Shown one piece after another: positions 1-64,000 of a DNA stretch of 64,000 nt (position 1 is the stretch's first letter; every line of letters begins with the position of its first letter). Below the pieces are notes generated by a model that was not told the DNA's origin, did not search any database, and worked only from the letters and a program-made list of their open reading frames with translations. Source of the DNA: Loktanella sp. M215. GTDB lineage: Bacteria > Pseudomonadota > Alphaproteobacteria > Rhodobacterales > Rhodobacteraceae. Location of the stretch: contig NZ_WMEA01000005.1 of the NCBI RefSeq assembly GCF_021735925.1, positions 62,001 to 126,000 of the forward strand, written 5' to 3'. The position numbers and the translations under genes were made by a program.

Positions 1-2
1 AG

Positions 3-2483
3 AACGCGGCCGGGTCCGAGCAGGGCAGGGGGGTCAAACCCTCCCAGCAGGGCCTTGCTGGCCTGCGGCTGCAACTGGCAGCACCCCGCGCTCGCGTCTT
101 CTACATCTCGGCCACGGGTGCCACGAGCGTGCACAACCTGGCCTATGCCGCGCGGCTGGGGCTCTGGGGGCAGGGCCCCGAATACCCCTTCCCAAGTCGC
201 GAGAGCTTCGTTTCTGCGATGGAAGCCGGCGGTGTCGCTGCCATGGAGGTGGTCGCGCGCGATCTCAAGACGCTCGGGCTCTACACGGCCCGCGCCCTCA
301 GCTTCGACGGCGTGGAGTATGACGTGCTCGAACACGCGCTCACCCCGGCCCAGATCGAGATCTACGACGCCTATGCGGGTGCGTTTCGCACCATCCACCA
401 CAATCTCGAAGCCGCGCTGACGGCGACCGGCGTCAACAATGCCTCGGGCGAGACCAATGCCTCGGCCGCACGCGCCTCGGCCAAGTCCCGCTTCGAGAGC
501 ACGAAGCAGCGCTTCTTCAACCATCTCCTGATGGGCATGAAGGCTCCAAGCATCATCCGCGCGATCGAGGACGATCTGGCGGCGGGCAAGGCTTGCGTCA
601 TCCAGGTGGTCTCGACAGGTGAGAGCCTGCTGAAACGCCGACTTGAGACAATGGACCCGGAGGATGAACTCGTTGAGGGGGCCTTGACACCGCGTGACTA
701 CGTGCTGGGCTACCTCGAACAGGCCTTCCCGATCCATGCGCAAAAGCTGGTCGAAATCGACGGCAATATGGTGGCCGAGCCGCTCCGCGATGAGACCGGG
801 GCGCTGGTCGTATCGCGCGAGGCGCTCGCCCTGCGCGATGCGGCAATGATGGAGTTGATGACGCTGGCGCCGATCCCCTCGGCGCTCGACCAGATCCTCT
901 GGGCTTTTGGCGATGAGGCTGTCGCCGAGGTCACGGGGCGCTCCATACGGCCCCTCAAGGCCGAGGACGGCCATCTCTTCATCGAGAAGCGCGCCGCCAG
1001 CAGCAATTCGTCGGAGACCCAAGCCTTCATGGACGGCGAGAAGGATATCCTGATCTTCTCCGATGCGGGTGGCACGGGCAGATCCTACCATGCGGCGCAA
1101 ACGGCGAAGAACCAGAAACGGCGGCGGCACTACCTGCTGGAGCCCGGCTGGCGCGCCGATGCGGCCATCCAAGGGTTGGGCCGCACGCATCGCTCGGCTC
1201 AGGTCAGCGCGCCCTTCTTCCGGGTCTGCACCTCGGATGTGCATGGCGAAAAGCGTTTCACCTCGACGATAGCCAAGCGCCTCGACCAGCTGGGGGCCTT
1301 GACCAAGGGTCAGCGCGAGACCGGCTCGCAGGGCATGTTCCGCGAGGAGGACAATCTCGAAAGCCCGATCGCGCGGGCGGCACTGCGTGGGTATTTCGCC
1401 GATCTTGCCGCCGGGCGCGCCGAGGCGATGAGCTACGAGAGCTTCACCGACTGGACAGCCCTGCGGCTGATCGACAAGGACGGGGTGCTCCTTGAGGAGC
1501 TGCCGCCGATCCAGCGGTTTCTCAACCGGGTGCTTGCGCTGCCCATCCACATGCAGAACGCGCTCTTTGCCGAGTTCATGCGCCGGATCGCTGATCAGAC
1601 CGAACGCGCGCGGGCGGCGGGCACGCTCGATCTCGGCGTCGAAACCCTGCGCGGCGAAAAGATCGAGCAGGTCTCCACAGAGGATCTCTGGACCTGCCCG
1701 AAATCCGGCGCCGTGACGCGGATCATCGGACTTGAGGTGACGGACCCAGTGTATGTCCTGGGCGCCGAAGAGGCCATATCGCGCAATCCCGACAAGCTGC
1801 CGATGGTGAATCGCGCCTCCGGTCGCGCGGCGCTCATCTCGGCACGCCCGATGCAGATGTATGACGAGGACATTGTCACGCTGATGCGCAAGGCGGTGCG
1901 GCCAAACGGGTCGAGCTATCTCGAAGAGGCACGGTTCGAGTCCTCGGCCTGGGAAGAGATCGGCAAGCCTGAGTTCGTACGGCTTTGGGATGAAGAGGCT
2001 GCGTCCCTGCCGAAAACCACCACGACCAAGCTTTACCTGCTGACCGGGCTCTTGTTGCCGATCTGGAAGGACATTCCGACCACCAATGAGCGCATCTACC
2101 GGGTCACGCCCGATGGGGCGACCGCCATGATCGGGCGCACGCTGAGCGAGGAAGGGGCGGCCGCGCTGCGCGCCAGCTTCCTCGTGTCCAACCCGCAAAC
2201 ACCGCAGGAGATGTTGACCGCCGCCCTCGGCACCACTGCGCCTGTCGATCTGGGCCGGGGTCTGACTCTGACCCGTCGCCGTGTCGCAGGCGAGATGCGC
2301 CTCGAGCTTGGCGGCGCGGACAAGGGCATGATCGACGGCCTCAAGGCCCTCGGCTGCTTCACCGAGATCATCGCCTTCCAGTTGCGGGTGTTCCTGCCGC
2401 ATGGGGACGGGATCGACACGGGAAGCATTCTGGCCCGGATCGTGGGGCAGGAAGCCAGCATGACGTCAGAACAAGCCGCCTGA
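3..2483 (+). CDS. Strawberry-notch family SF2 helicase, C-terminal part (5' partial)
   Basis: The frame is already open at the left edge, so the N-terminus lies outside the window; about 826 residues are visible. Helicase signatures seen are a motif III-like YISATGATS near the left edge, a motif V-like block with FSDAGGTGRSYHA, and a motif VI-like QGLGRTHRS, followed by a long C-terminal extension. This is the layout of the strawberry-notch proteins carried on alphaproteobacterial plasmids and islands, where the full protein is usually well over 1,000 residues and may also carry a methyltransferase domain. The biochemical role in bacteria is not established; an ATP-dependent nucleic-acid remodelling function is inferred from the SF2 motifs. 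It is followed by small plasmid-type genes on the same strand. Confidence 0.8.
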   Translation, partial: NAAGSEQGRGVKPSQQGLAGLRLQLAAPRARVFYISATGATSVHNLAYAARLGLWGQGPEYPFPSRESFVSAMEAGGVAAMEVVARDLKTLGLYTARALSFDGVEYDVLEHALTPAQIEIYDAYAGAFRTIHHNLEAALTATGVNNASGETNASAARASAKSRFESTKQRFFNHLLMGMKAPSIIRAIEDDLAAGKACVIQVVSTGESLLKRRLETMDPEDELVEGALTPRDYVLGYLEQAFPIHAQKLVEIDGNMVAEPLRDETGALVVSREALALRDAAMMELMTLAPIPSALDQILWAFGDEAVAEVTGRSIRPLKAEDGHLFIEKRAASSNSSETQAFMDGEKDILIFSDAGGTGRSYHAAQTAKNQKRRRHYLLEPGWRADAAIQGLGRTHRSAQVSAPFFRVCTSDVHGEKRFTSTIAKRLDQLGALTKGQRETGSQGMFREEDNLESPIARAALRGYFADLAAGRAEAMSYESFTDWTALRLIDKDGVLLEELPPIQRFLNRVLALPIHMQNALFAEFMRRIADQTERARAAGTLDLGVETLRGEKIEQVSTEDLWTCPKSGAVTRIIGLEVTDPVYVLGAEEAISRNPDKLPMVNRASGRAALISARPMQMYDEDIVTLMRKAVRPNGSSYLEEARFESSAWEEIGKPEFVRLWDEEAASLPKTTTTKLYLLTGLLLPIWKDIPTTNERIYRVTPDGATAMIGRTLSEEGAAALRASFLVSNPQTPQEMLTAALGTTAPVDLGRGLTLTRRRVAGEMRLELGGADKGMIDGLKALGCFTEIIAFQLRVFLPHGDGIDTGSILARIVGQEASMTSEQAA

Positions 2484-2604
2484 AAAGTCAAAGCGAGCTT
2501 CCGGTCGGGCGTCGCGGATCTTGGTTTCACCGGTCTGCGCTTTCCGGGCGCGCGCAGACCAATGCCACGCCCGGCCCCCCAACTTCAGACAAGAGGACAG
2601 ACCC

Positions 2605-2991
2605 ATGACCAATCCCCAGATCGATTATGCCGTAATGGCGGCTCAGTGACGCGCGGAGCGTGAAACCACCTTGAAGGCATCCCGAGTGGAGCTGCTCGCG
2701 CAACTACGTGCCCTTGGCATCAGCGAGGTCACTGCCGAATACGAAGGCTATGGCGACTCCGGCAATGTCGAGGATGTGACGGTGCAGCCTGCAGAGGTCA
2801 AACTGCCGGAGGCGCTTGCCACAGAGGTTGGCGACTTCGCCTGGTCACTCGCCTATCACCATCACCCGGGGTTCGAGAACAACGAGGGTGGCTACGGCAC
2901 GCTGACCTGGGACATAGCACTAGACAGTATCACCTTGGATCACGCGGACCGCTATGTCGAATGCTCGCACAGCTATGACGAGGGGCTGTGA
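2605..2991 (+). pseudogene. DUF6878-type protein interrupted by an in-frame TGA
   Basis: An ATG with a good Shine-Dalgarno (AGAGGAC) begins MTNPQIDYAVMAAQ, then a TGA stop occurs at 2647-2649, and the same frame continues with RAERETTLKASRVELL to 2991. The whole frame resembles small DUF6878 plasmid proteins, in which a Trp is expected where the stop sits (AQ-W-RAER), so TGG to TGA is the simplest explanation. The downstream part could restart at the TTG at 2671, but no ribosome-binding site is evident. The protein is acidic, about 128 residues if restored. Function unknown. The next gene starts 1 bp after its stop, so they form a transcription unit. Confidence 0.6.
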
Positions 2992-2992
2992 G

Positions 2993-3454
2993 ATGGCCCA
3001 TCCGCTTCATCATGCCGAAAGCTCTGCCCGGAAATTCGGCGGGGTGCCGTCTGACTATCAGTCCATACATGACTGGTTCGATGCCTCGAAAGAGCACCTC
3101 GCGCTCTTTACGCACCGAGCTTTGCGCCATCACGCCCTTGGCCTGTTTGAGGCCGAACGTGTCTTCGGCCTGACCCTGACCAATAGCGCTGGTCGAGAAA
3201 TCCCCGTGCGCTGGATCGGCGAGCAGCATGTCCGTGAAGATTGCCAAGGCCGCATCCCGAGCATGGCGGACTGGCTGCGACGGATCCAGCCCGAGCCATG
3301 GATGGCCAATGGCCACATCGACCGGCATACCGGCGATGAGCCCTGCGGCGACCCAAGGGTTGCCTGGGCCTCCGAGGTCGCCGCCGGCCGAACGGTTCTT
3401 GGCCTGAAAGATTGGATGGCGTCGCGCATGACGCAAGCCACGCAAGGTGCCTGA
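2993..3454 (+). CDS. DUF6915-like small plasmid protein
   Basis: About 153 residues from an ATG directly after the stop of the DUF6878 frame. Visible features are a His-rich N-terminus (MAHPLHHAESSARKFGG), a central stretch HRALRHHALGLFEAERVFG and a conserved-looking VRWIGEQHVREDCQGRIP followed by DWLRRIQPEPWM. This pattern matches the DUF6915 proteins of alphaproteobacterial plasmids and phages; the family function is unknown to me. The start was chosen because it abuts the upstream stop, suggesting translational coupling, rather than the longer reading that begins inside the upstream gene. Confidence 0.6.
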   Translation: MAHPLHHAESSARKFGGVPSDYQSIHDWFDASKEHLALFTHRALRHHALGLFEAERVFGLTLTNSAGREIPVRWIGEQHVREDCQGRIPSMADWLRRIQPEPWMANGHIDRHTGDEPCGDPRVAWASEVAAGRTVLGLKDWMASRMTQATQGA

Positions 3455-3489
3455 CAGGTCTCCGCTTTTTGCCAAACGAATGCCGCACG

Positions 3490-3515
3490 GAAGCCCGGTC
3501 GGACGATCGGGCTTC
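3490..3515 (+). terminator. Possible rho-independent terminator after the DUF6915-like gene
   Basis: An 8-bp stem GAAGCCCG / CGGGCTTC with a 10-nt loop lies 35 bp past the stop. The following T-tract is poor, so this could be only a partial terminator. Confidence 0.4.
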
Positions 3516-3554
3516 TTGCGTCGTTTACCCACCATTCTTCGTAAGGAGGTTCGC

Positions 3555-3893
3555 ATGACACTCGTTGATATCAAGGCGGCCGTCGATGCCGGCCAGACCG
3601 TGCATTGGGCCAATACCGGCTACATTGTCCACAAGGACAGGCTCGGTCAGTACTTGATCACCTATCAGCCGAACGGTAGCTGCATCGGCCTGACCGACCG
3701 GAGCGGGCACCGGTTGAACGGAAAAGAGGCGGAGTTCTTCATCGCGCGATCGGAGGACAGCGCGGAAAATCCGGGCAGCCAATCAAGACCAGACGGGCAG
3801 GGGAGGGGCGCAGCACCCGGAGGCGCGGGGCATTCCCACTCGGACGGCAGCTCTGACCCGTGGGCGGGGCTGAAAGGAAAGCAAGCTTTCTGA
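3555..3893 (+). CDS. Hypothetical small protein
   Basis: 112 residues starting at an ATG preceded by a very strong ribosome-binding site (AAGGAGGT at 3543-3550). The N-terminal about 70 residues look folded (MTLVDIKAAVDAGQTVHWAN, then YIVHKDRLGQYLIT); the C-terminal 40 residues are Gly/Ser/Pro-rich and probably disordered. I do not recognise a named family. Position between the DUF6915-like and DUF736 genes suggests a plasmid-housekeeping cluster, but no function can be given. Confidence 0.55.
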   Translation: MTLVDIKAAVDAGQTVHWANTGYIVHKDRLGQYLITYQPNGSCIGLTDRSGHRLNGKEAEFFIARSEDSAENPGSQSRPDGQGRGAAPGGAGHSHSDGSSDPWAGLKGKQAF

Positions 3894-3980
3894 TTTGTGA
3901 TCCCTCAAGGGGTCGAGAAAGCAATCCCGGATGCGCTGGCAAGGACGTCAGGCACCGGCCAATCCAAAAGGAACCATCCC

Positions 3981-4709
3981 ATGTTCGCAGGAACCCTCAC
4001 CCGCAATGTCGAAACCGCAGTCGCCGAGTACACCGGCATGATCCACGGGGCGCGCTTTGACATCGCCATCCAGTTGGAGGCGCGGGCCAAGATGTCTGAA
4101 CGCAGCCCGGATTTTGACGTGACGGCAGTCAACAAATCAGGCCGCAAGGTGCGTATCGGCACGGCCTGGAACGAGACCGGCAATACCAGCGGCAACCCCT
4201 ACATCTCGATGCAGATCGATGTCGGCCTCGGCCCGTTCCGGGTCAACGCAGTGCAGACGAAGGAGGCGCGTGCGGCCCAAAGCGGCGCGTTCGAGATCAT
4301 CCCGCTGGTCTCGAACGGCCTGATGAAATCCGGCTCGATCTCGGGCGAGCTCACCGCCATGGACGCCGACAACGCCTTCACCGGATACATCGCCAACATG
4401 ATGTTCGATCTGGAGTTCATGCTGATCGAAAACAGCTACAAATCCGAGGAGACCCACCCCGATTACCGCATCGAGGTCAGCTCGCCCCGGGGCACACCGA
4501 TCCGCGTCGGCTCGGCCTGGATGGCGAAAAGCAGCCGTACTGGCAATGACTACCTGTCGCTGCTGATCAACACGCCTGATGGCGACCTGCGCGTGAACGC
4601 CGTGCAGAACGAAGAACAGCGCGGCGGGCAGACCTTCTCGATCATCCCGTTCATCGACAGTGGTGAGCAGCCGCAGGACGCGGGCGTGGGGCTCTCGCTG
4701 GTCGCCTAA
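3981..4709 (+). CDS. Tandem-duplicated DUF736 protein
   Basis: 242 residues from an ATG with the RBS AAAAGGAACC. The protein contains two related halves: the first with KVRIGTAWNETGNTSGNPYIS and FRVNAVQ, the second with PIRVGSAWMAKSSRTGNDYLS and LRVNAVQ, each followed by a Phe-x-Ile-Ile-Pro segment (EIIPL, SIIPF). Single DUF736 proteins of alphaproteobacterial plasmids are about 100 residues, so this is an internal duplication. DUF736 has no firmly assigned function; its frequent plasmid location suggests a nucleic-acid or maintenance role, which is inference. A strong terminator follows. Confidence 0.75.
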   Translation: MFAGTLTRNVETAVAEYTGMIHGARFDIAIQLEARAKMSERSPDFDVTAVNKSGRKVRIGTAWNETGNTSGNPYISMQIDVGLGPFRVNAVQTKEARAAQSGAFEIIPLVSNGLMKSGSISGELTAMDADNAFTGYIANMMFDLEFMLIENSYKSEETHPDYRIEVSSPRGTPIRVGSAWMAKSSRTGNDYLSLLINTPDGDLRVNAVQNEEQRGGQTFSIIPFIDSGEQPQDAGVGLSLVA

Positions 4710-4740
4710 TCGGCGCGCGAGGGGGAGACGATCTGAACCC

Positions 4741-4775
4741 AAAGGGGAGCCGTGGGACCACGGTTCCCCTTTTTC
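4741..4775 (+). terminator. Rho-independent terminator after the DUF736 gene
   Basis: A long stem (AAAGGGGAGCCGTG pairing with CACGGTTCCCCTTT, one G-T wobble) is followed by a run of T. This is the clearest terminator in the left part of the window. Confidence 0.85.
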
Positions 4776-4806
4776 CATGTCCGTTTGCGTGAAGGACGTC
4801 ACCCGC

Positions 4807-4834
4807 TTGCGATCTGGTGTAAATGCAATACAAT
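4807..4834 (+). promoter_or_regulatory. Sigma-70-like promoter for the 4866 gene
   Basis: TTGCGA (4807-4812) and TACAAT (4829-4834) are separated by 16 bp, in a locally AT-rich stretch in an otherwise GC-rich region. The gene start lies about 31 bp downstream. Confidence 0.5.
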
Positions 4835-4865
4835 AATATATTAACGCAATATCGAGGGCGGGCGC

Positions 4866-5402
4866 GTGGCGGCTAGATCAGGGACGGTTCCATGGTTCGA
4901 GAGCTTTGATGTTGAGGCAGAGGTTGCAGAACTCCTTGCTCATATCGAGCGCTGCACTGGATTTTCGCTGCCTGACCGCAAGCGTGATGTTATCATGACC
5001 CATGCAAGGGCAAAGCTCGACAAGAACCTGCAGGCGTATCTGGAGGCCAAGGCGGTGGGAAAGCCGGTGTCCACATCGCGGCGTGCGTATCTGACCGACC
5101 TGCAGGACACGATCTTCATGGCGATCCCGGAAGAGAACCTCGCGCGGATGCCGCTAAGCGAGCAGGTTCTGAACGATTCCGAATTCTACGCGGAAGCCAT
5201 GCACCGTGCCGCTGCGATCAGTGAGGATGAGCTCTTCATGGCGCTGTCCTCATCGCTGAAGGACATGACGGTCCAAGACGCCCGAGCGTTCGTCTCGAAG
5301 CTGTGGCACAGCACGATCGATGACAATGCCCGCAAATACGCCGAAGCCCTGAAGCGCCCCGAGCGTGAAATCATGCCGCTGCGGCCGGGGAACACTGTGT
5401 AA
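4866..5402 (+). CDS. Hypothetical helical protein
   Basis: 178 residues with a GTG start; it has its own promoter-like sequence upstream and is preceded by a terminator, so it is an independent unit. The sequence looks mainly alpha-helical and charged (for example [20 protein letters not shown] and [20 protein letters not shown]), with no membrane segment and no catalytic motif I can recognise. It is the last gene before the IS3 element. No function is proposed. An alternative start further in cannot be excluded. Confidence 0.5.
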
Positions 5403-5650
5403 GATCGAAGCCAATCTCTTGGCTTGAGCCGTACCAAGGTTGACCGCCTGAAACCCCCTTTCCCGGAAGTGGCACCCTGTGCAGCGCGCGAAAGCCGTTG
5501 AAGGGCTTGCGGAGACGTCTACTGTCGCCGCCATGATGAACCGGGATCACATGCGCGCTTTTTTTCGGCGCGCTGCGGCGGGTAATCCCCCCCGGAACTA
5601 AGGGGATGCGGACGTAGAATTTTCTCAGCAAGATACCTGAGGAGAATCTG

Positions 5651-6467
5651 ATGAAGATGACGAGATTTAACGAACCCCAGATCCTTGCGATTTTGCGCCA
5701 AGCTGAAGGCGGTGTGCCTGTGGCTGAGCTGTGCCGTGAGCATGGCATGAGCTCGGCGTCCTTCTACAAGTGGCGCGCGAAGTATGGCGGCATGGATGCG
5801 TCCATGATCAGCCAGATGAAGAGCCTTGAGGACGAGAACCGCCGGCTGAAGCGCATGTTCGCGGATCTGAGCATGCAGGCTGATTTATTGAAGGAAGCCC
5901 TTGGAAAAAAAGTGATTGGGCCATCTCAGCGACGCGAGATGGCCGCCAAGGCCGTAAAACACCGAGGAGTCAGCATCGCGCTGGCGTGCCGGGCGTTTGG
6001 CGTGAGCGAGACGTGCTATCGCTACAGTCCGTTGCTCAGCGATGAGAACGAGATGATCGCTGATCTGCTCGTCGGCCTCACCGAAGCCCGCAAGACGTGG
6101 GGATTTGGGCTGTGTTTCCTTCACCTGCGCAACGTGAAGGGGCACCCGTGGAATCACAAACGTGTCTATCGGATCTACTGCGCCCTGGAGTTGAACCTTC
6201 GGATCAAGCCGCGCAAGCGCCTGAAGCGGGACGTGCCGGACGCTCTGGCCGTGCCCGAGAGGCCGAATGTGACCTGGTCGATGGATTTCATGGCAGATCG
6301 GCTTGAGGACGGTCGGGCCTTCCGGCTGCTGAACGTGCTGGATGACTTCAACCGCGAAGGTCTGGGGATCGAGGTAGATTTTTCTCTGCCGGCCGAGCGG
6401 GTCATCCGGAGCCTTAACAACATCATCGAGTGGCGGGGCAAGCCCAAGACCATCCGCGTGGACAACG
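5651..6467 (+). pseudogene. IS3-family transposase, 5' part (OrfA plus start of OrfB)
   Basis: It encodes the helix-turn-helix of OrfA ([16 protein letters not shown], then [15 protein letters not shown]), a leucine-zipper-like region ([19 protein letters not shown]) and the beginning of the rve integrase domain ([11 protein letters not shown] with the first catalytic Asp; KTIRVDN with the second). OrfA and OrfB parts lie in one frame; no programmed frameshift is needed. After Asn-272 the frame runs into the IS110 insertion and stops at 6496. Joining 5651-6467 to 8099-8370 restores an in-frame protein of about 362 residues, so the insertion is recent enough that both halves are undamaged. Confidence 0.85.
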
Positions 6468-6677
6468 TCCTAGCTCGGGAACAAAACGCTGTTTAGGGCG
6501 TCAGATCACATGGCATCCGAGCTACCGGATACCTTTTGAATTGTTGCCCAGGCGGGCTCCGCCGTCAAGAAGTGGTCTCTCCCATAGCAAATACAGGGTC
6601 GGCCACGATGCCGCCCTCACCGTCCTTAAGACGAGATCCTAAATCCCAAGCGGAAGGCCCGAACATTATCTACGAGG

Positions 6678-7961
6678 TCAGGAACCTGCCTCCACGGCTC
6701 TACAGAGAGGGGTCCTTCCGCCTGGGCTCGTCCCCTCGAAGAAGGGACGATAGGGTTCGCCGGATTTGATCACGGCGTGAATGGTGCGGGCCATCTTTGC
6801 GGCGATGGCTGTGTAAGCCTTGCGGCGCAAATCCGGGTTGTGACGATCTTGCGCAATGTAACGCTCGAACTTGTCGCGGAAGCTGTTGGCCTTCTTCATG
6901 ACCGCCGTCTGCCCTGCAAGCCACAAAGTGCGGCGCAAACGGGCGTTGCCGTATTTGGAGATCTTGCTTCGACCGCGGAACATGCCGGACTGGACGGTTG
7001 CCAGATCCATGCCGCAAAACTTCAGAAACTGCCGGTGATGACGGAAGCGGCGCAGGTCACCGGTCTCGGCCGGGATCGTCAGGGCGTTGATCGGCCCGAT
7101 GCCGGGAATGGTGCGCAGCAGCAGGTAATCGGGACGATCGCCGAGCAGTTCGACGGCACGGCCTTCGATGGCATTGCGTTGGCGGATCAGGCTTCTGCCT
7201 TCGGCCAGCATCATGCGGAACATCCTGATGGCGTCAGAATCCGGCGACACGGGCAGCCCCGCGGAAGTCTTCGCCGTCTCGTAAATATCTGACAACATGA
7301 GGGTCTTCTCGACCTTGCGTCCAACCACTTCCCATGCCGCCTTGGTGAACGCATCCTTGGTCAGGGCAGATATCATGTGTGGAGACGGGAACATCTCGAG
7401 GAAGGCCAGGAACCAGTCGGTGCGCGAGCTGCGGTGGAAGCGGTCGGCCTCGGGAAAATAAAGTGGCAGATAGTGGGTCAAAATCCGATGCCACAGCTCG
7501 GTCTTGGACCGCGACACCGCATCATGAGTCTTGGACAATTCCTGAATGTCATTCGTACCGGCGACCATCGGGTCCTGGAAGATCTGCACCGCGCCGATTT
7601 GCAGCATGTGCAAGATGACTTGCGCATCCTTCGGATCATTCTTGTCCCAGCTGTTGTGTAGCGCCTCGCGTGTGCGGGCGAGGGCGACCGAGGATACCAG
7701 CTTCAGGTCGAACCCGGCGACGCCGAGATGATACATCAGCACACGGTGATAGTTGCCGGTGGCCTCAAACCCGATCCGGACCGGCAGGCCATATTCCCGC
7801 AAGATCGCGATCAGGCGCATGAAGTCGTCGGTGGAATTGGTGATCGTCATGCGCCGCCGCCGCGTCTTGCCCGGGACGGCAATCAGCACCTCGTGCCGGT
7901 GTTTGGAAATGTCGATGCCTACCAGAACGCGGGCATCCGAAGTATGTTCAACCTTGGCCAT
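6678..7961 (-). CDS. IS110-family DEDD transposase
   Basis: 427 residues from the ATG at 7961, chosen because AGGAGA lies just upstream; a longer frame exists but runs through the leader hairpin. The N-terminal DEDD RuvC-like domain begins VLVGIDISKHRHEVLIAV and includes EATGNYH and DKNDPKDAQ; the C-terminal Transposase_20-type domain has LLRTIPGIGPINALTI, FLKFCGMDL and the SKISKYGNARLRRTLW segment with the serine region. IS110 enzymes are serine-dependent, RNA-guided recombinases in the members studied. The gene looks intact, so the element may be active. Confidence 0.9.
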   Translation of the reverse strand: MAKVEHTSDARVLVGIDISKHRHEVLIAVPGKTRRRRMTITNSTDDFMRLIAILREYGLPVRIGFEATGNYHRVLMYHLGVAGFDLKLVSSVALARTREALHNSWDKNDPKDAQVILHMLQIGAVQIFQDPMVAGTNDIQELSKTHDAVSRSKTELWHRILTHYLPLYFPEADRFHRSSRTDWFLAFLEMFPSPHMISALTKDAFTKAAWEVVGRKVEKTLMLSDIYETAKTSAGLPVSPDSDAIRMFRMMLAEGRSLIRQRNAIEGRAVELLGDRPDYLLLRTIPGIGPINALTIPAETGDLRRFRHHRQFLKFCGMDLATVQSGMFRGRSKISKYGNARLRRTLWLAGQTAVMKKANSFRDKFERYIAQDRHNPDLRRKAYTAIAAKMARTIHAVIKSGEPYRPFFEGTSPGGRTPLCRAVEAGS

Positions 7962-8095
7962 GGCCGGTCTCCTCTGTGGTGTGGTTCGCAAAACCACCAT
8001 AGAGACCCGAGACCCGGTTATGGCCGCCTGCTGCGCAATTTTGGAGGCTGCGCAGGCGGCCATAACCTTGAACGGCACTTCATTCCCAACATGCT
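7962..8095 (-). other. IS110 5' leader with hairpins (candidate bridge RNA region)
   Basis: In IS110-group elements a structured non-coding RNA is encoded between the element end and the transposase start. This leader holds a perfect 15-bp stem (8016-8030 with 8053-8067, 22-nt loop) and a smaller 6-bp stem (7981-7986 with 7992-7997). CTGCGCA occurs twice, at 8031-8037 and 8048-8054. I could not identify convincing target-guide complementarity to GACAACGGCCCGG by eye, so the RNA assignment is an inference from position and structure only. Confidence 0.35.
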
Positions 8096-8098
8096 ACG

Positions 8099-8370
8099 GC
8101 CCGGAATACATCAGTCATGCGCTGCTGGAATGGGCCGAAGAGCAGGGCATCGCCTTGGCCCACATACAGCCAGGTCAGCCGCAACAGAACGCCTACATCG
8201 AGCGCTACAACCGCACGGTCCGGCATGAATGGCTGGACCAATACATCATCAATAGCATCGAGGAGGCCCAGCACTTCGCCACCCAGTGGCTCTGGACTTA
8301 CAACAACGACCGCCCGAACATGGGCATTGGCGGCATCACACCTGCAATGAAACTGAAAATGGCTGCGTAA
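8099..8370 (+). pseudogene. IS3-family transposase, 3' part
   Basis: It continues the frame broken at 6467: GPEYISHALLEWAEEQGI, then PGQPQQNAYIERYNRTVRHEWL with the catalytic Glu of the DDE triad in YIERYNRT, and the conserved WLWTYNNDRPN end. It has no start of its own. The right inverted repeat of the element follows. Confidence 0.85.
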
Positions 8371-8410
8371 GTTCTACGACCAAATCCCGTTAAAAATGGG
8401 AGGATTACCG

Positions 8411-8854
8411 GATGGCATCATCGCGATGCCCCTCCTGCATGGGAGCTTCGCGCACCTGATGGCCAATACGCCGCCGCTGCTGGTGATGGGTGGACTGCTG
8501 GTGGCAACAACCACGCGAGCCTTGCTGCCGGTGAACGCCGTGGTGATCGGCTTCGGCGGCGGTCTCGTGTGGCTGTTCGGCAGCTCGGCCATTCATATCG
8601 GAGCGTCAGGGCTGGTCTTCGGCTGGTTCGGCTTCCTCGTGGTGCGCGGCCTCGTGGATCGCTCGCTGATCACGCTAGGCGCGGCACTGGTGGTCGGTGT
8701 CCTCTATGGCTCCATTCTCTGGGGCGTTCTTCCGGGCCAATCCGGCGTCTCGTGGGAGGCGCATCTCTTCGGCGCCATCGCGGGCGCGGCCGCTGCAGTC
8801 CTTGTCCGGACGCATGTCCATGCGCCACGCTTGGGCGACGTCGATCTGGAATGA
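8411..8854 (+). pseudogene. Rhomboid-family intramembrane protease, N-terminally truncated by the IS3 element
   Basis: About 148 residues remain. Rhomboid signatures are clear: HGSFAHLMANT (His-x3-Asn of the second core segment), HIGASGLVFGWFG (Gly-Ala-Ser-Gly with the nucleophilic Ser) and WEAHLFGAIAGA with the catalytic His. The first membrane segment and the cytoplasmic N-terminus are missing because the IS3 right end lies at 8409. The open frame now begins with the IS-derived codons at 8396; an internal ATG at 8426 could also be used. The missing part is not found on the left side of the IS, consistent with a deletion at the insertion. Confidence 0.8.
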
Positions 8855-8997
8855 AGCAGTACGCCCGACGTGGTCGGTCCGTAGCGGACTTTGCCGATTT
8901 AGTCAGGTGCTGCGACGCAGCTTCACCAGAGCGGACGCTGTGCAAAATTCGGTAATACTGACAATATCAAAAATTCAGGCGAACCCTAAAGGCCCAC

Positions 8998-10461
8998 TCA
9001 ATCCTTCGACACTATGTCAAACACAAGCTTGTTGTAGTTTGAAGCTTTGGCAAAGTAACCCAATCTGTGACGGCGGTCGATTCTATTCAATCCTCTGTGG
9101 CCGACCGCGCTAGACCAGGACAACCAATCGGATTGCCCAGCACCCAAATGGGCGTCGCGAAGCTCTACTAATCCGTACCTCAAGTCGGGTATTTCGAGGA
9201 GTTTAGCTCTGGAGATCGATGTGGCGTTTGGATGATTGTTCAGCCTGTCTATGATCTCTGCCGCTGAATTGGTGTTCAGAAGCCGATCTTCAAGAATGTG
9301 GGTCAGCCAAAAAAGCTGGAACTCGTAGATCATCGCGTCATTGTCACGAAGTAGTTCCAAGACGAATGCGGCTATGGCTTCCTCGTCTTCCGCCTCACGG
9401 CAAAATGAGTGAATATTCTTGAATAGGTGTGGGAAGCGACGCGCTATGTCTGCAAGACGTTCAATCGCTTCTTCGGCATGCTCTGCCATCAACGCCAGCA
9501 CGAGCTCTGCGTCCTCTTCTTCGATATCATCTTGTTGTAGTAGGCCTCGCAGAAAACCCATTTCTTCATCCGACAAATCCTGTTCGACTTCGACCTCTTC
9601 ATCGGAAATACCATCATAGTCGGTGATAACTACACGCCGTCTTTGGAGTAGCTGTATCCTTACGTCTTCGATCGCATCCTCAAGTTCAACGTTCTCCCGC
9701 ACGCCGTCACTGGTTTTGTTTGGATTCAGTGAAAGGCCTTTCTCACCCAACAAGCGCTGGATCGTAATGAAGTCATGACGAAGATCACGCCGCGAGTCGG
9801 AGAAAAGTACAAAATCGTCCATAAATCTAACAACCGCATTGCTGCGCAATCCGTGAAACTGTTCGACAAAACGGAGAAAATCATTGCCTATCATTTTCGT
9901 TGGGTAAATGCCCTGTGGCAGACAATCGACTGACCGCCCCGTGTTTATTTCCCGAAGAAACTGACCAAACGCCTGGTAATCCTGTTCGGATGCTCCGGTT
10001 CTGGACAACCAAGAAACGAGGTCATGGTGGTAAACTGAGTTGAAATAAGCAGCGACATCGAAGCTCAAGCTGTATCTGAATTGATCTCGATACGCAGCAA
10101 TGGCCCCCTTATATCCTCGATATGATCCCGAAGGATTGAGTGGCTCACCATCTTGAAAGCGGTAGCCAAAATGCTTCTTGTGCTCGTGGTAGGGCGCTCT
10201 GAAGCGGGTTCTATTTCGTAAGACGAGATCGTAAATAAAATACTCCGCCACAGGGTCCAGTTTAACGGTTCGCCTCAGGTGAAAACCGGGCTTGTCGGCA
10301 TAAACCCTGGTTTGCGAACGGAATGAAAAAGATTCCTGATCGGGATCAAGGCAACGATTCAAAAACTCGGCAATCTCGGCATGACCATTTTCGATCAAGT
10401 AGCGGTTTGTCGATATCGGGAAAAGCATTCGACGATAGTCAGCTGAGTAGAAATCGAACAT
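8998..10461 (-). CDS. Abi/UG-like reverse transcriptase in a SIR2-HerA operon
   Basis: 487 residues from the ATG at 10461 with TAGGAAG upstream. RT motifs in order: motif A YSLSFDVAAYFNSVY (catalytic Asp near residue 135), motif B LPQGIYPTKMIGNDF (about 182-196), motif C RFMDDFVLF (Asp-Asp near 215-216) and motif D GLSLNPNKTS (about 242-251). An acidic stretch follows (about 264-300), then a mainly helical C-terminal region of about 190 residues ending with WLSWSSAVGHRGLNRIDRR. No maturase, integrase or msr/msd-like hallmark is seen, so it resembles defence-type Abi/UG RTs rather than group II intron or retron RTs. It starts 21 bp after HerA and is certainly co-transcribed with it. The DNA is visibly more AT-rich than the flanks. 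Confidence 0.8.
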   Translation of the reverse strand: MFDFYSADYRRMLFPISTNRYLIENGHAEIAEFLNRCLDPDQESFSFRSQTRVYADKPGFHLRRTVKLDPVAEYFIYDLVLRNRTRFRAPYHEHKKHFGYRFQDGEPLNPSGSYRGYKGAIAAYRDQFRYSLSFDVAAYFNSVYHHDLVSWLSRTGASEQDYQAFGQFLREINTGRSVDCLPQGIYPTKMIGNDFLRFVEQFHGLRSNAVVRFMDDFVLFSDSRRDLRHDFITIQRLLGEKGLSLNPNKTSDGVRENVELEDAIEDVRIQLLQRRRVVITDYDGISDEEVEVEQDLSDEEMGFLRGLLQQDDIEEEDAELVLALMAEHAEEAIERLADIARRFPHLFKNIHSFCREAEDEEAIAAFVLELLRDNDAMIYEFQLFWLTHILEDRLLNTNSAAEIIDRLNNHPNATSISRAKLLEIPDLRYGLVELRDAHLGAGQSDWLSWSSAVGHRGLNRIDRRHRLGYFAKASNYNKLVFDIVSKD

Positions 10462-10482
10462 CAATACTTCCTACTATTTTGA

Positions 10483-12294
10483 TCAAAAATCTTCGGTCAA
10501 TGGGGCTGCTTCGGTTTTGCCCCAAAATTCCTGATACTTCGGGCCGTGGCTTTCTGGTTGCTGACCTTTTTCGGGTTTACTCATCATGATCGGCAACGGT
10601 GCGGGTAAATCGGGGCCGACAATGATCGCCTCGCCTTGTGATAGAGATGGGATAAAGGCGGCGGCGCTGCGATCAAGATCACCGCATGCCCTTTCAATGG
10701 TTTCCCGGTCTCGCTCATTGGTTAGCCGATGTACAAAGAGGGTTCCAAGTTGACTGAGAACATCCTGTGGCACATCTCTGGGACGCTGCGTCGCGACAAC
10801 GGTGGTCAGTCCGTACTTCCTGCCTTCCTTGGCGATGAGGCCAAAGGCATCGAGGTTAACGCTATTCTGGTCATCGCCGACAGACCGGCCAATAAACTGG
10901 TGAGCTTCATCCAAGAAGCAAACAAGCGGATTTTGTCGAAAACGCCCCTGCCGTGCGATGCCAAGCAGATAGCGTCCAATAGCGTTCAGTAGCAACTCAC
11001 GCGCATTGTGCTTAAAGCTCACGTTTTCGAATGAAAGCACCAAAGCCCTCGCATCTGGATCATCAAGAAACCCCTCGATTTCTTCGCATATATCCAAGCC
11101 TTCTTGAGAAAAAAAGCATGACATATCAGGAGAGTTCAAAAGCGTCTCGATCCGAATAACCAAGGTATTGTTGTAACCTACTTGCTTCGGGTCCACCCCG
11201 CCAAATGTGCCGTCCGTGTTAGCCGGGAACAAACACTCTTTGCCAATTTGGTTGGAAAGCACTTTGAGATCGAAGTCACAGTCATCTGCCGCCAACTGAT
11301 CGGCTAGCATCAGCTGAGCGCGACCAAGCGGTTTCCTCTGTTGGTTTGCTTTCGAAACAGTTCTGTTCTCGTCAAGGTGGATGAAGCCGACTGTTTGGTC
11401 GTTGTGTTGAACTTCTATTCGAAGAGCATCGCTGCCTTCGACGGCATGCTGCGGAAACCGCACTGGGTCTGCCAACAGCAGTCGAGCCAGTCTCAAGCTG
11501 ATAATCGCACTGCGAAGAGTGGGGCCTTGGCTTTGCCCGGTTGGTCTGAGCAGGGCGTTCAAGTCAAGCTCGGACAGCTTCTCACTCGGAAACCGCGCCA
11601 AGCGGCCTTCAGCGGCTTGGTCATTTGAGAACTCAAACTCCCGTGCGGTGGCTACCTTTCCTGCGAACTCTCCCGTTGGATCGAACAGAATACACTTGCC
11701 ACCTATACGCACGATCTCATTGACGAGGCGGGACACTGTCCAGCTCTTCCCCCCGCCTGTCGCACCAAATACTCCGCAATGACGACCGAACAATTTCTCC
11801 GGCGGAATGCTGAGGGCGGCATCATCCAGCCCAGATAGGTTCCCCAGCTCGACGAGCAACGGTGCACTGTCTCCCTTCATATCGCCTTCCAAGGCATCCT
11901 TGATGGAATTGGACAACGCTCCGCCTTCTGCGAGGTAGACTCCATCACCGACCCTTGGCTGCGTGTTGATACCGCGCGTCACTTTCCGAGTGGTCTTGCT
12001 GACGGTCGCCAACAATTGAACACGCCCCTGCGGCTCTACCGTGGGATCGGTTTCGATCTGGTGCTCAAGGACGTTTCGTTGCCTGTCTGGAATGCCAACC
12101 TCCGTCACGCGTCCCAAGATCGCTGAGCGATCGCAATCGACAAACACGAAATCACCAACTGAACCCTTTGCCAGTCCACGCCGCCCGAGGGCTGCAAGTG
12201 CATTCGGCAAGGTGAGTTCTACAGCACTGGCCGTCACCCGTGTGACCGTTCCGATGCGCTTCGACGGGTCGATCAGGGAGGCAAGCTCGCTCAT
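10483..12294 (-). CDS. herA: HerA-type hexameric ATPase of a SIR2-HerA defence operon
   Basis: 603 residues. The N-terminus (about 1-130) reads as a HAS-barrel (GTVTRVTASAVELTLP). Walker A GVFGATGGGKSWTVSRL is at about 174-190, Walker B is PLVCFLDEAHQFIG, and sensor/arginine-finger-like segments are VVATQRPRDVPQDVLSQ and HRLTNERDRETIERACGDL. HerA proteins are FtsK/HerA-superfamily DNA translocases that form hexamers; in SIR2-HerA systems they assemble with the SIR2 NADase. The ATG overlaps the SIR2 stop by ATGA, indicating translational coupling, and the RT gene follows at 21 bp. All motifs look intact. Confidence 0.9.
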   Translation of the reverse strand: MSELASLIDPSKRIGTVTRVTASAVELTLPNALAALGRRGLAKGSVGDFVFVDCDRSAILGRVTEVGIPDRQRNVLEHQIETDPTVEPQGRVQLLATVSKTTRKVTRGINTQPRVGDGVYLAEGGALSNSIKDALEGDMKGDSAPLLVELGNLSGLDDAALSIPPEKLFGRHCGVFGATGGGKSWTVSRLVNEIVRIGGKCILFDPTGEFAGKVATAREFEFSNDQAAEGRLARFPSEKLSELDLNALLRPTGQSQGPTLRSAIISLRLARLLLADPVRFPQHAVEGSDALRIEVQHNDQTVGFIHLDENRTVSKANQQRKPLGRAQLMLADQLAADDCDFDLKVLSNQIGKECLFPANTDGTFGGVDPKQVGYNNTLVIRIETLLNSPDMSCFFSQEGLDICEEIEGFLDDPDARALVLSFENVSFKHNARELLLNAIGRYLLGIARQGRFRQNPLVCFLDEAHQFIGRSVGDDQNSVNLDAFGLIAKEGRKYGLTTVVATQRPRDVPQDVLSQLGTLFVHRLTNERDRETIERACGDLDRSAAAFIPSLSQGEAIIVGPDLPAPLPIMMSKPEKGQQPESHGPKYQEFWGKTEAAPLTEDF

Positions 12295-13727
12295 GCGCCA
12301 TCGCCCTCGCGCAGCTTCTCAAGCCGATCCCGCAAGAGCTGGCGATCCGTCTTGCCCGATATCATTGGGAGAGCATCGGCAAGGTCTTCGAAACGACCGT
12401 TCAGCATAGTGATGCGCGTATCGCCCTGCTGCACAAGACGCGCAATCTTGCTTTGGTATTGGCGTTGTCCACCTAGATCGAGGTCAATTTCCTGCACGTC
12501 TTCATCGAAGAGCTTTTGGTGCTCTACGAACCCACGATCACAAAGCACAAGGCGAAGCGACAGGTTCGTTTCGATGGCTGACCAGATCGGGGCGCTGATG
12601 TGATCATCAGCAAACCCGAAGCCTGAGACGATCAACGTTGTATCAGGTTCCCGCAACGCTGCCTGCAAGGCCGCGAACATGTCGAGATAGGGGCTTCCGA
12701 ATGCTTCCTGATATTTCGAAGACCGAGGATAGATCAGGACTGGCTTGCGGTCCTCGCCGGGGGCATCGACGCTTCGGATAACGACTTCATCGGAACGTCG
12801 CCGCCAATCCACTGACCCGTGCAGCTTGTAGAGGTGAAACACGCCGTCGAGGTAGTCGGCCTTCGTGCCCGATGCGGCTCGCCGCACGATGTCATGGTCG
12901 AAGTGATCACGGTTGAACCGCTGTTCGGCACTGTGGGAAAAACCGTCGATCAGCACGACACCGAGACGTAGACCTGCCGTCTCAACACACAGATCGTAAT
13001 TCGTGGTGAACAGCTTCACTCTGGGCTTTTCCGGAGATCGGCGGGCGAACTTCTTCAAGAATGCCAATTGCGCGGGCAAATCCGTGCCCGCGCCAACAAA
13101 ACCTACCTTGCCCAAGATCGTGTTCTCAGCAACGCGAACAAACTCGATCAGCTCATCCAACCAAGGCCCATCAGCGAAATCAGGGTCGTTTTTCGCCCGA
13201 ATATTGAGCAGCTCAATTTGCATTTTGCAGAGGCTCAACAGGCTTTCGATATCTCCGGCCTTCTGCTTCCCCTCGCTGTCGTTCTGCGGCAGGCCACCCA
13301 TTACTTTCTTTGCGAGATCGTCAAACTCTTTGTGGTCGACCAAATTTCCTTCGGAAACGGCATCTCGCACAGCATGCCACAGATCGCCCATCCCCGGCGC
13401 ATTCGGCCCGCCTTCGTTCTTGGCCGAGAAGGACGCCCCAGACCCCAACAGCACCACGACATTGGTTGAATGCAGCGCCGCCAACAGAGCCTCGTCGACC
13501 TGATCCTTGCATCCGGCCTTGGGTTTCTTGCTGGGGTCGTCCGGGTCTTCCTTCTCACCCTCCCAGCGCAGCCACTTGCCGTCGCGCGTCAACAGGCGCA
13601 GCAACTCCTTTTTTCCTACCAGCTCTCCATCCCAAAAGTTCTTCAAAGGCTTATCCCCTTCGATCCGGCGGCACATGATGTAGGGCGACGCGGCTTGCCA
13701 ACCCGAAGTGTTCTGGTATTGTTCCAC
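12291..13727 (-). CDS. SIR2-like NADase of a SIR2-HerA defence operon
   Basis: Up to 478 residues. The SIR2_2 domain shows VVVLLGSGASF (nucleotide-binding glycines, about 91-100), LFTTNYDLCVE (catalytic Asn near 243), LYKLHGSVDWR (catalytic His near 303) and IVSGFGFADDHI. Such proteins hydrolyse NAD+ on phage sensing and, with HerA, cause abortive infection. The start is uncertain: the GTG at 13727 lies inside the adjacent IS1595 element, and the ATG at 13676 lies 7 bp from the presumed IS end; neither has a good ribosome-binding site. The native N-terminus or promoter may have been removed by the insertion. Confidence 0.85.
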   Translation of the reverse strand: MEQYQNTSGWQAASPYIMCRRIEGDKPLKNFWDGELVGKKELLRLLTRDGKWLRWEGEKEDPDDPSKKPKAGCKDQVDEALLAALHSTNVVVLLGSGASFSAKNEGGPNAPGMGDLWHAVRDAVSEGNLVDHKEFDDLAKKVMGGLPQNDSEGKQKAGDIESLLSLCKMQIELLNIRAKNDPDFADGPWLDELIEFVRVAENTILGKVGFVGAGTDLPAQLAFLKKFARRSPEKPRVKLFTTNYDLCVETAGLRLGVVLIDGFSHSAEQRFNRDHFDHDIVRRAASGTKADYLDGVFHLYKLHGSVDWRRRSDEVVIRSVDAPGEDRKPVLIYPRSSKYQEAFGSPYLDMFAALQAALREPDTTLIVSGFGFADDHISAPIWSAIETNLSLRLVLCDRGFVEHQKLFDEDVQEIDLDLGGQRQYQSKIARLVQQGDTRITMLNGRFEDLADALPMISGKTDRQLLRDRLEKLREGDGA

Positions 13728-14749
13728 CCATGCCAGCCAGATGGAAAAACGACAAACCTATGTCCCGCCAGGCGTTCGACGCCCGGTTTTCCGACGAGGA
13801 AGCGTGCTCGCATTATCTGGCGGAGCATCGTTGGCCCGAGGGCTTCGTCTGCCCCTCCTGTGGGACGTGCAAGGGCTGGCCACTCAAGCGAAATCGCGCG
13901 ACTTGGGAGTGCGCCGGTTGCGCGCGGCAGACATCCGTGACGGCCGGCACGGTGATGCATAGCAGCCACTTGTCGTTGCGAACGTGGTTCCTCGCCGCGC
14001 ACATCATCACCAGTCATTCCAATGGCATGTCAGCACTGCAACTTCAGGCCCAACTTGGCCTCGGCAGTTACAAGACAGCTTGGCTCCTCTTACAAAAGCT
14101 GCGGCGGTCCATGGTCAATCCTGAACGCAATCCCCTGAAAGACCTCGTTGAAATCGATGAGACAGAGATGCCGTTCCGGTCCCGGCATGATCCACCGGAT
14201 CGGCCAAAGGGCGGTCGCAGCCCCGTCGGAAAGATGTTTGTCGTCTGTGCCGTCGAGCTATCAGATGACGGTCAGCCGCGCCGGATCAGGATGAAGCACA
14301 TTCCCGACGGTGCGGCGAAGACGCTGCACGGGTTCATTGGTCAGGTCGTGGAACCCGGCGCACACATCATCACGGACGGCTGGCTCGGTTACGAAAATCC
14401 TCCGGCAAACACGCACGAGGCGAAGGTCGTCAGCGGCAAGAAGGCACACGAGATCCTCCACTGGGTCCACCGCGTGTTCTCCAACCTGAAAGCGTGGGCA
14501 AAAGGTGTCTTCCACGGCCTCAGAAAGCGCCATCTGCAACGCTATCTGGACGAATTCGTGTTCCGCTGGAACCGACGGCGACACATGCGCAGCGCATTCG
14601 ACACGCTGCTCGGGATCGGTGTTGGTCTCGGTCCCGCGACATATCGCGATTTCGTTGAGCTGCGGGCCTGAAGGCCCTCGTTCCCCACAAAAGCCGCCAC
14701 CCGTAAATCAGCGAAGCACTCAAAACTGATGCGGGCAACCTCTCAACCC
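13683..14749 (+). mobile_element. IS1595-family insertion sequence
   Basis: The transposase gene occupies nearly the whole element. Proposed ends are GGGCGACGCGGCTTGCC at the left (13683-13699) and, inverted, GGGTTGAGAGGTTGCC at the right (14734-14749); the repeats are imperfect, and no clear 8-bp target duplication is visible, so the boundaries are approximate. The length of about 1.07 kb fits the family. It separates the SIR2 gene from whatever upstream sequence it once had. Confidence 0.6.
13730..14671 (+). CDS. IS1595-family (ISXO2-like) transposase
   Basis: 313 residues. The N-terminal zinc ribbon has FVCPSCGTCKGWPL and WECAGCARQTSVTAGTV, the helix-turn-helix region follows (GMSALQLQAQLGLGSYKTAWLLL shortened here to its core), and the ISXO2-like catalytic domain has LVEIDETEMPF with the first acidic residue, HIITDGWLGY with the second, and FVFRWNRRRH near the end. 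This order matches IS1595 transposases. The gene appears intact. It is divergent from the SIR2 gene, with the two 5' ends overlapping within the left end of the IS. Confidence 0.85.
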   Translation: MPARWKNDKPMSRQAFDARFSDEEACSHYLAEHRWPEGFVCPSCGTCKGWPLKRNRATWECAGCARQTSVTAGTVMHSSHLSLRTWFLAAHIITSHSNGMSALQLQAQLGLGSYKTAWLLLQKLRRSMVNPERNPLKDLVEIDETEMPFRSRHDPPDRPKGGRSPVGKMFVVCAVELSDDGQPRRIRMKHIPDGAAKTLHGFIGQVVEPGAHIITDGWLGYENPPANTHEAKVVSGKKAHEILHWVHRVFSNLKAWAKGVFHGLRKRHLQRYLDEFVFRWNRRRHMRSAFDTLLGIGVGLGPATYRDFVELRA

Positions 14750-15619
14750 AACGGCGCGAAGTTCTGCGCCGCGTCAACATGTAGGCCGACCGGACTGAAA
14801 GGGATAAGCCTTAGTTCTTCAAGTCTTCCACCTTAGAATGCAATTCTAGGGTGAAGCTAGATTAGTTGTTCAGCCGGGTAAATCATCCATGAATCATCGC
14901 TCACCAAGGTGTTCGGCGCATTAGGGCCGCAAGCGCACCAATGACGGCTTTTGAAGTGGAGCTTTTTCGGCTTGCACTAGCTGTGAATGACGACTTCCCG
15001 CCCATCACGTCGAATGCTTGGACAAGTAATCCGTATAGTCGGCAGCGGCGTCGCCAGCACATCAACCTTGGGCTAAGCCTTGCGGCCTCCCCAGCTCGGC
15101 TTCGCGTGTCGCAGGGGAGAACGGCCCTTCGGTCCGTCGCGCATTCGGCCATGCGGCCTCACCGCGGCGTCGCACCCGGCATCCCGGTTTGCCCGCCTCG
15201 CGAGCACGTCCCTCCCCGGCCGCTCCGCCGGATTGCGCTCTGGTCTGTTTTGGCCCGAGGCCAAAACGATCCCGCCGCTCCATCCGTCTCCCGCGTCCGG
15301 TCGGGCCGTTTGCCTGCTCGGGTCGGGCAAACCTACCGTCAAAACACACACACATGAGTGCGGAAGCATATCCTCCGGATGGCCCCCAAATCAGCCCGCG
15401 TCAAGGATCGCAAAACTTTTCAGCGAGGGCGGAGCGGGTGGCTTGGGGCGGTCCCGTGCGTGAGGGTGCGCGTGTGTCGGGTGCTGCGCGCGGAAAACTT
15501 TTGCGCCCGGCAAGCCGGCGGCTGCGCCGTCCCTGACCCGGGCAGATTCGGAAACCAGGCATTCGGCCATGCCCCCACACTCACGTGGTGGCCTTGCAAC
15601 CGAACACTGGAGACCAGAC
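14750..15619. other. Intergenic region of about 870 bp without a convincing gene
   Basis: Contains the 9-bp palindrome at 14831-14851, then a GC-rich stretch with hairpins: GTTTTGGCC / GGCCAAAAC at 15247-15267 and GTTTGCC / GGCAAAC at 15308-15332. A 14-bp direct repeat GCATTCGGCCATGC occurs at 15141-15154 and 15559-15572. Open frames here look like GC-rich shadows (Arg/Pro/Ala-rich). It may be the leader of the DUF2493 gene. Confidence 0.5.
14831..14851. promoter_or_regulatory. Inverted repeat, possible operator
   Basis: CCTTAGAAT-GCA-ATTCTAGGG forms a 9-bp stem with one G-T pair, in an AT-rich patch just outside the right end of the IS1595 element. Before that insertion it would have lain directly upstream of the SIR2-HerA-RT operon, so it may be the displaced control region of that operon. 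Confidence 0.3.
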
Positions 15620-16549
15620 ATGGCTTACGACACTGCGAACACCTACGAGACCATCGAGCTTTTCGGACTGACCGAGAAGGACGCCCACCTGCCGATCCCG
15701 GAAGATCACATCCTGACCGACCACATCATCCGCGAGAGCTTCGAGGCTCTGCTCGGTCAGCTGCGCGGAACCGGGCTTGAGGCAGAAATCGAACCGCTGG
15801 CCCATGGGCTCGCCACGATCCTGCAGCGCCGCAAGGTGGCGCTTGGCAAAGAGGTCGACCGCACCGCCGACAAGATCGGCGCGCTGGCAAAATCTCACGA
15901 CGGATCGGAAATCGCCGAGACCGCGCTCGAAGAGGGGCAGGCGCGCTTCCTGCAGTTGCGCGAGATTGTCAGCGCCATCGAGGTGATGAGCGAGGCAGCG
16001 GCGGAATGCTACGAGATCGAGACGGGCCACGCCTTCATCCCGGCAGCCGGGTCGCGCGCAAGCGTCCGGGCGCAAGAGACCGGGGCGGTCTTCGAGGCAC
16101 GGCAGCTCCTGGAGCAGCACGACCGCGAGACCGCCGAGAAGTCGAAAGTCGTGGGGGTTCCCCTGATCGTCTCAGGCGCCACCGTCTGGACCGATGTCGA
16201 TGTGATCTTCAACACGCTCGACAAGGTTCGCGAACGGATCAAGCAGAACCGCAATCAAGACATCTTCCTCTGCCACAAGGGTGGCAAGCACGGGGCGGAG
16301 ATGATTGCGGCTCGGTGGGCCCGGGCACGCGGGGTCGCGCAGGCGCGCTTCGATCCGCGCTGGTCCGCACATGGCCGGGCGGCACCGTTCAAGTGCAACG
16401 ACGAAATGCTGGACGACAAGTTCGCGGCGACGGGGGTTGTACTCTTCGGCGGCAACGGGGTCGCGCTGAACCTCGGGCAGAAGGCGGAAGCGAAAGGTCT
16501 GACGGTCATGCGGGTTGCGGACCCGGCGAAGAAGACTGCGCAGGATTGA
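15620..16549 (+). CDS. DUF2493 (YspA/SLOG-like) domain protein
   Basis: 309 residues from an ATG preceded by GGAGACC. The C-terminal domain (about 220-309) has IFLCHKGGKHGAEMIAARWA and ATGVVLFGGNGVALNL, the nucleotide-binding-like pattern of DUF2493/SLOG proteins. The N-terminal 200 residues are helical, with long charged stretches. These proteins are common on alphaproteobacterial plasmids next to mobilisation genes; the SLOG fold suggests nucleotide-ligand binding or processing, but the substrate is unknown. It is separated from neighbours by long GC-rich spacers and so is probably monocistronic. Confidence 0.8.
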   Translation: MAYDTANTYETIELFGLTEKDAHLPIPEDHILTDHIIRESFEALLGQLRGTGLEAEIEPLAHGLATILQRRKVALGKEVDRTADKIGALAKSHDGSEIAETALEEGQARFLQLREIVSAIEVMSEAAAECYEIETGHAFIPAAGSRASVRAQETGAVFEARQLLEQHDRETAEKSKVVGVPLIVSGATVWTDVDVIFNTLDKVRERIKQNRNQDIFLCHKGGKHGAEMIAARWARARGVAQARFDPRWSAHGRAAPFKCNDEMLDDKFAATGVVLFGGNGVALNLGQKAEAKGLTVMRVADPAKKTAQD

Positions 16550-17086
16550 AGAGAGGGGGTCGCGCTTGGCGCGGCCCTTTCGTCCTGTCTCATGGCGCGT
16601 GCGGTCGGTCACGCGTGATCGGCAGTCTGCGGCGGCCAGCACCGTTATCCCTCTACCCGGTCCGTCAGCGTGCGGCCCATCCGCATCGGTACGGGCTGGG
16701 GATGGTGCGCACCTCACGCACATCGTCAGCGGGGCAAGACGCGAGGGGTCGAGACGTCGCACTTGAGGCTGAAGACTTGCGCGTCCCTCCGGTGGTGTTT
16801 CGGAACATCGCATCCACGCAGGCGGGCTCCGTCAGCACCCCGGCCAGGCTCGGCGGGACGAGGACGCGGATGGTGGCGGCGGGGTGATGGCATGGGTCAT
16901 CCGGGTCACTCCTTTTTGCTATGCATGTGGATCGCACGGGGTCGGCCCGTTCGTGCCCTCAGCTCGCGCTTCGGTAAGCACAAATACGGCTTCCACGGCT
17001 GGCCGCGGACCCTCCGCATTTGCGCTTGCGACCGGGCCTCTTGCCCCCGTGCCGGGTGATCCCCATCGCAACAAGGAGTAACCCAA
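16550..17086. other. Intergenic region of about 540 bp
   Basis: GC-rich, without a gene I can support. The last bases carry the ribosome-binding site of the 17087 gene. Short frames in this stretch are Arg/Pro-rich and show no recognisable domain. Confidence 0.5.
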
Positions 17087-17293
17087 ATGACCAACCACTA
17101 CGTCGCCACCGTCCCCGTCAAGTTCACCGACACCGATGGCCAGGAGCGCACCCGTTTTCAGCGCGTGGGTGCGATGTTCCGCAACACTCGCAACGGGGAC
17201 GGCTCGGAGTTCTTCAGCCTCAAGCTCGACTTCCCGGTCGCGGTCTCGGAGCTGGTGATGTTCCCACCGAGCGCGAAAGATCCCCAGGACTAA
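17087..17293 (+). CDS. Small conserved plasmid protein
   Basis: 68 residues with a strong ribosome-binding site (AAGGAGTAACCCAAATG). It reads as a small beta-rich protein (HYVATVPVKFTDTDGQER, then GAMFRNTRNGDG and FFSLKLDFPVA). The pattern of a short basic beta-sheet protein next to mobilisation genes recalls the DUF736 type, but I cannot assign it to that family. Followed by a strong hairpin terminator, so it is monocistronic. Function unknown. Confidence 0.65.
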   Translation: MTNHYVATVPVKFTDTDGQERTRFQRVGAMFRNTRNGDGSEFFSLKLDFPVAVSELVMFPPSAKDPQD

Positions 17294-17309
17294 ATCCTCT
17301 GACGAGGAT

Positions 17310-17340
17310 GGGCCGCCCCAGGACGATCTTGGGGCGGCCC
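17310..17340 (+). terminator. GC-rich hairpin terminator
   Basis: An 11-bp perfect stem (GGGCCGCCCCA / TGGGGCGGCCC) starts 17 bp after the stop at 17293. The T-run is short (TGTCCCTGTT), so it is a probable rather than ideal terminator. Confidence 0.65.
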
Positions 17341-17811
17341 TGTCCCTGTTCCAGGGATGCCGGTCCCTGCGCGTTCAACGGACGCACTCCGCCCGGAATG
17401 ATCAGGCCGCGACAGACCGGCCAGTCAGCCTCAAGGGGGCCATCCACAAAAACCTATCGGCCAGGGCCTCCCGGTTTTTGCGGCAGAGATTTGGCAAGCC
17501 AAATCTGGCCCTCCTTGACCCTGCCTGTCCGCCCTGTCGGTGGGGTTTGCGCCCGCCCGCGGTTCCGTCCGAACACTTGGCGTTCGGCCAGAGCCTCGGG
17601 CGGGGCTGGTGGACGGGACCCCTAGGACAGGTGGGTCGCCTGGTGGTGAGGGCGGCAGAGCCGCGTCCCTGCGGGCCGCGGCGTGAAGCGGACACCAAGG
17701 CTGCCTGAGTCTGAATGCGACGTAAGTATATAATTGACAGTTTTGTATATTATCGTAAGGTGGAAGCAGCCTTGGTGGAAGGTGGCAGGAAATAGGGGGT
17801 CTTTCTTCCGC
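17341..17811. other. Intergenic region upstream of the mobilisation genes, candidate oriT
   Basis: About 470 bp with no gene. It contains two notable inverted repeats: CAAAAACC / GGTTTTTG (17448-17455, 17473-17480) and AGATTTGGC-AA-GCCAAATCT (17487-17506). A sharp AT-rich segment follows at 17720-17758. Placement directly before the MobC-like and relaxase genes is where MOBP origins of transfer usually lie. I did not find a recognisable nic consensus, so oriT is inferred from position and repeats. Confidence 0.35.
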
Positions 17812-18405
17812 ATGTCCCGAACAAAACGCCTGACAGAGATCGAGAAGATGCAGATCGTCCGCGAGGCCGCGGAGGGTGTGCCGACGTCCGAGCTGGCCGA
17901 GCGTTTCGAGGTCACATCGCGGGCCGTGCGCTACGTCCTGAAAGCCGATGTCGAGCGCCAGACGGATGCCGCGATCCCGGTCTCAGCGGTCAGTGTGAAG
18001 GTCACGGCTGCGGAGCTTGCGGCCCTTGACGCGGTGTTGGCGAAAGCGGGGATCGAGAGCCGGGCCGAGGGGCTGCGGCGGCTCATTCAGGCCGCAGGCG
18101 GGGTGTTCGTTCCGGACGCGCAGTTGGCGGCAGAGATGGCGCGCTATCGCGCCTCGCTGCACGAGGTCGGCAATGGGGTCGCGCAGATCGCCAAGCAGAT
18201 GACGCAGGCCAACCGGCGGGGGCAGGGGGCCGTGGGCGGCACGAGTGCCGAGTTCACCGAATTGCGCCTTGCGCAGATGCGCGGGCTGGCGCGGTTCATC
18301 CTGGATTCCGCTGACGAGATCGATCTGCTTCTGCGCCGCCGTCGCGATGGGATGCAGCTGCAGGCCACGGCCGCGCTGAGGGAGTTTGCCCATGCGGCTG
18401 AATGA
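17812..18405 (+). CDS. MobC-like relaxosome accessory protein
   Basis: 197 residues from the ATG at 17812 (GGGGG upstream); a longer frame begins earlier but in the AT-rich promoter region. The N-terminus holds a helix-turn-helix (TEIEKMQIVREAAEGVPTSE, then AERFEVTSRAVRYVLKA); the middle has a ribbon-helix-helix/MobC-like stretch (SVKVTAAELAALDAVLAKAG) followed by HEVGNGVAQIAKQMTQANR, which is typical of MobC. Role: oriT binding and support of the relaxase. It overlaps the relaxase start by 14 bp, so the two are translationally coupled. Confidence 0.75.
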   Translation: MSRTKRLTEIEKMQIVREAAEGVPTSELAERFEVTSRAVRYVLKADVERQTDAAIPVSAVSVKVTAAELAALDAVLAKAGIESRAEGLRRLIQAAGGVFVPDAQLAAEMARYRASLHEVGNGVAQIAKQMTQANRRGQGAVGGTSAEFTELRLAQMRGLARFILDSADEIDLLLRRRRDGMQLQATAALREFAHAAE

Positions 18406-20725
18406 TGCCGTCCATGCCGTCACGGGCGAGGTCTTCCGGGATGGCTGGAGCCGCGTCCGGGGCTCGATGCAGGGGCTGCATGTTGCCAAGCAGACCCAGC
18501 TCGCGCGCGCGTCAGCTGGGCATCGGCCAGCGGTCTTCAAGGCGATCCGGGGCGGGGGCACGCATACCAAATCGCAGCTTGCAAACCAGCTCGACTACCT
18601 CACCACCAAGTCCACCCATATCGTCGACAGTAGCGGGTTCCTGGATGGCAAGGCGAAGCTCGAGGCGGGCGACATCAAGGACCTCACCGAGCGCTTTGCC
18701 AAGCGGTGGGGTGCGGGCTTCAAGCCCAAGCTGGGCCAGACGACCCATATGCTCATGTCGTTCCCCATTGGCACGCGCGGGGAGGATGTGCGCGACATCG
18801 CAACCGATGTGGCCGAGCGGTTCTTCCAGACTGATGAGGGGCATTTCGATTACATCATCGCGGTGCATGAGGACCGCGATCACCCCCATGCGCATCTGGT
18901 GCTGAACCGCCGCTCGCAGGAAGGCGAGTTCTTCTTTCTGGGGCGCAACCACCGCTTCAACTATGACGACTTCCGCCTCGCCATGGTCGAGGAGGCCGAG
19001 AAGTATGGCGTGCGGCTGGAAGCCACGCGCCGGGTGGATCGCGGGGTTGTGCATTACCCAGCCCGGACCAGCGAGGTCTACGCCGCGAAAGAAGAGGGTC
19101 GCGCGCCCCGCGAGCGCGAACGCGTGGGGACCGACCTAACCCGGACGCTGGCGGAGATCGCCAACACCAGAACCGTCTACCATTCGCTTGCTGCGGAGGC
19201 CTCCCGGGAGGCCCGCGAGGATATTGCCGCAGCACTCTTCCGCGCGGGCGAGGTGCTGGCGCATGGCGGGCAGGTGGACCGAACAGGAGATGTGTATATG
19301 GCCGAGGATCAAAGCTTCGAGGATCTCAGAAGCCTCTATGCGGAAAAGCTCGCGCGGGTGCAGGGCATGATCGCCGAGAAGTCTGACGCGGAACGTCCCG
19401 TGCTGGAAAAACGTCTCATCGAGATCCAGACGCAGGTCCAGCACATGCAGCCTCTCGGTTTGCGATCATCCACGCTGTCAGAGACCCCCTCGGAAGGCGG
19501 GATCTATTCCGAAGCCAATATCGACGCCAGCCAGCGCGAGCGTCTGGCAGAGCCCGATCTGAGATCGCGCATTGACGCGGCACTACACGGCACCGGGATC
19601 AGCACATCGGAAGTGGTGGCCCGGATCGAGACGGGGGCCTCGAGCGCCGCGCTGGAGCATCAATGGATCGCAGATGATCTCTCCAAGGTGGCCGAAGCGC
19701 GGGATCTCAACCTCGAGCGCCGCGCCGATCTGGAACAGGCGCGAGACATTCTCAACGGTGTGCATGTGGAACTTGGCACGCTGTTGGAGCGCGAGAACGT
19801 GCTGCGCCGGGATGGTGTCGTGGAGGAGGAAGCGGTCGGCGAGCGGTTCCACTATCACGAGGACGCGGTGCGGGCGATGGAAGGGACAATCCGTCAGGAG
19901 ATGCGCGCAGACGGTCTGACAGCGCAGCAGATCGAGGACCGGGATTGGGAGGTTGTATCGCGAGCGGAGCGCCGGATCGAGACGGAGCAGCGCACGTATC
20001 TCGAAGCACACCCGGACCTGCTCGCACGCCCCGGCGATGTGATTGACCGGTCTGAGCCCTACAGGGAGACCGTCACCGATGCGGCCCGCGCCAGCGAGAT
20101 CACCAGCGAGGTCGACCGCATCATGGAGGGACGCGACCTCCGCACGCCTGTTGCAGATGCTGTCACGGATGACTTGCGCGCGCGCTATCCGGACATGCCG
20201 TCCCACCTCGCCCGCGGGCTCGGCGCGACCTATGCGGCCGTCGTCGAGATCCGCGACACGGAGGTCATCAATCAGGTCCGCCGCGAAAACGAGTTGCGCG
20301 ACGGGCTCGGTTCTGGCACGCGCGACGCACTCCTCGCAGCCCGCGGTGAAACTGCTTCGCAGTCTGGCCGTGCCGACCGCCTAGCAGACGAGATTGCGCG
20401 TGTCCTGGACCATGAGCGGGCCGGGGAATTGTCCGCGCCCTTCGAGACCGAGGCGGAGCGGGACGCCTTTCGCGACGAGATCGCGCGGGTGCTGGACGTT
20501 CGCCAACGCGATCGGCTCACATCCGGCGATGCCGATGCGCTGGACAAGGTTCTCGAGGACCGCCTCGACCGGCTCTATGTCGCCAAGGTCTATCTGCAAT
20601 CGGATGCAGCAACGGCCAACACGGAGGCCCTGCGCCAGGTGGTCGATGATCTTGCCGACACCGAATATGAAAAACACCGCACCGCTGACGTGGATGGCGA
20701 GACCGAGCGGGGTCAGGTCCATTGA
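18392..20725 (+). CDS. VirD2-type MOBP relaxase
   Basis: 777 residues from the ATG at 18392 (GGAG upstream), inside the end of the MobC-like gene. The relaxase domain is N-terminal: SQLANQLDYLTTK has the candidate catalytic Tyr, THMLMSFPIGT follows, and HEDRDHPHAHLVLNRR is the metal-binding His motif (about residues 160-175). The remaining about 500 residues are coiled and charged, typical of the long C-terminal tail of alphaproteobacterial relaxases that carries the secretion signal. It nicks oriT and pilots the strand through the T4SS encoded at 27.7-39.3 kb. Confidence 0.9.
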   Translation: MRLNDAVHAVTGEVFRDGWSRVRGSMQGLHVAKQTQLARASAGHRPAVFKAIRGGGTHTKSQLANQLDYLTTKSTHIVDSSGFLDGKAKLEAGDIKDLTERFAKRWGAGFKPKLGQTTHMLMSFPIGTRGEDVRDIATDVAERFFQTDEGHFDYIIAVHEDRDHPHAHLVLNRRSQEGEFFFLGRNHRFNYDDFRLAMVEEAEKYGVRLEATRRVDRGVVHYPARTSEVYAAKEEGRAPRERERVGTDLTRTLAEIANTRTVYHSLAAEASREAREDIAAALFRAGEVLAHGGQVDRTGDVYMAEDQSFEDLRSLYAEKLARVQGMIAEKSDAERPVLEKRLIEIQTQVQHMQPLGLRSSTLSETPSEGGIYSEANIDASQRERLAEPDLRSRIDAALHGTGISTSEVVARIETGASSAALEHQWIADDLSKVAEARDLNLERRADLEQARDILNGVHVELGTLLERENVLRRDGVVEEEAVGERFHYHEDAVRAMEGTIRQEMRADGLTAQQIEDRDWEVVSRAERRIETEQRTYLEAHPDLLARPGDVIDRSEPYRETVTDAARASEITSEVDRIMEGRDLRTPVADAVTDDLRARYPDMPSHLARGLGATYAAVVEIRDTEVINQVRRENELRDGLGSGTRDALLAARGETASQSGRADRLADEIARVLDHERAGELSAPFETEAERDAFRDEIARVLDVRQRDRLTSGDADALDKVLEDRLDRLYVAKVYLQSDAATANTEALRQVVDDLADTEYEKHRTADVDGETERGQVH

Positions 20726-22734
20726 GCGCCTCCACGGGAAAAGCGCGGATCGCAACAGGGGTCTTGCTGGTGACGCTGGTGACCGCCGCCATGGGCTATA
20801 CCTTCGCCTCGGCGGTGCTGACCTACCAGGATCTCGGCTTCGGGGCCGAGATCGACTTTGCCTATATCGCGCAGAACTACATGGCGATCCTCGATCGCCG
20901 CCCGGAGGACGCCCAACTTATTCACCTGATCATCGGCAGCTTCGCCGCCGCCGGCCTCATGCTGAGCCTCGCCCTCTCGGGGTCCGCCCTGACACGCTTT
21001 GGCCAGACCCATTGGCAGAGCGCGCGCGAGATGAAGGCCAATGGGTTCTTCGGGGCGCCCGGCACCGGGTTCATCCTCGGCAAGCTGGGGCCGCCGGGCT
21101 CCCGCGCCAGCTACATCTGCTCCAAGGTCTTCCCCCATGCGCTGATCGTGGCGCCCACGGGCCGCGGCAAGACCACGGGCTTCGTCATTCCGAACCTGTT
21201 GACCTGGAAAGGCTCCGCCGTGACGCTCGATGTGAAGGGCGAGTGTTTCGAGGCCACGGCCCGGCACCGCGCAGCTCAAGGCGACAAGGTCTATCGCTTT
21301 GCCCCCACCGATTGGGAGGGCAAGCGCACGCATCGCTACAACCCGCTCCTGCGTATCTTCGAGCTGAAAGATCCCGCGCGCCAACAGATGGAATTACAGC
21401 TTCTGGCGACGCTCTTCCTGCAAAGCGACAATGACCGGGTGCAGGGCCTGCTCAAAGGCGGGATCGATCTCTTCGTGGCGGCAGGTCTGCTGGCGTTCCA
21501 GCGCAAGCGCCCCACCTTGGGCGAGATCTATCGCATCGCGGCCTCCGGAGGGAACAAGCAGAAGGAATACTTCGCGCGGGGCCATGAGGTCGACAACAGG
21601 GCCGCCAAGCTGATCTTCACCCGGCTGGCCTCAACCAACAACGACACGCTGACCTCATACGTCTCGCTCCTGATGACCTCGGGGCTCGATCAATGGCAGA
21701 ACCCGGCCATCGACGAGGCGACGGCGGTCTCGGACTTTGATTTCCGGACGATCCGCAAGAAGCCCTTTTCGGTCTATCTCGTGGTCCAGCCGCTGATGGT
21801 AAAGCCACTCGCACCGCTGATCCGGCTGTTTTTCTCCGATCTCCTCTCCGCCATGCAGGAAAAGGACCCGGGGCCGGATGAGCCCTGGCCCGTAATGATC
21901 ATGCTCGACGAGTTCAATCGCCTCGGAAAAATGCCGATCGTGGTCGAGAGCATCGAGACGCTGCGGACCTATCGTGGTCACCTCGCTGTGGTCACCCAAA
22001 CCATTCCCGCCCTCGATGAAATCTATGGCGAGAATACCCGGCGCGCCCTGCAGGGCAATGCCGGCGTGAAGCTCTACCTGACGCCCTCGGATGAGAAAAC
22101 GGTCGAGGAGCTCAGCAAGGCTGTCGGAAAGACCACAAAGACCGTCATCACGCGGTCCCAGTCCATCGGCAAGAACCCCTTCGAGGGCCGCAGCCAATCG
22201 ACCCGGACTGAAGAGAGCTCGTTGTTGCCTGAAGACGAAGCGCGCCGTCTGCCCCTCGACGAGATTGTCATGGTGATCGATGCCCAGATGCCGGTCCGGG
22301 CAAAGCGGATCCAGTATTTTGATGATCGGCTGTTCAAGGCGATCCACGCGGCACAGACGGGCGAGTTGCCGTTTCCGAAGCCGGGGGGAGGGGGATCGCA
22401 GGGCAATCTCCCGTTGAGCGTGCGCGCCATGCCGATGACTCCGCCTTCGAACGGACCAGGTGGGTCTGACGCCGTTGTGGAGACCGCACACCAAGATGCT
22501 GGCAGCCAAACGTCAAAGCAAACCGACGTCGCTCCAAAAAAGACCGCGCCTGTCGTTCAAACCGTTATCGCCGAGGAACAGCGCCAGATGGAGATGGATT
22601 TTGGAAGCCAGGTCGCCGATGCAGAGGCAGCGAGCGTAGCTGATGAGGCGCAGATGCGTTCTGCAGTCGATGGCTTGGAGGACATGGAAGCGATGCTGCG
22701 AGAGGAGGATGGTGAAAGGCTGGTTGCGCGATAG
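20722..22734 (+). CDS. virD4: VirD4/TraG type IV coupling ATPase
   Basis: 670 residues with a TTG start overlapping the relaxase stop. Two N-terminal membrane segments (about 10-28 and 74-90) are followed by Walker A ALIVAPTGRGKTTGFVIPN and Walker B WPVMIMLDEFNRLG; DVKGE and the TQTIPALDEIYG region also match TraG/VirD4. It links the relaxosome to the VirB channel at the inner membrane. The C-terminal about 120 residues are Gln/Glu-rich and probably variable. Together with the upstream genes it forms the DNA-processing operon. Confidence 0.92.
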   Translation: MSASTGKARIATGVLLVTLVTAAMGYTFASAVLTYQDLGFGAEIDFAYIAQNYMAILDRRPEDAQLIHLIIGSFAAAGLMLSLALSGSALTRFGQTHWQSAREMKANGFFGAPGTGFILGKLGPPGSRASYICSKVFPHALIVAPTGRGKTTGFVIPNLLTWKGSAVTLDVKGECFEATARHRAAQGDKVYRFAPTDWEGKRTHRYNPLLRIFELKDPARQQMELQLLATLFLQSDNDRVQGLLKGGIDLFVAAGLLAFQRKRPTLGEIYRIAASGGNKQKEYFARGHEVDNRAAKLIFTRLASTNNDTLTSYVSLLMTSGLDQWQNPAIDEATAVSDFDFRTIRKKPFSVYLVVQPLMVKPLAPLIRLFFSDLLSAMQEKDPGPDEPWPVMIMLDEFNRLGKMPIVVESIETLRTYRGHLAVVTQTIPALDEIYGENTRRALQGNAGVKLYLTPSDEKTVEELSKAVGKTTKTVITRSQSIGKNPFEGRSQSTRTEESSLLPEDEARRLPLDEIVMVIDAQMPVRAKRIQYFDDRLFKAIHAAQTGELPFPKPGGGGSQGNLPLSVRAMPMTPPSNGPGGSDAVVETAHQDAGSQTSKQTDVAPKKTAPVVQTVIAEEQRQMEMDFGSQVADAEAASVADEAQMRSAVDGLEDMEAMLREEDGERLVAR

Positions 22735-22889
22735 GGTGGCGGGCATGGCGACCTGCGCGTAGCTTCCGTAACGCTGAATGTCACAAACGATGCTTTTTGA
22801 CGCCGAAAAAAGGGGCTGGTTTGCATGACCGTTCGATCTTTCGCTCGGAACGTCGTGGGCAGGGTCCAGCCATCTCCACCTTGTTCAGA

Positions 22890-23396
22890 TTATGCCCCGA
22901 GACGGCGCAGCCGCTTGTCGATCTCGGCGGGGGGTAGGAAGACCGCCTCATCCGCCCGCCAGATTTGCAGGGCGGAGACAAGAAGCCCGACATCGCAGGC
23001 TTCGGCGGCGTGCAGCTCGTCGATGATCCAGAGGACGCCATGAACGCGCACCGCGCGAGCGGTGGCGACCTTGCGTAGAAGGTTGTCGCCGGTTAGGAGG
23101 ATGCCGTTTTCTTGGCAGGTTGTCGTCACGAGGGCGAAGCAATCATTGGCCGACAGGCGGCTATGTTCCCGCTTTAGAGCGAAAACCCGCGCGACTTCTT
23201 CCCCCGGCAGATCGTAGGTGGCGAGGCCGCCGTCTTCGAGCATCCGCCATTCCTGCGCCGTGAAATCGAGCAGCTCCTCCTCACGGATGGGCAGGGGCAC
23301 GATGAAGCGATAGGGCAGCCGCAGCAGGACGTGCAGCAACTCTCCCTTCTTCAAGTCGATCAGACAGGACGCATCATTGACGACAACACAGGTCAC
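22890..23396 (-). CDS. PIN-like domain toxin paired with the XRE/ImmA regulator
   Basis: 168 residues. PIN-like acidic residues are visible in VVVNDASCLIDLKKG (Asp-8, Asp-14), in SANDCFALVTT and in GILLTGDNLLRKVA, matching the order of a PIN nuclease fold. It begins within the ATGA overlap of the upstream regulator gene, so it is the second cistron of a toxin-antitoxin-like pair. PIN toxins are Mg-dependent RNases. The gene sits between the coupling protein and the CBASS operon, on the opposite strand, and probably stabilises the element. Confidence 0.7.
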   Translation of the reverse strand: MTCVVVNDASCLIDLKKGELLHVLLRLPYRFIVPLPIREEELLDFTAQEWRMLEDGGLATYDLPGEEVARVFALKREHSRLSANDCFALVTTTCQENGILLTGDNLLRKVATARAVRVHGVLWIIDELHAAEACDVGLLVSALQIWRADEAVFLPPAEIDKRLRRLGA

Positions 23397-24472
23397 TGGT
23401 CACGAGGCCCCCTGATGTCGCGTTCGACAACGCTCAAGGGGAGCCCGAGCATCTGCGCCGCCCGCACGGGGGAAATCATCTCCTCGCCGAGCGCGCGCCA
23501 GACGAGGCGCTCGAAGCGCTGCGGCTTCTCGAAGGCCGCAAAGCCCTCGCCTGGACCGATAGGCTCCGGCTCCTCGCGCCGCCAGCTTCGCGCATAGGTC
23601 TTGAACGCATATTCCACAGCGCTCTTCGACAGGATGCCCACCTGGCCGAGCCGCACGAGCATCGCGGCGGCGGAGACGCCATAGGTGCGCTTGAGCCGCA
23701 TGATCTCTATCCAGGTCATGCCGTGACGGTTTCGGCCAGCTTCCTCTTCCAGATGCTCACGCGGAATGAGGAACGCCCCCGCGAAGCGGTGCATCGAGGG
23801 CTCCTTTTTCAGTGCGGCATTGCCGGTTTCGGTGATGATCCGGTGCGCGAGTTCGTGGGCGAGGTTGAAGCGCTTGCGTTCGACATTGGTGTGCCGCGAG
23901 ACGATGATCACCTCAGTCGGTGCGCCCTCCGCCCGTTCGACATGACAGGCCAGCCCGTTGATGCGTTCCGGGAGATCGGCCTCGATGACCTTGAGTCCCT
24001 TGTCTTCGAGCAGGGCGGTCATACTCGGGATCGGGTCGATCCCAAGCTGCCACTCGCGCCGCACGTCCCGCGCCTTGGCGTCGATGGCCTCTTCATCGGC
24101 CACCATGTCCACGCGCAGCGCGGCGAAGGGGTCTTCAGCGGGGTGCATATCGAGGATGTCCTCGATGGCGAGATAGTCTTCGAGCTTCTCGATGACGATG
24201 GATTCCGCCATCGCGCGATCCTGCGCCGAGGCGGTCGAGTTCTTTCGCCACTCGACGCTTTCCAGAGCTTCGACCTGACCGCCGAGCAGGAAGTCCAGTG
24301 ACACGCCGAGCGCCTTGCCGAGGCCGACCAGCACCGACGAGGACGGCATCATCTTGTCCGCCTCGTATTTGCTGATGGCCTGCGCTGACACGCTTGGGGT
24401 TACGCGCTCCGCGAGCGCTTGCATGGATAGACCCGCCCGCTTGCGGGCAAGCCTGAGTCTTTGTCCGAACAT
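23393..24472 (-). CDS. XRE-family regulator with ImmA/IrrE metallopeptidase domain
   Basis: 359 residues from the ATG at 24472, chosen for GAGAGGA upstream; an in-frame ATG at 24514 is possible. The N-terminal helix-turn-helix spans about 3-60 (FGQRLRLARKRAGLSMQALA, then SAQAISKYEADKMMPS); the middle contains the ImmA/IrrE zinc motif FNLAHELAHRI and the conserved HRFAGAFLIPREHL. Such proteins act as antitoxins/repressors that can cleave a partner. Its operon partner is the PIN protein. Confidence 0.8.
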   Translation of the reverse strand: MFGQRLRLARKRAGLSMQALAERVTPSVSAQAISKYEADKMMPSSSVLVGLGKALGVSLDFLLGGQVEALESVEWRKNSTASAQDRAMAESIVIEKLEDYLAIEDILDMHPAEDPFAALRVDMVADEEAIDAKARDVRREWQLGIDPIPSMTALLEDKGLKVIEADLPERINGLACHVERAEGAPTEVIIVSRHTNVERKRFNLAHELAHRIITETGNAALKKEPSMHRFAGAFLIPREHLEEEAGRNRHGMTWIEIMRLKRTYGVSAAAMLVRLGQVGILSKSAVEYAFKTYARSWRREEPEPIGPGEGFAAFEKPQRFERLVWRALGEEMISPVRAAQMLGLPLSVVERDIRGPRDQ

Positions 24473-24580
24473 GATCCTCTCCCGGCGGTTATTGTTGTGG
24501 TTGATAAACGCCATTTCTTTATATACATTTTAACACAAGGTTGTCGCATCGTCAACCGAAATCGACACGTGAGGCTTGAA

Positions 24581-24805
24581 ATGTCTAAGAAAAATTAGCA
24601 TGTTGTGCCGCATGAAAGCGGTTGGGCAGTGAAGGGGGCGGGTAACTCCCGCGCGTCTTCCGTCCACGGCACGCAGCGCGAGGCCATCACGGCCGCGCGG
24701 GAATCCGCCATTCGTCAGGGCAGCGAGATGCTGATCCACGGCGAGAACGGTCGCATCCGCGAGCGCAACACCTATGGCAAGGACCCGTATCCGCCGAAAG
24801 GCTGA
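24581..24805 (+). pseudogene. DUF2188-type protein with an in-frame amber codon
   Basis: The frame starts MSKKN, hits TAG at 24596-24598, and continues HVVPHESGWAVKGAGNSR to 24805. DUF2188 proteins typically begin MSKKNQHVVP, so CAG to TAG at the Gln is the obvious change. The rest (TQREAITAARESAIRQGSE, then LIHGENGRIRERNTYG) is a complete DUF2188 domain. A GTG at 24605 could restart translation, but no ribosome-binding site is seen. The gene lies 14 bp before CapV and might belong to the same transcript. Function of DUF2188 is unknown. Confidence 0.7.
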
Positions 24806-24819
24806 AGGGCATAAGCGGA

Positions 24820-25857
24820 ATGGATGTTAGGATGAGCAACGGTGGGAACAACAGGCAGATACGTCGCATCCTCTCCATCGACGGGGGCGGGATTAAGGGC
24901 ACGATGCCCGCTGCATTCCTCGCGGGGCTCGAGGAAGATCTGGGCCAGCCCATTGGGCGCTATTTCGATCTCATCGCAGGCACATCGACGGGTGGCATCA
25001 TCGCACTCGGCCTTGGCCTCGGCCGCACGGCAAAGGAACTGCTCGAGCTTTACGAGCGTCGCGGGCCTGTCATCTTCGGTCAGGACAATGCGGATGATGA
25101 ACCGCTGGGGAGGATACGGCAGGCATGGCGCACCCTCACCGCCACAGGTCGGCACGTAGTCGGTCCAAAGCACGATGCGGCAATTCTTGCCCGTGAACTC
25201 AAGGCCGTTCTCAACAACGATCTGATCGGGCAATCACAGACCCGGTTGGTGATCCCGGCGTGGGATGCCGATCTCCGCAGCCCTTATATCTACAAGACCG
25301 CGCATCACACACGCCTGCAAACCGATTATCGCAAGACTGCGCTTGATGCCGCCCTGGCTACGGCAGCGGCACCTACGTATTTCAAGCGACATCGCACTGC
25401 TGATGATATTGGCCTGACCGATGGCGGGACATGGGCCAACAATCCCACAGCCATTGCTGTCGTCGAAGCCATCACTCTTCTGGGGTGGCATCCGTCAGAC
25501 CTGCGCATTCTGAGCCTGGGGTGTCTGGACGAAGTCTACATGCTGCCCGAAAGTCCAGGGTTTGCCGGACTCGGCCTCAAAGTCCTCAACCTTTACGCGG
25601 ATGGGCAATCACATGGCGCCCTCTGCATGGCAAAACTTCTGACGGGACATCCTTACGATGGGGATCGCATCTACCGCATTTCGCCGTCTGTCCCGAGCGG
25701 GTTTTTTACCTTGGATGACACCACGAAGATCGGCCGCCTCAAGGGCCTCGGTATGTCAGAAGCCCGAAAAGCAAAGCCCCACCTGACCCCGATCTTTTTC
25801 ACCCAGCCTGCCGATACCTTCGTGCCGGTCTATCAACTCAAGGAGAAAGCGGCATGA
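24820..25857 (+). CDS. capV: CBASS effector CapV, patatin-like phospholipase
   Basis: 345 residues. Patatin signatures: SIDGGGIKGTMPA (oxyanion loop, about 19-31), GTSTGGIIA with the nucleophilic Ser near 56, and LTDGGTWANNP with the catalytic Asp near 201. CapV is activated by the cyclic nucleotide of the adjacent CD-NTase and degrades membrane phospholipids, killing the infected cell. The stop overlaps the CD-NTase start by ATGA. The start at 24820 (AGCGGA upstream) is preferred; the ATG at 24832 is an alternative. Confidence 0.85.
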   Translation: MDVRMSNGGNNRQIRRILSIDGGGIKGTMPAAFLAGLEEDLGQPIGRYFDLIAGTSTGGIIALGLGLGRTAKELLELYERRGPVIFGQDNADDEPLGRIRQAWRTLTATGRHVVGPKHDAAILARELKAVLNNDLIGQSQTRLVIPAWDADLRSPYIYKTAHHTRLQTDYRKTALDAALATAAAPTYFKRHRTADDIGLTDGGTWANNPTAIAVVEAITLLGWHPSDLRILSLGCLDEVYMLPESPGFAGLGLKVLNLYADGQSHGALCMAKLLTGHPYDGDRIYRISPSVPSGFFTLDDTTKIGRLKGLGMSEARKAKPHLTPIFFTQPADTFVPVYQLKEKAA

Positions 25858-27053
25858 ATCAGATGTTGCGACAGCCGCTGACCGACAGTGATATTCGGCG
25901 GCGCACGCAGATATTCACCATCCTGGACGAGATAGGCGAGGATCTGGACCTCACCGAAACCCAGTTTGATCGTGCGCGCCAGAGCTATGGTGCCGTCGGA
26001 GATTGGCTGTCCGGTTCAACTGATCCCCTACTCGTCAGTGTTCTGGTCTATCTCCAAGGGTCCAGTGCGCTTGGAACGGCCGTGAAGCCAATCGGGCGGC
26101 GGGAATTCGATGTCGATCTGATCTGCTTTTGTGCAGGTATCGCGTCCGGCATCTCACCAGCGACCCTGAAGGCGGCGGTTGGAAACCGGCTCAAGGAACA
26201 CGCCACCTATGTGCGCATTCTCGAAGAAAAAAAGCGTTGTTGGCGTTTCAACTATGCGGGGGACTTCCACCTCGAACTATCCCCGACGATAGCAAACCCG
26301 GTCTGCGGCAACCGGGGCGAATTGGTGCCCGACCGGGCTCTGAAGGAATGGCATCCGACAAACCCGCGGGCCTACAAGACCCTGTTCGATGAGCGCGCCG
26401 CACTCCGGCCTACCTTTGTGGGCAAGTTTATCGCCATGCAGCGGGACGAGGCGACGGTGGAGCCGTTCCCCGTCCGAGAAGCAGTGAAAGGCATCCTGCG
26501 CCGCATCGTGCAATTGCTCAAACGGCACCGCGACGTTTTTTATCAGAACAACACGCAAGACGTGGCCCCGATTTCCGTTATCATTACCACCCTTGCGATG
26601 CAGACCTATGCCTATTGCGTGCGCAACCACGTCTTCCATGACGAAATGGATCTGTTGGTCGAAACGATCCGGATGATGCCGCACTTCATCGACCGCCCCA
26701 TTCTGGACGGACGGCGGGGCTATGCCATCCTGAACGAGACAACCAACGGGGAAAACTTCGCCGACAATTGGAACAAGGATGAACGCCGGGCACCAGCATT
26801 CTATGCGTGGCACGCACAAACTCTGTCCGACTTTGAAGTCCTTCGCGATGCTGTTGGTCAGGACCGTGTGTCATTGAACATGGAGCGTTCGTTCGGTTCC
26901 GGTGTCACCGGACGGGTTCTCGGCAACCGCGTCAATGCGGTGTCGGATGGTCGCAAATCGGGTCTGCTTTCTGTCGCACCTGTGGTCGGGCTGACGACAT
27001 CGAAGGTCGCAGCATCAACGACCGTGCCCACAAATACGTTCTTCGGTGATTGA
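25854..27053 (+). CDS. CBASS CD-NTase (cGAS/DncV-like nucleotidyltransferase)
   Basis: 399 residues. The nucleotidyltransferase core has YLQGSSALGTAVKP (GS motif, about 69-70), REFDVDLICF with the two metal-binding Asp (86, 88) and FHLELSP with a third acidic residue (Glu-141). It makes the cyclic nucleotide that triggers CapV. The C-terminal tail TVPTNTFFGD is flexible and ends Gly-Asp, of interest because E2-containing CBASS systems attach the CD-NTase C-terminus to targets. The clade cannot be assigned by eye. It is coupled to CapV and to the E2-like gene. Confidence 0.85.
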   Translation: MNQMLRQPLTDSDIRRRTQIFTILDEIGEDLDLTETQFDRARQSYGAVGDWLSGSTDPLLVSVLVYLQGSSALGTAVKPIGRREFDVDLICFCAGIASGISPATLKAAVGNRLKEHATYVRILEEKKRCWRFNYAGDFHLELSPTIANPVCGNRGELVPDRALKEWHPTNPRAYKTLFDERAALRPTFVGKFIAMQRDEATVEPFPVREAVKGILRRIVQLLKRHRDVFYQNNTQDVAPISVIITTLAMQTYAYCVRNHVFHDEMDLLVETIRMMPHFIDRPILDGRRGYAILNETTNGENFADNWNKDERRAPAFYAWHAQTLSDFEVLRDAVGQDRVSLNMERSFGSGVTGRVLGNRVNAVSDGRKSGLLSVAPVVGLTTSKVAASTTVPTNTFFGD

Positions 27054-27526
27054 TGATAGGACGAGGCGGGCAATACGACCTGACCCTGTCGCAGCAGCTG
27101 CTGTTCCTGAAGGCAAGCCCGGCTATCAGTGGTGTGGGGCAGGTCCGCGCAAACAAATTGACATGGCAAGAGCCTATACAACCGACCGCCTTGGCGCGCT
27201 CCTACCTTGCCACTATCACGCTTTAGCCGGGTCAAACGCCCGGTGTTCAGATAGACGACCCGGATCTGGAGTTGCTGGCGGCAGGGCGTCCTTTGCCTCA
27301 CGTCTACAGAGATCCGCTGCGCCTTTGTCTTTATCTTCCAGGTGCCAGGGAATGGGACGCGCGGAAGCGGATCGACCAAACCATCATTCCGTGGACTTAC
27401 CTTTGGCTCTATTATTTCGAAGATTGGCTTTGGTCAGACGACTGGAAAGGTGAAGGGCAACACCCCGGCGAAGAGCCTGAGCCAGTTGGCAATCGGGCGA
27501 TGCGCAGGGCCGTGGCACGGTGCTAA
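27053..27526 (+). pseudogene. CBASS E2-like (Cap2-type) protein with an in-frame amber codon
   Basis: The ATG at 27053 overlaps the CD-NTase stop. The frame encodes 57 residues (MIGRGGQYDLTLSQQLLFLK, and so on), a TAG at 27224-27226, then 99 more in the same frame including PLPHVYRDPLRLCLYLPGAR and TIIPWTYLWLYYFEDW. The HVY...LCL arrangement with Cys near position 92 followed by a Trp resembles the E2 active-site region of short type II CBASS. Restored length is about 157. E2-type proteins conjugate and prime the CD-NTase. Whether the fragment is expressed by readthrough or restart is unknown; by sequence it is broken. Confidence 0.6.
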
Positions 27527-27662
27527 AATTGTCGATTCCGCCTGTGGCAGAAACGGTCGTGTTTGGCCACGTGCCTTGTGTCGCGAGGGATCAACCGTTT
27601 AGCAATGACAAAAACCCGCGGCGAAACCTTTGCAGTTTTGGCAAGTTTTTGGCACCTGGCTG

Positions 27663-28742
27663 TCACCGCCTGCCCAACCTACCAAGTCTCGAAAGCTGTG
27701 CCAGCATTCGGGCGCCTGTTCCGGTTGCGTCACCCGGACGAGCCGCAGTTGGCCCTCCAGCAGTATTTGGCCGGCTCGGCAAGGCTTGCACGCCGAAGAA
27801 TTGTCGCGCTCGAAGGGCTGCGTATTCAGCCCCAGTTGCGCCACCGATGGCATAGCGATTGTAAACTTGTTGGCTACCTGCAAGCCCTCTGGCGAAGGCA
27901 TAGCTTCCCCCGAACCCGGCTGAGAGTGCTGGCATCATGATGTTTCCGGAAATCGCCCGAACCAAGAAAGGCGTTGCTATGATGAAACCCTTTGCCATCA
28001 GCACCATCATGAAAAATGGGATAAGGGCCCCTATGTTCGAGGCTCCCTCCGGGTCGCCAAGCTCGGCAAGAAGCGCCCGAGAGACCCCCGTGATCGTCGC
28101 GAACACTCCGGCGACGACGATCGGATACATCGCGAATGAAATGAGCGCGGATAACCAGCGCGCGAAATAATCCTTGGTCACCTCGAACAGGGTCAAGAAG
28201 ATCATCACTGGCGCAATGCCAATTAGCAGAGCGATCATGAGCCGGGACGCCACAACAATGAACGCCGCCAACCCGCCAAGAATCGAGAGCAGCAGAACCC
28301 CAAGTGTGTCAAGCAAGGCACCCGCCATCCAGTTCAGCTCAGATCCCGCAGCATTCAGATAGTCCCCGAGCGCTGCAATCAGTTCGTCAAATTCCTCTGC
28401 AAAGGTACCGGACGGACCAGGTGATCCGCCGCCGACAGAAGCCACAAGTGCCCCGGCAATGCTGTCAATTCCGTTCAGTATTGCTGAGGCAAGCGCATTG
28501 AACTGGACCCAGTTGGCCGCGAAGACCCCTATAAGTCCGACCTTCACGGCCAGCCAAAAGGCAGTTCGGCCGTCCATGGCGCGATACTGGTAGATCATGT
28601 TGATGAAGACCAGAATGACAACCAGTGTTGTGCCCAGAACCAGCAACGTGCCGACCGTTGCTGCGACCGCACCAAACTGAGTTTCGGCAGCGGTATCTAG
28701 ATACCCTTCGGACGTTTCCACGAAGTAGGTGACGACACTCAT
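27663..28742 (-). CDS. virB6: VirB6/TrbL inner-membrane T4SS protein
   Basis: 359 residues with about six to seven hydrophobic segments (for example VGTLLVLGTTLVVILVFINM, LLLSILGGLAAFIVVASRLM and ALLIGIAPVMIFLTLFEV) and a Gly/Ala-rich C-terminal tail. The APVMIFLTLFEVTKDYFARWL block is characteristic of VirB6. It forms the inner-membrane part of the conjugation channel. It is the last gene of the virB transcription unit and converges with the CBASS operon. Confidence 0.85.
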   Translation of the reverse strand: MSVVTYFVETSEGYLDTAAETQFGAVAATVGTLLVLGTTLVVILVFINMIYQYRAMDGRTAFWLAVKVGLIGVFAANWVQFNALASAILNGIDSIAGALVASVGGGSPGPSGTFAEEFDELIAALGDYLNAAGSELNWMAGALLDTLGVLLLSILGGLAAFIVVASRLMIALLIGIAPVMIFLTLFEVTKDYFARWLSALISFAMYPIVVAGVFATITGVSRALLAELGDPEGASNIGALIPFFMMVLMAKGFIIATPFLVRAISGNIMMPALSAGFGGSYAFARGLAGSQQVYNRYAIGGATGAEYAALRARQFFGVQALPSRPNTAGGPTAARPGDATGTGARMLAQLSRLGRLGRR

Positions 28743-28748
28743 GGATTG

Positions 28749-29153
28749 CTACCAGTTGCCAGCTGCTACGCAGATTGGCATGGCGGCGCGGCGCAGTTCA
28801 TTTGCCTGTCGTCGGTATTCGGACGTCGCTTCTACAACGTCCCAGTATTTAGATGAAGCATAGCGCTCTGTGTAGAAGCGTACGGCGTCCTCCCAAGTTG
28901 GATACCGTGTGGGACAGTCGCAGTTTTGCGAGTCTACGACGCGCTCCATGCTTTGAGCCCGATATATCTGTTGGATCAAAAGGCGCTTATAGGATTCGCG
29001 CACATTGATGTTCTGCATCCACTTCGGCTCAGGTGGCTGGTCTGGGCAAACATTTGGGTGGTTGTCGAGCGTCGGGATCAGGTTCCGCTCGGCTACGCCA
29101 GCAGTTGTGCCAAAGATCAAGAGCAGGCCAGCGACTGCAATAGCCCGTGTCAT
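28749..29153 (-). CDS. Small exported protein of the virB operon
   Basis: 134 residues. A signal peptide (MTRAIAVAGLLLIFGTTAGVA) is followed by a short mature domain with four Cys (NHPNVCPDQ, NCDCPTRYP, PICVAAGNW) and a conserved-looking YPTWEDAVRFYTERYASS. It overlaps the DUF4177-like gene by ATGA and is 6 bp from virB6, so it is part of the T4SS unit. It could be a periplasmic accessory or a pilus-related factor; I do not recognise a named family. Confidence 0.7.
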   Translation of the reverse strand: MTRAIAVAGLLLIFGTTAGVAERNLIPTLDNHPNVCPDQPPEPKWMQNINVRESYKRLLIQQIYRAQSMERVVDSQNCDCPTRYPTWEDAVRFYTERYASSKYWDVVEATSEYRRQANELRRAAMPICVAAGNW

Positions 29154-29338
29154 TCCGATGCCGCCTTCATTGTACCAGTCTCACGCTTCAAGAAAGTGGT
29201 GTAGCCGTAGTCGCCGGCTTCGGCGGTGATAACCTCCCACCCTTCCGCGCCGCGCTCATTCAAAGCACGTCGCACCTCGTCGTAGTCCTTTTGCTTCTTC
29301 ACCGGAAAGAACAGGATGTCATATTCAAAGGTTTTCAT
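29150..29338 (-). CDS. DUF4177-like small protein
   Basis: 62 residues with the pattern FEYDILFFPVKKQKDYDEV, then LNERGAEGWEVITAEA and a final FLKRETG, matching the DUF4177 layout (beta strand, LNELGAEGWELV-type core, beta strand). Starts within the ATGA overlap with virB11 and ends in the overlap with the exported protein. A role in the T4SS is suggested only by this tight position. Confidence 0.65.
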   Translation of the reverse strand: MKTFEYDILFFPVKKQKDYDEVRRALNERGAEGWEVITAEAGDYGYTTFLKRETGTMKAASE

Positions 29339-30321
29339 GGGGAAGTTCCAATCTCAGTTGCGCCGGGGAGGTAGAATTCGGTGATGCCGCGTTTGCCGTC
29401 ATGGCGACCGGCCTGAATGATCACATCGATGGAGTTCTCGATGTACTGGATCATGTCGGTATAGGTCATCGGGATCTCGGTCTTGAGCGCCGCGATCGCG
29501 AGCCGCTGCACGGCGAGTTGCGGGGTTTCGGCATGCAGCGTGGTCATGGACCCGCCATGGCCGGTGTTGATTGCTTCCAGAAAGGTCATCGCCTCCTTGC
29601 CGCGCACCTCGCCCAGGATGATCCGGTCGGGGCGCATGCGCAGCGTGGCGGTGAGAAGCACATCGGCGGTCTGGAATTCTGCGTCGCGATTGGCGATGAG
29701 GGTCACGGCATTTGGCTGGGTCGGCAAAAGCTCGGCGGCTTCTTCGATGGTCACGATGCGTTCCTCGGCCGGTACATGAGAGAGGATCTTACGCGCGGCC
29801 ACGGTCTTGCCGGTGGAGGTGCCGCCCGAGACGATCATGTTGAGTTTGTTCTCGACGCAGAAGGCGAGCGCATCATCGATCAAACCCGCGGCCACCACGG
29901 CGCGCAAGACGCGCTTTTTTTCGACGCGCAGGTCTTCGAGCTTGCGCTCTTTTCCGTAGAGGAAATCGAGCGAGATCCCCTCAAGCGGCAGGCTCGAGAA
30001 AAACCGCAGGCTGATGGACATGGCGTTTAGAACGGCAGGCGGGGTGATAACCTGTGCGCGGATCGGGCGCCCCTTATAGGTGATCGAGACCGAGACGATG
30101 GGGTGGTCCTTGCTCATCGTGGTATTGGCCGAGGAGGCGATCTGGTTGCCGAGGTCCCTGACCTGAACGCCGGTCAGCCTTTGATCCAGCGCGCGCATGA
30201 AGTGATCGCCCTGGAATTCGCCCCAACAGGTCCCGTCGGGGTTGATGCAGATCTCGATGACATCGTCGCGGGCGGCGGCGTCGATCCGGTCGAGCGAGGT
30301 TTCGAGATAGCTCAGCGACAT
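29335..30321 (-). CDS. virB11: VirB11 traffic ATPase
   Basis: 328 residues from the ATG at 30321, 4 bp after the virB10 stop. Walker A is MIVSGGTSTGKTVAARKIL, the Asp box TIEEAAELL, and Walker B LRMRPDRIILGEVRGKEA followed by the His box NTGHGGSMTTLHAET. The family forms hexameric ATPases at the cytoplasmic face and powers pilus assembly and substrate transfer. All motifs intact. Confidence 0.93.
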   Translation of the reverse strand: MSLSYLETSLDRIDAAARDDVIEICINPDGTCWGEFQGDHFMRALDQRLTGVQVRDLGNQIASSANTTMSKDHPIVSVSITYKGRPIRAQVITPPAVLNAMSISLRFFSSLPLEGISLDFLYGKERKLEDLRVEKKRVLRAVVAAGLIDDALAFCVENKLNMIVSGGTSTGKTVAARKILSHVPAEERIVTIEEAAELLPTQPNAVTLIANRDAEFQTADVLLTATLRMRPDRIILGEVRGKEAMTFLEAINTGHGGSMTTLHAETPQLAVQRLAIAALKTEIPMTYTDMIQYIENSIDVIIQAGRHDGKRGITEFYLPGATEIGTSP

Positions 30322-30325
30322 GGGC

Positions 30326-31705
30326 TCAGAATATCTCCAGATCGCGGTCGACCATGACAGTAACGCGGGCGCCCTGGTCGACATATATGACGGGGCCGAT
30401 GGAGAGGTAATCGCCTATGACGCTGTCCGTGGCATCTGCCAGATCATCGCCAACGTCTTCGAGAGCGTCGGCGGCAGTCTCATCCTGGACCTCGGAGGCG
30501 GCGGCACTGGGTGCTGCGGAGATCAGCGAGATCAGGGCGGCCGACCCGAAACGCTCGGCAAAGCGCGTGTCCACGAAACCGGTGACACCGGAGCGACCCA
30601 GTTCATCGCCCCCGAAAGAGCTGATCTGGACGGTCTGGCCCGCGGGCAGGATGATCCGGTCCCAAGCGATGGTGACGCGGCGCTGCGCGATATCGACACC
30701 GGCGCGGTAGCGTCCGATCAGACGGGAGCCGCGGGGGATCAGGAGGCGCGCACCATCGACGCTGTAGACATCTTCCGAGACCACGGCACGGGTCTGGCCG
30801 GGCAGGGAGCTGTCGAGGGCAGTTTCCATGACGGCCTGGATCATGGTGCCCTGCACGATGGTGTTGGAGGGATTGGCGATCACCTCGGCCTGCGTCACGG
30901 TGGAGGGCAACGCACCGTTCAGCACGAAATCCGTCACCTCGCCGAAGGTGCGTTCGGTCAAAGCCGTTTCATTCGCTCCGGACGTGCCACCAAAGGCGAT
31001 GGTCGGTGAGGCGATGCGCCGCTCCTGAAAGGCGCGTTCCTCCGCGGCGCGGCGCTCCAGCTCGGCCATGCGCCGGGCTTCTTCCTCGCGGCGCAGTCGC
31101 TCTTGCTCGCGTGCGCGCAGCTCGTCTTCCGAGGGCCCGGCTGGGGCGGGTTGCGGGCGATTGGCTTCGAGTTGGACCAGCTCCAGATCCATGCGCAATT
31201 GCTCGAGGCTGCGATCCCGCGCCGTCAGTTCATCTTGGAAGCGCTGCTGTGCGGCTTCCGATGCAGCTTGCAGCGCAGCGATCTGAGCGGTCAGCGCGTC
31301 GATCGCCTCTGCGGCGGCCGTGTCTTCCTCGACGACCGGTTCGGGAGCGTTGCGCAATTCTTCGATCTGGGCCTGCAGGGCGGTGATCTGCGCCAGAAGC
31401 TCGGCATTGGGCTCGACCGGATCGGGTGCGACGAACACCACCTCGGGCTCGGGCGGGGGCAAGGTCTCGATGGTGCCAAAGCCGTCCCCCTCGTTTTGGA
31501 AGACGTCCGGGGTGGCCGTCGGCAAGGCTTCCTCTTCGTCGGGCTGTGAGAGGAGATAAAGCAGGGCACCACCCGCGCCGATGACGAGAACCACGATCAG
31601 CGCGAGAAGGGGCGACCGGCGCTGTGCCGCCGTGGGGGCGCGGGCACTGCCTTTCTCAAGGGCGGCGAGGCGCTTTTCCAGCTCAGTGTTCTCCGTATCG
31701 GTCAT
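30326..31705 (-). CDS. virB10: VirB10 core-complex protein
   Basis: 459 residues from the ATG at 31705, in the overlap with virB9. A single membrane segment (SPLLALIVVLVIGAGGALLYLL shortened: about 30-52) is followed by an acidic, Pro- and Glu-rich periplasmic linker with coiled segments, then the C-terminal TrbI/VirB10 beta-barrel domain (GTMIQAVMETALDSSLPGQT, LIPRGSRLIGRYRAGVD, and VDTRFAERFGSAAL). It bridges the inner and outer membranes and senses ATP energy from VirB4/VirB11. Confidence 0.92.
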   Translation of the reverse strand: MTDTENTELEKRLAALEKGSARAPTAAQRRSPLLALIVVLVIGAGGALLYLLSQPDEEEALPTATPDVFQNEGDGFGTIETLPPPEPEVVFVAPDPVEPNAELLAQITALQAQIEELRNAPEPVVEEDTAAAEAIDALTAQIAALQAASEAAQQRFQDELTARDRSLEQLRMDLELVQLEANRPQPAPAGPSEDELRAREQERLRREEEARRMAELERRAAEERAFQERRIASPTIAFGGTSGANETALTERTFGEVTDFVLNGALPSTVTQAEVIANPSNTIVQGTMIQAVMETALDSSLPGQTRAVVSEDVYSVDGARLLIPRGSRLIGRYRAGVDIAQRRVTIAWDRIILPAGQTVQISSFGGDELGRSGVTGFVDTRFAERFGSAALISLISAAPSAAASEVQDETAADALEDVGDDLADATDSVIGDYLSIGPVIYVDQGARVTVMVDRDLEIF

Positions 31706-32397
31706 GAGGCCACCTCCGCGGGCGGTGTTGCCTCGATGCAGACCACCTCTTCGCCCAGTCGCAGGACCCATTGGCGATTCACCCCGGTGACGCGGATTAC
31801 GCCGTCCTCAGGGGTTTGCATGTTGACCGTGCGTTCACGGCCGCCTGCGTAGCGGAAGATCGCTGGCACAGGTGCGTTCCGCGGAAACGCGAAATACGTG
31901 AACGTCCCGTCATCCCAGATGCGCGTTGGCGTAAACGCGGTCCGTGCGCTGGCACCGTAATTGTAGTTCGGCGCTTGAGCCGCGATGGCCCGGGTCGGGC
32001 GCGCAGCGTCGTCTGGATAGCGGAACTGCACGACGTAGAAGGTCGGGCTTCGGACCTCTTCGACGTTGAAATAGTAGCTGCGCGTGTTCGTGTAGACCGT
32101 CACATTGGTATGGACGCCGCGCGCGACGGGCTTGATTGCGAAGGCCTGCCCCCCCGGCACGCCATCGATCTCAAACCCTTCCGTGTCGCCCGCGATAATC
32201 GAGCGGATGCTTTCACCGATCCCAAACTCGATGGTGGTGACATGGGTGAGCGAGACGCTGAGTCGGTAGACCTGGCCTTCCTGGTAGGTGGCCAAGCGCG
32301 CCCGGCTGTCGTTGGGACCGCCACGCGGGATGGCTTCGGCAGAGGCGAGGCCGGGCAACAGGGCAATGACAAAAATAAGCGATCTTATAAACAACAA
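31702..32397 (-). CDS. virB9: VirB9 outer-membrane core protein
   Basis: 231 residues with a signal peptide (MLFIRSLIFVIALLPGLASA). The mature protein has the CagX/VirB9 pattern: YQEGQVYRLSVSLTHVTTIE near the N-terminus, HTNVTVYTNTRSYYFNV in the middle and the C-terminal PTRIWDDGTFTYFAFP with RVTGVNRQWVLRLGEEVVCI. It builds the outer ring with VirB7 and VirB10. Overlaps virB10 by 4 bp. Confidence 0.92.
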   Translation of the reverse strand: MLFIRSLIFVIALLPGLASAEAIPRGGPNDSRARLATYQEGQVYRLSVSLTHVTTIEFGIGESIRSIIAGDTEGFEIDGVPGGQAFAIKPVARGVHTNVTVYTNTRSYYFNVEEVRSPTFYVVQFRYPDDAARPTRAIAAQAPNYNYGASARTAFTPTRIWDDGTFTYFAFPRNAPVPAIFRYAGGRERTVNMQTPEDGVIRVTGVNRQWVLRLGEEVVCIEATPPAEVAS

Positions 32398-32399
32398 CG

Positions 32400-33056
32400 T
32401 CAGTTCTCCAATCTGTCGGAGCGGATGGCATATTCGAGCACGGTGAACCCAAACGGATTGGTCCAGACCTCGTCTATGGAGCGGCGGGTCTCCGGGCGGA
32501 ACTCGAAGAGAAGCATCGCAGTGAAGAGGCCGGTCTGGGTGCCGTTAATGGACGTCAGGCGCTTGCGCAGGCGGACCGTCGCGCGGTTGGTTCCGATCCG
32601 GTTGATGCTGAGGATTTCCACGTCGAGCCGGGCATTGGGGCCATAGACCGTCGGCGGGTAATTCTCGTTGGCGCTGTTCCAGAGCTGGCGGAGCCCGCTC
32701 TCGGCAGCCCCGTCCGAGTGGCGCAGGACGCTGCGGATGCGCAGATCGTTGTCGAGCTGGTTATAGACCTCCCGGTCGGTCACATAGCGGAACACCTCCG
32801 CCTCGATGATCGCCTGGTTGGCGGTCACCGAGGAGGTGCCCACCGAGGCTTCGGGGAGTGCAAAGCCGGTGGCGGGATCATAGGGGACAACGACGGGGGG
32901 CGGGTCCACATCGAGGATCGAGACAGCCGCGGCACTCAGACAGCCGATGATACCGAAGACAAGACCCATCAGGCCAAGGCGTTGCCAGAGCCGTTCGCGG
33001 CGCAGGGCACCGTAGACCAGTTCTTCCTCGATGATTTCTTGTTCAGTCGCCACCAA
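32400..33056 (-). CDS. virB8: VirB8 inner-membrane assembly factor
   Basis: 218 residues. A short cytoplasmic N-terminus, one membrane segment (LGLMGLVFGIIGCLSAAAVS) and a periplasmic NTF2-like domain with RYVTDREVYNQLDNDLRIRS and NPFGFTVLEYAIR at the end, as in VirB8. The start is TTG at 33056 or GTG at 33053, with GGGGGC upstream; no ATG is in frame. A nested palindrome of about 97 bp separates it from virB5. Confidence 0.88.
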   Translation of the reverse strand: MVATEQEIIEEELVYGALRRERLWQRLGLMGLVFGIIGCLSAAAVSILDVDPPPVVVPYDPATGFALPEASVGTSSVTANQAIIEAEVFRYVTDREVYNQLDNDLRIRSVLRHSDGAAESGLRQLWNSANENYPPTVYGPNARLDVEILSINRIGTNRATVRLRKRLTSINGTQTGLFTAMLLFEFRPETRRSIDEVWTNPFGFTVLEYAIRSDRLEN

Positions 33057-33070
33057 TCATGCCCCCGCTC

Positions 33071-33167
33071 GGCGTTTCGAAATGAGTTGAATCGGTTCTT
33101 CGCTGCCTCTCGCTGCGCTCGAACGCGAAAACCGATATTTATTTTTGGGGATCAATTTCGAAACGCC
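33071..33167. repeat. Nested inverted repeat between virB5 and virB8
   Basis: A perfect 13-bp outer repeat (GGCGTTTCGAAAT at 33071-33083, ATTTCGAAACGCC at 33155-33167) encloses an inner 7-bp repeat (ATCGGTT / AACCGAT, 33091-33097 and 33130-33136). It fills the only substantial gap in the virB operon. It could be an intra-operon processing or attenuation hairpin, or a small mobile repeat. Confidence 0.75.
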
Positions 33168-33980
33168 TTAGTCTGCCCGCAGGTCCGGCAAGGTGAAATC
33201 CATGAAGCGCTGCTCTTCGGCGATGGTGGCGGCATCGATCACGCCGCCCGTGCCGTCGCCCACGGTTTGAATCGCTTCGAGCTGCCACATGGCGACCAGC
33301 GCAATGGCGAGTTCCGCTGTCACGCGCGTGTTGAGGTCGATACTTTCCTTGAGTTCGTCCATGTCGTCGATGAGCCCGACAAGGCGGTCGACCCGCTCGA
33401 GCGATTGGCCGGCATCGTCATAGCTGTTCTGGGCCGCCGCCGAGACGAGCGCACCGGTGGTGGCCTGCGTCGCCACGCGGTTGGCCCCAGGATTGCCGCT
33501 GGTGGCCATTTCCGAGAGTGTGTCCTCGTCAAAGCCGAGGTCGGCCAGCACCCGGTCCATCTGGGTTTCGATTTCGCCTGCGCCGGAGCCAGAGAGGCCC
33601 GAGAAATCCCCCGTCTTGATCGCCTCAATCGTGGCGAGGATGTCCCCGAACTCCTGGTCGAGCAGACCGTTCAACTCGTCTTCCATTTCCGTCCGGATGA
33701 TTTCGGGAAGCTCGGCAAGTCGGGTGAGCGCTTCATAGGTTCTTTGCAGCTCCGCGAGTTGGTCCGTGAGCGTGGCAAGCTGTTCGCGGAGCTGCGTCAG
33801 CTGCTCGTTTTGCAGAATCTCGTCCTCGATCATCTGCCGGAGCTGCTGGATGTTTTGCGCGATGTTCTGGGTGTCGACGACGGGCACGCCTTGCGCGAGG
33901 GCAGGGGATAGGGCGCCAAGATGCAGACCGATCCCAAGTGTCGTGGCCAAAGCTGTCCTCAAGAGCAGATGTCCCATCAT
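33168..33980 (-). CDS. virB5: VirB5-like minor pilus protein
   Basis: 270 residues with a signal peptide ending ALSPALAQG, then the VirB5/TrbJ signature: QNIAQNIQQLRQMIEDEILQ, NEQLTQLREQLATLTDQL and a helical region, with a Gly/Ser-rich insertion around 135. The C-terminus (SIDLNTRVTAELAIALVAMW, ending MDFTLPDLRAD) matches the C-terminus of the next gene. Function by family: adhesive tip or minor component of the T-pilus. The ATG overlaps the stop of the SLT-type gene by 4 bp. Confidence 0.85.
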   Translation of the reverse strand: MMGHLLLRTALATTLGIGLHLGALSPALAQGVPVVDTQNIAQNIQQLRQMIEDEILQNEQLTQLREQLATLTDQLAELQRTYEALTRLAELPEIIRTEMEDELNGLLDQEFGDILATIEAIKTGDFSGLSGSGAGEIETQMDRVLADLGFDEDTLSEMATSGNPGANRVATQATTGALVSAAAQNSYDDAGQSLERVDRLVGLIDDMDELKESIDLNTRVTAELAIALVAMWQLEAIQTVGDGTGGVIDAATIAEEQRFMDFTLPDLRAD

Positions 33981-35131
33981 TCAATCACCCTGATCGTAAA
34001 ATCCATGAACGCGCCTTCGGCCATGCGGGCGCTGGCCTGGGCCAGCTCCTCGGCAGAAAGGACGCGGGTGCGTGCCGCCTGAAGCCGGATGCGTGCAGCG
34101 ACGAGGCGCACGAGTTCGGCTTGGGCATAGGTGTTGAGTGCGACGCTCTCCTGCACGTCTTCAGTCTCGGAAATTCGTTCGACGATGTCGCGGATGCGCA
34201 GGCCGGCTTGGCGGATCGCTGCTGGTGAGTTGCTGCCATAAAAGGCCGCCCCATGACCGGTGAGCGAGAGGTTGGCATTGGCCAGAAGCGCGGGGTCGAT
34301 CGTGCCAAGCGCATCGATCCCGCCGATACGGGTCAAATAGAGGTTATAGCGTTCAGGGATGACCGACACGTAGTGCTGGGTCTCGCGGAAGGGTGGCACG
34401 CCGCCATACTCGAAAACCCGGCCGGGTCCGGCGTTATAGGCCGCAAGGGCGTTGATGATGTTGCCATCGAATGTGTTGAGCTGGGTCGCGAGATAGCGCG
34501 CGCCGCCATGCACCTGCAGGTAGGGGCTGTCATAGTATTCTGGGTTGATGCCGAGATCGCTGGCCGTGCCAGGCATGATCTGGGTGAGGCCATAGGCGCC
34601 GACGGGAGACCGTGCACCAATCGTAAACCGGCTTTCCTGCCAGATCAGCGCTTGCAGCAACGCGCGCCACTGGACAGGCGAGAGCCCTGCGCGGCCAACA
34701 CCCGCAAAGCCGCTGGTCTCCTGAGCCACGCGGATGATGAGCTGCTCTATGTTTTCTGCCGCATCCCCGAACATCTGCGCACCGCCGGGATTGGGGTCGA
34801 TCTCGCCCGTGCCATAGACGGCTTCCACGGCGCGGTCGGGATCGCCGCTGCCGCTTTCCAGTCCCGAGACCATAGCCGGCAAGCCCTGACCGCCGAAGCT
34901 GGTCTGGGCATCGAGGATGCGTTGCAGGGTTTCCAGCTGTTCGCGCTCGATCTCCGCGATGAGTTCGCGCACGGCGAGCTTGTCGGCCTGAAGGGCCAAG
35001 TCAGCCTCGCGATCGCCGGTCTCGACGATGTCACGCGCGGTCAGCCCATTGTCATTGGTCGGCACACCTTGAGACAAGGCGAGACCAGGCAGCAGGCAAA
35101 GTGCCAGGATATGAGGCAGGCTAGACTTCAA
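33977..35131 (-). CDS. Lytic transglycosylase fused to a VirB5-like C-terminal segment
   Basis: 384 residues from a TTG at 35131 (GGAGGG upstream). Signal peptide LPHILALCLLPGLALSQG; a coiled stretch with ELIAEIEREQLETLQRIL; an SLT domain with LLQALIWQESRFTIGARSP (catalytic Glu), GAYGLTQIMPGTASDLG and NALAAYNAGPGRV; then a tail with ESVALNTYAQAELVRLVAA ending FMDFTIRVIE, which parallels the C-terminus of the adjacent VirB5. It is thus a peptidoglycan-cleaving enzyme joined to a VirB5-type segment, placed in the virB5 position of the operon. A separate VirB1-like enzyme is encoded at 38.2 kb. Confidence 0.8.
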   Translation of the reverse strand: MKSSLPHILALCLLPGLALSQGVPTNDNGLTARDIVETGDREADLALQADKLAVRELIAEIEREQLETLQRILDAQTSFGGQGLPAMVSGLESGSGDPDRAVEAVYGTGEIDPNPGGAQMFGDAAENIEQLIIRVAQETSGFAGVGRAGLSPVQWRALLQALIWQESRFTIGARSPVGAYGLTQIMPGTASDLGINPEYYDSPYLQVHGGARYLATQLNTFDGNIINALAAYNAGPGRVFEYGGVPPFRETQHYVSVIPERYNLYLTRIGGIDALGTIDPALLANANLSLTGHGAAFYGSNSPAAIRQAGLRIRDIVERISETEDVQESVALNTYAQAELVRLVAARIRLQAARTRVLSAEELAQASARMAEGAFMDFTIRVIE

Positions 35132-35288
35132 TGTCGCCCTCCGGGGTGCCAAGGGGCGTGAAGTCACAATCGGGCGCGACGGGTGCCGTGGACGCAAGGA
35201 ATGTGAAGCAGTTCGCCTGCGGTTCCTGGTACTGGGCGCAGGAAGCCAGCGCGCCGAGCGCAGCCAAAGCGATAAGAATACGGATCAT
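35121..35288 (-). CDS. VirB7-like small lipoprotein
   Basis: 55 residues. The signal sequence MIRILIALAALGALASC has a lipobox Leu-Ala-Ser-Cys, and the mature part is short with two more Cys (QANCFTFL, PDCDFTPLG). The ATG overlaps the virB4 stop (ATGA) and the 3' end overlaps the start of the SLT gene by 11 bp. Size and lipobox fit VirB7, which anchors VirB9 in the outer membrane; sequence similarity alone would not prove it. Confidence 0.75.
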   Translation of the reverse strand: MIRILIALAALGALASCAQYQEPQANCFTFLASTAPVAPDCDFTPLGTPEGDIEV

Positions 35289-37675
35289 GAAAGCCTCCAG
35301 AAGTCCGGGCGGTCGCGATAATCGGCGCCGACGAGCGCCTCGCCCTTTTCCATGCCGCCAAGGATGGTGAGATTGGGCCCAAGAGCGCTCAGATCGGCAT
35401 CGACGACGATCGAGCCCTGATCGTCACGGATGAGCGCCAAGCGGCTGTTGCTGCCCGTGTTGAGAAGGACGTCGAGCTCCTTCTCCGTGAGGTTCAGCAT
35501 GGCGTAGTCCGCAGGCTGTGCGCGGATATTGGGCAGCAGGATCTGTGTCGGCACGGCCTCGACGATGGTCTTGCCGGTCCGGGTGCGCTCGAGCTGGCTT
35601 GCGTATTGCGTCATCATCACGGCGACGGTGTTCTGCTTGCGCGCGGTCACCAGCCAGTTCGACAGCCGTTCGGCGAAATACGCGTTGTCGAGCGCCTTCC
35701 AAGCCTCGTCGATCACGATGATGGTGGGGCGGCGATCCTCGATCTCGCGTTCGACCCGGCGGAAAAGATAGGAGAGGACCGCCATCCGCTCCTTGTCGGC
35801 CTCGCTGTCGAGAATGCCGGTCAGATCGAAGCCCACCACATCGCCCTTGAGCGAGAACGTGTCTTCGAGGCTCTGGCCGAAGATCCAGCCATAGCGGCCG
35901 TCTTCGGTCCACTCGAGCAGGCGCTGGTGCAGATCGCCGCCATCATCGGTGGACACAAAAAGCGATGCGAAATCCCGCCAGTTCCGCAGGGCCGGATTGG
36001 TGGCCTGCGCGTTCTGGCGCACGACCTCCTGGATGCGGTTGGTCTGCGCCGGGGTCAGGGGCTTGTCGGCGCGGTAGAGCAGGGTTGTGAGCCAATCCGA
36101 GAGCCAGGCGGTGCCGCGCGCATCGGTCTCGGTCCAGAGCGGGTTGAGACCCGTGGGCTGGCCGGCGTTCAGGGAGGCGTAGCGCCCGCCATTGGCGCGC
36201 ACCGCCATCTCCATGCCAAGACGGTAATCGAAGACGAAGATCCGCGCCCCTGCTCGACGGGCTTGGGTCATCAGGAAGGCGGACAGCACCGATTTGCCCG
36301 ACCCGGGCCGCCCCATGATCAGGGTATGGCCGCTGGTCGGTTCTTTGTCGGGCGATCCCTGCTCGTGATAGGAAAACCGGTAGGCGCTTTGCTCGGGCGT
36401 GGGCAGATAGGTGACGACCCGGCCCCAGGGGGTAAGTGCTGCAGGTTTGCCGAGCTGTGTCCGGTGGAAGGCCGCAAAATCCGCGAAGTTGCGGTTGGTG
36501 ACGGCGCTGGCGCGGACGCGCTTTGGCTGGTTGCCGGGGTGCTGGCTGAGGTAATGCGCCTTGGCCGCGACCCGCTCGCCAATCATCTTCACGCCCTCGG
36601 TCGCAGCGGCGTTCACGATCTCGGCGCTGAGGGTTTGCAGTTCTTCGAGCGTGTCGCAAAAGAGCGTCACCACCATGTGATGCTCGCCGAAGCTTTGGCG
36701 CTTGGCCTCGAGATCATCGGCGGCGATGTCGAGGGCTTCCAGGAGCGAGAGGGCTGCGTCCTGGCTGGCCTGCATCTGGCGCTTTTGCCGCTTGATGCGG
36801 CCCGCCATGAGGTTCGAATTGATCGGCGTGAAGGAGTGCGTCACGATCATGTCGACCGGCAGGTTCAGCATGTCGAACATGGTGCAGGAGGTGCCTTCCG
36901 AGTATTCCCCGATGGTGAAGCTCTTGCCGTAGCGGTGGCCCACGACGCCCTCGGAAAGCTCGAAATGGTCGCCGTAAATCGTCACGCGGGTATTGGCGAC
37001 GTTGAAGGACAGAAAGCCGTAGGTGTTGGCCGGGTAGAGCGGCAGCTCGGTGCCCGTGTTAAGCGCGCCCAAAAATCCCACCAACTCTCCCGATCCGGCT
37101 GACAGCAGGCGCGGCTTGAGCTCGGTAAGCCCCGAAAGGAAGACGTTCACGGCCTCGCCCAAGCGCTGCAGGCGTTTGCGGGTCTCCTCCTTCAGTCGGT
37201 CCGGCGCGCTGCGGCTGAGGAACGGCAGGAGGCTTTTCGGAGGCGGGCGGTGAATGACGGTGAGCGTCAGTGTTTTGTCGCGGAGCCCGCTGGTCTCGAG
37301 TTTCGCGCGCCAGCGCCGGTCAACCTCGCCTGCGAAGCTGTCCTCACGGATCGGGTCGAGATCAGGTTTGATGGCCTTGGAGACCTTGTGGACGTAATAG
37401 CTGAATTCCGGCCCGAGCTGCGCGACGATGCGGGCAAAAAGCGCCGTCACCTTGTCGAGATAGGCATCGTCGGTCGTGTAGCTGTTGATCCCCTCGAGCC
37501 GAATGCAGCGGAAGAGCTCGTTGACCCGGGTCCGCACGGTCTGGTCGTCGACGAGGCTCACATAGGGCAGCATATGCGCAAGTCGGGTCTCGCGCGAATA
37601 CCAGTCTGGCGTCATCGTGCGGAGGTCGAGAGCCTCGTTGCGGGGTTCATCACGGGGCATAGCTGTCCCCGCCAT
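35285..37675 (-). CDS. virB4: VirB4 T4SS ATPase
   Basis: 796 residues. The N-terminal CagE_TrbE_VirB domain has YSRETRLAHMLPYVSLVDD and STFLPINSN-like SFTPINSNLMAGRIKR; the C-terminal ATPase has Walker A TLIMGRPGSGKSVLSAFLM and Walker B TIIVIDEAWKALDNAYFAER, with NTVAVMMTQYASQLERT. It drives pilus biogenesis. The start is the ATG at 37675, or the ATG at 37660 with GGGGAC before it; both overlap the end of virB3. Confidence 0.93.
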   Translation of the reverse strand: MAGTAMPRDEPRNEALDLRTMTPDWYSRETRLAHMLPYVSLVDDQTVRTRVNELFRCIRLEGINSYTTDDAYLDKVTALFARIVAQLGPEFSYYVHKVSKAIKPDLDPIREDSFAGEVDRRWRAKLETSGLRDKTLTLTVIHRPPPKSLLPFLSRSAPDRLKEETRKRLQRLGEAVNVFLSGLTELKPRLLSAGSGELVGFLGALNTGTELPLYPANTYGFLSFNVANTRVTIYGDHFELSEGVVGHRYGKSFTIGEYSEGTSCTMFDMLNLPVDMIVTHSFTPINSNLMAGRIKRQKRQMQASQDAALSLLEALDIAADDLEAKRQSFGEHHMVVTLFCDTLEELQTLSAEIVNAAATEGVKMIGERVAAKAHYLSQHPGNQPKRVRASAVTNRNFADFAAFHRTQLGKPAALTPWGRVVTYLPTPEQSAYRFSYHEQGSPDKEPTSGHTLIMGRPGSGKSVLSAFLMTQARRAGARIFVFDYRLGMEMAVRANGGRYASLNAGQPTGLNPLWTETDARGTAWLSDWLTTLLYRADKPLTPAQTNRIQEVVRQNAQATNPALRNWRDFASLFVSTDDGGDLHQRLLEWTEDGRYGWIFGQSLEDTFSLKGDVVGFDLTGILDSEADKERMAVLSYLFRRVEREIEDRRPTIIVIDEAWKALDNAYFAERLSNWLVTARKQNTVAVMMTQYASQLERTRTGKTIVEAVPTQILLPNIRAQPADYAMLNLTEKELDVLLNTGSNSRLALIRDDQGSIVVDADLSALGPNLTILGGMEKGEALVGADYRDRPDFWRLS

Positions 37676-37928
37676 GGATGGACCTGTTGCGCGTGGGCGG
37701 TGTCTCCTGCAGGGCCGTCATCATCACATCTATGAAGCGCGGGTCGCAATCTGCGGCCTTCCACAGCACCGGATAGAGAAGGGCGGCGAGAACGAGCACA
37801 GCGATGTGCTGGACCCAGACGAAGAGAAGCACCGAGCCGAAAAGCCAGACCATCGCATACATGATGGGCAGGCCCAGAAGCTTGGGCGGACGCACGAGGC
37901 CGAGGAAGAGAGGCGAGCGCTCAGCCAC
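37650..37928 (-). CDS. virB3: VirB3 inner-membrane protein
   Basis: 92 residues from a GTG at 37928 overlapping the virB2 stop (GTGGCTGA), preferred to a longer upstream frame inside virB2. It has the VirB3 pattern PLFLGLVRPPKLLGLP followed by a double hydrophobic hairpin (AMVWLFGSVLLFVWVQHIAV) and ADCDPRFIDVMM. It works with VirB4 in pilus assembly. Confidence 0.85.
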   Translation of the reverse strand: MAERSPLFLGLVRPPKLLGLPIMYAMVWLFGSVLLFVWVQHIAVLVLAALLYPVLWKAADCDPRFIDVMMTALQETPPTRNRSIHGGDSYAP

Positions 37929-38214
37929 CGGCAAAGACCGCGGCAACGATGGTGGGGGCGGCCGCGACACCGGCGATCCCGACGAGAACCCAGAGCGCCT
38001 GGCGCAGGTCGATGATGTTGAAAAACCAGCTCAAGAAAACGCCGAGGACCGCGAGTGTGGCGATGACCACGCCAAGGGGTCCGGTGAGCGCATCGACAAT
38101 GCCCTGCAACAAGCTTTGGATCGGGGAGAGATCGATGCTTTGCGCAAGGGCGGGTTCGGCAATCAGCAGGAATAGCACCAGCGAGGCAACAAAGAGGTTT
38201 GAAATCTGTCTCAT
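37921..38214 (-). CDS. virB2: VirB2 pilin precursor
   Basis: 97 residues: a long signal peptide (IAEPALAQS cleavage region), then two hydrophobic segments (GPLGVVIATLAVLGVFLSWF and LWVLVGIAGVAAAPTIVAAV) separated by the short polar loop of TrbC/VirB2 pilins. Overlaps virB1 by 4 bp and virB3 by 8 bp. Confidence 0.88.
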   Translation of the reverse strand: MRQISNLFVASLVLFLLIAEPALAQSIDLSPIQSLLQGIVDALTGPLGVVIATLAVLGVFLSWFFNIIDLRQALWVLVGIAGVAAAPTIVAAVFAGG

Positions 38215-38885
38215 GAATTTGATCCTTCCAATCGGGCCACAACGGCCATGACGCGGGCCACGTGGTTCTGGGTTTCTCGGTAAGGGGGAATGCCGCCGTG
38301 TTGGCGCACGGCGTCCGGCCCAGCGTTGTAGGCCGCAAGCGCCAGATGCGGATCGCCGAAGCTTTCCAGCATCATCGCGAGGTAGCGAGCAGAACCGTCA
38401 AGGTTCTGTTGTGGATCGCCCGGGTCGACGCCGAGGTCGCGCGCGGTGTTGGGCATAAGCTGACCAAGGCCAATGGCGCCCGCGTGTGAGATCGCATCCT
38501 GTCTGTAGGCGCTTTCCACCTCGATATTGGCGCGGTAGAGAGCCAGCCAATCCGTGACGGACAGTCCCGCGCGGCGCAAACCGGGATGGCCGGCATAGCG
38601 CAGGGCTGTTGCCTCTATGCCCGAGAGCACGTCTGCGCGGGGCAAGGGGGCTGGCTGGGCAAACGCTGCAAACCTCAGCGCGTCAGGCTCGGAAGCTGCT
38701 TCAGTCTCACCGAAAATGGCCAAACCATCGGACGCCGATCCCTGACCAACGCCGTCATTGTAGTTCCGGGCAAAACTGCTCTGAGACCGGGATGGGGTCA
38801 GAGAGCCGTCGCTCTCCATGACCAGGACCATCTGCGCTGAGGCAGGTGCTGCGACCAGCCAGAGGCAGATGAGGTTAGGTGTCAG
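38211..38885 (-). CDS. virB1: VirB1-like lytic transglycosylase (start codon unclear)
   Basis: About 224 residues. A hydrophobic signal (LICLWLVAAPASAQ) is followed by a linker and an SLT domain: NIEVESAYRQDAISHAGAIG with the catalytic Glu, GLGQLMPNTARDLGVDPGD and LALAAYNAGPDAVRQHGG. It opens peptidoglycan for T4SS assembly. No ATG, GTG or TTG lies just before the signal sequence; a CTG at 38885 is the only plausible codon there, with AAGGG very close. The in-frame ATG at 38831 would remove the signal. The native start may have been lost by mutation. Confidence 0.75.
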   Translation of the reverse strand: MTPNLICLWLVAAPASAQMVLVMESDGSLTPSRSQSSFARNYNDGVGQGSASDGLAIFGETEAASEPDALRFAAFAQPAPLPRADVLSGIEATALRYAGHPGLRRAGLSVTDWLALYRANIEVESAYRQDAISHAGAIGLGQLMPNTARDLGVDPGDPQQNLDGSARYLAMMLESFGDPHLALAAYNAGPDAVRQHGGIPPYRETQNHVARVMAVVARLEGSNS

Positions 38886-39255
38886 CGCCCTTGTCTGATG
38901 GGGTTTTGTCTGACGGCGCGAGTTTGTGCGTACGGCTTGTACCAGCCTCAAGCGGCAGGTCGACTTGCGCAAACCCAAGGCCAATGAAGAAAGACACCAC
39001 GCCGGAGATCGTCTTGAACTCGCGGATCTTGATATCGTTGTAGGTCGTCCGCGTGCGGGCGGTGACGAGGAGCTTTTCCACCCCGTCATCAGAGACAACG
39101 CGCATGATCCAGACCCCGTAATAGCTGGGGCCTTTCTTATGTGCCGACTCCTGGCACAGGATTTCTGCGCTATAGCCGCTTTCCACGAGCTCGCGGAACC
39201 TGGCTTCCGTAACCACATTTGGTGCTTCGATGTCCCAGTTCATGGCCCGGCTCAC
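38875..39255 (-). CDS. Conserved hypothetical protein at the head of the virB operon
   Basis: 126 residues from a GTG at 39255 (GGAGAAA upstream). The sequence is soluble and mixed alpha/beta (EARFRELVESGYSAEILCQE, then YYGVWIMRVVSDDGVEKLLV and KIREFKTISGVVSFFIGLGF) and ends in a charged tail. It precedes virB1 with an 11-bp overlap, so it is the first gene of the transfer operon. I cannot name a family; a regulatory or accessory role is inferred from position only. Confidence 0.6.
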   Translation of the reverse strand: MSRAMNWDIEAPNVVTEARFRELVESGYSAEILCQESAHKKGPSYYGVWIMRVVSDDGVEKLLVTARTRTTYNDIKIREFKTISGVVSFFIGLGFAQVDLPLEAGTSRTHKLAPSDKTPSDKGADT

Positions 39256-39308
39256 GCTTTCTCCAATGGCGCGACCCTAGGCATTCCCACTTGAAGCCCA
39301 GAGTTACG

Positions 39309-39322
39309 ATAGTATACTATCA
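39309..39322. promoter_or_regulatory. Perfect 14-bp palindrome upstream of the virB operon
   Basis: GATAGTATACTATC lies about 55 bp before the first gene of the minus-strand operon, within a promoter-like stretch (TTGCAGTTGATAGTATACT read on the minus strand). A related ATAGTATAT sequence precedes the 40587-41342 gene. It is a probable operator, perhaps for the XRE protein encoded at 39830. Confidence 0.5.
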
Positions 39323-39411
39323 ACTGCAAGATGTAATATCGTGCTTTAGCTGTAGTTTGGTTGCGCAAACACTAGTCACGGCCAGTGTCCGCGATCAAGG
39401 AGATAACAGGT

Positions 39412-39705
39412 TTGAGAAACCCAAGGTTGACAGGCCTGCTCCCATTGCAAGCTATGGTCCTTCTGATCTGCGTTCCCGGGCCGGTTTTGGCGGAATCCTG
39501 CTTCGCGCCATCCCGTCCTTTCGTGCCAAGCGATTCGCAGGCAGTGCGGGACTATGCCGACATCATCCGTGGCGATTTCGAAGACTACATCCAGGATATC
39601 CAGAGCTACTTCCGTTGCCTCGACAGCGAACGCGCCCGCGCCTTCGAGGAAGCGCGCGAAGTCAGCGACGACTATGCCCGGTTTCTGCAAATGGTAGGGA
39701 ATTGA
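39412..39705 (+). CDS. Small exported protein next to the T4SS
   Basis: 97 residues from a TTG at 39412 chosen for AAGGAG 9 bp upstream; an upstream GTG at 39385 is possible. A signal peptide (LLPLQAMVLLICVPGPVLAE) is followed by ESCFAPSRPFVPSDSQAVRD and a helical segment DYIQDIQSYFRCLDSERAR with two Cys. It is transcribed divergently from the virB operon. No named family is recognised. Confidence 0.6.
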   Translation: MRNPRLTGLLPLQAMVLLICVPGPVLAESCFAPSRPFVPSDSQAVRDYADIIRGDFEDYIQDIQSYFRCLDSERARAFEEAREVSDDYARFLQMVGN

Positions 39706-39829
39706 TGGGCAACCTAGGAAGCATCAGGCTTGCAGCCCATGGAAACCAGACGCCGAAAACATACTCAAATATCTACTTTTTAGATAACAGATTTCATCCG
39801 CTAGCGACGTCACAAAAGGTATGTGACGC

Positions 39830-40087
39830 GTGGCAAAGACAATCAGAAGCGCGGGACAGATGGCACTCTGCGAAGCATTGGTCGACGCCCGCATCAAGGC
39901 GGGCCTCGGTCAGGAGGACTTGGCGGTCAAGCTCAAGTGCCATCAATCCCTTGTGGCGCGCATTGAAAGCGGCCAGCGCCGGGTCGACGTCGTCGAACTG
40001 GTCGTTCTGGCGCGCGCCATCGGCTTTGACCCCTTCGAGGTTCTGGCGATCGTGGAAGCCACCACGAAGCCAGACCACCGGATTTGA
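39830..40087 (+). CDS. XRE-family transcriptional regulator
   Basis: 85 residues from a GTG. A complete helix-turn-helix is visible: ALVDARIKAGLGQEDLAVKL, KCHQSLVARIESGQRRVDVV, followed by LVVLARAIGFDPFEVLAIVE. Single-domain XRE proteins of this size act as DNA-binding repressors. Placement next to the divergent virB promoter with its palindrome makes it a candidate regulator of transfer. Confidence 0.8.
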   Translation: MAKTIRSAGQMALCEALVDARIKAGLGQEDLAVKLKCHQSLVARIESGQRRVDVVELVVLARAIGFDPFEVLAIVEATTKPDHRI

Positions 40088-40258
40088 GCCATTACATCAA
40101 TCGAGAACACGGGAGCTGACTTCTTCCAGTGTGAATATCGGAACCGCGGGGAACAATAGAAAACCGATATTAACGAAAACCGGCATGGCGCAGCAGCAAA
40201 CACTTTTGAAGCCCAAGCTGCTATCCGCAACGCCCATTTGCAGGAAGTTTAAAAGATA

Positions 40259-40483
40259 GTGAATGAAGATAAAGTCGAAGGCGTCGCTATCGCCAATTTG
40301 ATTGCAGCCGATGAGAACAACGTTGTCGGCTGGGTTTATCGATGGAACACAGGTGCGTTGGCAATCCGGTGGGACCTGCATGGCGCGCAGCGCGTTTCAA
40401 GGATTTACCCGGATCTCTGCGATGCCGATAAAGCTGAAATCGACTTCGCGTCTCTCACGCAGCTGCCCTGTCGCGACGACTGA
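40259..40483 (+). CDS. Hypothetical small protein
   Basis: 74 residues from a GTG with GGAAG further upstream. The composition is protein-like and acidic (EDKVEGVAIANLIAADENNV, then GWVYRWNTGALAIRWDL), unlike the GC-rich shadow frames elsewhere. No family is recognised, and it might be spurious. It sits between the XRE gene and the convergent exported-protein gene. Confidence 0.35.
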   Translation: MNEDKVEGVAIANLIAADENNVVGWVYRWNTGALAIRWDLHGAQRVSRIYPDLCDADKAEIDFASLTQLPCRDD

Positions 40484-40586
40484 CATGGGAAAATATGGCT
40501 TTTATGGCCCTCGAATGTGTGCTTGTGCCTGCATTCCAGGTTTGAATTTGCACAAGAATCTGCGCGACCTCGCTGCGGCTCAACAG

Positions 40587-41342
40587 TCAGTAATTGACCT
40601 GCTCGAAGCCGTAATTCTCGCTATAATCACGCCAGTCTACGAAGACCGATCTGTGAAAAATACTCGGGCAGTGCTCGCCCCATCGCTCGAGACCGGCATG
40701 CGCAGCAGGAAGCGCTGCGGGTGAAGACTCCCTCCACGAAAAATCGCCCTGGATCCCGTAGGTGCCGAGGACAACGACGGCGCTGCGGTTGCAGTCGCCA
40801 TCTCGCCCGGACTCGTGCTGGCGGGCATAACGAACGTCAAAAACGCGAATGGAGCGCACGAAATTGAACTCCGGCCCGCTGATATCGATGTCGGCGCGGT
40901 TTTCAACGAGATGGAGGGCGTAGTCAGCCCGCACGAGGTTGCCCCAGCCAGCGTCGGAGCCTTTGAACCCGGGCATACCGCCTGCCCTGGTAGCCTGATC
41001 AACGAGCGGGGCTGATGAGTTTGGTGGGGTTCCAGCAGTACCATACAGGGCATCGAATATCCGGTCCGTGGGGCGCGACCTTGCAGGCCCATCGAAAGAC
41101 GCATCCATCGGGCAGCGCCAAATCTGAAGCGGCGGCTCCACCGGCCAAGGTGTGATGCGCCGGATGAACTCGGCCCGAGTGCGTCCGCATGGCACGGAAG
41201 CTGGCCATCCACCGGATAAACACAGCAGGATGGCGCAATCGATCTGATAGGTTTGGGCGCGGGCTTGCGTCGGAACTGTTGGCGCGGTCAAGGCGAGAGC
41301 TAAAAAGGCCGCCAGAGCGAGGTTTTTGAAGTCGAAACGCAT
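40587..41342 (-). CDS. Exported protein associated with the transfer region
   Basis: 251 residues with a clear signal peptide (ALALTAPTVPTQARAQ). The mature part has paired Cys (QIDCAILLCLSGGWPASVPC, IWRCPMDASF, GDCNRSAVVV) and a Trp-rich end (VDWRDYSENYGFEQ). Such proteins recur beside T4SS genes on Rhodobacteraceae plasmids; I cannot give a function. A promoter-like sequence sharing ATAGTATA with the virB palindrome lies upstream. Confidence 0.65.
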   Translation of the reverse strand: MRFDFKNLALAAFLALALTAPTVPTQARAQTYQIDCAILLCLSGGWPASVPCGRTRAEFIRRITPWPVEPPLQIWRCPMDASFDGPARSRPTDRIFDALYGTAGTPPNSSAPLVDQATRAGGMPGFKGSDAGWGNLVRADYALHLVENRADIDISGPEFNFVRSIRVFDVRYARQHESGRDGDCNRSAVVVLGTYGIQGDFSWRESSPAALPAAHAGLERWGEHCPSIFHRSVFVDWRDYSENYGFEQVNY

Positions 41343-41518
41343 GGTAAGGACCCTTGATAATCTTTACCCAGCTTACATACGAAAATATACTATTGCAACA
41401 TTGATGGTGGTTGCGGTGGTCAGCAAGATCGCAAGGTGACAGCGTCGATTGGCCTCTGCCGGTCACGCCGTGCCAAGCGTCTCCGCACGCAGCAGGTGAA
41501 CAATCTGCTTCAGGCTGG

Positions 41519-41824
41519 TCAGGTCATTGATGGCGCCCGACCCAAGATACGTATCCTCGATGGCAACGAAGTGGCAGTCTTCGTTAGACGCTGTTCGAGC
41601 CGGGTAATGTAGGAAGCCATATTCCCACGCGGGAACATCTGGCGGACTTCTCCGACAAAGGCTGGCAACAATGTGGCGAAGGCTGGGTTGTCGCGGGCGG
41701 CGGAGACATAATGGAGGAGCTTTTCGCCGACAAGATAATCCAAGGCCGCCTCGTCACCGAAGCGTTTCCGGATGCCGTGCGTAGCCTCGCACTGTTCGCG
41801 CCAGATATCCTCGAACTTTCCCAT
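41519..41824 (-). CDS. Conserved hypothetical small protein
   Basis: 101 residues from the ATG at 41824 (GGGAAG upstream), preferred to a longer frame. It reads MGKFEDIWREQCEATHGIRK, then FGDEAALDYLVGEKLLHYVS and FVGEVRQMFPRGNMASYITR, a helical soluble protein. The frame's last codons overlap a plus-strand open segment of unknown nature. No named family is recognised; similar proteins are frequent on mobile elements. Confidence 0.55.
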   Translation of the reverse strand: MGKFEDIWREQCEATHGIRKRFGDEAALDYLVGEKLLHYVSAARDNPAFATLLPAFVGEVRQMFPRGNMASYITRLEQRLTKTATSLPSRIRILGRAPSMT

Positions 41825-42243
41825 GCGACTATCTTCCCTGACCATGGTTGTTCTGCTCCGGCATGATATCGCAATCCCCGATTGAAGCCATTCTTCAAGT
41901 TGTGACCACCACCGCCGCCCGGAGAGTTTCTTGACCGCTACGGCAACTGCTTTCTTCTGTCCAACGAGGTTGAACATTTATCTGAGCTCTGTTGATGTAG
42001 GGCAACACCAGATCGCAGGCGACTGGGGCAGCGGTGAGCGATGCACCGCTGCCATGCCGGATTAGATAGGCGAGAGTAATTTCCAAATGCGGCAGGAGCG
42101 ACAGCCATGTACTTCGCATGATCACCCCGGTTTCACCGTAGATTGGCCAAACTGGGCACAACTGCCGCGCGGCATACCGTATTGCTGAACATCTGATTGA
42201 TTCGGTCTTGCTCGCCATCGCGTGCGTTCCATATCCGACGGCG
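41825..42243. other. Intergenic region of about 420 bp
   Basis: I see no gene I can support here. It marks the junction between the transfer region and the metal-resistance cargo. A minus-strand frame of 127 codons crosses it, but its composition looks random. Confidence 0.45.
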
Positions 42244-43167
42244 TCACGCTGTGGTGCTTGAGGCAGCCTGTGGGTCATGACGGACCTGCTGAAAAGACCA
42301 CCAGATCAGCGCCATTCCGACGATCACCATCGGCAAGGACAGGATCTGACCCATTGTCAGACCCCAGTCCCCGATCTGCAAGACATAGCCCACCGGGTTA
42401 CCAAGGCTGACAAATTGAAGATCCGGCTGTCGGAACAGCTCGACAAAAGCCCGCGACAAACCATAGCCCGCAAGGAAAACTCCGGTGATCGCACCCGGCG
42501 ATTTGAGCCAGCCGCGCCGCCATCCGAGAACCAGGAGCAACGTGCCCAGCATGACGCCTTCCAGCAGCGCCTCGTAGAGCTGAGACGGATGGCGTGCACA
42601 GAGCCCAGCGATGCCCTCGCAGGCCTGCGCCGCGTCACCCGGAAAGGTGACGCCCCAAGGCATGTCAGTCGGGCGGCCCCATAGTTCGTTATTTGTAAAA
42701 TTGGCCAGACGCCCCAGCAACAGCCCCGGCGGCGCGGCCAGTGCCAGCAGGTCCGCGGTGCTCAGCAAGGGCGCTTTCTGGCGCAGGCAGAATGCCGTTG
42801 CGGCAATGACCACGCCGATAAAGCCGCCGTGAAATGACATGCCACCCTGCCAGACCATCAGGATCTCCAGTGGGTTCTGCAGGTAGTATTCGGGCTGGTA
42901 AAACATCGTATAGCCGACACGCCCGCCGATGATGACACCGGCTACGATCCAGGTGACAAGGTCTTCGATCTGGCTACGCGAGACCGGTGGCCCCGCTATA
43001 CCCCAAACGGCTGGTTTTCGGATCGTCCGCATGCAGATCCACGCGGCGATGATGAAACCGGCGATATAGGCCATCGCATACCAGCGCAGCGCAAGGTGCA
43101 ACGACCCCAGCTCGATCGCAAAGATATCCGGGCCGATATCCGGAAACGGGATTGCAGCAGTCAGCAT
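42244..43167 (-). CDS. lgt: Prolipoprotein diacylglyceryl transferase
   Basis: 307 residues, normal for Lgt, with about seven membrane segments. Hallmarks: [48 protein letters not shown] with the essential His, [18 protein letters not shown] (Lgt signature), [13 protein letters not shown] and [16 protein letters not shown]. It transfers diacylglycerol to lipobox Cys residues. An extra lgt in metal-resistance islands is common; here it begins the copper cluster, about 170 bp from the EF-hand gene on the same strand. Confidence 0.93.
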
Positions 43168-43338
43168 TGTTTTCGCTTTCGGGAGTGTTGAGAGTGGATG
43201 CCACTTTAAGCAAAGTAGCTGCAGGACACCTGCCTGGCGACCGGACGACGAGGTCGCCGCCTGTGTGATCCTGCGACATCCGTATTGTATGGATGTTCAA
43301 GGCAGTGGCGCCGTCACACTGTGACGGCGCCAGATCGA

Positions 43339-43953
43339 TCAGTTGCCGGTCTTGGTTTCGTCGTCGTTCATGTCCATTTTCATGTCCATGCCACCGTCGG
43401 ATTGACCCATCATGCCGCCCATCCCGGAGTGCATCTTTTCCATGCGCGCCATCTTGTCGGCGGGAGCGGTCATTTCTTCACCTGTGACAGAGCCGTCGCC
43501 GTCGGCGTCGAGCTCTTGAAACCGGTCCACCATCATTTCACGTATCATGGCGCTGTGCAGCGTCTCGAACTCGGCAATCGAAAGCGCACCGTTACCGTCG
43601 GCGTCGTATTCCGTCAGCTTGGCTTGCAGCTCGGTCCGCATCTCGTCGGCGGTGACGGTGCCGTCTTCATTGGTGTCGAACATCTTCATCATGTCGCCGC
43701 CCATCTGGCCACCATCCATCATACCGCCGCCCATCATGTTGCCGTGCATGCGCTGCATCATGCCCATCATGTCGGACATGCCCCCCACCATGCCTTTGCC
43801 GCCGTCGTGCATCGCCATGCCGCCACCGTTCATCGACCCGGACTGGCCCTGCCCGTCGTGGGATGCGGCGATGGCAACGCCACCCAGCAGGGTCGCAACC
43901 GATGCGGTTGCCGCGAGAAGAAATTTACGGCTCGTCTGAAAGTATGTGGTCAT
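43339..43953 (-). CDS. Met-rich periplasmic EF-hand protein
   Basis: 204 residues with a signal peptide (LLAATASVATLLGGVAIAAS). A Met/Gly/His-rich region (GKGMVGGMSDMMGMMQRMHG and further) suggests Cu(I) binding; three EF-hand loops follow, FDTNEDGTVTADE, YDADGNGALSIAE and LDADGDGSVTGEE. The C-terminus is again Met-rich. A CueR-type promoter lies upstream on the minus strand, supporting copper control. Likely role: periplasmic copper or calcium binding in copper tolerance; this is inferred. Confidence 0.75.
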   Translation of the reverse strand: MTTYFQTSRKFLLAATASVATLLGGVAIAASHDGQGQSGSMNGGGMAMHDGGKGMVGGMSDMMGMMQRMHGNMMGGGMMDGGQMGGDMMKMFDTNEDGTVTADEMRTELQAKLTEYDADGNGALSIAEFETLHSAMIREMMVDRFQELDADGDGSVTGEEMTAPADKMARMEKMHSGMGGMMGQSDGGMDMKMDMNDDETKTGN

Positions 43954-43977
43954 GTCGTTCTCCTTTGATCTGATTGA

Positions 43978-44010
43978 CAGGTGGGGGGTTCTGCCACTGG
44001 AAGGTCAAGG
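43978..44010 (-). promoter_or_regulatory. CueR-type promoter of the EF-hand gene
   Basis: Read on the minus strand: TTGACC, then a 20-bp spacer with the interrupted repeat CCTTCCAGTGGCAGAACCCC, then ACCTGT. The long spacer with a central dyad is the hallmark of MerR/CueR-activated promoters. Confidence 0.65.
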
Positions 44011-44036
44011 ACGTCACAATAATAAAGTCGATCCCC

Positions 44037-44068
44037 TTGACCTTCCAGCAAGTGGAACCCCCATCTGT
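44037..44068 (+). promoter_or_regulatory. CueR-type promoter of copA
   Basis: TTGACC (44037-44042), a spacer of about 20 bp with CCTTCCAGCAAGTGGAACC, and a weak -10 near ATCTGT. It is divergent from the EF-hand promoter, and the two share nearly the same dyad. Confidence 0.7.
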
Positions 44069-44094
44069 GTAAGGAACCAAAGCAGGATTGTCCG

Positions 44095-46596
44095 ATGTCA
44101 ACGTTGAAATCCATTCAGCTCTCTGTTCAAAACATGTCCTGTGCGTCTTGCGTTAGCCGGGTCGAGAGGTCGTTGACCGCGCTGCCGGGCGTCAGTGACG
44201 TGCGGGTGAATTTGGCCAGCGAGACGGTGCAGGCCGAGGTCGATACGCCTGACCGGGTGGCCGAGGCCGTGGCGGCGCTGGATTGGGCTGGCTATCCGGC
44301 GCGCACCCAAAGCGTGCGCTTGAACGTGACCGCGATGACCTGCGCGTCCTGTGTCGGGCGTGTCGACAAGGCGCTTTCGGCGGTGCCGGGTGTGCAATCA
44401 GTGAACGTGAACCTGGCGTCGGAAACCGCGACCGTGGCCTATTTCGAAGGTGCCGTAACCATCGCGGATCTGCTGCAGGCGGCCGCGGCGGCAGGCTATC
44501 CGGCGGAACCCGCTGCGGATACAGCACCCGAGGATCGCGGTGCCCGCAAGGCGGACGAAGCCCGCGCCTTGGCCCGCAAGACCGCCATTGCCGCCGCACT
44601 GGCCCTGCCGGTGTTCATCCTTGAGATGGGCGCGCATATCGTCCCCGGCATGGCCGATCTGATCGAGCGCACGCTGGGGCATCAGACCAGCTGGGTGATC
44701 CAGTTCCTGCTGACGACCCTCGTGCTGGTCTGGCCCGGTCGCAGCTTTTACACCAAAGGCTTTCCGGCGCTGTTCAAGGGTGCGCCGGACATGAACAGCC
44801 TTGTCGCCGTCGGCACCGCTGCGGCGTATCTCTATTCGCTGGTTGCCTTGTTTGCGCCAACCTTACTGCCCGAAGCCTCCCGCGCGGTCTATTTCGAGGC
44901 CGCCGCCGTGATCGTCGTCTTGATCCTGCTGGGCCGTTGGCTGGAGGCCCGCGCCAAAGGCCGCACCGGGGCTGCGATCCAGAAGTTGCTGGGATTGCAG
45001 GCCCGCACCGCGCGGGTACTGGTTGACGGTGAACCGCAGGACGTGTCGATTGAGAAAATCCATGTCGGTGACATCCTTTTCGTCCGCCCCGGCGAGCGGG
45101 TTGCCGTTGATGGCGAGGTCAGTGAGGGGCACGCGCGGGTCGATGAAAGCATGATCACTGGCGAACCTGTGCCGGTCGCCAAGACCACCGGCGATGCGGT
45201 CACCGGCGGCACGGTCAACGGGGCAGGGGCGTTCCAGTTCCGTGCCACCCGCGTCGGGGCCGACACAACACTGGCCCAGATCATCCGCATGGTAGAGGAG
45301 GCTCAGGGGGCCAAGCTGCCGATCCAGGGTCTGGTCGACCGGATCACGCTGTGGTTCGTCCCCGCCGTCATGGCGATTGCCGCGCTGACCGTCATCATCT
45401 GGCTGCTGCTTGGTCCGTCGCTGTCCTATGCGCTCGTCGCGGGTGTGTCGGTGCTGATCATCGCCTGCCCCTGCGCAATGGGGCTGGCAACGCCGACCTC
45501 GATCATGGTCGGCACCGGGCGGGCGGCGGACATGGGCGTGCTGTTCCGCAAGGGCGACGCGCTGCAACAGCTGACCGGCGTGAAGGTCGTGGCGCTCGAC
45601 AAGACCGGCACCGTGACCGAGGGCCGCCCGGCGCTGACCGATCTGGTACTGGCCGAGGGGTTTGACCGCGCAGAGGTCCTGACGCTGGTGGCAGCGGTCG
45701 AGGCGCAGTCGGAACACCCGATCGCCGAGGCCATCGTGCGGGCGGGGCAGGCGGAAAATGTGACCCGGCGCCCTGTTGAGGACTTCACCTCGATCACTGG
45801 CTACGGCGTCCGTGCGCAGGTTGCGGGCCGCGACGTGTTGATCGGCGCAGACCGTCTGATGATACGTGAAGGGATTGATACCAACGCGCTTGTCGCGGCC
45901 GAAAGCCAATTGGCCGAACAAGGCCGTACCGCGTTGTTTGCCGCCATCGACGGGCGTGTCGCGGCGGTGATCGCTGTCGCGGATCCGGTGAAACCGGCCA
46001 GTGCCGTCGCCATTCGGGCGCTGCACGATCTCGGCCTCAAGGTTGCGATGATTACCGGCGACAAGCGTGAAACGGCGCAGGCTATCGCCCGCGAGACCGG
46101 CATCGACCACGTAATCGCAGGTGTTCTGCCCGACGGCAAGGTGGCGGCGCTGGACGCATTGCGCGGTGCGGGCCAGCATATCGCCTTTGTCGGAGACGGT
46201 ATCAACGACGCCCCCGCCTTGGCCCATGCGGATGTCGGCATCGCCATTGGCACCGGCACCGACGTCGCCATTGAATCCGCCGATGTGGTGCTGATGTCGG
46301 GTGATCTGCGCGGCGTAGTGAATGCCTTTGCGGTCTCTACCAAAACGATGCGCAACATCCGCCAGAACCTGTTCTGGGCCTTCGGTTATAACGTCGCGCT
46401 GATTCCGGTGGCCGCCGGCATCCTCTATCCTGCCTTCGGGCTTTTGCTGTCGCCGGTGCTGGCCGCCGGCGCGATGGCACTCAGCTCGAGCTTCGTGTTG
46501 ACCAACGCGTTGCGGTTGCGCCGCGTAAGACCCGCCATGCGAGAGGCGACCCCGGCACAGCCAGTGTCACACCTTTCACCTGCCCCAGCCCAATAA
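44095..46596 (+). CDS. copA: Cu(I)-exporting P1B-type ATPase CopA
   Basis: 833 residues. Two N-terminal HMA domains carry MSCASC (about 14-19) and MTCASC (about 81-86). Eight membrane segments include the transport motif IIACPCAMGLATP (Cys-458 region); the phosphorylation site is DKTGTVTEG (Asp-502), and the ATP-binding part has SEHPIAEAIV (His-Pro motif), GYGVRAQV and VGDGINDAPALAHADVGIAI. It exports Cu(I) from the cytoplasm. The divergent EF-hand gene shares its control region, and the MerR gene follows 10 bp after the stop. Confidence 0.95.
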   Translation: MSTLKSIQLSVQNMSCASCVSRVERSLTALPGVSDVRVNLASETVQAEVDTPDRVAEAVAALDWAGYPARTQSVRLNVTAMTCASCVGRVDKALSAVPGVQSVNVNLASETATVAYFEGAVTIADLLQAAAAAGYPAEPAADTAPEDRGARKADEARALARKTAIAAALALPVFILEMGAHIVPGMADLIERTLGHQTSWVIQFLLTTLVLVWPGRSFYTKGFPALFKGAPDMNSLVAVGTAAAYLYSLVALFAPTLLPEASRAVYFEAAAVIVVLILLGRWLEARAKGRTGAAIQKLLGLQARTARVLVDGEPQDVSIEKIHVGDILFVRPGERVAVDGEVSEGHARVDESMITGEPVPVAKTTGDAVTGGTVNGAGAFQFRATRVGADTTLAQIIRMVEEAQGAKLPIQGLVDRITLWFVPAVMAIAALTVIIWLLLGPSLSYALVAGVSVLIIACPCAMGLATPTSIMVGTGRAADMGVLFRKGDALQQLTGVKVVALDKTGTVTEGRPALTDLVLAEGFDRAEVLTLVAAVEAQSEHPIAEAIVRAGQAENVTRRPVEDFTSITGYGVRAQVAGRDVLIGADRLMIREGIDTNALVAAESQLAEQGRTALFAAIDGRVAAVIAVADPVKPASAVAIRALHDLGLKVAMITGDKRETAQAIARETGIDHVIAGVLPDGKVAALDALRGAGQHIAFVGDGINDAPALAHADVGIAIGTGTDVAIESADVVLMSGDLRGVVNAFAVSTKTMRNIRQNLFWAFGYNVALIPVAAGILYPAFGLLLSPVLAAGAMALSSSFVLTNALRLRRVRPAMREATPAQPVSHLSPAPAQ

Positions 46597-46606
46597 GGAC
46601 CTGATC

Positions 46607-46990
46607 ATGAATATCGGAGACGTCGCCACACATTCGGGGTTGCCTGCGAAAACTATCCGCTATTACGAGGATATTGGCCTTGTGTAGCCTCAGCGGAGTG
46701 CCAACGGCTATCGCACCTTTCGGCAAAGTGACGTCCATAAGCTGGCGTTTCTGGGCAGGGCGCGGGCTCTGGGCTTTACCATCGAAGATTGCCGCAGCCT
46801 GCTGAAGCTTTATGCCGACACCGACCGCGCCAGCGCCGAGGTCAAACATATTGCGCAGGAACACCTTGGGCGTATCGACCGCAAGATCGTCGAACTGACC
46901 GCGATGCGTGCCACACTTGGGCATCTTGTCGAGTCCTGCGCCGGCGATCACCGCCCTGATTGCCCGATCCTTGCCGATCTGGCGGTTTAG
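46607..46990 (+). pseudogene. cueR: CueR (MerR-family copper regulator) interrupted by an in-frame amber codon
   Basis: The frame begins MNIGDVATHSGLPAKTIRYY and EDIGLV, then a TAG at 46685-46687, and continues PQRSANGYRTFRQSDVHKLA to 46990. The downstream part keeps the MerR coiled coil and the CueR metal loop (ESCAGDHRPDCPILADL, with two Cys). The break is within the winged helix-turn-helix, so a truncated product would be inactive. A single C-to-T change (CAG to TAG) would explain it. Restored length 127. It follows copA by 10 bp, the usual position for cueR. Confidence 0.8.
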
Positions 46991-47205
46991 TTTGCTCTAA
47001 AGACTGACGTTCGGAAATCGCCGCGTTTTCCCGGGAACGGATTCACCATGCCCTGTAAACGTCAGAATGACCGCGCCGTGCAGCGGCACTTGGCCAGAAC
47101 ATGCGTCGTGGCCAGACCCCCCTTGCGACCGGTGATCTGACCGGTCGGCGCGATCATCAACGGTTTCCAACCTAGACCTGGCCAGCAACCTTCAGGCTAC
47201 GACCC

Positions 47206-47679
47206 TTACTCATCATTGGCCGTGACTTCAGCTTGAAAGCCACGCTGGCGGTCTGGCCATGTGCTTTTAATGTAATCAAGCACGGCGGTGATCTCAGTAT
47301 CACTCAGGATATTTTCGAAGGCAGGCATGTCACTCTCGTAGCCCGGCACAACGGCGCTGAGGCCCAGTTTGGTGATGGTAAAAAGGTCGCTGTCGGCGTG
47401 GTGCCAAGTGTGGCCAGTTTCGTCATGCGGCGGGGCGGGCATCCGGCCGTTTTCCGACCGCCGACGCCAGTCAGGCTGACCTTCCAGATTGGCGCCGTGG
47501 CATGCGGCGCAGTTTGCGGCGTAGATATCCTTGCCTTGCGCAAGCGTTGCCACGCTTGCTGCTGCTTCGGGGGCCGCAAGCGCGGCAGGCGTGTCACCGC
47601 CAGAAGTCTGTGCCCATGCCGCGACCGCGACGAACGCGACGGCGGTTCCGACCGCGCTTAAAAGATAAATCCGGCTCAT
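47206..47679 (-). CDS. Class I cytochrome c
   Basis: 157 residues with a signal peptide (VGTAVAFVAVAAWAQ) and one haem motif CAACHGANLEGQPDW. A Met ligand candidate is in YESDMPAFENILSDTEI. The HADSDLFTITKLGLS region is typical of small cytochromes found with copper genes and oxidases. It overlaps the tiny membrane protein gene by 4 bp and probably shares its transcript. Periplasmic electron transfer role, partner unknown. Confidence 0.85.
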   Translation of the reverse strand: MSRIYLLSAVGTAVAFVAVAAWAQTSGGDTPAALAAPEAAASVATLAQGKDIYAANCAACHGANLEGQPDWRRRSENGRMPAPPHDETGHTWHHADSDLFTITKLGLSAVVPGYESDMPAFENILSDTEITAVLDYIKSTWPDRQRGFQAEVTANDE

Positions 47680-47822
47680 ACGGGCCTCCTGAGATATTTG
47701 ACAAGCGCGAGGAAGCTGAGACCCAATAGAGCGATGACAAGGAGCAGCACAACGCCGCCCCCTGCCATCATGACGCCTGCCATCGGCCCGTTCATCATGT
47801 CAGCCATCGGACATTCATTCAT
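47676..47822 (-). CDS. Tiny Met-rich membrane protein
   Basis: 48 residues from the ATG at 47822, which lies in the tail of the DUF411 gene (ATGAATGA). The N-terminus is Met-rich (MNECPMADMMNGPMAGVMMA), followed by a single membrane helix (VVLLLVIALLGLSFLALVKY). Similar small proteins occur in copper clusters; function unknown. Closely related in style to the 53687-53809 protein. Confidence 0.6.
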   Translation of the reverse strand: MNECPMADMMNGPMAGVMMAGGGVVLLLVIALLGLSFLALVKYLRRPV

Positions 47823-48315
47823 CGGCATAAACAGAGACCCCATCCTTACCGAAGGCAAAGGTTTTCAGCGGGCCGTTCTTGCCAGCCATGCCCGGGGCGT
47901 TTTGGGGCATACCCGGTAACGTGATGCCGATGATCTCCGGGCGTTCTGTTGTCAGCCGGTCGACGATTTCGGCAGGCACGAGACCCGAGACGTAGTAGCC
48001 GTCAACCTGTGCCAGGTGGCAGCCCAGGCCGTTCTCCGGCACGCCCACCTCAATAGATCGCTTGTCGAAATCCCTGTCGTCGACGCGGGTCACGACATAG
48101 CCGTTTTCCTCCATGTAATCGGCGTAGGCGTCACAACACCCGCAACCTGGATCGCGCCAGATCGTCATTTGACGGTTCGCCGGCACGGCATCAGACGGAG
48201 ATGCGGTTGCAACAACTGGGCTACTTTCCTGCGCGGTCAGGGTGGTCACGCCCAGCCCGGCAACAGCAACTGCGGCGACAGAGAGGGCAGAGCCCATAAC
48301 AAATCTGCGGTTCAT
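47815..48315 (-). CDS. DUF411 metal-binding protein
   Basis: 166 residues from the ATG at 48315. Signal peptide, then the DUF411/COG3019 signature IWRDPGCGCCDAYADYMEEN with three Cys, followed by GVPENGLGCHLAQVDGYYVS and GHVPAEIV-like GLVPAEIVDRLTTE. Family members are periplasmic and linked to copper or other metals. It starts 1 bp from the stop of the upstream BNR gene, so they form one operon. Confidence 0.85.
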   Translation of the reverse strand: MNRRFVMGSALSVAAVAVAGLGVTTLTAQESSPVVATASPSDAVPANRQMTIWRDPGCGCCDAYADYMEENGYVVTRVDDRDFDKRSIEVGVPENGLGCHLAQVDGYYVSGLVPAEIVDRLTTERPEIIGITLPGMPQNAPGMAGKNGPLKTFAFGKDGVSVYADE

Positions 48316-48316
48316 A

Positions 48317-49243
48317 TCAATTTTCCTTCGTAAAAGTGAGGGGTGACCAGCTTGCGCCGCCATCGCGTGTATCGCTCAGGCCATCGGCGCGCGCGGCCAC
48401 GACGTGAAGAGGATCAGTGGGATCGACAGCAAGTGCTGCGACTGGCTCCGGAGACATAAGCGCCCAGTCGACGCCCGCGTCGGTCGAGGCCCAAAGGCCA
48501 GTCTCCAGACCAGCGTAAAGCTGATCTGGGGCGGCGTTGGCGAGGCCAAGATTGCGAACGGCAACACCGGCTGGCAAAGGAGCCGTCGGAGCCGGTGTTT
48601 TTCCGGCCGCCAGCGTATCCATTGCATCGCCCGCCGTCACGTCCTGCCAACGGCAAAAGCAGTCGGGTACGCGGGTCAGGCCGGCGGCGGTGCCAGCATA
48701 AAGCCAAATGCCGCCCATGCCGGTCTGGCTCGCGACCGAGACAAGGCTGAGCACATCATGTTCGGCCCCATCGAGGTAGGGACGATCCATGACGAACGTC
48801 CAGGTTTCGCCGGCATCCTCGCTGCGCCACAGACCATCGCCTGCCAGCATTGCATAAAGCATATCAGGTGCCTCGGCCGCCATCGTGACCGACAGGACCT
48901 GCGAAGCAGGCAGACCCGTATCGGCCTTGGTCCAGCTTTCGCCACCGTCCGTACTGCCGCGCAGGCCGCCATCGCGAAGGGCTGCGTAAAGGGTGCCGGG
49001 ACGATCGGGATGGCTGGTCAGCGACACGATCGCACCGGGATCAGCAAGGGGGGTCGCGCGTGTATCGACGATGCGCCAAAGCCCGTCGTCCGACGCGGCT
49101 ACGATGGCCCCGTCATCAAAGGTCAAGGCTTGGAATGTCATCGGATCGGTTGCGGCGAACGAGGCCTGCGGCACCGCCAATCCCAGGCTTAGGGCCGCAA
49201 AGCCTGACGAAAGCACGCATCGGCGCGTGAGAGATTTTAACAT
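48317..49243 (-). CDS. BNR-repeat (sialidase/VPS10-like) beta-propeller protein
   Basis: 308 residues with a signal peptide (GFAALSLGLAVPQASFAA). Asp-box/BNR repeats are visible: GLRGSTDGGESWTKADTG, GLWRSEDAGETWTFVMD, GLWASTDAGVDWALMS and GLSDTRDGGASWSPLT. A CysPhe-Cys (DCFCRWQDVTAG) sits in the middle. Such propellers occur in copper-resistance clusters and are not true sialidases; role unknown. Confidence 0.8.
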   Translation of the reverse strand: MLKSLTRRCVLSSGFAALSLGLAVPQASFAATDPMTFQALTFDDGAIVAASDDGLWRIVDTRATPLADPGAIVSLTSHPDRPGTLYAALRDGGLRGSTDGGESWTKADTGLPASQVLSVTMAAEAPDMLYAMLAGDGLWRSEDAGETWTFVMDRPYLDGAEHDVLSLVSVASQTGMGGIWLYAGTAAGLTRVPDCFCRWQDVTAGDAMDTLAAGKTPAPTAPLPAGVAVRNLGLANAAPDQLYAGLETGLWASTDAGVDWALMSPEPVAALAVDPTDPLHVVAARADGLSDTRDGGASWSPLTFTKEN

Positions 49244-49344
49244 AGCAGTAAATCCTGAAAGGAAATTGGTCAGTCAGACGCTTGCCTGCCGTCTAACGGC
49301 AAACAAGGCGAGACCTGGCCGTCATCCTATAAAGGAACGGCAGG

Positions 49345-49728
49345 TCAGATCAGGAGGGTGCTTCGCGGAGGGGTCGGATCGACGCCAAGGTCGAGCCCCT
49401 CCAGACTGAGAGCGGCCACTGAAATCAGACCCGACCTCCGCACTGCTTTCACGGCGCTGGTCGGGGTGGACACAGCCAGCAGGACAGGTGCGGTGCAGTC
49501 CAGATCGCATGCCACCTTTGTCGTCTTGTCTGACGTGCAAGCCGGGCAATTGTCATCCGCGGCCACTGCTGCGGTCATGTCGCGGTTGGCCATATCGAAA
49601 GACATGTTGGCACTGGCCACGTCATGCAGCATGACCCCGCCCAAGAGGACAAGAGACAGACAGAGCGTGGCAAGGCGGATCCAGATGCGCATAAATCTCA
49701 GATAGGGGCTTGAACGGGCTGTGTCCAT
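49345..49728 (-). CDS. Small exported Cys-containing protein of the copper cluster
   Basis: About 127 residues from the ATG at 49728 (a later ATG at 49692 is possible). A hydrophobic signal (RLATLCLSLVLLGGVMLHDV) is followed by NCPACTSDKTTKVACDLDC, four Cys that could bind metal, and a C-terminal segment LDLGVDPTPPRSTLLI. The same end pattern (AVDLSPPRRILL) occurs in the protein at 54038-54442, so the two are paralogous. Function unknown; copper association is by context. Confidence 0.6.
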   Translation of the reverse strand: MDTARSSPYLRFMRIWIRLATLCLSLVLLGGVMLHDVASANMSFDMANRDMTAAVAADDNCPACTSDKTTKVACDLDCTAPVLLAVSTPTSAVKAVRRSGLISVAALSLEGLDLGVDPTPPRSTLLI

Positions 49729-49923
49729 TTGTTTGCCTATTATTGCATTCACAAGTTCATTAGATTTGGGAGGCCCGAGAGCGACGCCCTTCGGCATTTC
49801 CGCGTGGTGACTTTTTTCGCCCTGTGGTTCGATGCGATACGGTGCCTGTTCGTGGTCCGGCTATGGCGCACAACACGGGCTCATTTTAGCGAATATGCGC
49901 AGGAGGGCTGGCGGCCATGTCGG

Positions 49924-50661
49924 TCACCCGATCGTCGAGAGGAACGGAAAGGTGCCCAGCATCCAGTAGGCCATGCGCGATAGCTGTCCGGTCAAAATGG
50001 CCAGACCCATCAAAACCATCGCGATACCCGCCCCTTTGTACAGCCAGCGTCCGGCTTTGCCGATGCCACGGATCCGTGCCGCGATGGCGTCGGTGAATAA
50101 GGCGGCCAATAGAAACGGTACGCCAAGTCCTGCGGAATAGATTGCCAGCAGCCAGATCCCGTCGGACATGCCCCCTGCCGTCGAGCTGAGTGTCAGGATC
50201 GCGCCAAGGATCGGACCGATGCAGGGGGTCCATCCAAAGGCAAATGCAAGACCCAGCACATAGGCTCCCAGCGGACGACCGCCGGGAATATCCAGCGCGA
50301 GCCGGGTGTCGCGCGACAGTGCCGGGATGCGGAACAGGCCCAGCATGACCAGCCCGAACAGGATGATGATCCCGCCGCCCAGATAGTTCAGCTCTGCCCG
50401 CCATGTCAGCAACAGCGACCCCAACGCGCTTGCGCCAGCGCCAAGTGCGATGAAGACCGTCGAGAACCCCAGAACGAAGCAGGCGCTCAGCCCCAGGGCT
50501 CCAGCGCGGGCGCGTAGTCCGACAGAGGGTGTCGTCCGCAGGCCAGGTTGACCGGCGATATAGGACACATAACCGGGCACCAGAGGCAGCACGCAGGGCG
50601 ACAGGAACGAAATCGCCCCCGCCACAAACGCTGCAAAAATACCGATGCCAGAGATATCCAT
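49924..50661 (-). CDS. ccdA: CcdA-type thiol-disulfide transporter
   Basis: 245 residues from the ATG at 50661. Six membrane segments with the conserved FLSPCVLPLVPGYVSYIAG and FGWTPCIGPILGAILTL, each with the reactive Cys. CcdA moves reducing equivalents from cytoplasmic thioredoxin to periplasmic TlpA/CcmG-type partners; two such thioredoxins are encoded at 52.3-53.4 kb. Probably co-transcribed with the membrane protein and SCO genes. Confidence 0.9.
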   Translation of the reverse strand: MDISGIGIFAAFVAGAISFLSPCVLPLVPGYVSYIAGQPGLRTTPSVGLRARAGALGLSACFVLGFSTVFIALGAGASALGSLLLTWRAELNYLGGGIIILFGLVMLGLFRIPALSRDTRLALDIPGGRPLGAYVLGLAFAFGWTPCIGPILGAILTLSSTAGGMSDGIWLLAIYSAGLGVPFLLAALFTDAIAARIRGIGKAGRWLYKGAGIAMVLMGLAILTGQLSRMAYWMLGTFPFLSTIG

Positions 50662-50663
50662 GC

Positions 50664-51152
50664 CTAAGCTTCCTCTGTTGCCACGTGACGCGCGGCCCAC
50701 CAGAACCCCGCCAATGGTATGACAATCCATTGCAGCACGGGCGACAAGCCTGCATCAAGCACCGGAATGATCGGCATCAGATCCGAGTAGGCCCAAGCGG
50801 CCCGGATCACGATATTGAGCCACTCGCTGAACAGGGTATAGCCAAGCCCAAAAGCCACCGCGAGGATCGTCACGCGATGCCGGGTTGCCGCAGCAAAGGG
50901 CCAGCCGCTGCCGGTCAGCATCATGGCCAGCATCAGCGCACTCATCCCGATCAGGATGTCGCCGCCGGTGCAGTGAACGGCGGCAAAGACGATCTCGCCC
51001 CACGTGCCATCGTTCCAGATGGTATAGAGCGGCATATGCGCGAATTCCCAAATCAGATGCGCCGGGATGATCACTGCGAAATAGCGGCGCAACGCGCCCA
51101 ACGATATTTGGGAGCCGACGACAGGCGCCGCCGCGAGCGCTCTCGCACTCAT
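50664..51152 (-). CDS. Polytopic membrane protein of the copper/SCO operon
   Basis: 162 residues from the ATG at 51152, overlapping the SCO stop by ATGA. Four to five hydrophobic segments (IPAHLIWEFAHMPLYTIW, ILIGMSALMLAMMLTGS, TILAVAFGLGYTLFSEWLNI, PVLQWIVIPLAGFWWA) with conserved-looking His and Trp residues. I do not recognise a family; similar proteins accompany SCO genes. A metal or haem-related membrane role is only inferred. Confidence 0.6.
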   Translation of the reverse strand: MSARALAAAPVVGSQISLGALRRYFAVIIPAHLIWEFAHMPLYTIWNDGTWGEIVFAAVHCTGGDILIGMSALMLAMMLTGSGWPFAAATRHRVTILAVAFGLGYTLFSEWLNIVIRAAWAYSDLMPIIPVLDAGLSPVLQWIVIPLAGFWWAARHVATEEA

Positions 51153-51841
51153 TGAAAGATACCGGAAACTCGATCCCACCAACCGGATTCACGCTGCCGG
51201 TGCTGACCATTGCTGATCAACTCGCTGACATACAGGATCAGGTTCACCTTGCTGAACTCCATGCCGTGAAACTTGCCCGCAAGGCGTCCCCCGGTGTCGA
51301 TGACATGGGTCACAGCACCATGGACCATGGTACCCATTTCCGCCGTCATCGTGAATTCCAGCCCATAGTCCTTGGCCAACCGCCGTGTGGCATCGTCGGG
51401 CTGGTCCGGGGTCTTGGTCAGTATGACCCAGTTGCTGGTATCAAGGCCGTGCAGATCGGCGTAATCGCGCAGGATATCCGGCGTGTCGTTGACCGGATCG
51501 GTCGTAATCGTAATGAACTGAACGCGATCCTTCATCGGGCCATCGTTGATGGACGCCTGTATTGCCGCGATTTTTTCGGAATGCAGCGGGCAGACGTCGG
51601 GGCAACTGGCGTAGATAAAGTTCAGAACAACGATCTTGTCGTCAAAGTCCGACAGGCTGACTGGCTTACCGTCAGCGTCCTGCAAGGCAAATGGCGGGGC
51701 CGCAGCGTCGATGATCTGGAAATATTGCTCCATCTCCATCATGCGGGCATCGAGGTTCTCGCCCGGATGGTTGGCCAAGGCCGGTGTGGAAGCCGCTGCA
51801 GTAAGGGCAGCCAAGGCGGCGCGCCGCGTCAGAGTATTCAA
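51149..51841 (-). CDS. SCO1/SenC copper chaperone
   Basis: 230 residues from a TTG at 51841 with AAAGGACG upstream. Signal peptide (ALAALTAAASTPALA), then the thioredoxin-like SCO fold with the copper ligands NFIYASCPDVCPLHSEKI (CxxxC) and the later His in MGTMVHGAVTHVIDTGGR. SCO proteins deliver copper to cytochrome oxidase or protect against copper stress. It heads the operon SCO / membrane protein / ccdA. Confidence 0.9.
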   Translation of the reverse strand: MNTLTRRAALAALTAAASTPALANHPGENLDARMMEMEQYFQIIDAAAPPFALQDADGKPVSLSDFDDKIVVLNFIYASCPDVCPLHSEKIAAIQASINDGPMKDRVQFITITTDPVNDTPDILRDYADLHGLDTSNWVILTKTPDQPDDATRRLAKDYGLEFTMTAEMGTMVHGAVTHVIDTGGRLAGKFHGMEFSKVNLILYVSELISNGQHRQRESGWWDRVSGIFQ

Positions 51842-51987
51842 TGTTTCGTCCTTTGGTTTTGCGCCCTGCCGACCCAGAAATGGGCGAGGCAATCGTAGGC
51901 TTCAGCGCTCAGATTTACGGCGTGGTTTTATCATGAGCACAGGTCGCGCAGTCGGAGCCTTATCGGGTGTATAGAAGACCGAAAGCA

Positions 51988-52266
51988 TCAATCAGGTGAC
52001 GGCATGTCAGTCGATTTTGAACAACTCTTGCCGGGGCCGCCCTTCATGCACAAACCCAGTCCACACATCGCGGCACAGGGTGCAAAAGAAATAATCAGTG
52101 GCGCTACACCGATCGCAGTCAGCCATCCCCAGTTCATGGCCATACCGCTGCCAACGATGGCTGCAGCACCCGCAAAGATCAGCCGCTTGCGCGTCATCCA
52201 TTGCAGCGGTGCAGGACCTGCAGGGGTCTCGGGCTTTGCAGGCAGACTTTGGGATATATCCGTCAT
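51988..52266 (-). CDS. Small membrane protein under a CueR-type promoter
   Basis: 92 residues, two hydrophobic segments (RLIFAGAAAIVGSGMAMNW and AIGVAPLIISFAPCAAMCGL) with Cys-rich ends (CAAMCGLGLCMKGGPGKSCS) that could bind Cu(I). A good MerR-type promoter lies just upstream, so the gene is likely copper-induced. Family not recognised beyond being a typical small copper-cluster membrane protein. Confidence 0.7.
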   Translation of the reverse strand: MTDISQSLPAKPETPAGPAPLQWMTRKRLIFAGAAAIVGSGMAMNWGWLTAIGVAPLIISFAPCAAMCGLGLCMKGGPGKSCSKSTDMPSPD

Positions 52267-52290
52267 TTCAGTTCTCCTCTCGATGTTGCG

Positions 52291-52321
52291 TAGGTAGTCC
52301 TTCCAGCAACGGGAAGGTCAA
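52291..52321 (-). promoter_or_regulatory. CueR-type promoter
   Basis: On the minus strand: TTGACC, 19-bp spacer with the dyad CTTCCCGTTGCTGGAAG, then TACCTA. This is the best match to the classical CueR promoter in the window. Confidence 0.75.
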
Positions 52322-52336
52322 GGCTTGGGTTTGCAT

Positions 52337-52858
52337 TTATTGCGGCGGTTCGATGTAGCCTTTCAGGAAGTTGACCATCTCCTGGTCGTCCCATTCCGCG
52401 GGGCCGACCAGACGGCCGAGTTCTTGCCCCTTGGCGTCGATCAGGATCGTGGTCGGCAATCCTACGGTGCGCAGCGCTGTCGCCGATAGCATCGTCTTGT
52501 CGACATACATGCCCAGATGCGTCACCCCGATCTCGTCATAGAACCGGCGCACGGGGGGCACACCCGCCCGGTCGATCGACAACGGCACGACCTCGAAACG
52601 GTCGCTGCCAAGGCTCGCTTGCAGCGCGTCCAACGTGGGCATTTCTTCACGACAGGGGACGCACCACGTGGCCCAGACGTTCAGCAAGATCACTTTGCCT
52701 TGAAAGTCCGCCATCTCCATCCGGGTGCCGTCTTCGGTGACGAAACGCACATTGGCGACCTCCTGCGGTTCGTCGTGAACGGCAAACCCCTGCGGGGCCG
52801 CGACAGCGGCACCAGCTGAGGCCAGGAAAAGGGCGGCTGCCAGCTTAAAAGAACTCAT
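52337..52858 (-). CDS. TlpA-family periplasmic thioredoxin
   Basis: 173 residues with a signal peptide (AAALFLASAGAAVAA) and the active site LLNVWATWCVPCREEMP. Conserved TlpA features ILIDAKGQELGRLVG and VGLPTTILID follow (cis-Pro). It probably receives electrons from CcdA and reduces SCO or other periplasmic Cys proteins. The ATG overlaps the stop of the DsbE-type gene by ATGA. Confidence 0.88.
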   Translation of the reverse strand: MSSFKLAAALFLASAGAAVAAPQGFAVHDEPQEVANVRFVTEDGTRMEMADFQGKVILLNVWATWCVPCREEMPTLDALQASLGSDRFEVVPLSIDRAGVPPVRRFYDEIGVTHLGMYVDKTMLSATALRTVGLPTTILIDAKGQELGRLVGPAEWDDQEMVNFLKGYIEPPQ

Positions 52859-53445
52859 TGGGATACCTCTTTGGGGGCGGATGTTTGGAGCCGCCGCACA
52901 ATAGGCAGCAGCGTGTCATTCAAAATGGCCTGCGAGATGGGACCGACATGACGGTAGGCAATCGTGCCATCGGCGGCGACGATGTAAGTTTCAGGCACGC
53001 CGTATACGCCCCATTCGATTCCGGCGCGCCCATCGCGGTCGGCACCGATGCGGGCATAGGGATCACCCAACTCATCCAGCCAGGCGCGGGCCTGTTCCGG
53101 CGGGTCTTTGTAATTAATACCATACAGCGGCACTTCGCCCGTTGTGCTGAACGCCATAAAGACCGGATGTTCGGCGCGGCAAGGTACACACCATGACGCA
53201 AACACATTGACGATCGACACATGGCCGGCAAGGTCCTGTGTCGATAGTCCATCGTCGCGACCAAGAACCGGAGGCAGGGCAAACGTCGGAACCTGTTTGC
53301 CGATCAAAGCGGATGGCAAAGTACTTGGCCCATTGAGCAATCCCCACGCGAACGTGGCAAGCAGGGCCAGTGCCAAAATGGGCACCACTATCAGGACAGA
53401 GATCCCGCGGCGCGAAACGGGCTCTTGAGCGGGCGTTTTGGTCAT
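52855..53445 (-). CDS. DsbE/CcmG-type membrane-anchored thioredoxin
   Basis: 196 residues. An N-terminal membrane anchor (VLIVVPILALALLATFAWGL) is followed by QVPTFALPPVLGRDDGLS and the active site VFASWCVPCRAEHPVF, then GVYGVPETYIVAADG with the cis-Pro. This is the CcmG/DsbE layout (cytochrome c maturation reductase); in this setting it may serve the cytochrome c or SCO proteins of the cluster. Overlaps the micro-ORF at 53442 by ATGA. Confidence 0.88.
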   Translation of the reverse strand: MTKTPAQEPVSRRGISVLIVVPILALALLATFAWGLLNGPSTLPSALIGKQVPTFALPPVLGRDDGLSTQDLAGHVSIVNVFASWCVPCRAEHPVFMAFSTTGEVPLYGINYKDPPEQARAWLDELGDPYARIGADRDGRAGIEWGVYGVPETYIVAADGTIAYRHVGPISQAILNDTLLPIVRRLQTSAPKEVSQ

Positions 53446-53552
53446 GGCCGGCCCTCTGATGTGCTATCGCCGCTTAATTTGGTGACAGCCATCATGAGCC
53501 TGCTGAATGTAGTCCGATGCCGCCCGGCAGGCATGTCAGGGCACTTGATCAT
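53442..53552 (-). CDS. Micro-ORF (36 aa) in the copper cluster
   Basis: MIKCPDMPAGRHRTTFSRLM and so on; it starts in an ATGA overlap with the upstream micro-gene and ends in an ATGA overlap with the DsbE-type gene. This double coupling is the main evidence that it is translated; the peptide has one Cys and no clear domain. It may be only a coupling ORF. Confidence 0.4.
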   Translation of the reverse strand: MIKCPDMPAGRHRTTFSRLMMAVTKLSGDSTSEGRP

Positions 53553-53683
53553 TTTTTGCTCCATTTCCTTTGAAGCCATATGCATAATAAGACCGATCCG
53601 GTGATGCTGATCAGGACCAACAGCACAAGGAATGCCCAAGCCAATCCCATGGTCAAAAGACTGTTGCCGCTTCTGTCAAACAT
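53549..53683 (-). CDS. Tiny single-helix membrane protein (44 aa)
   Basis: MFDRSGNSLLTMGLAWAFLV, a hydrophobic helix continuing LLVLISITGSVLLCIWL, then a basic end (QRKWSKK). It ends in an ATGA overlap with the next micro-ORF. Such one-pass proteins are common in copper-resistance clusters; function unknown. Confidence 0.55.
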   Translation of the reverse strand: MFDRSGNSLLTMGLAWAFLVLLVLISITGSVLLCIWLQRKWSKK

Positions 53684-53686
53684 CGC

Positions 53687-53809
53687 CTACAGCGTCTTGT
53701 TTCTGTCCGAGCGGATGAATTTGATCAGCGCAACCACGGCGAGGATCAATACCGCCACGATCAGTAGCCAAACCAAAGCCATCCCGATCATCATTCCACC
53801 ATTCATCAT
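53687..53809 (-). CDS. Tiny Met-rich membrane protein (40 aa)
   Basis: MMNGGMMIGMALVWLLIVAV followed by a hydrophobic stretch and a basic C-terminus (IKFIRSDRNKTL). AGGAA precedes the start. It resembles the membrane protein at 47676-47822 (Met-rich start, one helix, basic end). First gene of the micro-ORF / DsbE / TlpA unit. Confidence 0.6.
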   Translation of the reverse strand: MMNGGMMIGMALVWLLIVAVLILAVVALIKFIRSDRNKTL

Positions 53810-54037
53810 AACGTATTCCTTTTTCTCTTCGCATTAGGTTTGTCCGGCGCCGGGACGTGCCTGTCGGTCGTTCACATGACAACCACAAAGCGCCTCAATA
53901 GGACGTTCACGTGGGTTTAAAGTTGTTCAATGGCCTGACCCTCGCATCCAAAGCGCAGATTTCGAGCGGCAGTGCGCCAGCGACGGATGTCGACGTCAGA
54001 AGATTGGCCAGAGTTTCTGAGGTTCGCATTAACCGGC

Positions 54038-54442
54038 CTAGCGGTCGGCGCAGTCCACCGGATCAGATCGTTCAGACGATTTTCGTCGCAACAAAATCCG
54101 TCGCGGTGGCGAAAGATCGACGGCTGAAATAATCCCACTCGAAGTGTTCTCTGCAGTTCTTTCAAACCGATTTTGAGCCGGTCTGATGAAGGTCAGAAGG
54201 TTTGATGATGACAGAGAGAAACCAGCAGAACCTGCAGTGCATGGCACGATGCATGTCTTTTGACAGGGCATGTTATCGGTGCGCTTCATCGCCGCATTTT
54301 GATCGCAATCATCAACGAGAACAACGCTACTGACCGGCTCGACCGAGGTCACGTCGGACGTAGCGGCATAGCTGGCGCCGGGAGCCACAAAGCTTCCAAC
54401 AACGCTGGCAATCACGAAAATAAAGGCAATCAGGTGCTTCAT
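54038..54442 (-). CDS. Small exported protein, copper-regulated, probably leaderless
   Basis: 134 residues from the ATG at 54442. Signal peptide (LIAFIFVIASVVGSFVAPGA), then a Cys cluster (NMPCQKTCIVPCTAGS) and the C-terminal AVDLSPPRRILLRRKSS, which parallels the 49345-49728 protein. The start was chosen because the -10 of the CueR-type promoter ends at 54449, so the ATG at 54448 could not be transcribed; the one at 54442 would be at or near the mRNA 5' end. Function unknown. Confidence 0.6.
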   Translation of the reverse strand: MKHLIAFIFVIASVVGSFVAPGASYAATSDVTSVEPVSSVVLVDDCDQNAAMKRTDNMPCQKTCIVPCTAGSAGFSLSSSNLLTFIRPAQNRFERTAENTSSGIISAVDLSPPRRILLRRKSSERSDPVDCADR

Positions 54443-54448
54443 CCGCAT

Positions 54449-54479
54449 CAGATGCGCCCTTCCAGTAGGGGGAAGTCAA
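54449..54479 (-). promoter_or_regulatory. CueR-type promoter
   Basis: On the minus strand: TTGACT, a 19-bp spacer with CCCCCTACTGGAAGGG, then CATCTG, directly abutting the coding start. Matches the other CueR-type sites in dyad and spacing. Confidence 0.65.
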
Positions 54480-54912
54480 ATCACCATCGTGTCAAGCGAC
54501 CGTCGTTTTGCCGGAAACGGCTTCCACTCGTGATCGTCGATGTTGCTGACGTTCTTACCGCTTGATGGTGCGACCCAAGTCTTGGGGTGGCCAAGTCCAT
54601 CGCTGTACAGAGACAGGGCTACCCAGCACTGGTAAGAATAGGGAGCTGATATCAGCGTTATGAGTCAGTATTGCTGATGTTGCAACCATCCAGAAATGTC
54701 ATCCGCTGCGCAAAGCAGGAATGTCACCAGGAGCGCCGGCGGCAGCAAGGTTTAGCAGCCCGGAGACCTCAAATATCGAAGGGATGATAAGCCTTGCGGG
54801 ATCGCAAAGCGGACATTCGGGCGAGCCGCGGCGAAGGTCGCGTGAGCCCAAATGGACAATCTCTGCACTGCGTCTGAAGCTCGCCTTGGAGCCATTGGTT
54901 TGGAAAAGTCGA
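54480..54912. other. Intergenic region of about 430 bp between copper and arsenic clusters
   Basis: No gene or element that I can support. It joins two cargo modules and may be a recombination scar, but I see no repeats. Confidence 0.45.
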
Positions 54913-55641
54913 TCAGATCGCCTTCTGATTGACGCGCGCCGACAAATCGGCTGCGCTTTCCTTCCGCTCGCTGTAGCGATCCAACAGGTAGTCCTTATTG
55001 TCTCTGGTCAGGATTGTGAACTTCATCAGCTCTTCCATGACATCAACGACCCGGTCGTAGAATGGCGACGGCTTCATCCGGTCGGTATCGTCGAATTCCA
55101 GAAAGGCCTTCGGCGTGGAGGACTGGTTCGGAATCGTCAGCAGGCGCATCCAGCGCCCCAGGATGCGGAGCTGGTTCACGGCATTGAAGCTTTGCGAACC
55201 GCCGCTGACCTGCATGACGGCAAGCGTTTTACCCTGCGTCGGTCGCACACCGCCGAGGGACAGCGGAATCCAGTCGATCTGGGTTTTCATGATGCCGGTC
55301 ATGGCCCCATGCCGTTCTGGTGAACACCAGACCATCCCTTCGGACCAAGTGACCAGATCGCGCAGTTCCTGCACCTTGGGGTGTGTAGCCTCTGTATCGT
55401 CCGGCAGCGGCAGGCCAGATGGGCAATAGGTGCGCGTCTCGGCCCCCAACCGCGTCAGGATGCGGGCCGCTTCCTCGGTCATCAACCGGCTGAATGACCG
55501 GTCCCGGAGCGAACCGTAGAGCAGCAAAATACGTGGGGCGTGCGTTGCCCGCGCAGGCGCAAGCAGGCGATCCATGTCGATCGTCTCGAAATGCCCTTCT
55601 TCAATGTTCAGAGTATCAGCCAACGCGGTTTCCTTCCGCAT
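54913..55641 (-). CDS. arsH: ArsH NADPH-dependent FMN reductase
   Basis: 242 residues. Flavodoxin-like signature [17 protein letters not shown], then [20 protein letters not shown] and [20 protein letters not shown], all typical of ArsH. It oxidises trivalent organoarsenicals and gives wider arsenic resistance. The start at 55641 overlaps the arsC stop by 26 bp. Last gene of the ars operon. Confidence 0.93.
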
Positions 55642-56038
55642 CGATCAGCAGCGTGCCGTCTTCCTTCATCATCGGGCCGGGCGGCAGGCGGTCGAGGAGG
55701 TCCAGCACGGTCTCGCTCGGGCGGCAGAGGCGGACGCCTTTTGGTGAGCAGACGATGGGGCGGTTGACCAGGATGGGATGCGTCAGCATCGCGTCCAGCA
55801 GCACGTCGTCGTCCACGGATGGATCGAGCAACCCCAGATCCGCGGCCGGGGATTTGGTGGTCCTGAGGGCGGTGCGCGGCGTCAGGCCGGCGGCGGCAAA
55901 CAGGGCCAGAAGCTGCGGCCGGGTCCAGCCGGTGTCGAGGTAGGGGATGACCACCGGCACCTCGCCGGCCGCTTCGATGATGGCGAGGACGTTGCGGGAT
56001 GTGCCGCAGTCGGGATTGTGATGGATGACGACAGTCAT
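55616..56038 (-). CDS. arsC: Glutaredoxin-coupled arsenate reductase
   Basis: 140 residues. [20 protein letters not shown] contains the catalytic Cys; [28 protein letters not shown] in shortened form shows the Arg-containing substrate loop ([10 protein letters not shown]), and [15 protein letters not shown] follows. This is the ArsC class using glutathione/glutaredoxin. It overlaps acr3 by 4 bp. Confidence 0.92.
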
Positions 56039-57102
56039 GCTGAACCTCCTTCAGAGGGAAACCAGTGCTGGGTTCTGTTTGCGAATGCGACAAGTGAAAG
56101 CATGACCGGTACTTCCACCAGCACGCCGACGACCGTTGCCAGCGCTGCGCCCGACCCCAAACCAAACAGGCTGATCGCGACCGCTACGGCCAGCTCGAAA
56201 AAGTTGGACGTGCCGATGAGGGCGCAGGGGGCCGCGACGTTGAACGGGATGCCCCAAGCCCGCGCGGCCCCGTAGGCCAGAAAAAAGATGCCGTAGGACT
56301 GGATCAACAACGGCACGGCAATCAGGGCGATCACCAGCGGGCGCTCAAGGATCACCTCCCCCTGAAAGGCGAAGAGCAGCACGACAGTCACCAGCAAGCC
56401 GATGATCGAGAACGGCTGAACGCGAGACTTGAAGGTATCGACAGCGGCTCCGCCACCCTTGGCGATCATGCGCTGTCGCGTCAGGTATCCGGCCAACAGC
56501 GGCAACATGACATAGAGGCCGACCGACAACAGCAGGGTGTCCCACGGCACGACGATGTTCGTCGCCCCCAGCAGGAAGGCCACGATGGGCGCAAAGGCGA
56601 AGACCATGACGACATCGTTCACGCTGACCTGCACGAGGGTATAGGTAGCGTCGCCGCGCGTCAGGTTCGACCAGACGAACACCATCGCGGTGCAGGGTGC
56701 CGCCCCCAGCAGGATCACGCCCGCCAGATAGGCCTGTGCGTCATCCGGCGGGATCAGCCCCGCAAAGACGTGGTTGAAGAACAGCACACCGAGTGCTGCC
56801 ATCGTGAAGGGCTTGACCAGCCAGTTGACGACCAGCGTGACGACCAGACCCTTGGGCTTGTCGCCGACCTGGCGCAGCGCGCCGAAGTCCACACCCACCA
56901 TCATGGGATAGACCATCGCCCAGATCAGCACCGCTACCGGCAAGTTGACTGACGCGATTTCCAGAGAGGCGAGTGCTGCAAACGCACCCGGAAACAGATT
57001 GCCGAGCAACAGCCCCGCGCCAATCGCCAGCGCCACCCAGACGGACAGCCAGCGTTCAAAAGGTCCCAGTCCCGCCGCAGCGGGAAGCGATGTATCGGTC
57101 AT
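56035..57102 (-). CDS. acr3: ACR3 arsenite efflux permease
   Basis: 355 residues with about ten membrane segments. ACR3 hallmarks: [40 protein letters not shown] with the essential Cys, and [19 protein letters not shown]. It exports arsenite. Located between the two arsenate reductases in a compact operon. Confidence 0.93.
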
Positions 57103-57126
57103 GTCAGGCTTTCAGAAGAGTGGGGG

Positions 57127-57636
57127 TCAGTCGGCTTTGGCGGCAGACTTGCCAATGTCGTCGAGGTTGCGTTGCAGAGCCATCCGATCAAGCGAGCCAA
57201 GCGGTAGGCTGACGAAGATGGAAATGCGGCTGCGGAGCATCCGGTAGGTTTCCGCGAAGGCGAGCCGCTTGACGGCTTCGGGACCTTCGACCTTTACAGG
57301 ATCAGGCACACCCCAATGGGCGGTCATCGGCTGACCCGGCCAGAATGGACATTCTTCGGCCGCCGCGTTGTCGCAGACGGTAAACACGAAATCCATCTGC
57401 GGCGCATCGGAGCTGGCAAATTCATCCCAACTCTTGGATCGTGCAAAGCCGGTGTCGTGGTGCAGGCCCCGAAGCAGATCGAGCGTGTAGGGGTGCGGTG
57501 CAGCTCCCGGCTTCGATCCGGCTGAATAAGCCTTGAATTTGCCCATCCCATCCCGGTTCATGATGGCTTCTGCGATGATCGACCGAGCAGAGTTTCCGGT
57601 GCAAAGGAACAGGACGTTGTAGATTTCCTTGGTCAT
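57127..57636 (-). CDS. arsC: LMW-phosphatase-type arsenate reductase
   Basis: 169 residues. VLFLCTGNSARSIIAEAIMN is the phosphatase-like P-loop (with Cys-Thr-Gly-Asn-Ser-Ala-Arg-Ser), and DFVFTVCDNAAAEECPFWPG has the two extra Cys used by thioredoxin-coupled ArsC. A second, chemically different arsenate reductase in the same operon. 9 bp after arsR. Confidence 0.92.
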   Translation of the reverse strand: MTKEIYNVLFLCTGNSARSIIAEAIMNRDGMGKFKAYSAGSKPGAAPHPYTLDLLRGLHHDTGFARSKSWDEFASSDAPQMDFVFTVCDNAAAEECPFWPGQPMTAHWGVPDPVKVEGPEAVKRLAFAETYRMLRSRISIFVSLPLGSLDRMALQRNLDDIGKSAAKAD

Positions 57637-57645
57637 GTCTGTCTC

Positions 57646-57978
57646 CTAACAGGCGCAGGCAAGTTCGTTGATGACCGGCTGGCACAGCTCCGGGCGACCG
57701 CCGCAGCAATCCTCCATCAAAAAAGCCAGCAGACCGCGCATCCCGTCCATGTCCGCAAAGTAGCGGATGCTGCGCCCCTCGCGCTCACTCCGGATCAAGC
57801 CTGAACGCGCGAGGATCGCGAGGTTGGTCGACATCGTGTTTTGACGGACCCCGAGGGTGTCGCTGATGTCGCCAGCCGACATGCCGGCCTCGCCAGCTTT
57901 GATGAGAAGACGAAACACATCGAGCCGGGTGGCTTGACTGAGAGCGGCAAAAGCGTCGAGTGCGTTATTTTTATCCAT
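57646..57978 (-). CDS. arsR: ArsR-family repressor
   Basis: 110 residues from the ATG at 57978. Winged helix: FAALSQATRLDVFRLLIKAG, GDISDTLGVRQNTMSTNLAI, SGLIRSEREGRSIRYFADMD. A Cys pair in MEDCCGGRPELC near the C-terminus and a final CAC may bind As(III), unlike the classical ELCVC site in the recognition helix. It represses the operon until arsenite binds. Confidence 0.9.
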   Translation of the reverse strand: MDKNNALDAFAALSQATRLDVFRLLIKAGEAGMSAGDISDTLGVRQNTMSTNLAILARSGLIRSEREGRSIRYFADMDGMRGLLAFLMEDCCGGRPELCQPVINELACAC

Positions 57979-57979
57979 A

Positions 57980-58013
57980 TATCGAGAATTATCGATACAA
58001 GGGGTGCGGGTCA
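57980..58013 (-). promoter_or_regulatory. ars promoter and probable ArsR operator
   Basis: TATCGA occurs twice (57980-57985 and 57990-57995), the second within the palindrome TATCGATA. A TTGACC -35 (58008-58013 on the minus strand) lies 17 bp from TAATTC. The repeats overlap the -10, the usual place for ArsR. Confidence 0.55.
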
Positions 58014-58204
58014 AGGTCCTTTTGAGGCCGCATTATCCGCTCAGCTGATCTCAGAGTCGTGCCAAAAACGCCGTTTTGGCTCATGCGCACAGATGGCCTC
58101 GCGGCCTAAACAGAATTCGTGGTGAACCAAATAATCACGATCGGACTCGACATTGCGCGCATCAAAAGTATGCTTATGTATGACACATCATGAAAGGACG
58201 CGCC

Positions 58205-58468
58205 ATGCCTTCAGCTGAACGAATGACAATTACGATGCCAACAGATATGGCAGAGGCACTGCGCCAGACCGTAGCTGGCGGCGAGTATGCCTCAACCAGC
58301 GAAGTTGTCCGCGAAGCGCTGCGCGACTGGACACGCAGCCGCAATGCCGAGCTGCGAGATCTTGAGGCCTTACGGAACGCGATCAAAGCTGGGCTGGACA
58401 GCGGGCCGGGTATTCCGGCTGACCAGGTGTTTGCCGAGCTGCGAGCGCGTTACGCCGACAAGTCATGA
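58205..58468 (+). CDS. parD: ParD-family antitoxin
   Basis: 87 residues from the ATG at 58205 (AAAGGA upstream). Ribbon-helix-helix N-terminus ERMTITMPTDMAEALRQTVA, then GGEYASTSEVVREALRDW, the classical ParD pattern, and a flexible C-terminus that wraps ParE. The stop overlaps the ParE start by ATGA. Confidence 0.9.
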   Translation: MPSAERMTITMPTDMAEALRQTVAGGEYASTSEVVREALRDWTRSRNAELRDLEALRNAIKAGLDSGPGIPADQVFAELRARYADKS

Positions 58469-58764
58469 TCGTGGCAAACGTCGTTATCCTGCCCGCTGCA
58501 CGGGCAGACATCATGGACATTGGCGATTTCATCGCGCTCGACAATCGCCCTCGCGCCGCATCGTTCGTGTTTGAGATCGAGGAAAAGATTGTCGAAGTAG
58601 GCGAGCGCCCAGACAGCTTCCAGAAGCGCGACGAACTGCATAAAGGGCTGCGTCACGCGCGGCATGGGCGTTACCTGATATTCTTCATCGAGGTAGGTGA
58701 TGAAGTGCAGATCGTGCGTGTGATAGAAGGGTCGCGAGATTTGCCGCGTTTGTTTGAGCTTTAG
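58465..58764 (+). CDS. parE: ParE-family toxin
   Basis: 99 residues. ParE fold signature: ILPAARADIMDIGDFIALDN, RPDSFQKRDELHKGLRHARH, GRYLIFFIEVGDEVQIVRVI, then GSRDLPRLF. Family members inhibit gyrase. Translationally coupled to ParD; probably helps maintain the element. Confidence 0.9.
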   Translation: MIVANVVILPAARADIMDIGDFIALDNRPRAASFVFEIEEKIVEVGERPDSFQKRDELHKGLRHARHGRYLIFFIEVGDEVQIVRVIEGSRDLPRLFEL

Positions 58765-58814
58765 ATTGCGAGACCAGTGACAGGCGTTCAAAAAACGGTG
58801 GCTTCCGGCGAGGA

Positions 58815-58834
58815 CAAAAACGGCTGGGTTTTTG
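58815..58834. terminator. Bidirectional hairpin terminator between parE and the TauE-type gene
   Basis: CAAAAAC-GGCTGG-GTTTTTG, a 7-bp stem flanked by A and T runs on its two strands, between convergent genes. Confidence 0.55.
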
Positions 58835-58921
58835 ACTGAAGGGCGCGAGGCGGTAGAGTTTCAACCGAAAAATTGTTGTCGGCTTCAAAAAGGGATGCAC
58901 CCGGGATTGCGTCTCAGCCGG

Positions 58922-59728
58922 TCACTGGTGGCGCCAAACTTTGACTGCGGAAAGCACGAGGATGATCGCGAGCGCCGGGATTAAGATGCTGCCGGGAACG
59001 ATGCCCAGCAACAAGCCACCGATGAAGGTTCCGGCGACCGACCCCGCCGCCATGACCACTATAAACGACCTGTTCCGACCAAGTACTGCGAAACTCCGAT
59101 CTTGGCTGTATCTGGCAAACCCAACAAGTATGGTGGGCAGGCTCACCGCAAGGGACAGCGATCCGGCCAGTTTGATGTCGACCCCGAAGACTAGAACGAG
59201 CGTGGGGATAAGCAACTCCCCACCGGCCACGCCCATGAGCGAGGCCACGACGCCGATCCCGAATCCTAGTGCGACACCAACGGCCATTTGCGCCTCGCCG
59301 GTCATTGGCGGCCCGGACGCGCTCACTTCATGGCCAAACAAGAGGACGGCGGCGATGCCAACCATCAGGATGGCTAGCACCTTGTAAAGCGTCTCGGGTT
59401 TCATACGCGTCGCCCAACCGGCGCCGACCCATGCGCCCAGTAAACTGCCGACCAGAAGGTTGAGGAGGATCGGCCAACTGCCCGCGATATCCGCGAAGGG
59501 GATTGTTCCCGTGCGAAACGGCAAGGCGGTCGCGACGACGACTAGGCTCATTGCCTTGTTCAAGATGACCGCTTCTAGGGCGCCGAAACGGAACAAGCCG
59601 ATCAGGAGCGGCAGTCGGAATTCTGCGCCGCCTAGCCCGATCAGTCCGCCAAGCGTTCCGATGACGGCACCACCGCCGAAGGCAGCAGGCAGCTTGCGCT
59701 TTGGGGTTGCGGGCGGCTGATCGGTCAT
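58922..59728 (-). CDS. TauE/SafE-family membrane transporter
   Basis: 268 residues, about eight membrane segments. TauE/SafE patterns: GGLIGLGGAEFRLPLLIGLF, NKAMSLVVVATALPFR, then GFGIGVVASLMGVAGGELLI and KLAGSLSLAVSLPTILVG. Members export sulfite or related organic anions; here the substrate is unknown. Convergent with ParDE. Confidence 0.85.
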   Translation of the reverse strand: MTDQPPATPKRKLPAAFGGGAVIGTLGGLIGLGGAEFRLPLLIGLFRFGALEAVILNKAMSLVVVATALPFRTGTIPFADIAGSWPILLNLLVGSLLGAWVGAGWATRMKPETLYKVLAILMVGIAAVLLFGHEVSASGPPMTGEAQMAVGVALGFGIGVVASLMGVAGGELLIPTLVLVFGVDIKLAGSLSLAVSLPTILVGFARYSQDRSFAVLGRNRSFIVVMAAGSVAGTFIGGLLLGIVPGSILIPALAIILVLSAVKVWRHQ

Positions 59729-60256
59729 AGTCGGTATATTCCACCAGATATATTGGTTTCACCAGCTGCTAAACCCGCTCGCTTTTCTGTTCCTTACCTA
59801 TCGCAGCGAAGCCCGGTGTCGGACACATACCTCTTGCCACAACCGTCTTCCCGAATACGCTCGCTTCTGAGACGGTCGCAAACTACCTCAATGGACGCTG
59901 CTAAAAACCCCGTTCAAAACCTCAGAGATTGTTGAAGGTTTGTGATCAGTCATATGGCGGGCAGGGCGATGTCGTTTGCAAACCAGAAAAAAGTCAGTAA
60001 TACTGACTTATCGCATAAGTAAAATTATGTTAAAAAAGCGCTCTTGAACTGCAGTGAACAGTTGGCTTGCAATCTCATGTTGCTCGAGTTTATCAGGCCG
60101 CAATCGGCCCAAAACCGCCACTAACTGCGGTCGCTCAGCGCTGCAGGCGTAGCCCGCTTTGCTGACATTTGTAGGGCGCGCAGCATTTCGGTGATTGATG
60201 TTGTTGGCTCTAGTAGCTTCGCTATAAGTAGAAAAAGACCCGAGGCCCAAATCGAC
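59729..60256. other. Intergenic region of about 530 bp
   Basis: No supportable gene. More AT-rich than the metal cargo, with short low-quality frames only. It marks the boundary to the ABC-3C module. Confidence 0.45.
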
Positions 60257-61216
60257 ATGTTTCAATACTTTGATCTGAGCGACGACCAGTTCGAAAAAAT
60301 CGTGGTCGCCATCGGCCAAAGACTGTTTGGTGCGGGTCTGATGGGTTTTGCGGCGGGTATCGACGGCGGCCGAGATGCGAAATTCAAGGGTACCGCTGAT
60401 CTCTACCCATCGGCAGCCGGTCCTTGGACAGGTTGCACCATCATTCAGGCCAAACACACACATGGGATTAACGCGTCATTTAGCGACCCGGCAGTCTGCA
60501 ACATCGATAATCTCACCGGAATTATCTGTGACGAAATCCCGAAGATCAAAGCTCTCTATCAGAGCGGAGAAGCCCAAAACTATCTATTGGTTTCCAACCG
60601 AAAGCTGTCTGGCGTCGCCGAGCCAAAACTCGTTAAACTGATTTCAGATATGACCGGACTGTCGATAGAAAACATAGCACTTGCAGGGACGCAGCAACTC
60701 GATGATTGGCTAGAGCTCTTTCCTGACGCGCATGCTTCGTTGTCGATCAACCCACTGCAATCGCCGCTCATCGTTCGCCCCGATGACCTCGCCGACACGA
60801 TCGAGGGTTTTCGCGAAGTTGTCCAGATTGTGACCTCGGATGAAGATCGCAGCACCCCCACCCCACGCACCACTCTGGTTGAGAAAAATCGCCTCAACAA
60901 CATGACACCGGACTTCGAGACCCTTTTGCGTAAGAGGTACTTGGAGCTTACAGCTGACATCCGCAGGTTCTTGGCCGACCCAATCAACGAAAGCTTCAAA
61001 GCCTCGTACCAGGAGGCTGTTGAAGAGTTCAATCTGAAGATCATCGCAAAACGAACCGACTATGACACATTCGACGATGTCTTCAACTATCTGCTCGACC
61101 TTCTGATTGCCCGGTCCGGCATTCTGAGGTCGAACAAGAGACTGACCCGCGCTATGCTGTATTACATGTATTGGAACTGTGACATCGGGAGGGACAAAGA
61201 TGATCAGACCGTCTAA
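60257..61216 (+). CDS. ABC-3C system effector with PD-(D/E)xK-like nuclease domain
   Basis: 319 residues. The N-terminal nuclease-like part has GFAAGIDGGRDAKFKGTADL and WTGCTIIQAKHTHGINASFS, the spaced Asp and Gln-x-Lys of the Mrr-like PD-(D/E)xK fold. The C-terminal about 100 residues (QEAVEEFNLKIIAKRTDYDT, and so on) look like the ABC-3C C-terminal domain that binds the partner. Family role: an effector held by the SMC-like ATPase and released on invasion. Overlaps the middle component by 17 bp. Confidence 0.75.
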   Translation: MFQYFDLSDDQFEKIVVAIGQRLFGAGLMGFAAGIDGGRDAKFKGTADLYPSAAGPWTGCTIIQAKHTHGINASFSDPAVCNIDNLTGIICDEIPKIKALYQSGEAQNYLLVSNRKLSGVAEPKLVKLISDMTGLSIENIALAGTQQLDDWLELFPDAHASLSINPLQSPLIVRPDDLADTIEGFREVVQIVTSDEDRSTPTPRTTLVEKNRLNNMTPDFETLLRKRYLELTADIRRFLADPINESFKASYQEAVEEFNLKIIAKRTDYDTFDDVFNYLLDLLIARSGILRSNKRLTRAMLYYMYWNCDIGRDKDDQTV

Positions 61217-61439
61217 GCATGCCCACCCCGATCTCACAGTCATGAGCGTGGCAACGGTGATCTTGGAACGACTCAAAACGAAGCGCACCGAGACTTATGC
61301 TGATCTGGTCATCCTCGTTGAAAAGCGCACGAAGAACGCAAAGACGCTTCTTCTGCCGGCCTTAAACCTCCTTTTCATGCTTGGGCTTATCCGATATCTG
61401 CCGAAGGCTGACCGCTTTGAGTATCTGGTGCAATCGTGA
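61200..61439 (+). CDS. ABC-3C middle component
   Basis: 79 residues from the ATG at 61200 with GGGAGGG upstream. Winged-helix-like: DLTVMSVATVILERLKTKRT, LVEKRTKNAKTLLLPALNLL and FMLGLIRYLPKADRFEYLV. Small middle components link effector and ATPase in ABC-3C systems. Overlaps the ATPase gene by 4 bp. Confidence 0.7.
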   Translation: MIRPSKHAHPDLTVMSVATVILERLKTKRTETYADLVILVEKRTKNAKTLLLPALNLLFMLGLIRYLPKADRFEYLVQS

Positions 61440-63223
61440 GGTTGCGTAGGCTCTACAGCAACCTTGACCATTATTTCACTCCAATCCTGTTTAACGATGG
61501 ATTGAATGTGGTCTTGGCCGAAATACGGCTACCTGAAAATAAATCCAAAAGCTCTCACAACCTGGGCAAATCGACTCTCGCCCGCGTTATCGATTTCTGC
61601 CTGTTGGGCGGCATTTCCAATGAGCATTTTCTCAAGAAACGTAACGACCTCTTTGCCGAATTTGTCTTTTTCTTGGAGCTTGAGCTTCTTGATGGTTCTT
61701 TCTTAACCATACGGCGGGCCGTTGAGAATGCATCTAAAGTGAGCTTTTCTCTGGCTTCGGCCACTCAACCAGACCTAACCAGTCTGGCGGACGACGATTG
61801 GTCCCATTTCGAACTGCCATTTGCTAAAGCCAAGTCCCTTTTGGACGGATACTTGGATTTAAGAGACATTGATCCTTGGAAGTTCCGAAATGCCATTGGG
61901 TATTTCCTGCGTACACAGGCGGATTATGACGATGTTTTCAAACTCCAACGCCACGCGGGTCTCGACAAAGACTGGAAGCCGATCCTTGCGCGGATCCTCG
62001 GCCTTGATGCTTCGATATTCACCAACCGGTACGAGCTAAAGGCAGAAATTGATGTAAAAGCCGCGTTGCTTGCGAGCGCTGAAAAGGATGCCAAGGGCAG
62101 TGAAACAGAGCCAGCAAAAGTCGACGCGCTGATCCAGTTGCGGGAAGCAGACGTCACCCGGATGCAGAACGAGCTGGATGAATTTGATTTTGAGGGTTTC
62201 GATGCCAGAAAAACGACAGCCATCGTTGATCAAATCGACTCTCAAATCGCGGTTCTAAACCAAGAACGATATAGCTTGTCTCATTCCATAGCAGAGTTGG
62301 AACGAGGTTTGGTTGCCGACAAGATTATTTTCGATCCGGAAAAGGCGAAATCGCTTTTCGAGGAGGCGGGCATCAACTTTCCAGATCAAGTAAAAACAGA
62401 TTTTGAGCAGCTGATTGCTTTTAATAAAGCCATCACAGAAGAACGAGTCGAATACATTCGCGAAGAACTCGCCTCAACAAAGGCTGAGATTGCTCGTATC
62501 ACTGTGGAACTAAAAGTTTTGAACGCGAGACGGCGCAAGAATTTGGAATACCTGCGCAGTGAGGACGTTTTTGATAAATATCGGATGCTGTCAGCCGAAG
62601 TTGCCAAGGCCGCGGCGGAAATCGGACTGCTAAAGCGTCAACACAATACATTGTCTGATATTCAGGATAAACAACGCGAACTGCGCGAAGCAAAAGCAGA
62701 TTACGCGAAGACGCAAAGCCTTGCAGAATGGGCTCTTAAGGAGGCAAGACAAGATCACACCAGTCTCCTGTATAAAATCCGGGAATATTTCAGCGGTCAA
62801 TTGAAGGACGTTTTAGGGCGCGATGCCATTTTGTCCGTCAGCCTGAACGGCGAAGGCAATTTGGAGTTTCGAACCGATTTCGTCGATGGGAACGAGTTGT
62901 CTACAAGCGAAGCAGACGGAACGTCGTTCAAGAAACTGCTTTGCGTGGCCTTTGACCTAGCAATTGTTCGCGCGCACATGGAGGGGGCATTTCCAAGATT
63001 TGTTTTTCATGATGGAATTTTCGAGTTATTGGATCCTCGGCCCAAAATGAACCTTCTTGAGTCTGTGAGATCGTACGCTGATCTGGGGATCCAATCGATC
63101 ATTACCGTCATGGATTTTGATCTGCCAAGTAATGGTGATGGTGGCTTTGATGATGAAGACATCATCCTACGTCTTCATGACGATGGTGCACAGGGCCGAC
63201 TGTTTCATTTTGATGGATGGTAG
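61436..63223 (+). CDS. ABC-3C SMC-like ATPase (DUF2326-type)
   Basis: 595 residues. The Walker A region is SKSSHNLGKSTLARVIDFCL (GKST); long coiled coils occupy about 200-460; the C-terminal half has the signature-like ELSTSEADGTSFKKLLCVAF and the Walker B FPRFVFHDGIFELLDPRPKM. This is the ABC ATPase of ABC three-component conflict systems. All three genes are overlapping, and the DNA is visibly lower in G+C than the flanking cargo. Confidence 0.8.
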   Translation: MRLRRLYSNLDHYFTPILFNDGLNVVLAEIRLPENKSKSSHNLGKSTLARVIDFCLLGGISNEHFLKKRNDLFAEFVFFLELELLDGSFLTIRRAVENASKVSFSLASATQPDLTSLADDDWSHFELPFAKAKSLLDGYLDLRDIDPWKFRNAIGYFLRTQADYDDVFKLQRHAGLDKDWKPILARILGLDASIFTNRYELKAEIDVKAALLASAEKDAKGSETEPAKVDALIQLREADVTRMQNELDEFDFEGFDARKTTAIVDQIDSQIAVLNQERYSLSHSIAELERGLVADKIIFDPEKAKSLFEEAGINFPDQVKTDFEQLIAFNKAITEERVEYIREELASTKAEIARITVELKVLNARRRKNLEYLRSEDVFDKYRMLSAEVAKAAAEIGLLKRQHNTLSDIQDKQRELREAKADYAKTQSLAEWALKEARQDHTSLLYKIREYFSGQLKDVLGRDAILSVSLNGEGNLEFRTDFVDGNELSTSEADGTSFKKLLCVAFDLAIVRAHMEGAFPRFVFHDGIFELLDPRPKMNLLESVRSYADLGIQSIITVMDFDLPSNGDGGFDDEDIILRLHDDGAQGRLFHFDGW

Positions 63224-63453
63224 AATTTGTTTGAATGGCCGTTTGTGCTGTTTTCATCAATCCACATCGCACCGGCTGCGAATGACCGGTTCTCGCCCTC
63301 TGTGTTCATCTGTGCTTTGCGCAGCATCGGTCACTCTGGGTTCCGAGTTGCCCTTCGTTTCATTTTCCATGGATGCCCGCGTGGCCCCTGCCCAGTCCTT
63401 CGGACATGTCACCGCGCTTATCTGATGCGAGAGCGCCACAAGACGGCTTCTTC

Positions 63454-64000
63454 CTATGTATTTATTGTTTTTTGTATGGCCGCAATTTTCGCAAGTATTT
63501 CATCAAATGGCAGCGGGATCTCGTCGAACATCATTGGTGCCATGGCTCGATAATCGGCGCGTAGCTCCTTCATTCGCGTCTCGTTCGGAAGAAGCTGCAG
63601 CGTCCCGGGCTGGGCAGTGTCATAGCTGGCCCATCCCGACCGGAAGAACGTTGCCTTGTGCTTGACGACCTGAGCGAGCTGCTCGAGGTCCTTGACTGCA
63701 GCCTTCCCCTCGTCGGTGTCGAGCATCATGGCAAGATCGTAGTAGTGTCGCGAGAAATATTGCGGTGTGGCCGATTTAGCCGGGCGGTGCGCCTCTGCAT
63801 GAAGCGCAGTCGCTTTCTCCCAAAAGGTCCGCCGCGCTGATAGGACGGTCACCCTGGTGTCAGGCTCTTCGAAGAAATCGGGATAGTCGTCTGCAGCGTA
63901 TGGGCGGATGGTTTTCGCTTCCGTCGGCCAAGGATCGCCGCGTGCGCCGAGTTCGAGCTTCACGCGTGGAGTGATGTAGGCCATGCCCTCGTATTCGGTG
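63454..64000 (-). CDS. AbiEii-type nucleotidyltransferase toxin, C-terminal part (partial)
   Basis: The frame is open to the window edge, so the N-terminal nucleotidyltransferase core is outside. Seen are VLSARRTFWEKATALHAEAH, YFSRHYYDLAMMLDTDEGKA and FRSGWASYDTAQPGTLQLLP, the conserved C-terminal region of AbiEii/AbiGii toxins, with YYDLAMM the most typical block. AbiE systems are type IV toxin-antitoxin abortive-infection modules; the AbiEi antitoxin would lie upstream of this gene, beyond the window. Confidence 0.8.
   Translation of the reverse strand, partial: TEYEGMAYITPRVKLELGARGDPWPTEAKTIRPYAADDYPDFFEEPDTRVTVLSARRTFWEKATALHAEAHRPAKSATPQYFSRHYYDLAMMLDTDEGKAAVKDLEQLAQVVKHKATFFRSGWASYDTAQPGTLQLLPNETRMKELRADYRAMAPMMFDEIPLPFDEILAKIAAIQKTINT

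Follow-up and report, generated by a model that had tools for sequence, protein, structure and literature searches.

A SIR2-HerA operon with a Drt5 reverse transcriptase as recurrent third gene in Loktanella sp. M215

We analyzed a 64,000-nucleotide window of the Loktanella sp. M215 genome, whose ORF list places a SIR2-like gene, a HerA ATPase gene and a reverse transcriptase (RT) gene on the minus strand within 8998..13727 (Table 1). The SIR2 and HerA frames overlap by 4 bp (12291-12294), and 21 bp (10462-10482) lie between the HerA stop codon and the RT start codon. Pfam matches and ORF coordinates thus bear out the three genes on one strand, the overlap and the gap that a first-pass annotation had described; it saw the operon correctly but overlooked an IS1595 insertion at the SIR2 start. 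RT translation probably begins at ATG 10461 instead of TTG 10464; the SIR2 start at 13727 is discussed below. The lower G+C content that it had noted relative to the surroundings is clear for RT (0.484; HerA 0.545) against the whole window (0.598) and the flanking stretches (0.628 and 0.639), whereas the difference is small for SIR2 (0.565). Promoter and terminator scans gave signals no higher than in shuffled sequences. Past RT, DNA homology with loci in other settings stops at window positions 8874-8946.

Table 1 Features of the SIR2-HerA-RT operon and its surroundings (window coordinates)
Feature	Coordinates	Strand	Basis
3' flank	8874..8997	-	DNA homology with L004, L064 and (shorter) L086, L006
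Terminator-like hairpin, weak, single	8979-8997	-	Scan
RT gene, Drt5 (UG16), 487 aa from ATG 10461	8998..10461	-	NF041750, PADLOC
RT catalytic Asp-Asp, residues 215-216 from ATG (FMDD 213-216)	9814..9819	-	Motif search
HerA ATPase, 603 aa	10483..12294	-	PF01935, PF05872, PADLOC
HerA C-terminal tail, residues 593-603	10486..10518	-	Differs between RT-bearing and MBL-bearing loci
HerA hypervariable block, residues 225-420	11035..11622	-	Comparison of close relatives
SIR2-like NADase gene (predicted)	12291..13646	-	PF13289; start from relatives
SIR2 variable block, residues 101-200 from TTG	13047..13346	-	Relatives' identity
IS1595-family element at SIR2 start codon	13646..14812	+	PF12762, PF12760, repeats
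IS1595 transposase	13730-14671	+	PF12762, PF12760
IS1595 terminal inverted repeats, 23 nt	13646-13668 and 14790-14812		Repeat comparison
IS1595 direct repeat AGTTCTTCAA, 10 bp	13637-13646 and 14813-14822		Repeat comparison
Original SIR2 leader, displaced by IS	14813..14900 (end approximate)	-	Alignment with relatives

The SIR2 product matches PF13289 (SIR2_2, E 3e-10) and its best PADLOC model (272 bits), carries the motifs GSGAS (68), TTNYD (214) and LHGS (275), and would be active as an NADase. Position 13727 is very probably not its start, because codons 1-27 of the ORF fall inside the IS1595 end and close relatives align from codon 28 onward only; the native start is likely TTG 13646, which gives a protein of 451 aa. 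The same site is free of the insertion in the related loci L002 and L003. The native leader, moved 1.17 kb away by the element, aligns with the SIR2 leaders of these two loci and more weakly with those of others. Since the operon leader has been pushed off, expression may be low or altered, and it is a serious possibility, although we lean somewhat against it, that the operon of this strain is a remnant silenced by IS1595. The position of the element at the start codon, its direct repeats and the displaced leader suit such silencing, as do the frequent breaks of SIR2 or HerA in relatives (L086, L064, L096, L065 and L088). However, all three frames are still open, the RT and HerA motifs are intact, and a purine-rich stretch of the IS end sits directly upstream of TTG 13646. 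Silencing would also bear on expression in one strain, not on the nature of the operon.

HerA matches PF01935 (DUF87, E 5e-16), PF05872 (HerA_C, E 3e-9) and the PADLOC model PDLC04103 (488 bits), with its Walker A motif, GATGGGKS, at residues 177-184. The pair resembles SIR2-HerA (Nezha, Gao_19) in gene adjacency, the 4-bp overlap and the catalytic motifs, and for both products the structure matches include chains from one and the same set of solved complexes (8j4u, 8wld, 8yhx). SIR2-HerA studied elsewhere forms a 12:6 complex with phage-triggered NAD hydrolysis (PMC11559045, PMC12948488). Unlike Nezha, the window operon has a third cistron, and its scores against the antiphage equivalogs NF042942, NF042943 and NF042944, as listed, are 107.5 (SIR2), 128.9 (HerA) and 90.0 bits, where the cut-offs are 500, 800 and 850. 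As these scores lie far under the cut-offs, we regard the pair as the same kind of system from another branch.

The RT matches PF00078 (RVT_1, E 5e-11) and NF041750, the latter at 688.6 bits (curated cut-off 550) over model positions 1-484 of 484; in PADLOC it scores 687 bits as Drt5 and 106 bits for the next family, Drt8. Judged by these models it is a full-length member of the known antiviral Drt5 (UG16) family, which Gao et al. (2020; PMC7699616) named among defence RT families. The SFDV sequence of motif A (residue 133) is intact, and MDD is kept in all RTs compared (48/48 solitary, 9/9 linked to SIR2-HerA). Among positions at least 90% conserved across the 48 solitary rows, the linked RT departs from solitary Drt5s at only one. 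Its dN/dS is 0.060 against L064, 0.047 against L004, 0.031 against L006 and 0.038 against L086, at synonymous distances of 0.84-1.09, so its substitutions are strongly constrained. The enzyme would be expected to synthesize DNA. Membership in a mobile intron or retron clade would have counted against the first-pass annotation, and the RT is of neither kind: a retron RT is ruled out by NF038233 (14.6 bits, cut-off 235) and a group II intron maturase by TIGR04416 (33.8 bits, cut-off 300), and Rfam gave no match up to E 1 in window positions 8400-15600, hence no known ncRNA, retron or intron RNA family. When flanks were compared for an ncRNA partner, by a procedure that detects sequence and not structure alone, 7/9 solitary Drt5 locus pairs lacked conservation beyond ~50-100 nt of the gene; the solitary pairs L057-L060 and L009-L045 have entire neighbourhoods in common. 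A search of phage records with the RT gave no match.

A 2026 commentary places Drt5 among the families without an established mechanism (PMC13213688). Template-free DNA synthesis is reported for purified "DRT5S" and "DRT5L", described as class 3 DRTs, a class defined by nitrilase or phosphohydrolase domains (PMC13275509). A Pfam search found neither domain in our RT, and the passages concerned name no UG number or accession; we therefore do not apply that result to this enzyme.

The RT is like DRT type 5 in its full-length model match and its intact FMDD and motif A, but differs from that single-gene system in having HerA end just upstream; we class the protein as Drt5 without classing the locus as a simple DRT5 system. 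RTs sharing one operon with partner genes are known from DRT3, other multi-gene DRT systems and retrons with effectors, which the window operon resembles in this respect but from which it differs in holding no ncRNA family known to Rfam. We found no description of a three-gene system with this composition in the parts of the literature searched, in agreement with the first-pass annotation.

That annotation had allowed for RT lying beside HerA only here. Instead, the RT clade lies directly downstream of HerA in nine loci (the window, L002, L003, L004, L006, L063+L095, L064, L096 and L086) in conjugative-plasmid, chromosomal and Tn7-like settings. Because of these several settings, and because the linked RTs group in a single clade that sits inside the diversity of Drt5s lacking SIR2-HerA neighbours, we regard RT as a recurrent third cistron, and recurrence of the trio in eight further loci makes the grouping more than chance. 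Gene order is fixed, with a HerA-RT spacing of 21 bp (or a 1-bp overlap). All linked loci fall, as far as named, in one bacterial family (Roseobacter-type), and the linkage appears confined to one young lineage. We found no solitary full-length RT of the close linked clade; its only unlinked member, L005, is truncated. Among RTs at 68-85% identity (clusters P0004-P0022, n=19; 10/19 longest contigs >16 kb), no longest contig agreed exactly in size with any contig of the at least 120 HerA clusters listed, which indirectly speaks against SIR2-HerA linkage there. RT is open in three loci with broken SIR2 or HerA, but these loci are too young to demonstrate that RT is maintained independently of its partners; two changes separate L064 from L096, and dN/dS for HerA of L064 is void owing to an internal stop. 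The HSDR_N-NACHT gene that neighbours SIR2 in P. inhibens was considered as a conserved upstream fourth gene and rejected: blast did not find it in L004 or L006, and the upstream ORFs of L002 and L003 look unlike it. The annotated HSDR_N-NACHT/SIR2 overlap in P. inhibens stems from an over-long SIR2 start.

In this sample each part is also common without the other. SIR2-HerA lacks Drt5 in all ten plasmid neighbourhoods opened at <=47% identity and in L085, L108 and L109, so that RT-free pairs reach down to close relatives, and the two-gene SIR2-HerA of V. cholerae gives defence without any RT (PMC11559045). Conversely, Drt5 lacks SIR2-HerA in 52/52 genome loci at <=56% identity (upstream sequence too short for a decision in 8) and in 4/4 viral contigs (likewise too short in one); tblastn found no HerA relatives in viral contigs. 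In L083 and L107, which have the same gene order and a near-identical core (SIR2 91-92%, HerA 78-79% identical to the window), the third gene instead encodes a 434-aa metallo-beta-lactamase (MBL)-fold protein (PF00753, E 5e-7) whose PADLOC similarity to LmuA (E 1e-13) and Avs1a (E 8e-7) is weak; its homologues in plasmids (19 records) are all <60% identical. The first-pass proposal of RT as a functional component therefore stands as to a recurrent third cistron, while the RT-free pairs, that of V. cholerae included, the MBL replacement and the RTs left intact beside broken partners speak against a strict requirement for RT. As for what RT would do, that annotation's hypothesis is that it may produce or sense a nucleic acid loading HerA and licensing NAD depletion.

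HerA itself varies in two places. Block 225-420 has three allelic types (A, B and C) among close relatives, all of which occur alongside RT; RT is thus not tied to one variant, and the block varies independently of the third gene. It is probably a site of trigger or anti-defence adaptation. The variable block of SIR2 is 40-48% identical in L004, L064 and L084. The HerA tail reads L[TI]E[DE] in all eight RT-linked proteins that read through to the end and DVID in both MBL-linked ones, patterns that were set post hoc, after inspection. Between L006 (RT) and L083 (MBL), HerA identity is 95% in block 225-420 and likewise 95% in residues 421-590. These comparisons show that the third-gene slot is exchangeable and that the tail changes with it.

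We cautiously favor a modular defence operon with two arms, in which RT is not needed to switch on SIR2. SIR2 and HerA would form an NAD-depleting complex of the Nezha type, in which HerA serves as the ATPase scaffold and its hypervariable block probably adapts to trigger or anti-defence. The slot behind HerA can be filled by different enzymes. Drt5, in this window, would most likely retain its DNA-synthesis chemistry and supply a second arm, which would share a transcript with HerA and probably be coupled to it in translation. In this strain the arms still stand in order, with the leader pushed away. Support comes from the nine-locus recurrence under RT constraint, the close likeness of linked and solitary RTs, the MBL replacement in near-identical cores, the indifference of RT to the HerA block, the RT-free pairs, the RTs left open beside broken partners and the shared matches to 8j4u and 8wld. 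Independence of the arms would be an inference from these observations, and some point elsewhere: a stable clade with fixed order and spacing over synonymous distances of ~1 suits a functional partner equally well, solitary full-length RTs of the close clade were not found, the tail switches when the third gene does, which would be expected of a docking site, and the broken-partner loci are young.

These last points would fit an integrated system, in which RT docks on the HerA tail and RT or its DNA signals infection and gates the SIR2 NADase, the MBL-fold enzyme doing the equivalent job in sister operons. We hold this only tentatively. The clade-specific, tightly spaced linkage and the tail contrast between L006 and L083, despite 95% identity in the two HerA stretches compared, speak for it, but the tail adjoins the third gene, so a recombinational swap would bring it along without any contact; moreover, its patterns were defined afterwards, and SIR2-HerA pairs elsewhere work without a third gene (PMC11559045). 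Unrelated genes are also known to be packed together in defence islands without functional relation. That Drt5 landed once behind SIR2-HerA and was merely copied with the cassette among Roseobacter-type bacteria would agree with the single origin of the linkage, its restriction to one named family and the separate existence of both parts; we consider it improbable, as the trio stays joined despite recombination of HerA and SIR2 blocks and despite changes of setting, RT is strongly constrained, and sister operons refill the third position with another gene. Compared with both, the modular operon remains our preferred reading.

The linkage ties Drt5 to a well-studied NADase-ATPase complex and thereby offers a handle on its mechanism through NAD depletion and phage range. 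The replacement of RT by MBL next to an almost unchanged core amounts to a natural experiment that asks if the third gene acts as effector, trigger or passenger. The HerA block, with its independent variation, points to where specificity for trigger or escape may reside. A broader and rather doubtful extension is that Roseobacter-type SIR2-HerA has a general accessory slot, the HerA tail docking an exchangeable enzyme (Drt5 or MBL-fold) that senses infection and passes it on to HerA as a nucleic-acid signal; if so, a reverse transcriptase or hydrolase would be the trigger of NAD depletion. The swappable third gene itself suggests a plug-in slot in a known two-gene defence operon of some marine bacteria.

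On the minus strand of the window, genes for a SIR2-like protein, a HerA-type ATPase and a reverse transcriptase (RT) follow one another, with SIR2 and HerA overlapping by 4 bp and the RT 21 bp behind HerA. The RT is a full-length Drt5, an antiviral RT family (NF041750 score 688.6 bits against a cut-off of 550), and PADLOC agrees (Drt5 687 bits; runner-up Drt8 106 bits). SIR2 and HerA both match the same solved SIR2-HerA complexes (e.g. chains of 8j4u and 8wld), although their scores against characterised antiphage SIR2-HerA lie far under those proteins' equivalog cut-offs. Walker A (HerA), the SIR2 motifs and FMDD (RT) are present. The three-gene observation of the first-pass annotation stands, with the SIR2 start corrected and an insertion element added.

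That annotation had placed the SIR2 5' end at the reading-frame start, 13727, but the gene very probably starts elsewhere. Relatives' start codons align by eye with TTG 13646 (GTG in locus L083). In L084 an earlier start is ruled out by an in-frame stop a short way upstream, also read by eye. BLAST against L002 (Thalassovita taeanensis) and L003 (Puniceibacterium antarcticum) reveals an insertion at this codon, an IS1595-family element whose transposase matches PF12762, with 23-nt inverted repeats and the 10-bp direct repeat AGTTCTTCAA on each side. Since the SIR2 leader of L002 is retained past the element, from 14813 on, the coding frame survives with its native leader 1.17 kb off.

Coordinates of features in the window and in compared loci
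Feature	Location	Remark
IS1595-family insertion	window, between 13646 and 14813	relative to L002, L003
Stops of DNA homology with loci in other settings	near window 8874-8946 and 13640-13647	operon borders
IS110-family transposase, remnants of other transposases	window 6678-8078	
Insertion containing the IS110 region	window 5581-8409	relative to L002, L003; absent at this site in both
YAcAr/SLOG-family protein (PF10686)	window 15569-16549	adjoins operon
Relaxase, coupling protein, TrbL/TrbI/TrbE-type genes	window 18386-22734, 27663-37675	conjugation machinery
Patatin-like phospholipase (PF01734) gene overlapping SMODS/CD-NTase (PF18144) gene	window 24820-27053	CBASS-like pair
HSDR_N + NACHT/STAND protein, 958 aa	L064:3713-6589; L096:2712-5588	upstream of SIR2-HerA-RT
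MBL-fold third gene	L083:7176-8480; L107:9177-10460	behind SIR2-HerA

The RT downstream of HerA recurs, and its placement there is not peculiar to this genome. A tree was built from 93 RT rows, leaving out ten re-fetched duplicates and eight loci with fragmented matches below 350 residues (L046, L047, L053 to L056, L058, L073); in it, nine RTs linked to SIR2-HerA form one clade (SH-aLRT 89), nested in a 30-member clade (SH-aLRT 100) whose other members are L005 and 20 proteins of unestablished context. Scanning 84,980 species genomes with the Drt5 alignment gave 57 loci. SIR2-HerA lies directly upstream in four of the five at 93% identity or more (L002, L003, L004, L006); in the fifth, L005, the RT is truncated and both SIR2 and HerA are missing. 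No SIR2 was found in the remaining 52, all at 56% identity or less, of which eight are uninformative on linkage because their upstream sequence is shorter than 3.3 kb; the sole HerA-like match among the 52, in L022, is partial and 24% identical. Three Drt5 loci (L057, L059, L060), in one Pseudomonas genome and two viral contigs, adjoin the same small gene and are likely prophage cargo.

Drt5 occurs in 4 of 72,556 plasmid records, alongside SIR2-HerA in three; of the 24 records whose HerA match covers 80% of the protein or more, three have Drt5. A 394-genome sample from the window's family yielded three close RTs (in G000, G261 and G239), behind HerA each time; three further genomes of this sample carry Drt5 at 52-56% and no HerA match. 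Across two overlapping 394-genome family samples, nine genomes carry a HerA at least 57% identical along most of the protein, and the third position holds the RT in three, a metallo-beta-lactamase (MBL)-fold gene in two (G163, G778), a contig edge in one (G377) and neither gene in three (G128; G774, with 821 bp past HerA; G797, its HerA cut by the contig); G774, G778 and G797 were judged from regions of 5 to 18 kb only. Class-wide samples of 385 genomes contain this HerA model in three and Drt5 in two, with both families in none except the window's own genome. Equal-sized contigs in protein listings add the RT-HerA cluster links P0003/P0143 (8548) and P0002/P0157 (4140555). The RT recurs as a genuine third cistron, though within a single young clade only.

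With the window as reference, RT dN/dS is 0.060 (L064), 0.047 (L004), 0.031 (L006), 0.038 (L086), 0.078 (L003) and 0.150 (L063); the value of 1.14 for L002 comes from only a handful of changes. Of the positions that 90% or more of 48 solitary RT rows share, just one differs in all nine linked RTs.

The operon is a unit that moves. The window (contig of 178,868 bases), L002, L003 and a Roseovarius pelagicus plasmid typed as conjugative (L063, L095) share a plasmid backbone; L004, L006, L086 and the Phaeobacter inhibens plasmids have other surroundings, and their DNA homology stops at the operon borders, except in L086, where it stops earlier, within a broken SIR2. On the P. inhibens plasmids, TnsA/Mu-transposase genes and a TniQ gene flank the operon; the HSDR_N/NACHT gene of L064 and L096 lies within this Tn7-like arrangement. 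The window's conjugation genes are partly collinear with the R. pelagicus plasmid, on which the PF10686 gene's counterpart is a DUF2493 gene, and the CBASS-like pair shares the operon's plasmid-like contig.

SIR2, HerA and the RT are all open at L002, L003, L004, L006 and L063+L095, five out of nine linked loci. The RT is open in L086, where SIR2 is shortened, and in P. inhibens M624 and M627, where HerA has a stop and a frame break, respectively. HerA of P. inhibens 2.10 stops at residue 298, adjoining an IS481 transposase, and no RT match was found there; L088 retains fragments only. Such frequent damage fits a costly NADase, with the RT outlasting its partners; the lesions are, however, young.

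The gene in third place can be swapped. Two loci whose codes assign them to different genera, L083 and L107, have cores close to the window's (SIR2 91-92%, HerA 78-79% identical) followed by MBL-fold proteins of 434 and 427 aa that are 91% alike, and equal-sized contigs (8822) pair HerA P0141 with MBL P0243 as a third case. Many further Roseobacter genomes carry relatives of this MBL family, most of which have no equal-sized contig among the HerAs listed. The sequence varies by exchange at three places within the operon. Among 11 close HerAs, identity is 92-100% over residues 1-200 and 82-100% over 421-590, and falls to 40-53% in block 225-420 between types A (window, L002, L003, L063, L004, L064), B (L006 with RT; L083 and L107 with MBL; L084) and C (L086 with RT). 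SIR2 residues 101-200 split comparably in L004, L064 and L084.

The HerA tail after residue 592 tracks the third gene: all eight readable RT-linked tails have the RT pattern, which P0143 and P0157 also fit, and the MBL-linked tails of L083 and L107 end in DVID; that of P0141 ends in DVFK and is classed as other. Among the 71 of 133 HerA rows with N-terminal identity of at least 84%, RT-like tails number 11/4/3 over blocks A/B/C, MBL-like 10/3/6 and other 15/6/12 (one row has no block type), the patterns having been defined after viewing the tails and the rows being related to each other. Every tail class occurs over every block; tail and block type are thus uncoupled. Recombinational exchange without contact accounts for the tail change; a putative docking or licensing role of the RT is possible.

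Searches of a collection of open-licence papers gave no description of a SIR2-HerA-RT gene set. SIR2-HerA and DRT are handled as separate systems in passages of PMC12948488, PMC10952713, PMC9122126 and PMC11206119. According to a passage of PMC11559045, a SIR2-HerA pair from V. cholerae gives defence, for which both genes are required; DRT type 5 equals UG16 as named in part of PMC7699616, and an excerpt of PMC13213688 gives Drt5 without a mechanism. The locus is best read as a modular operon that has an accessory slot; Drt5 would serve as its second arm.
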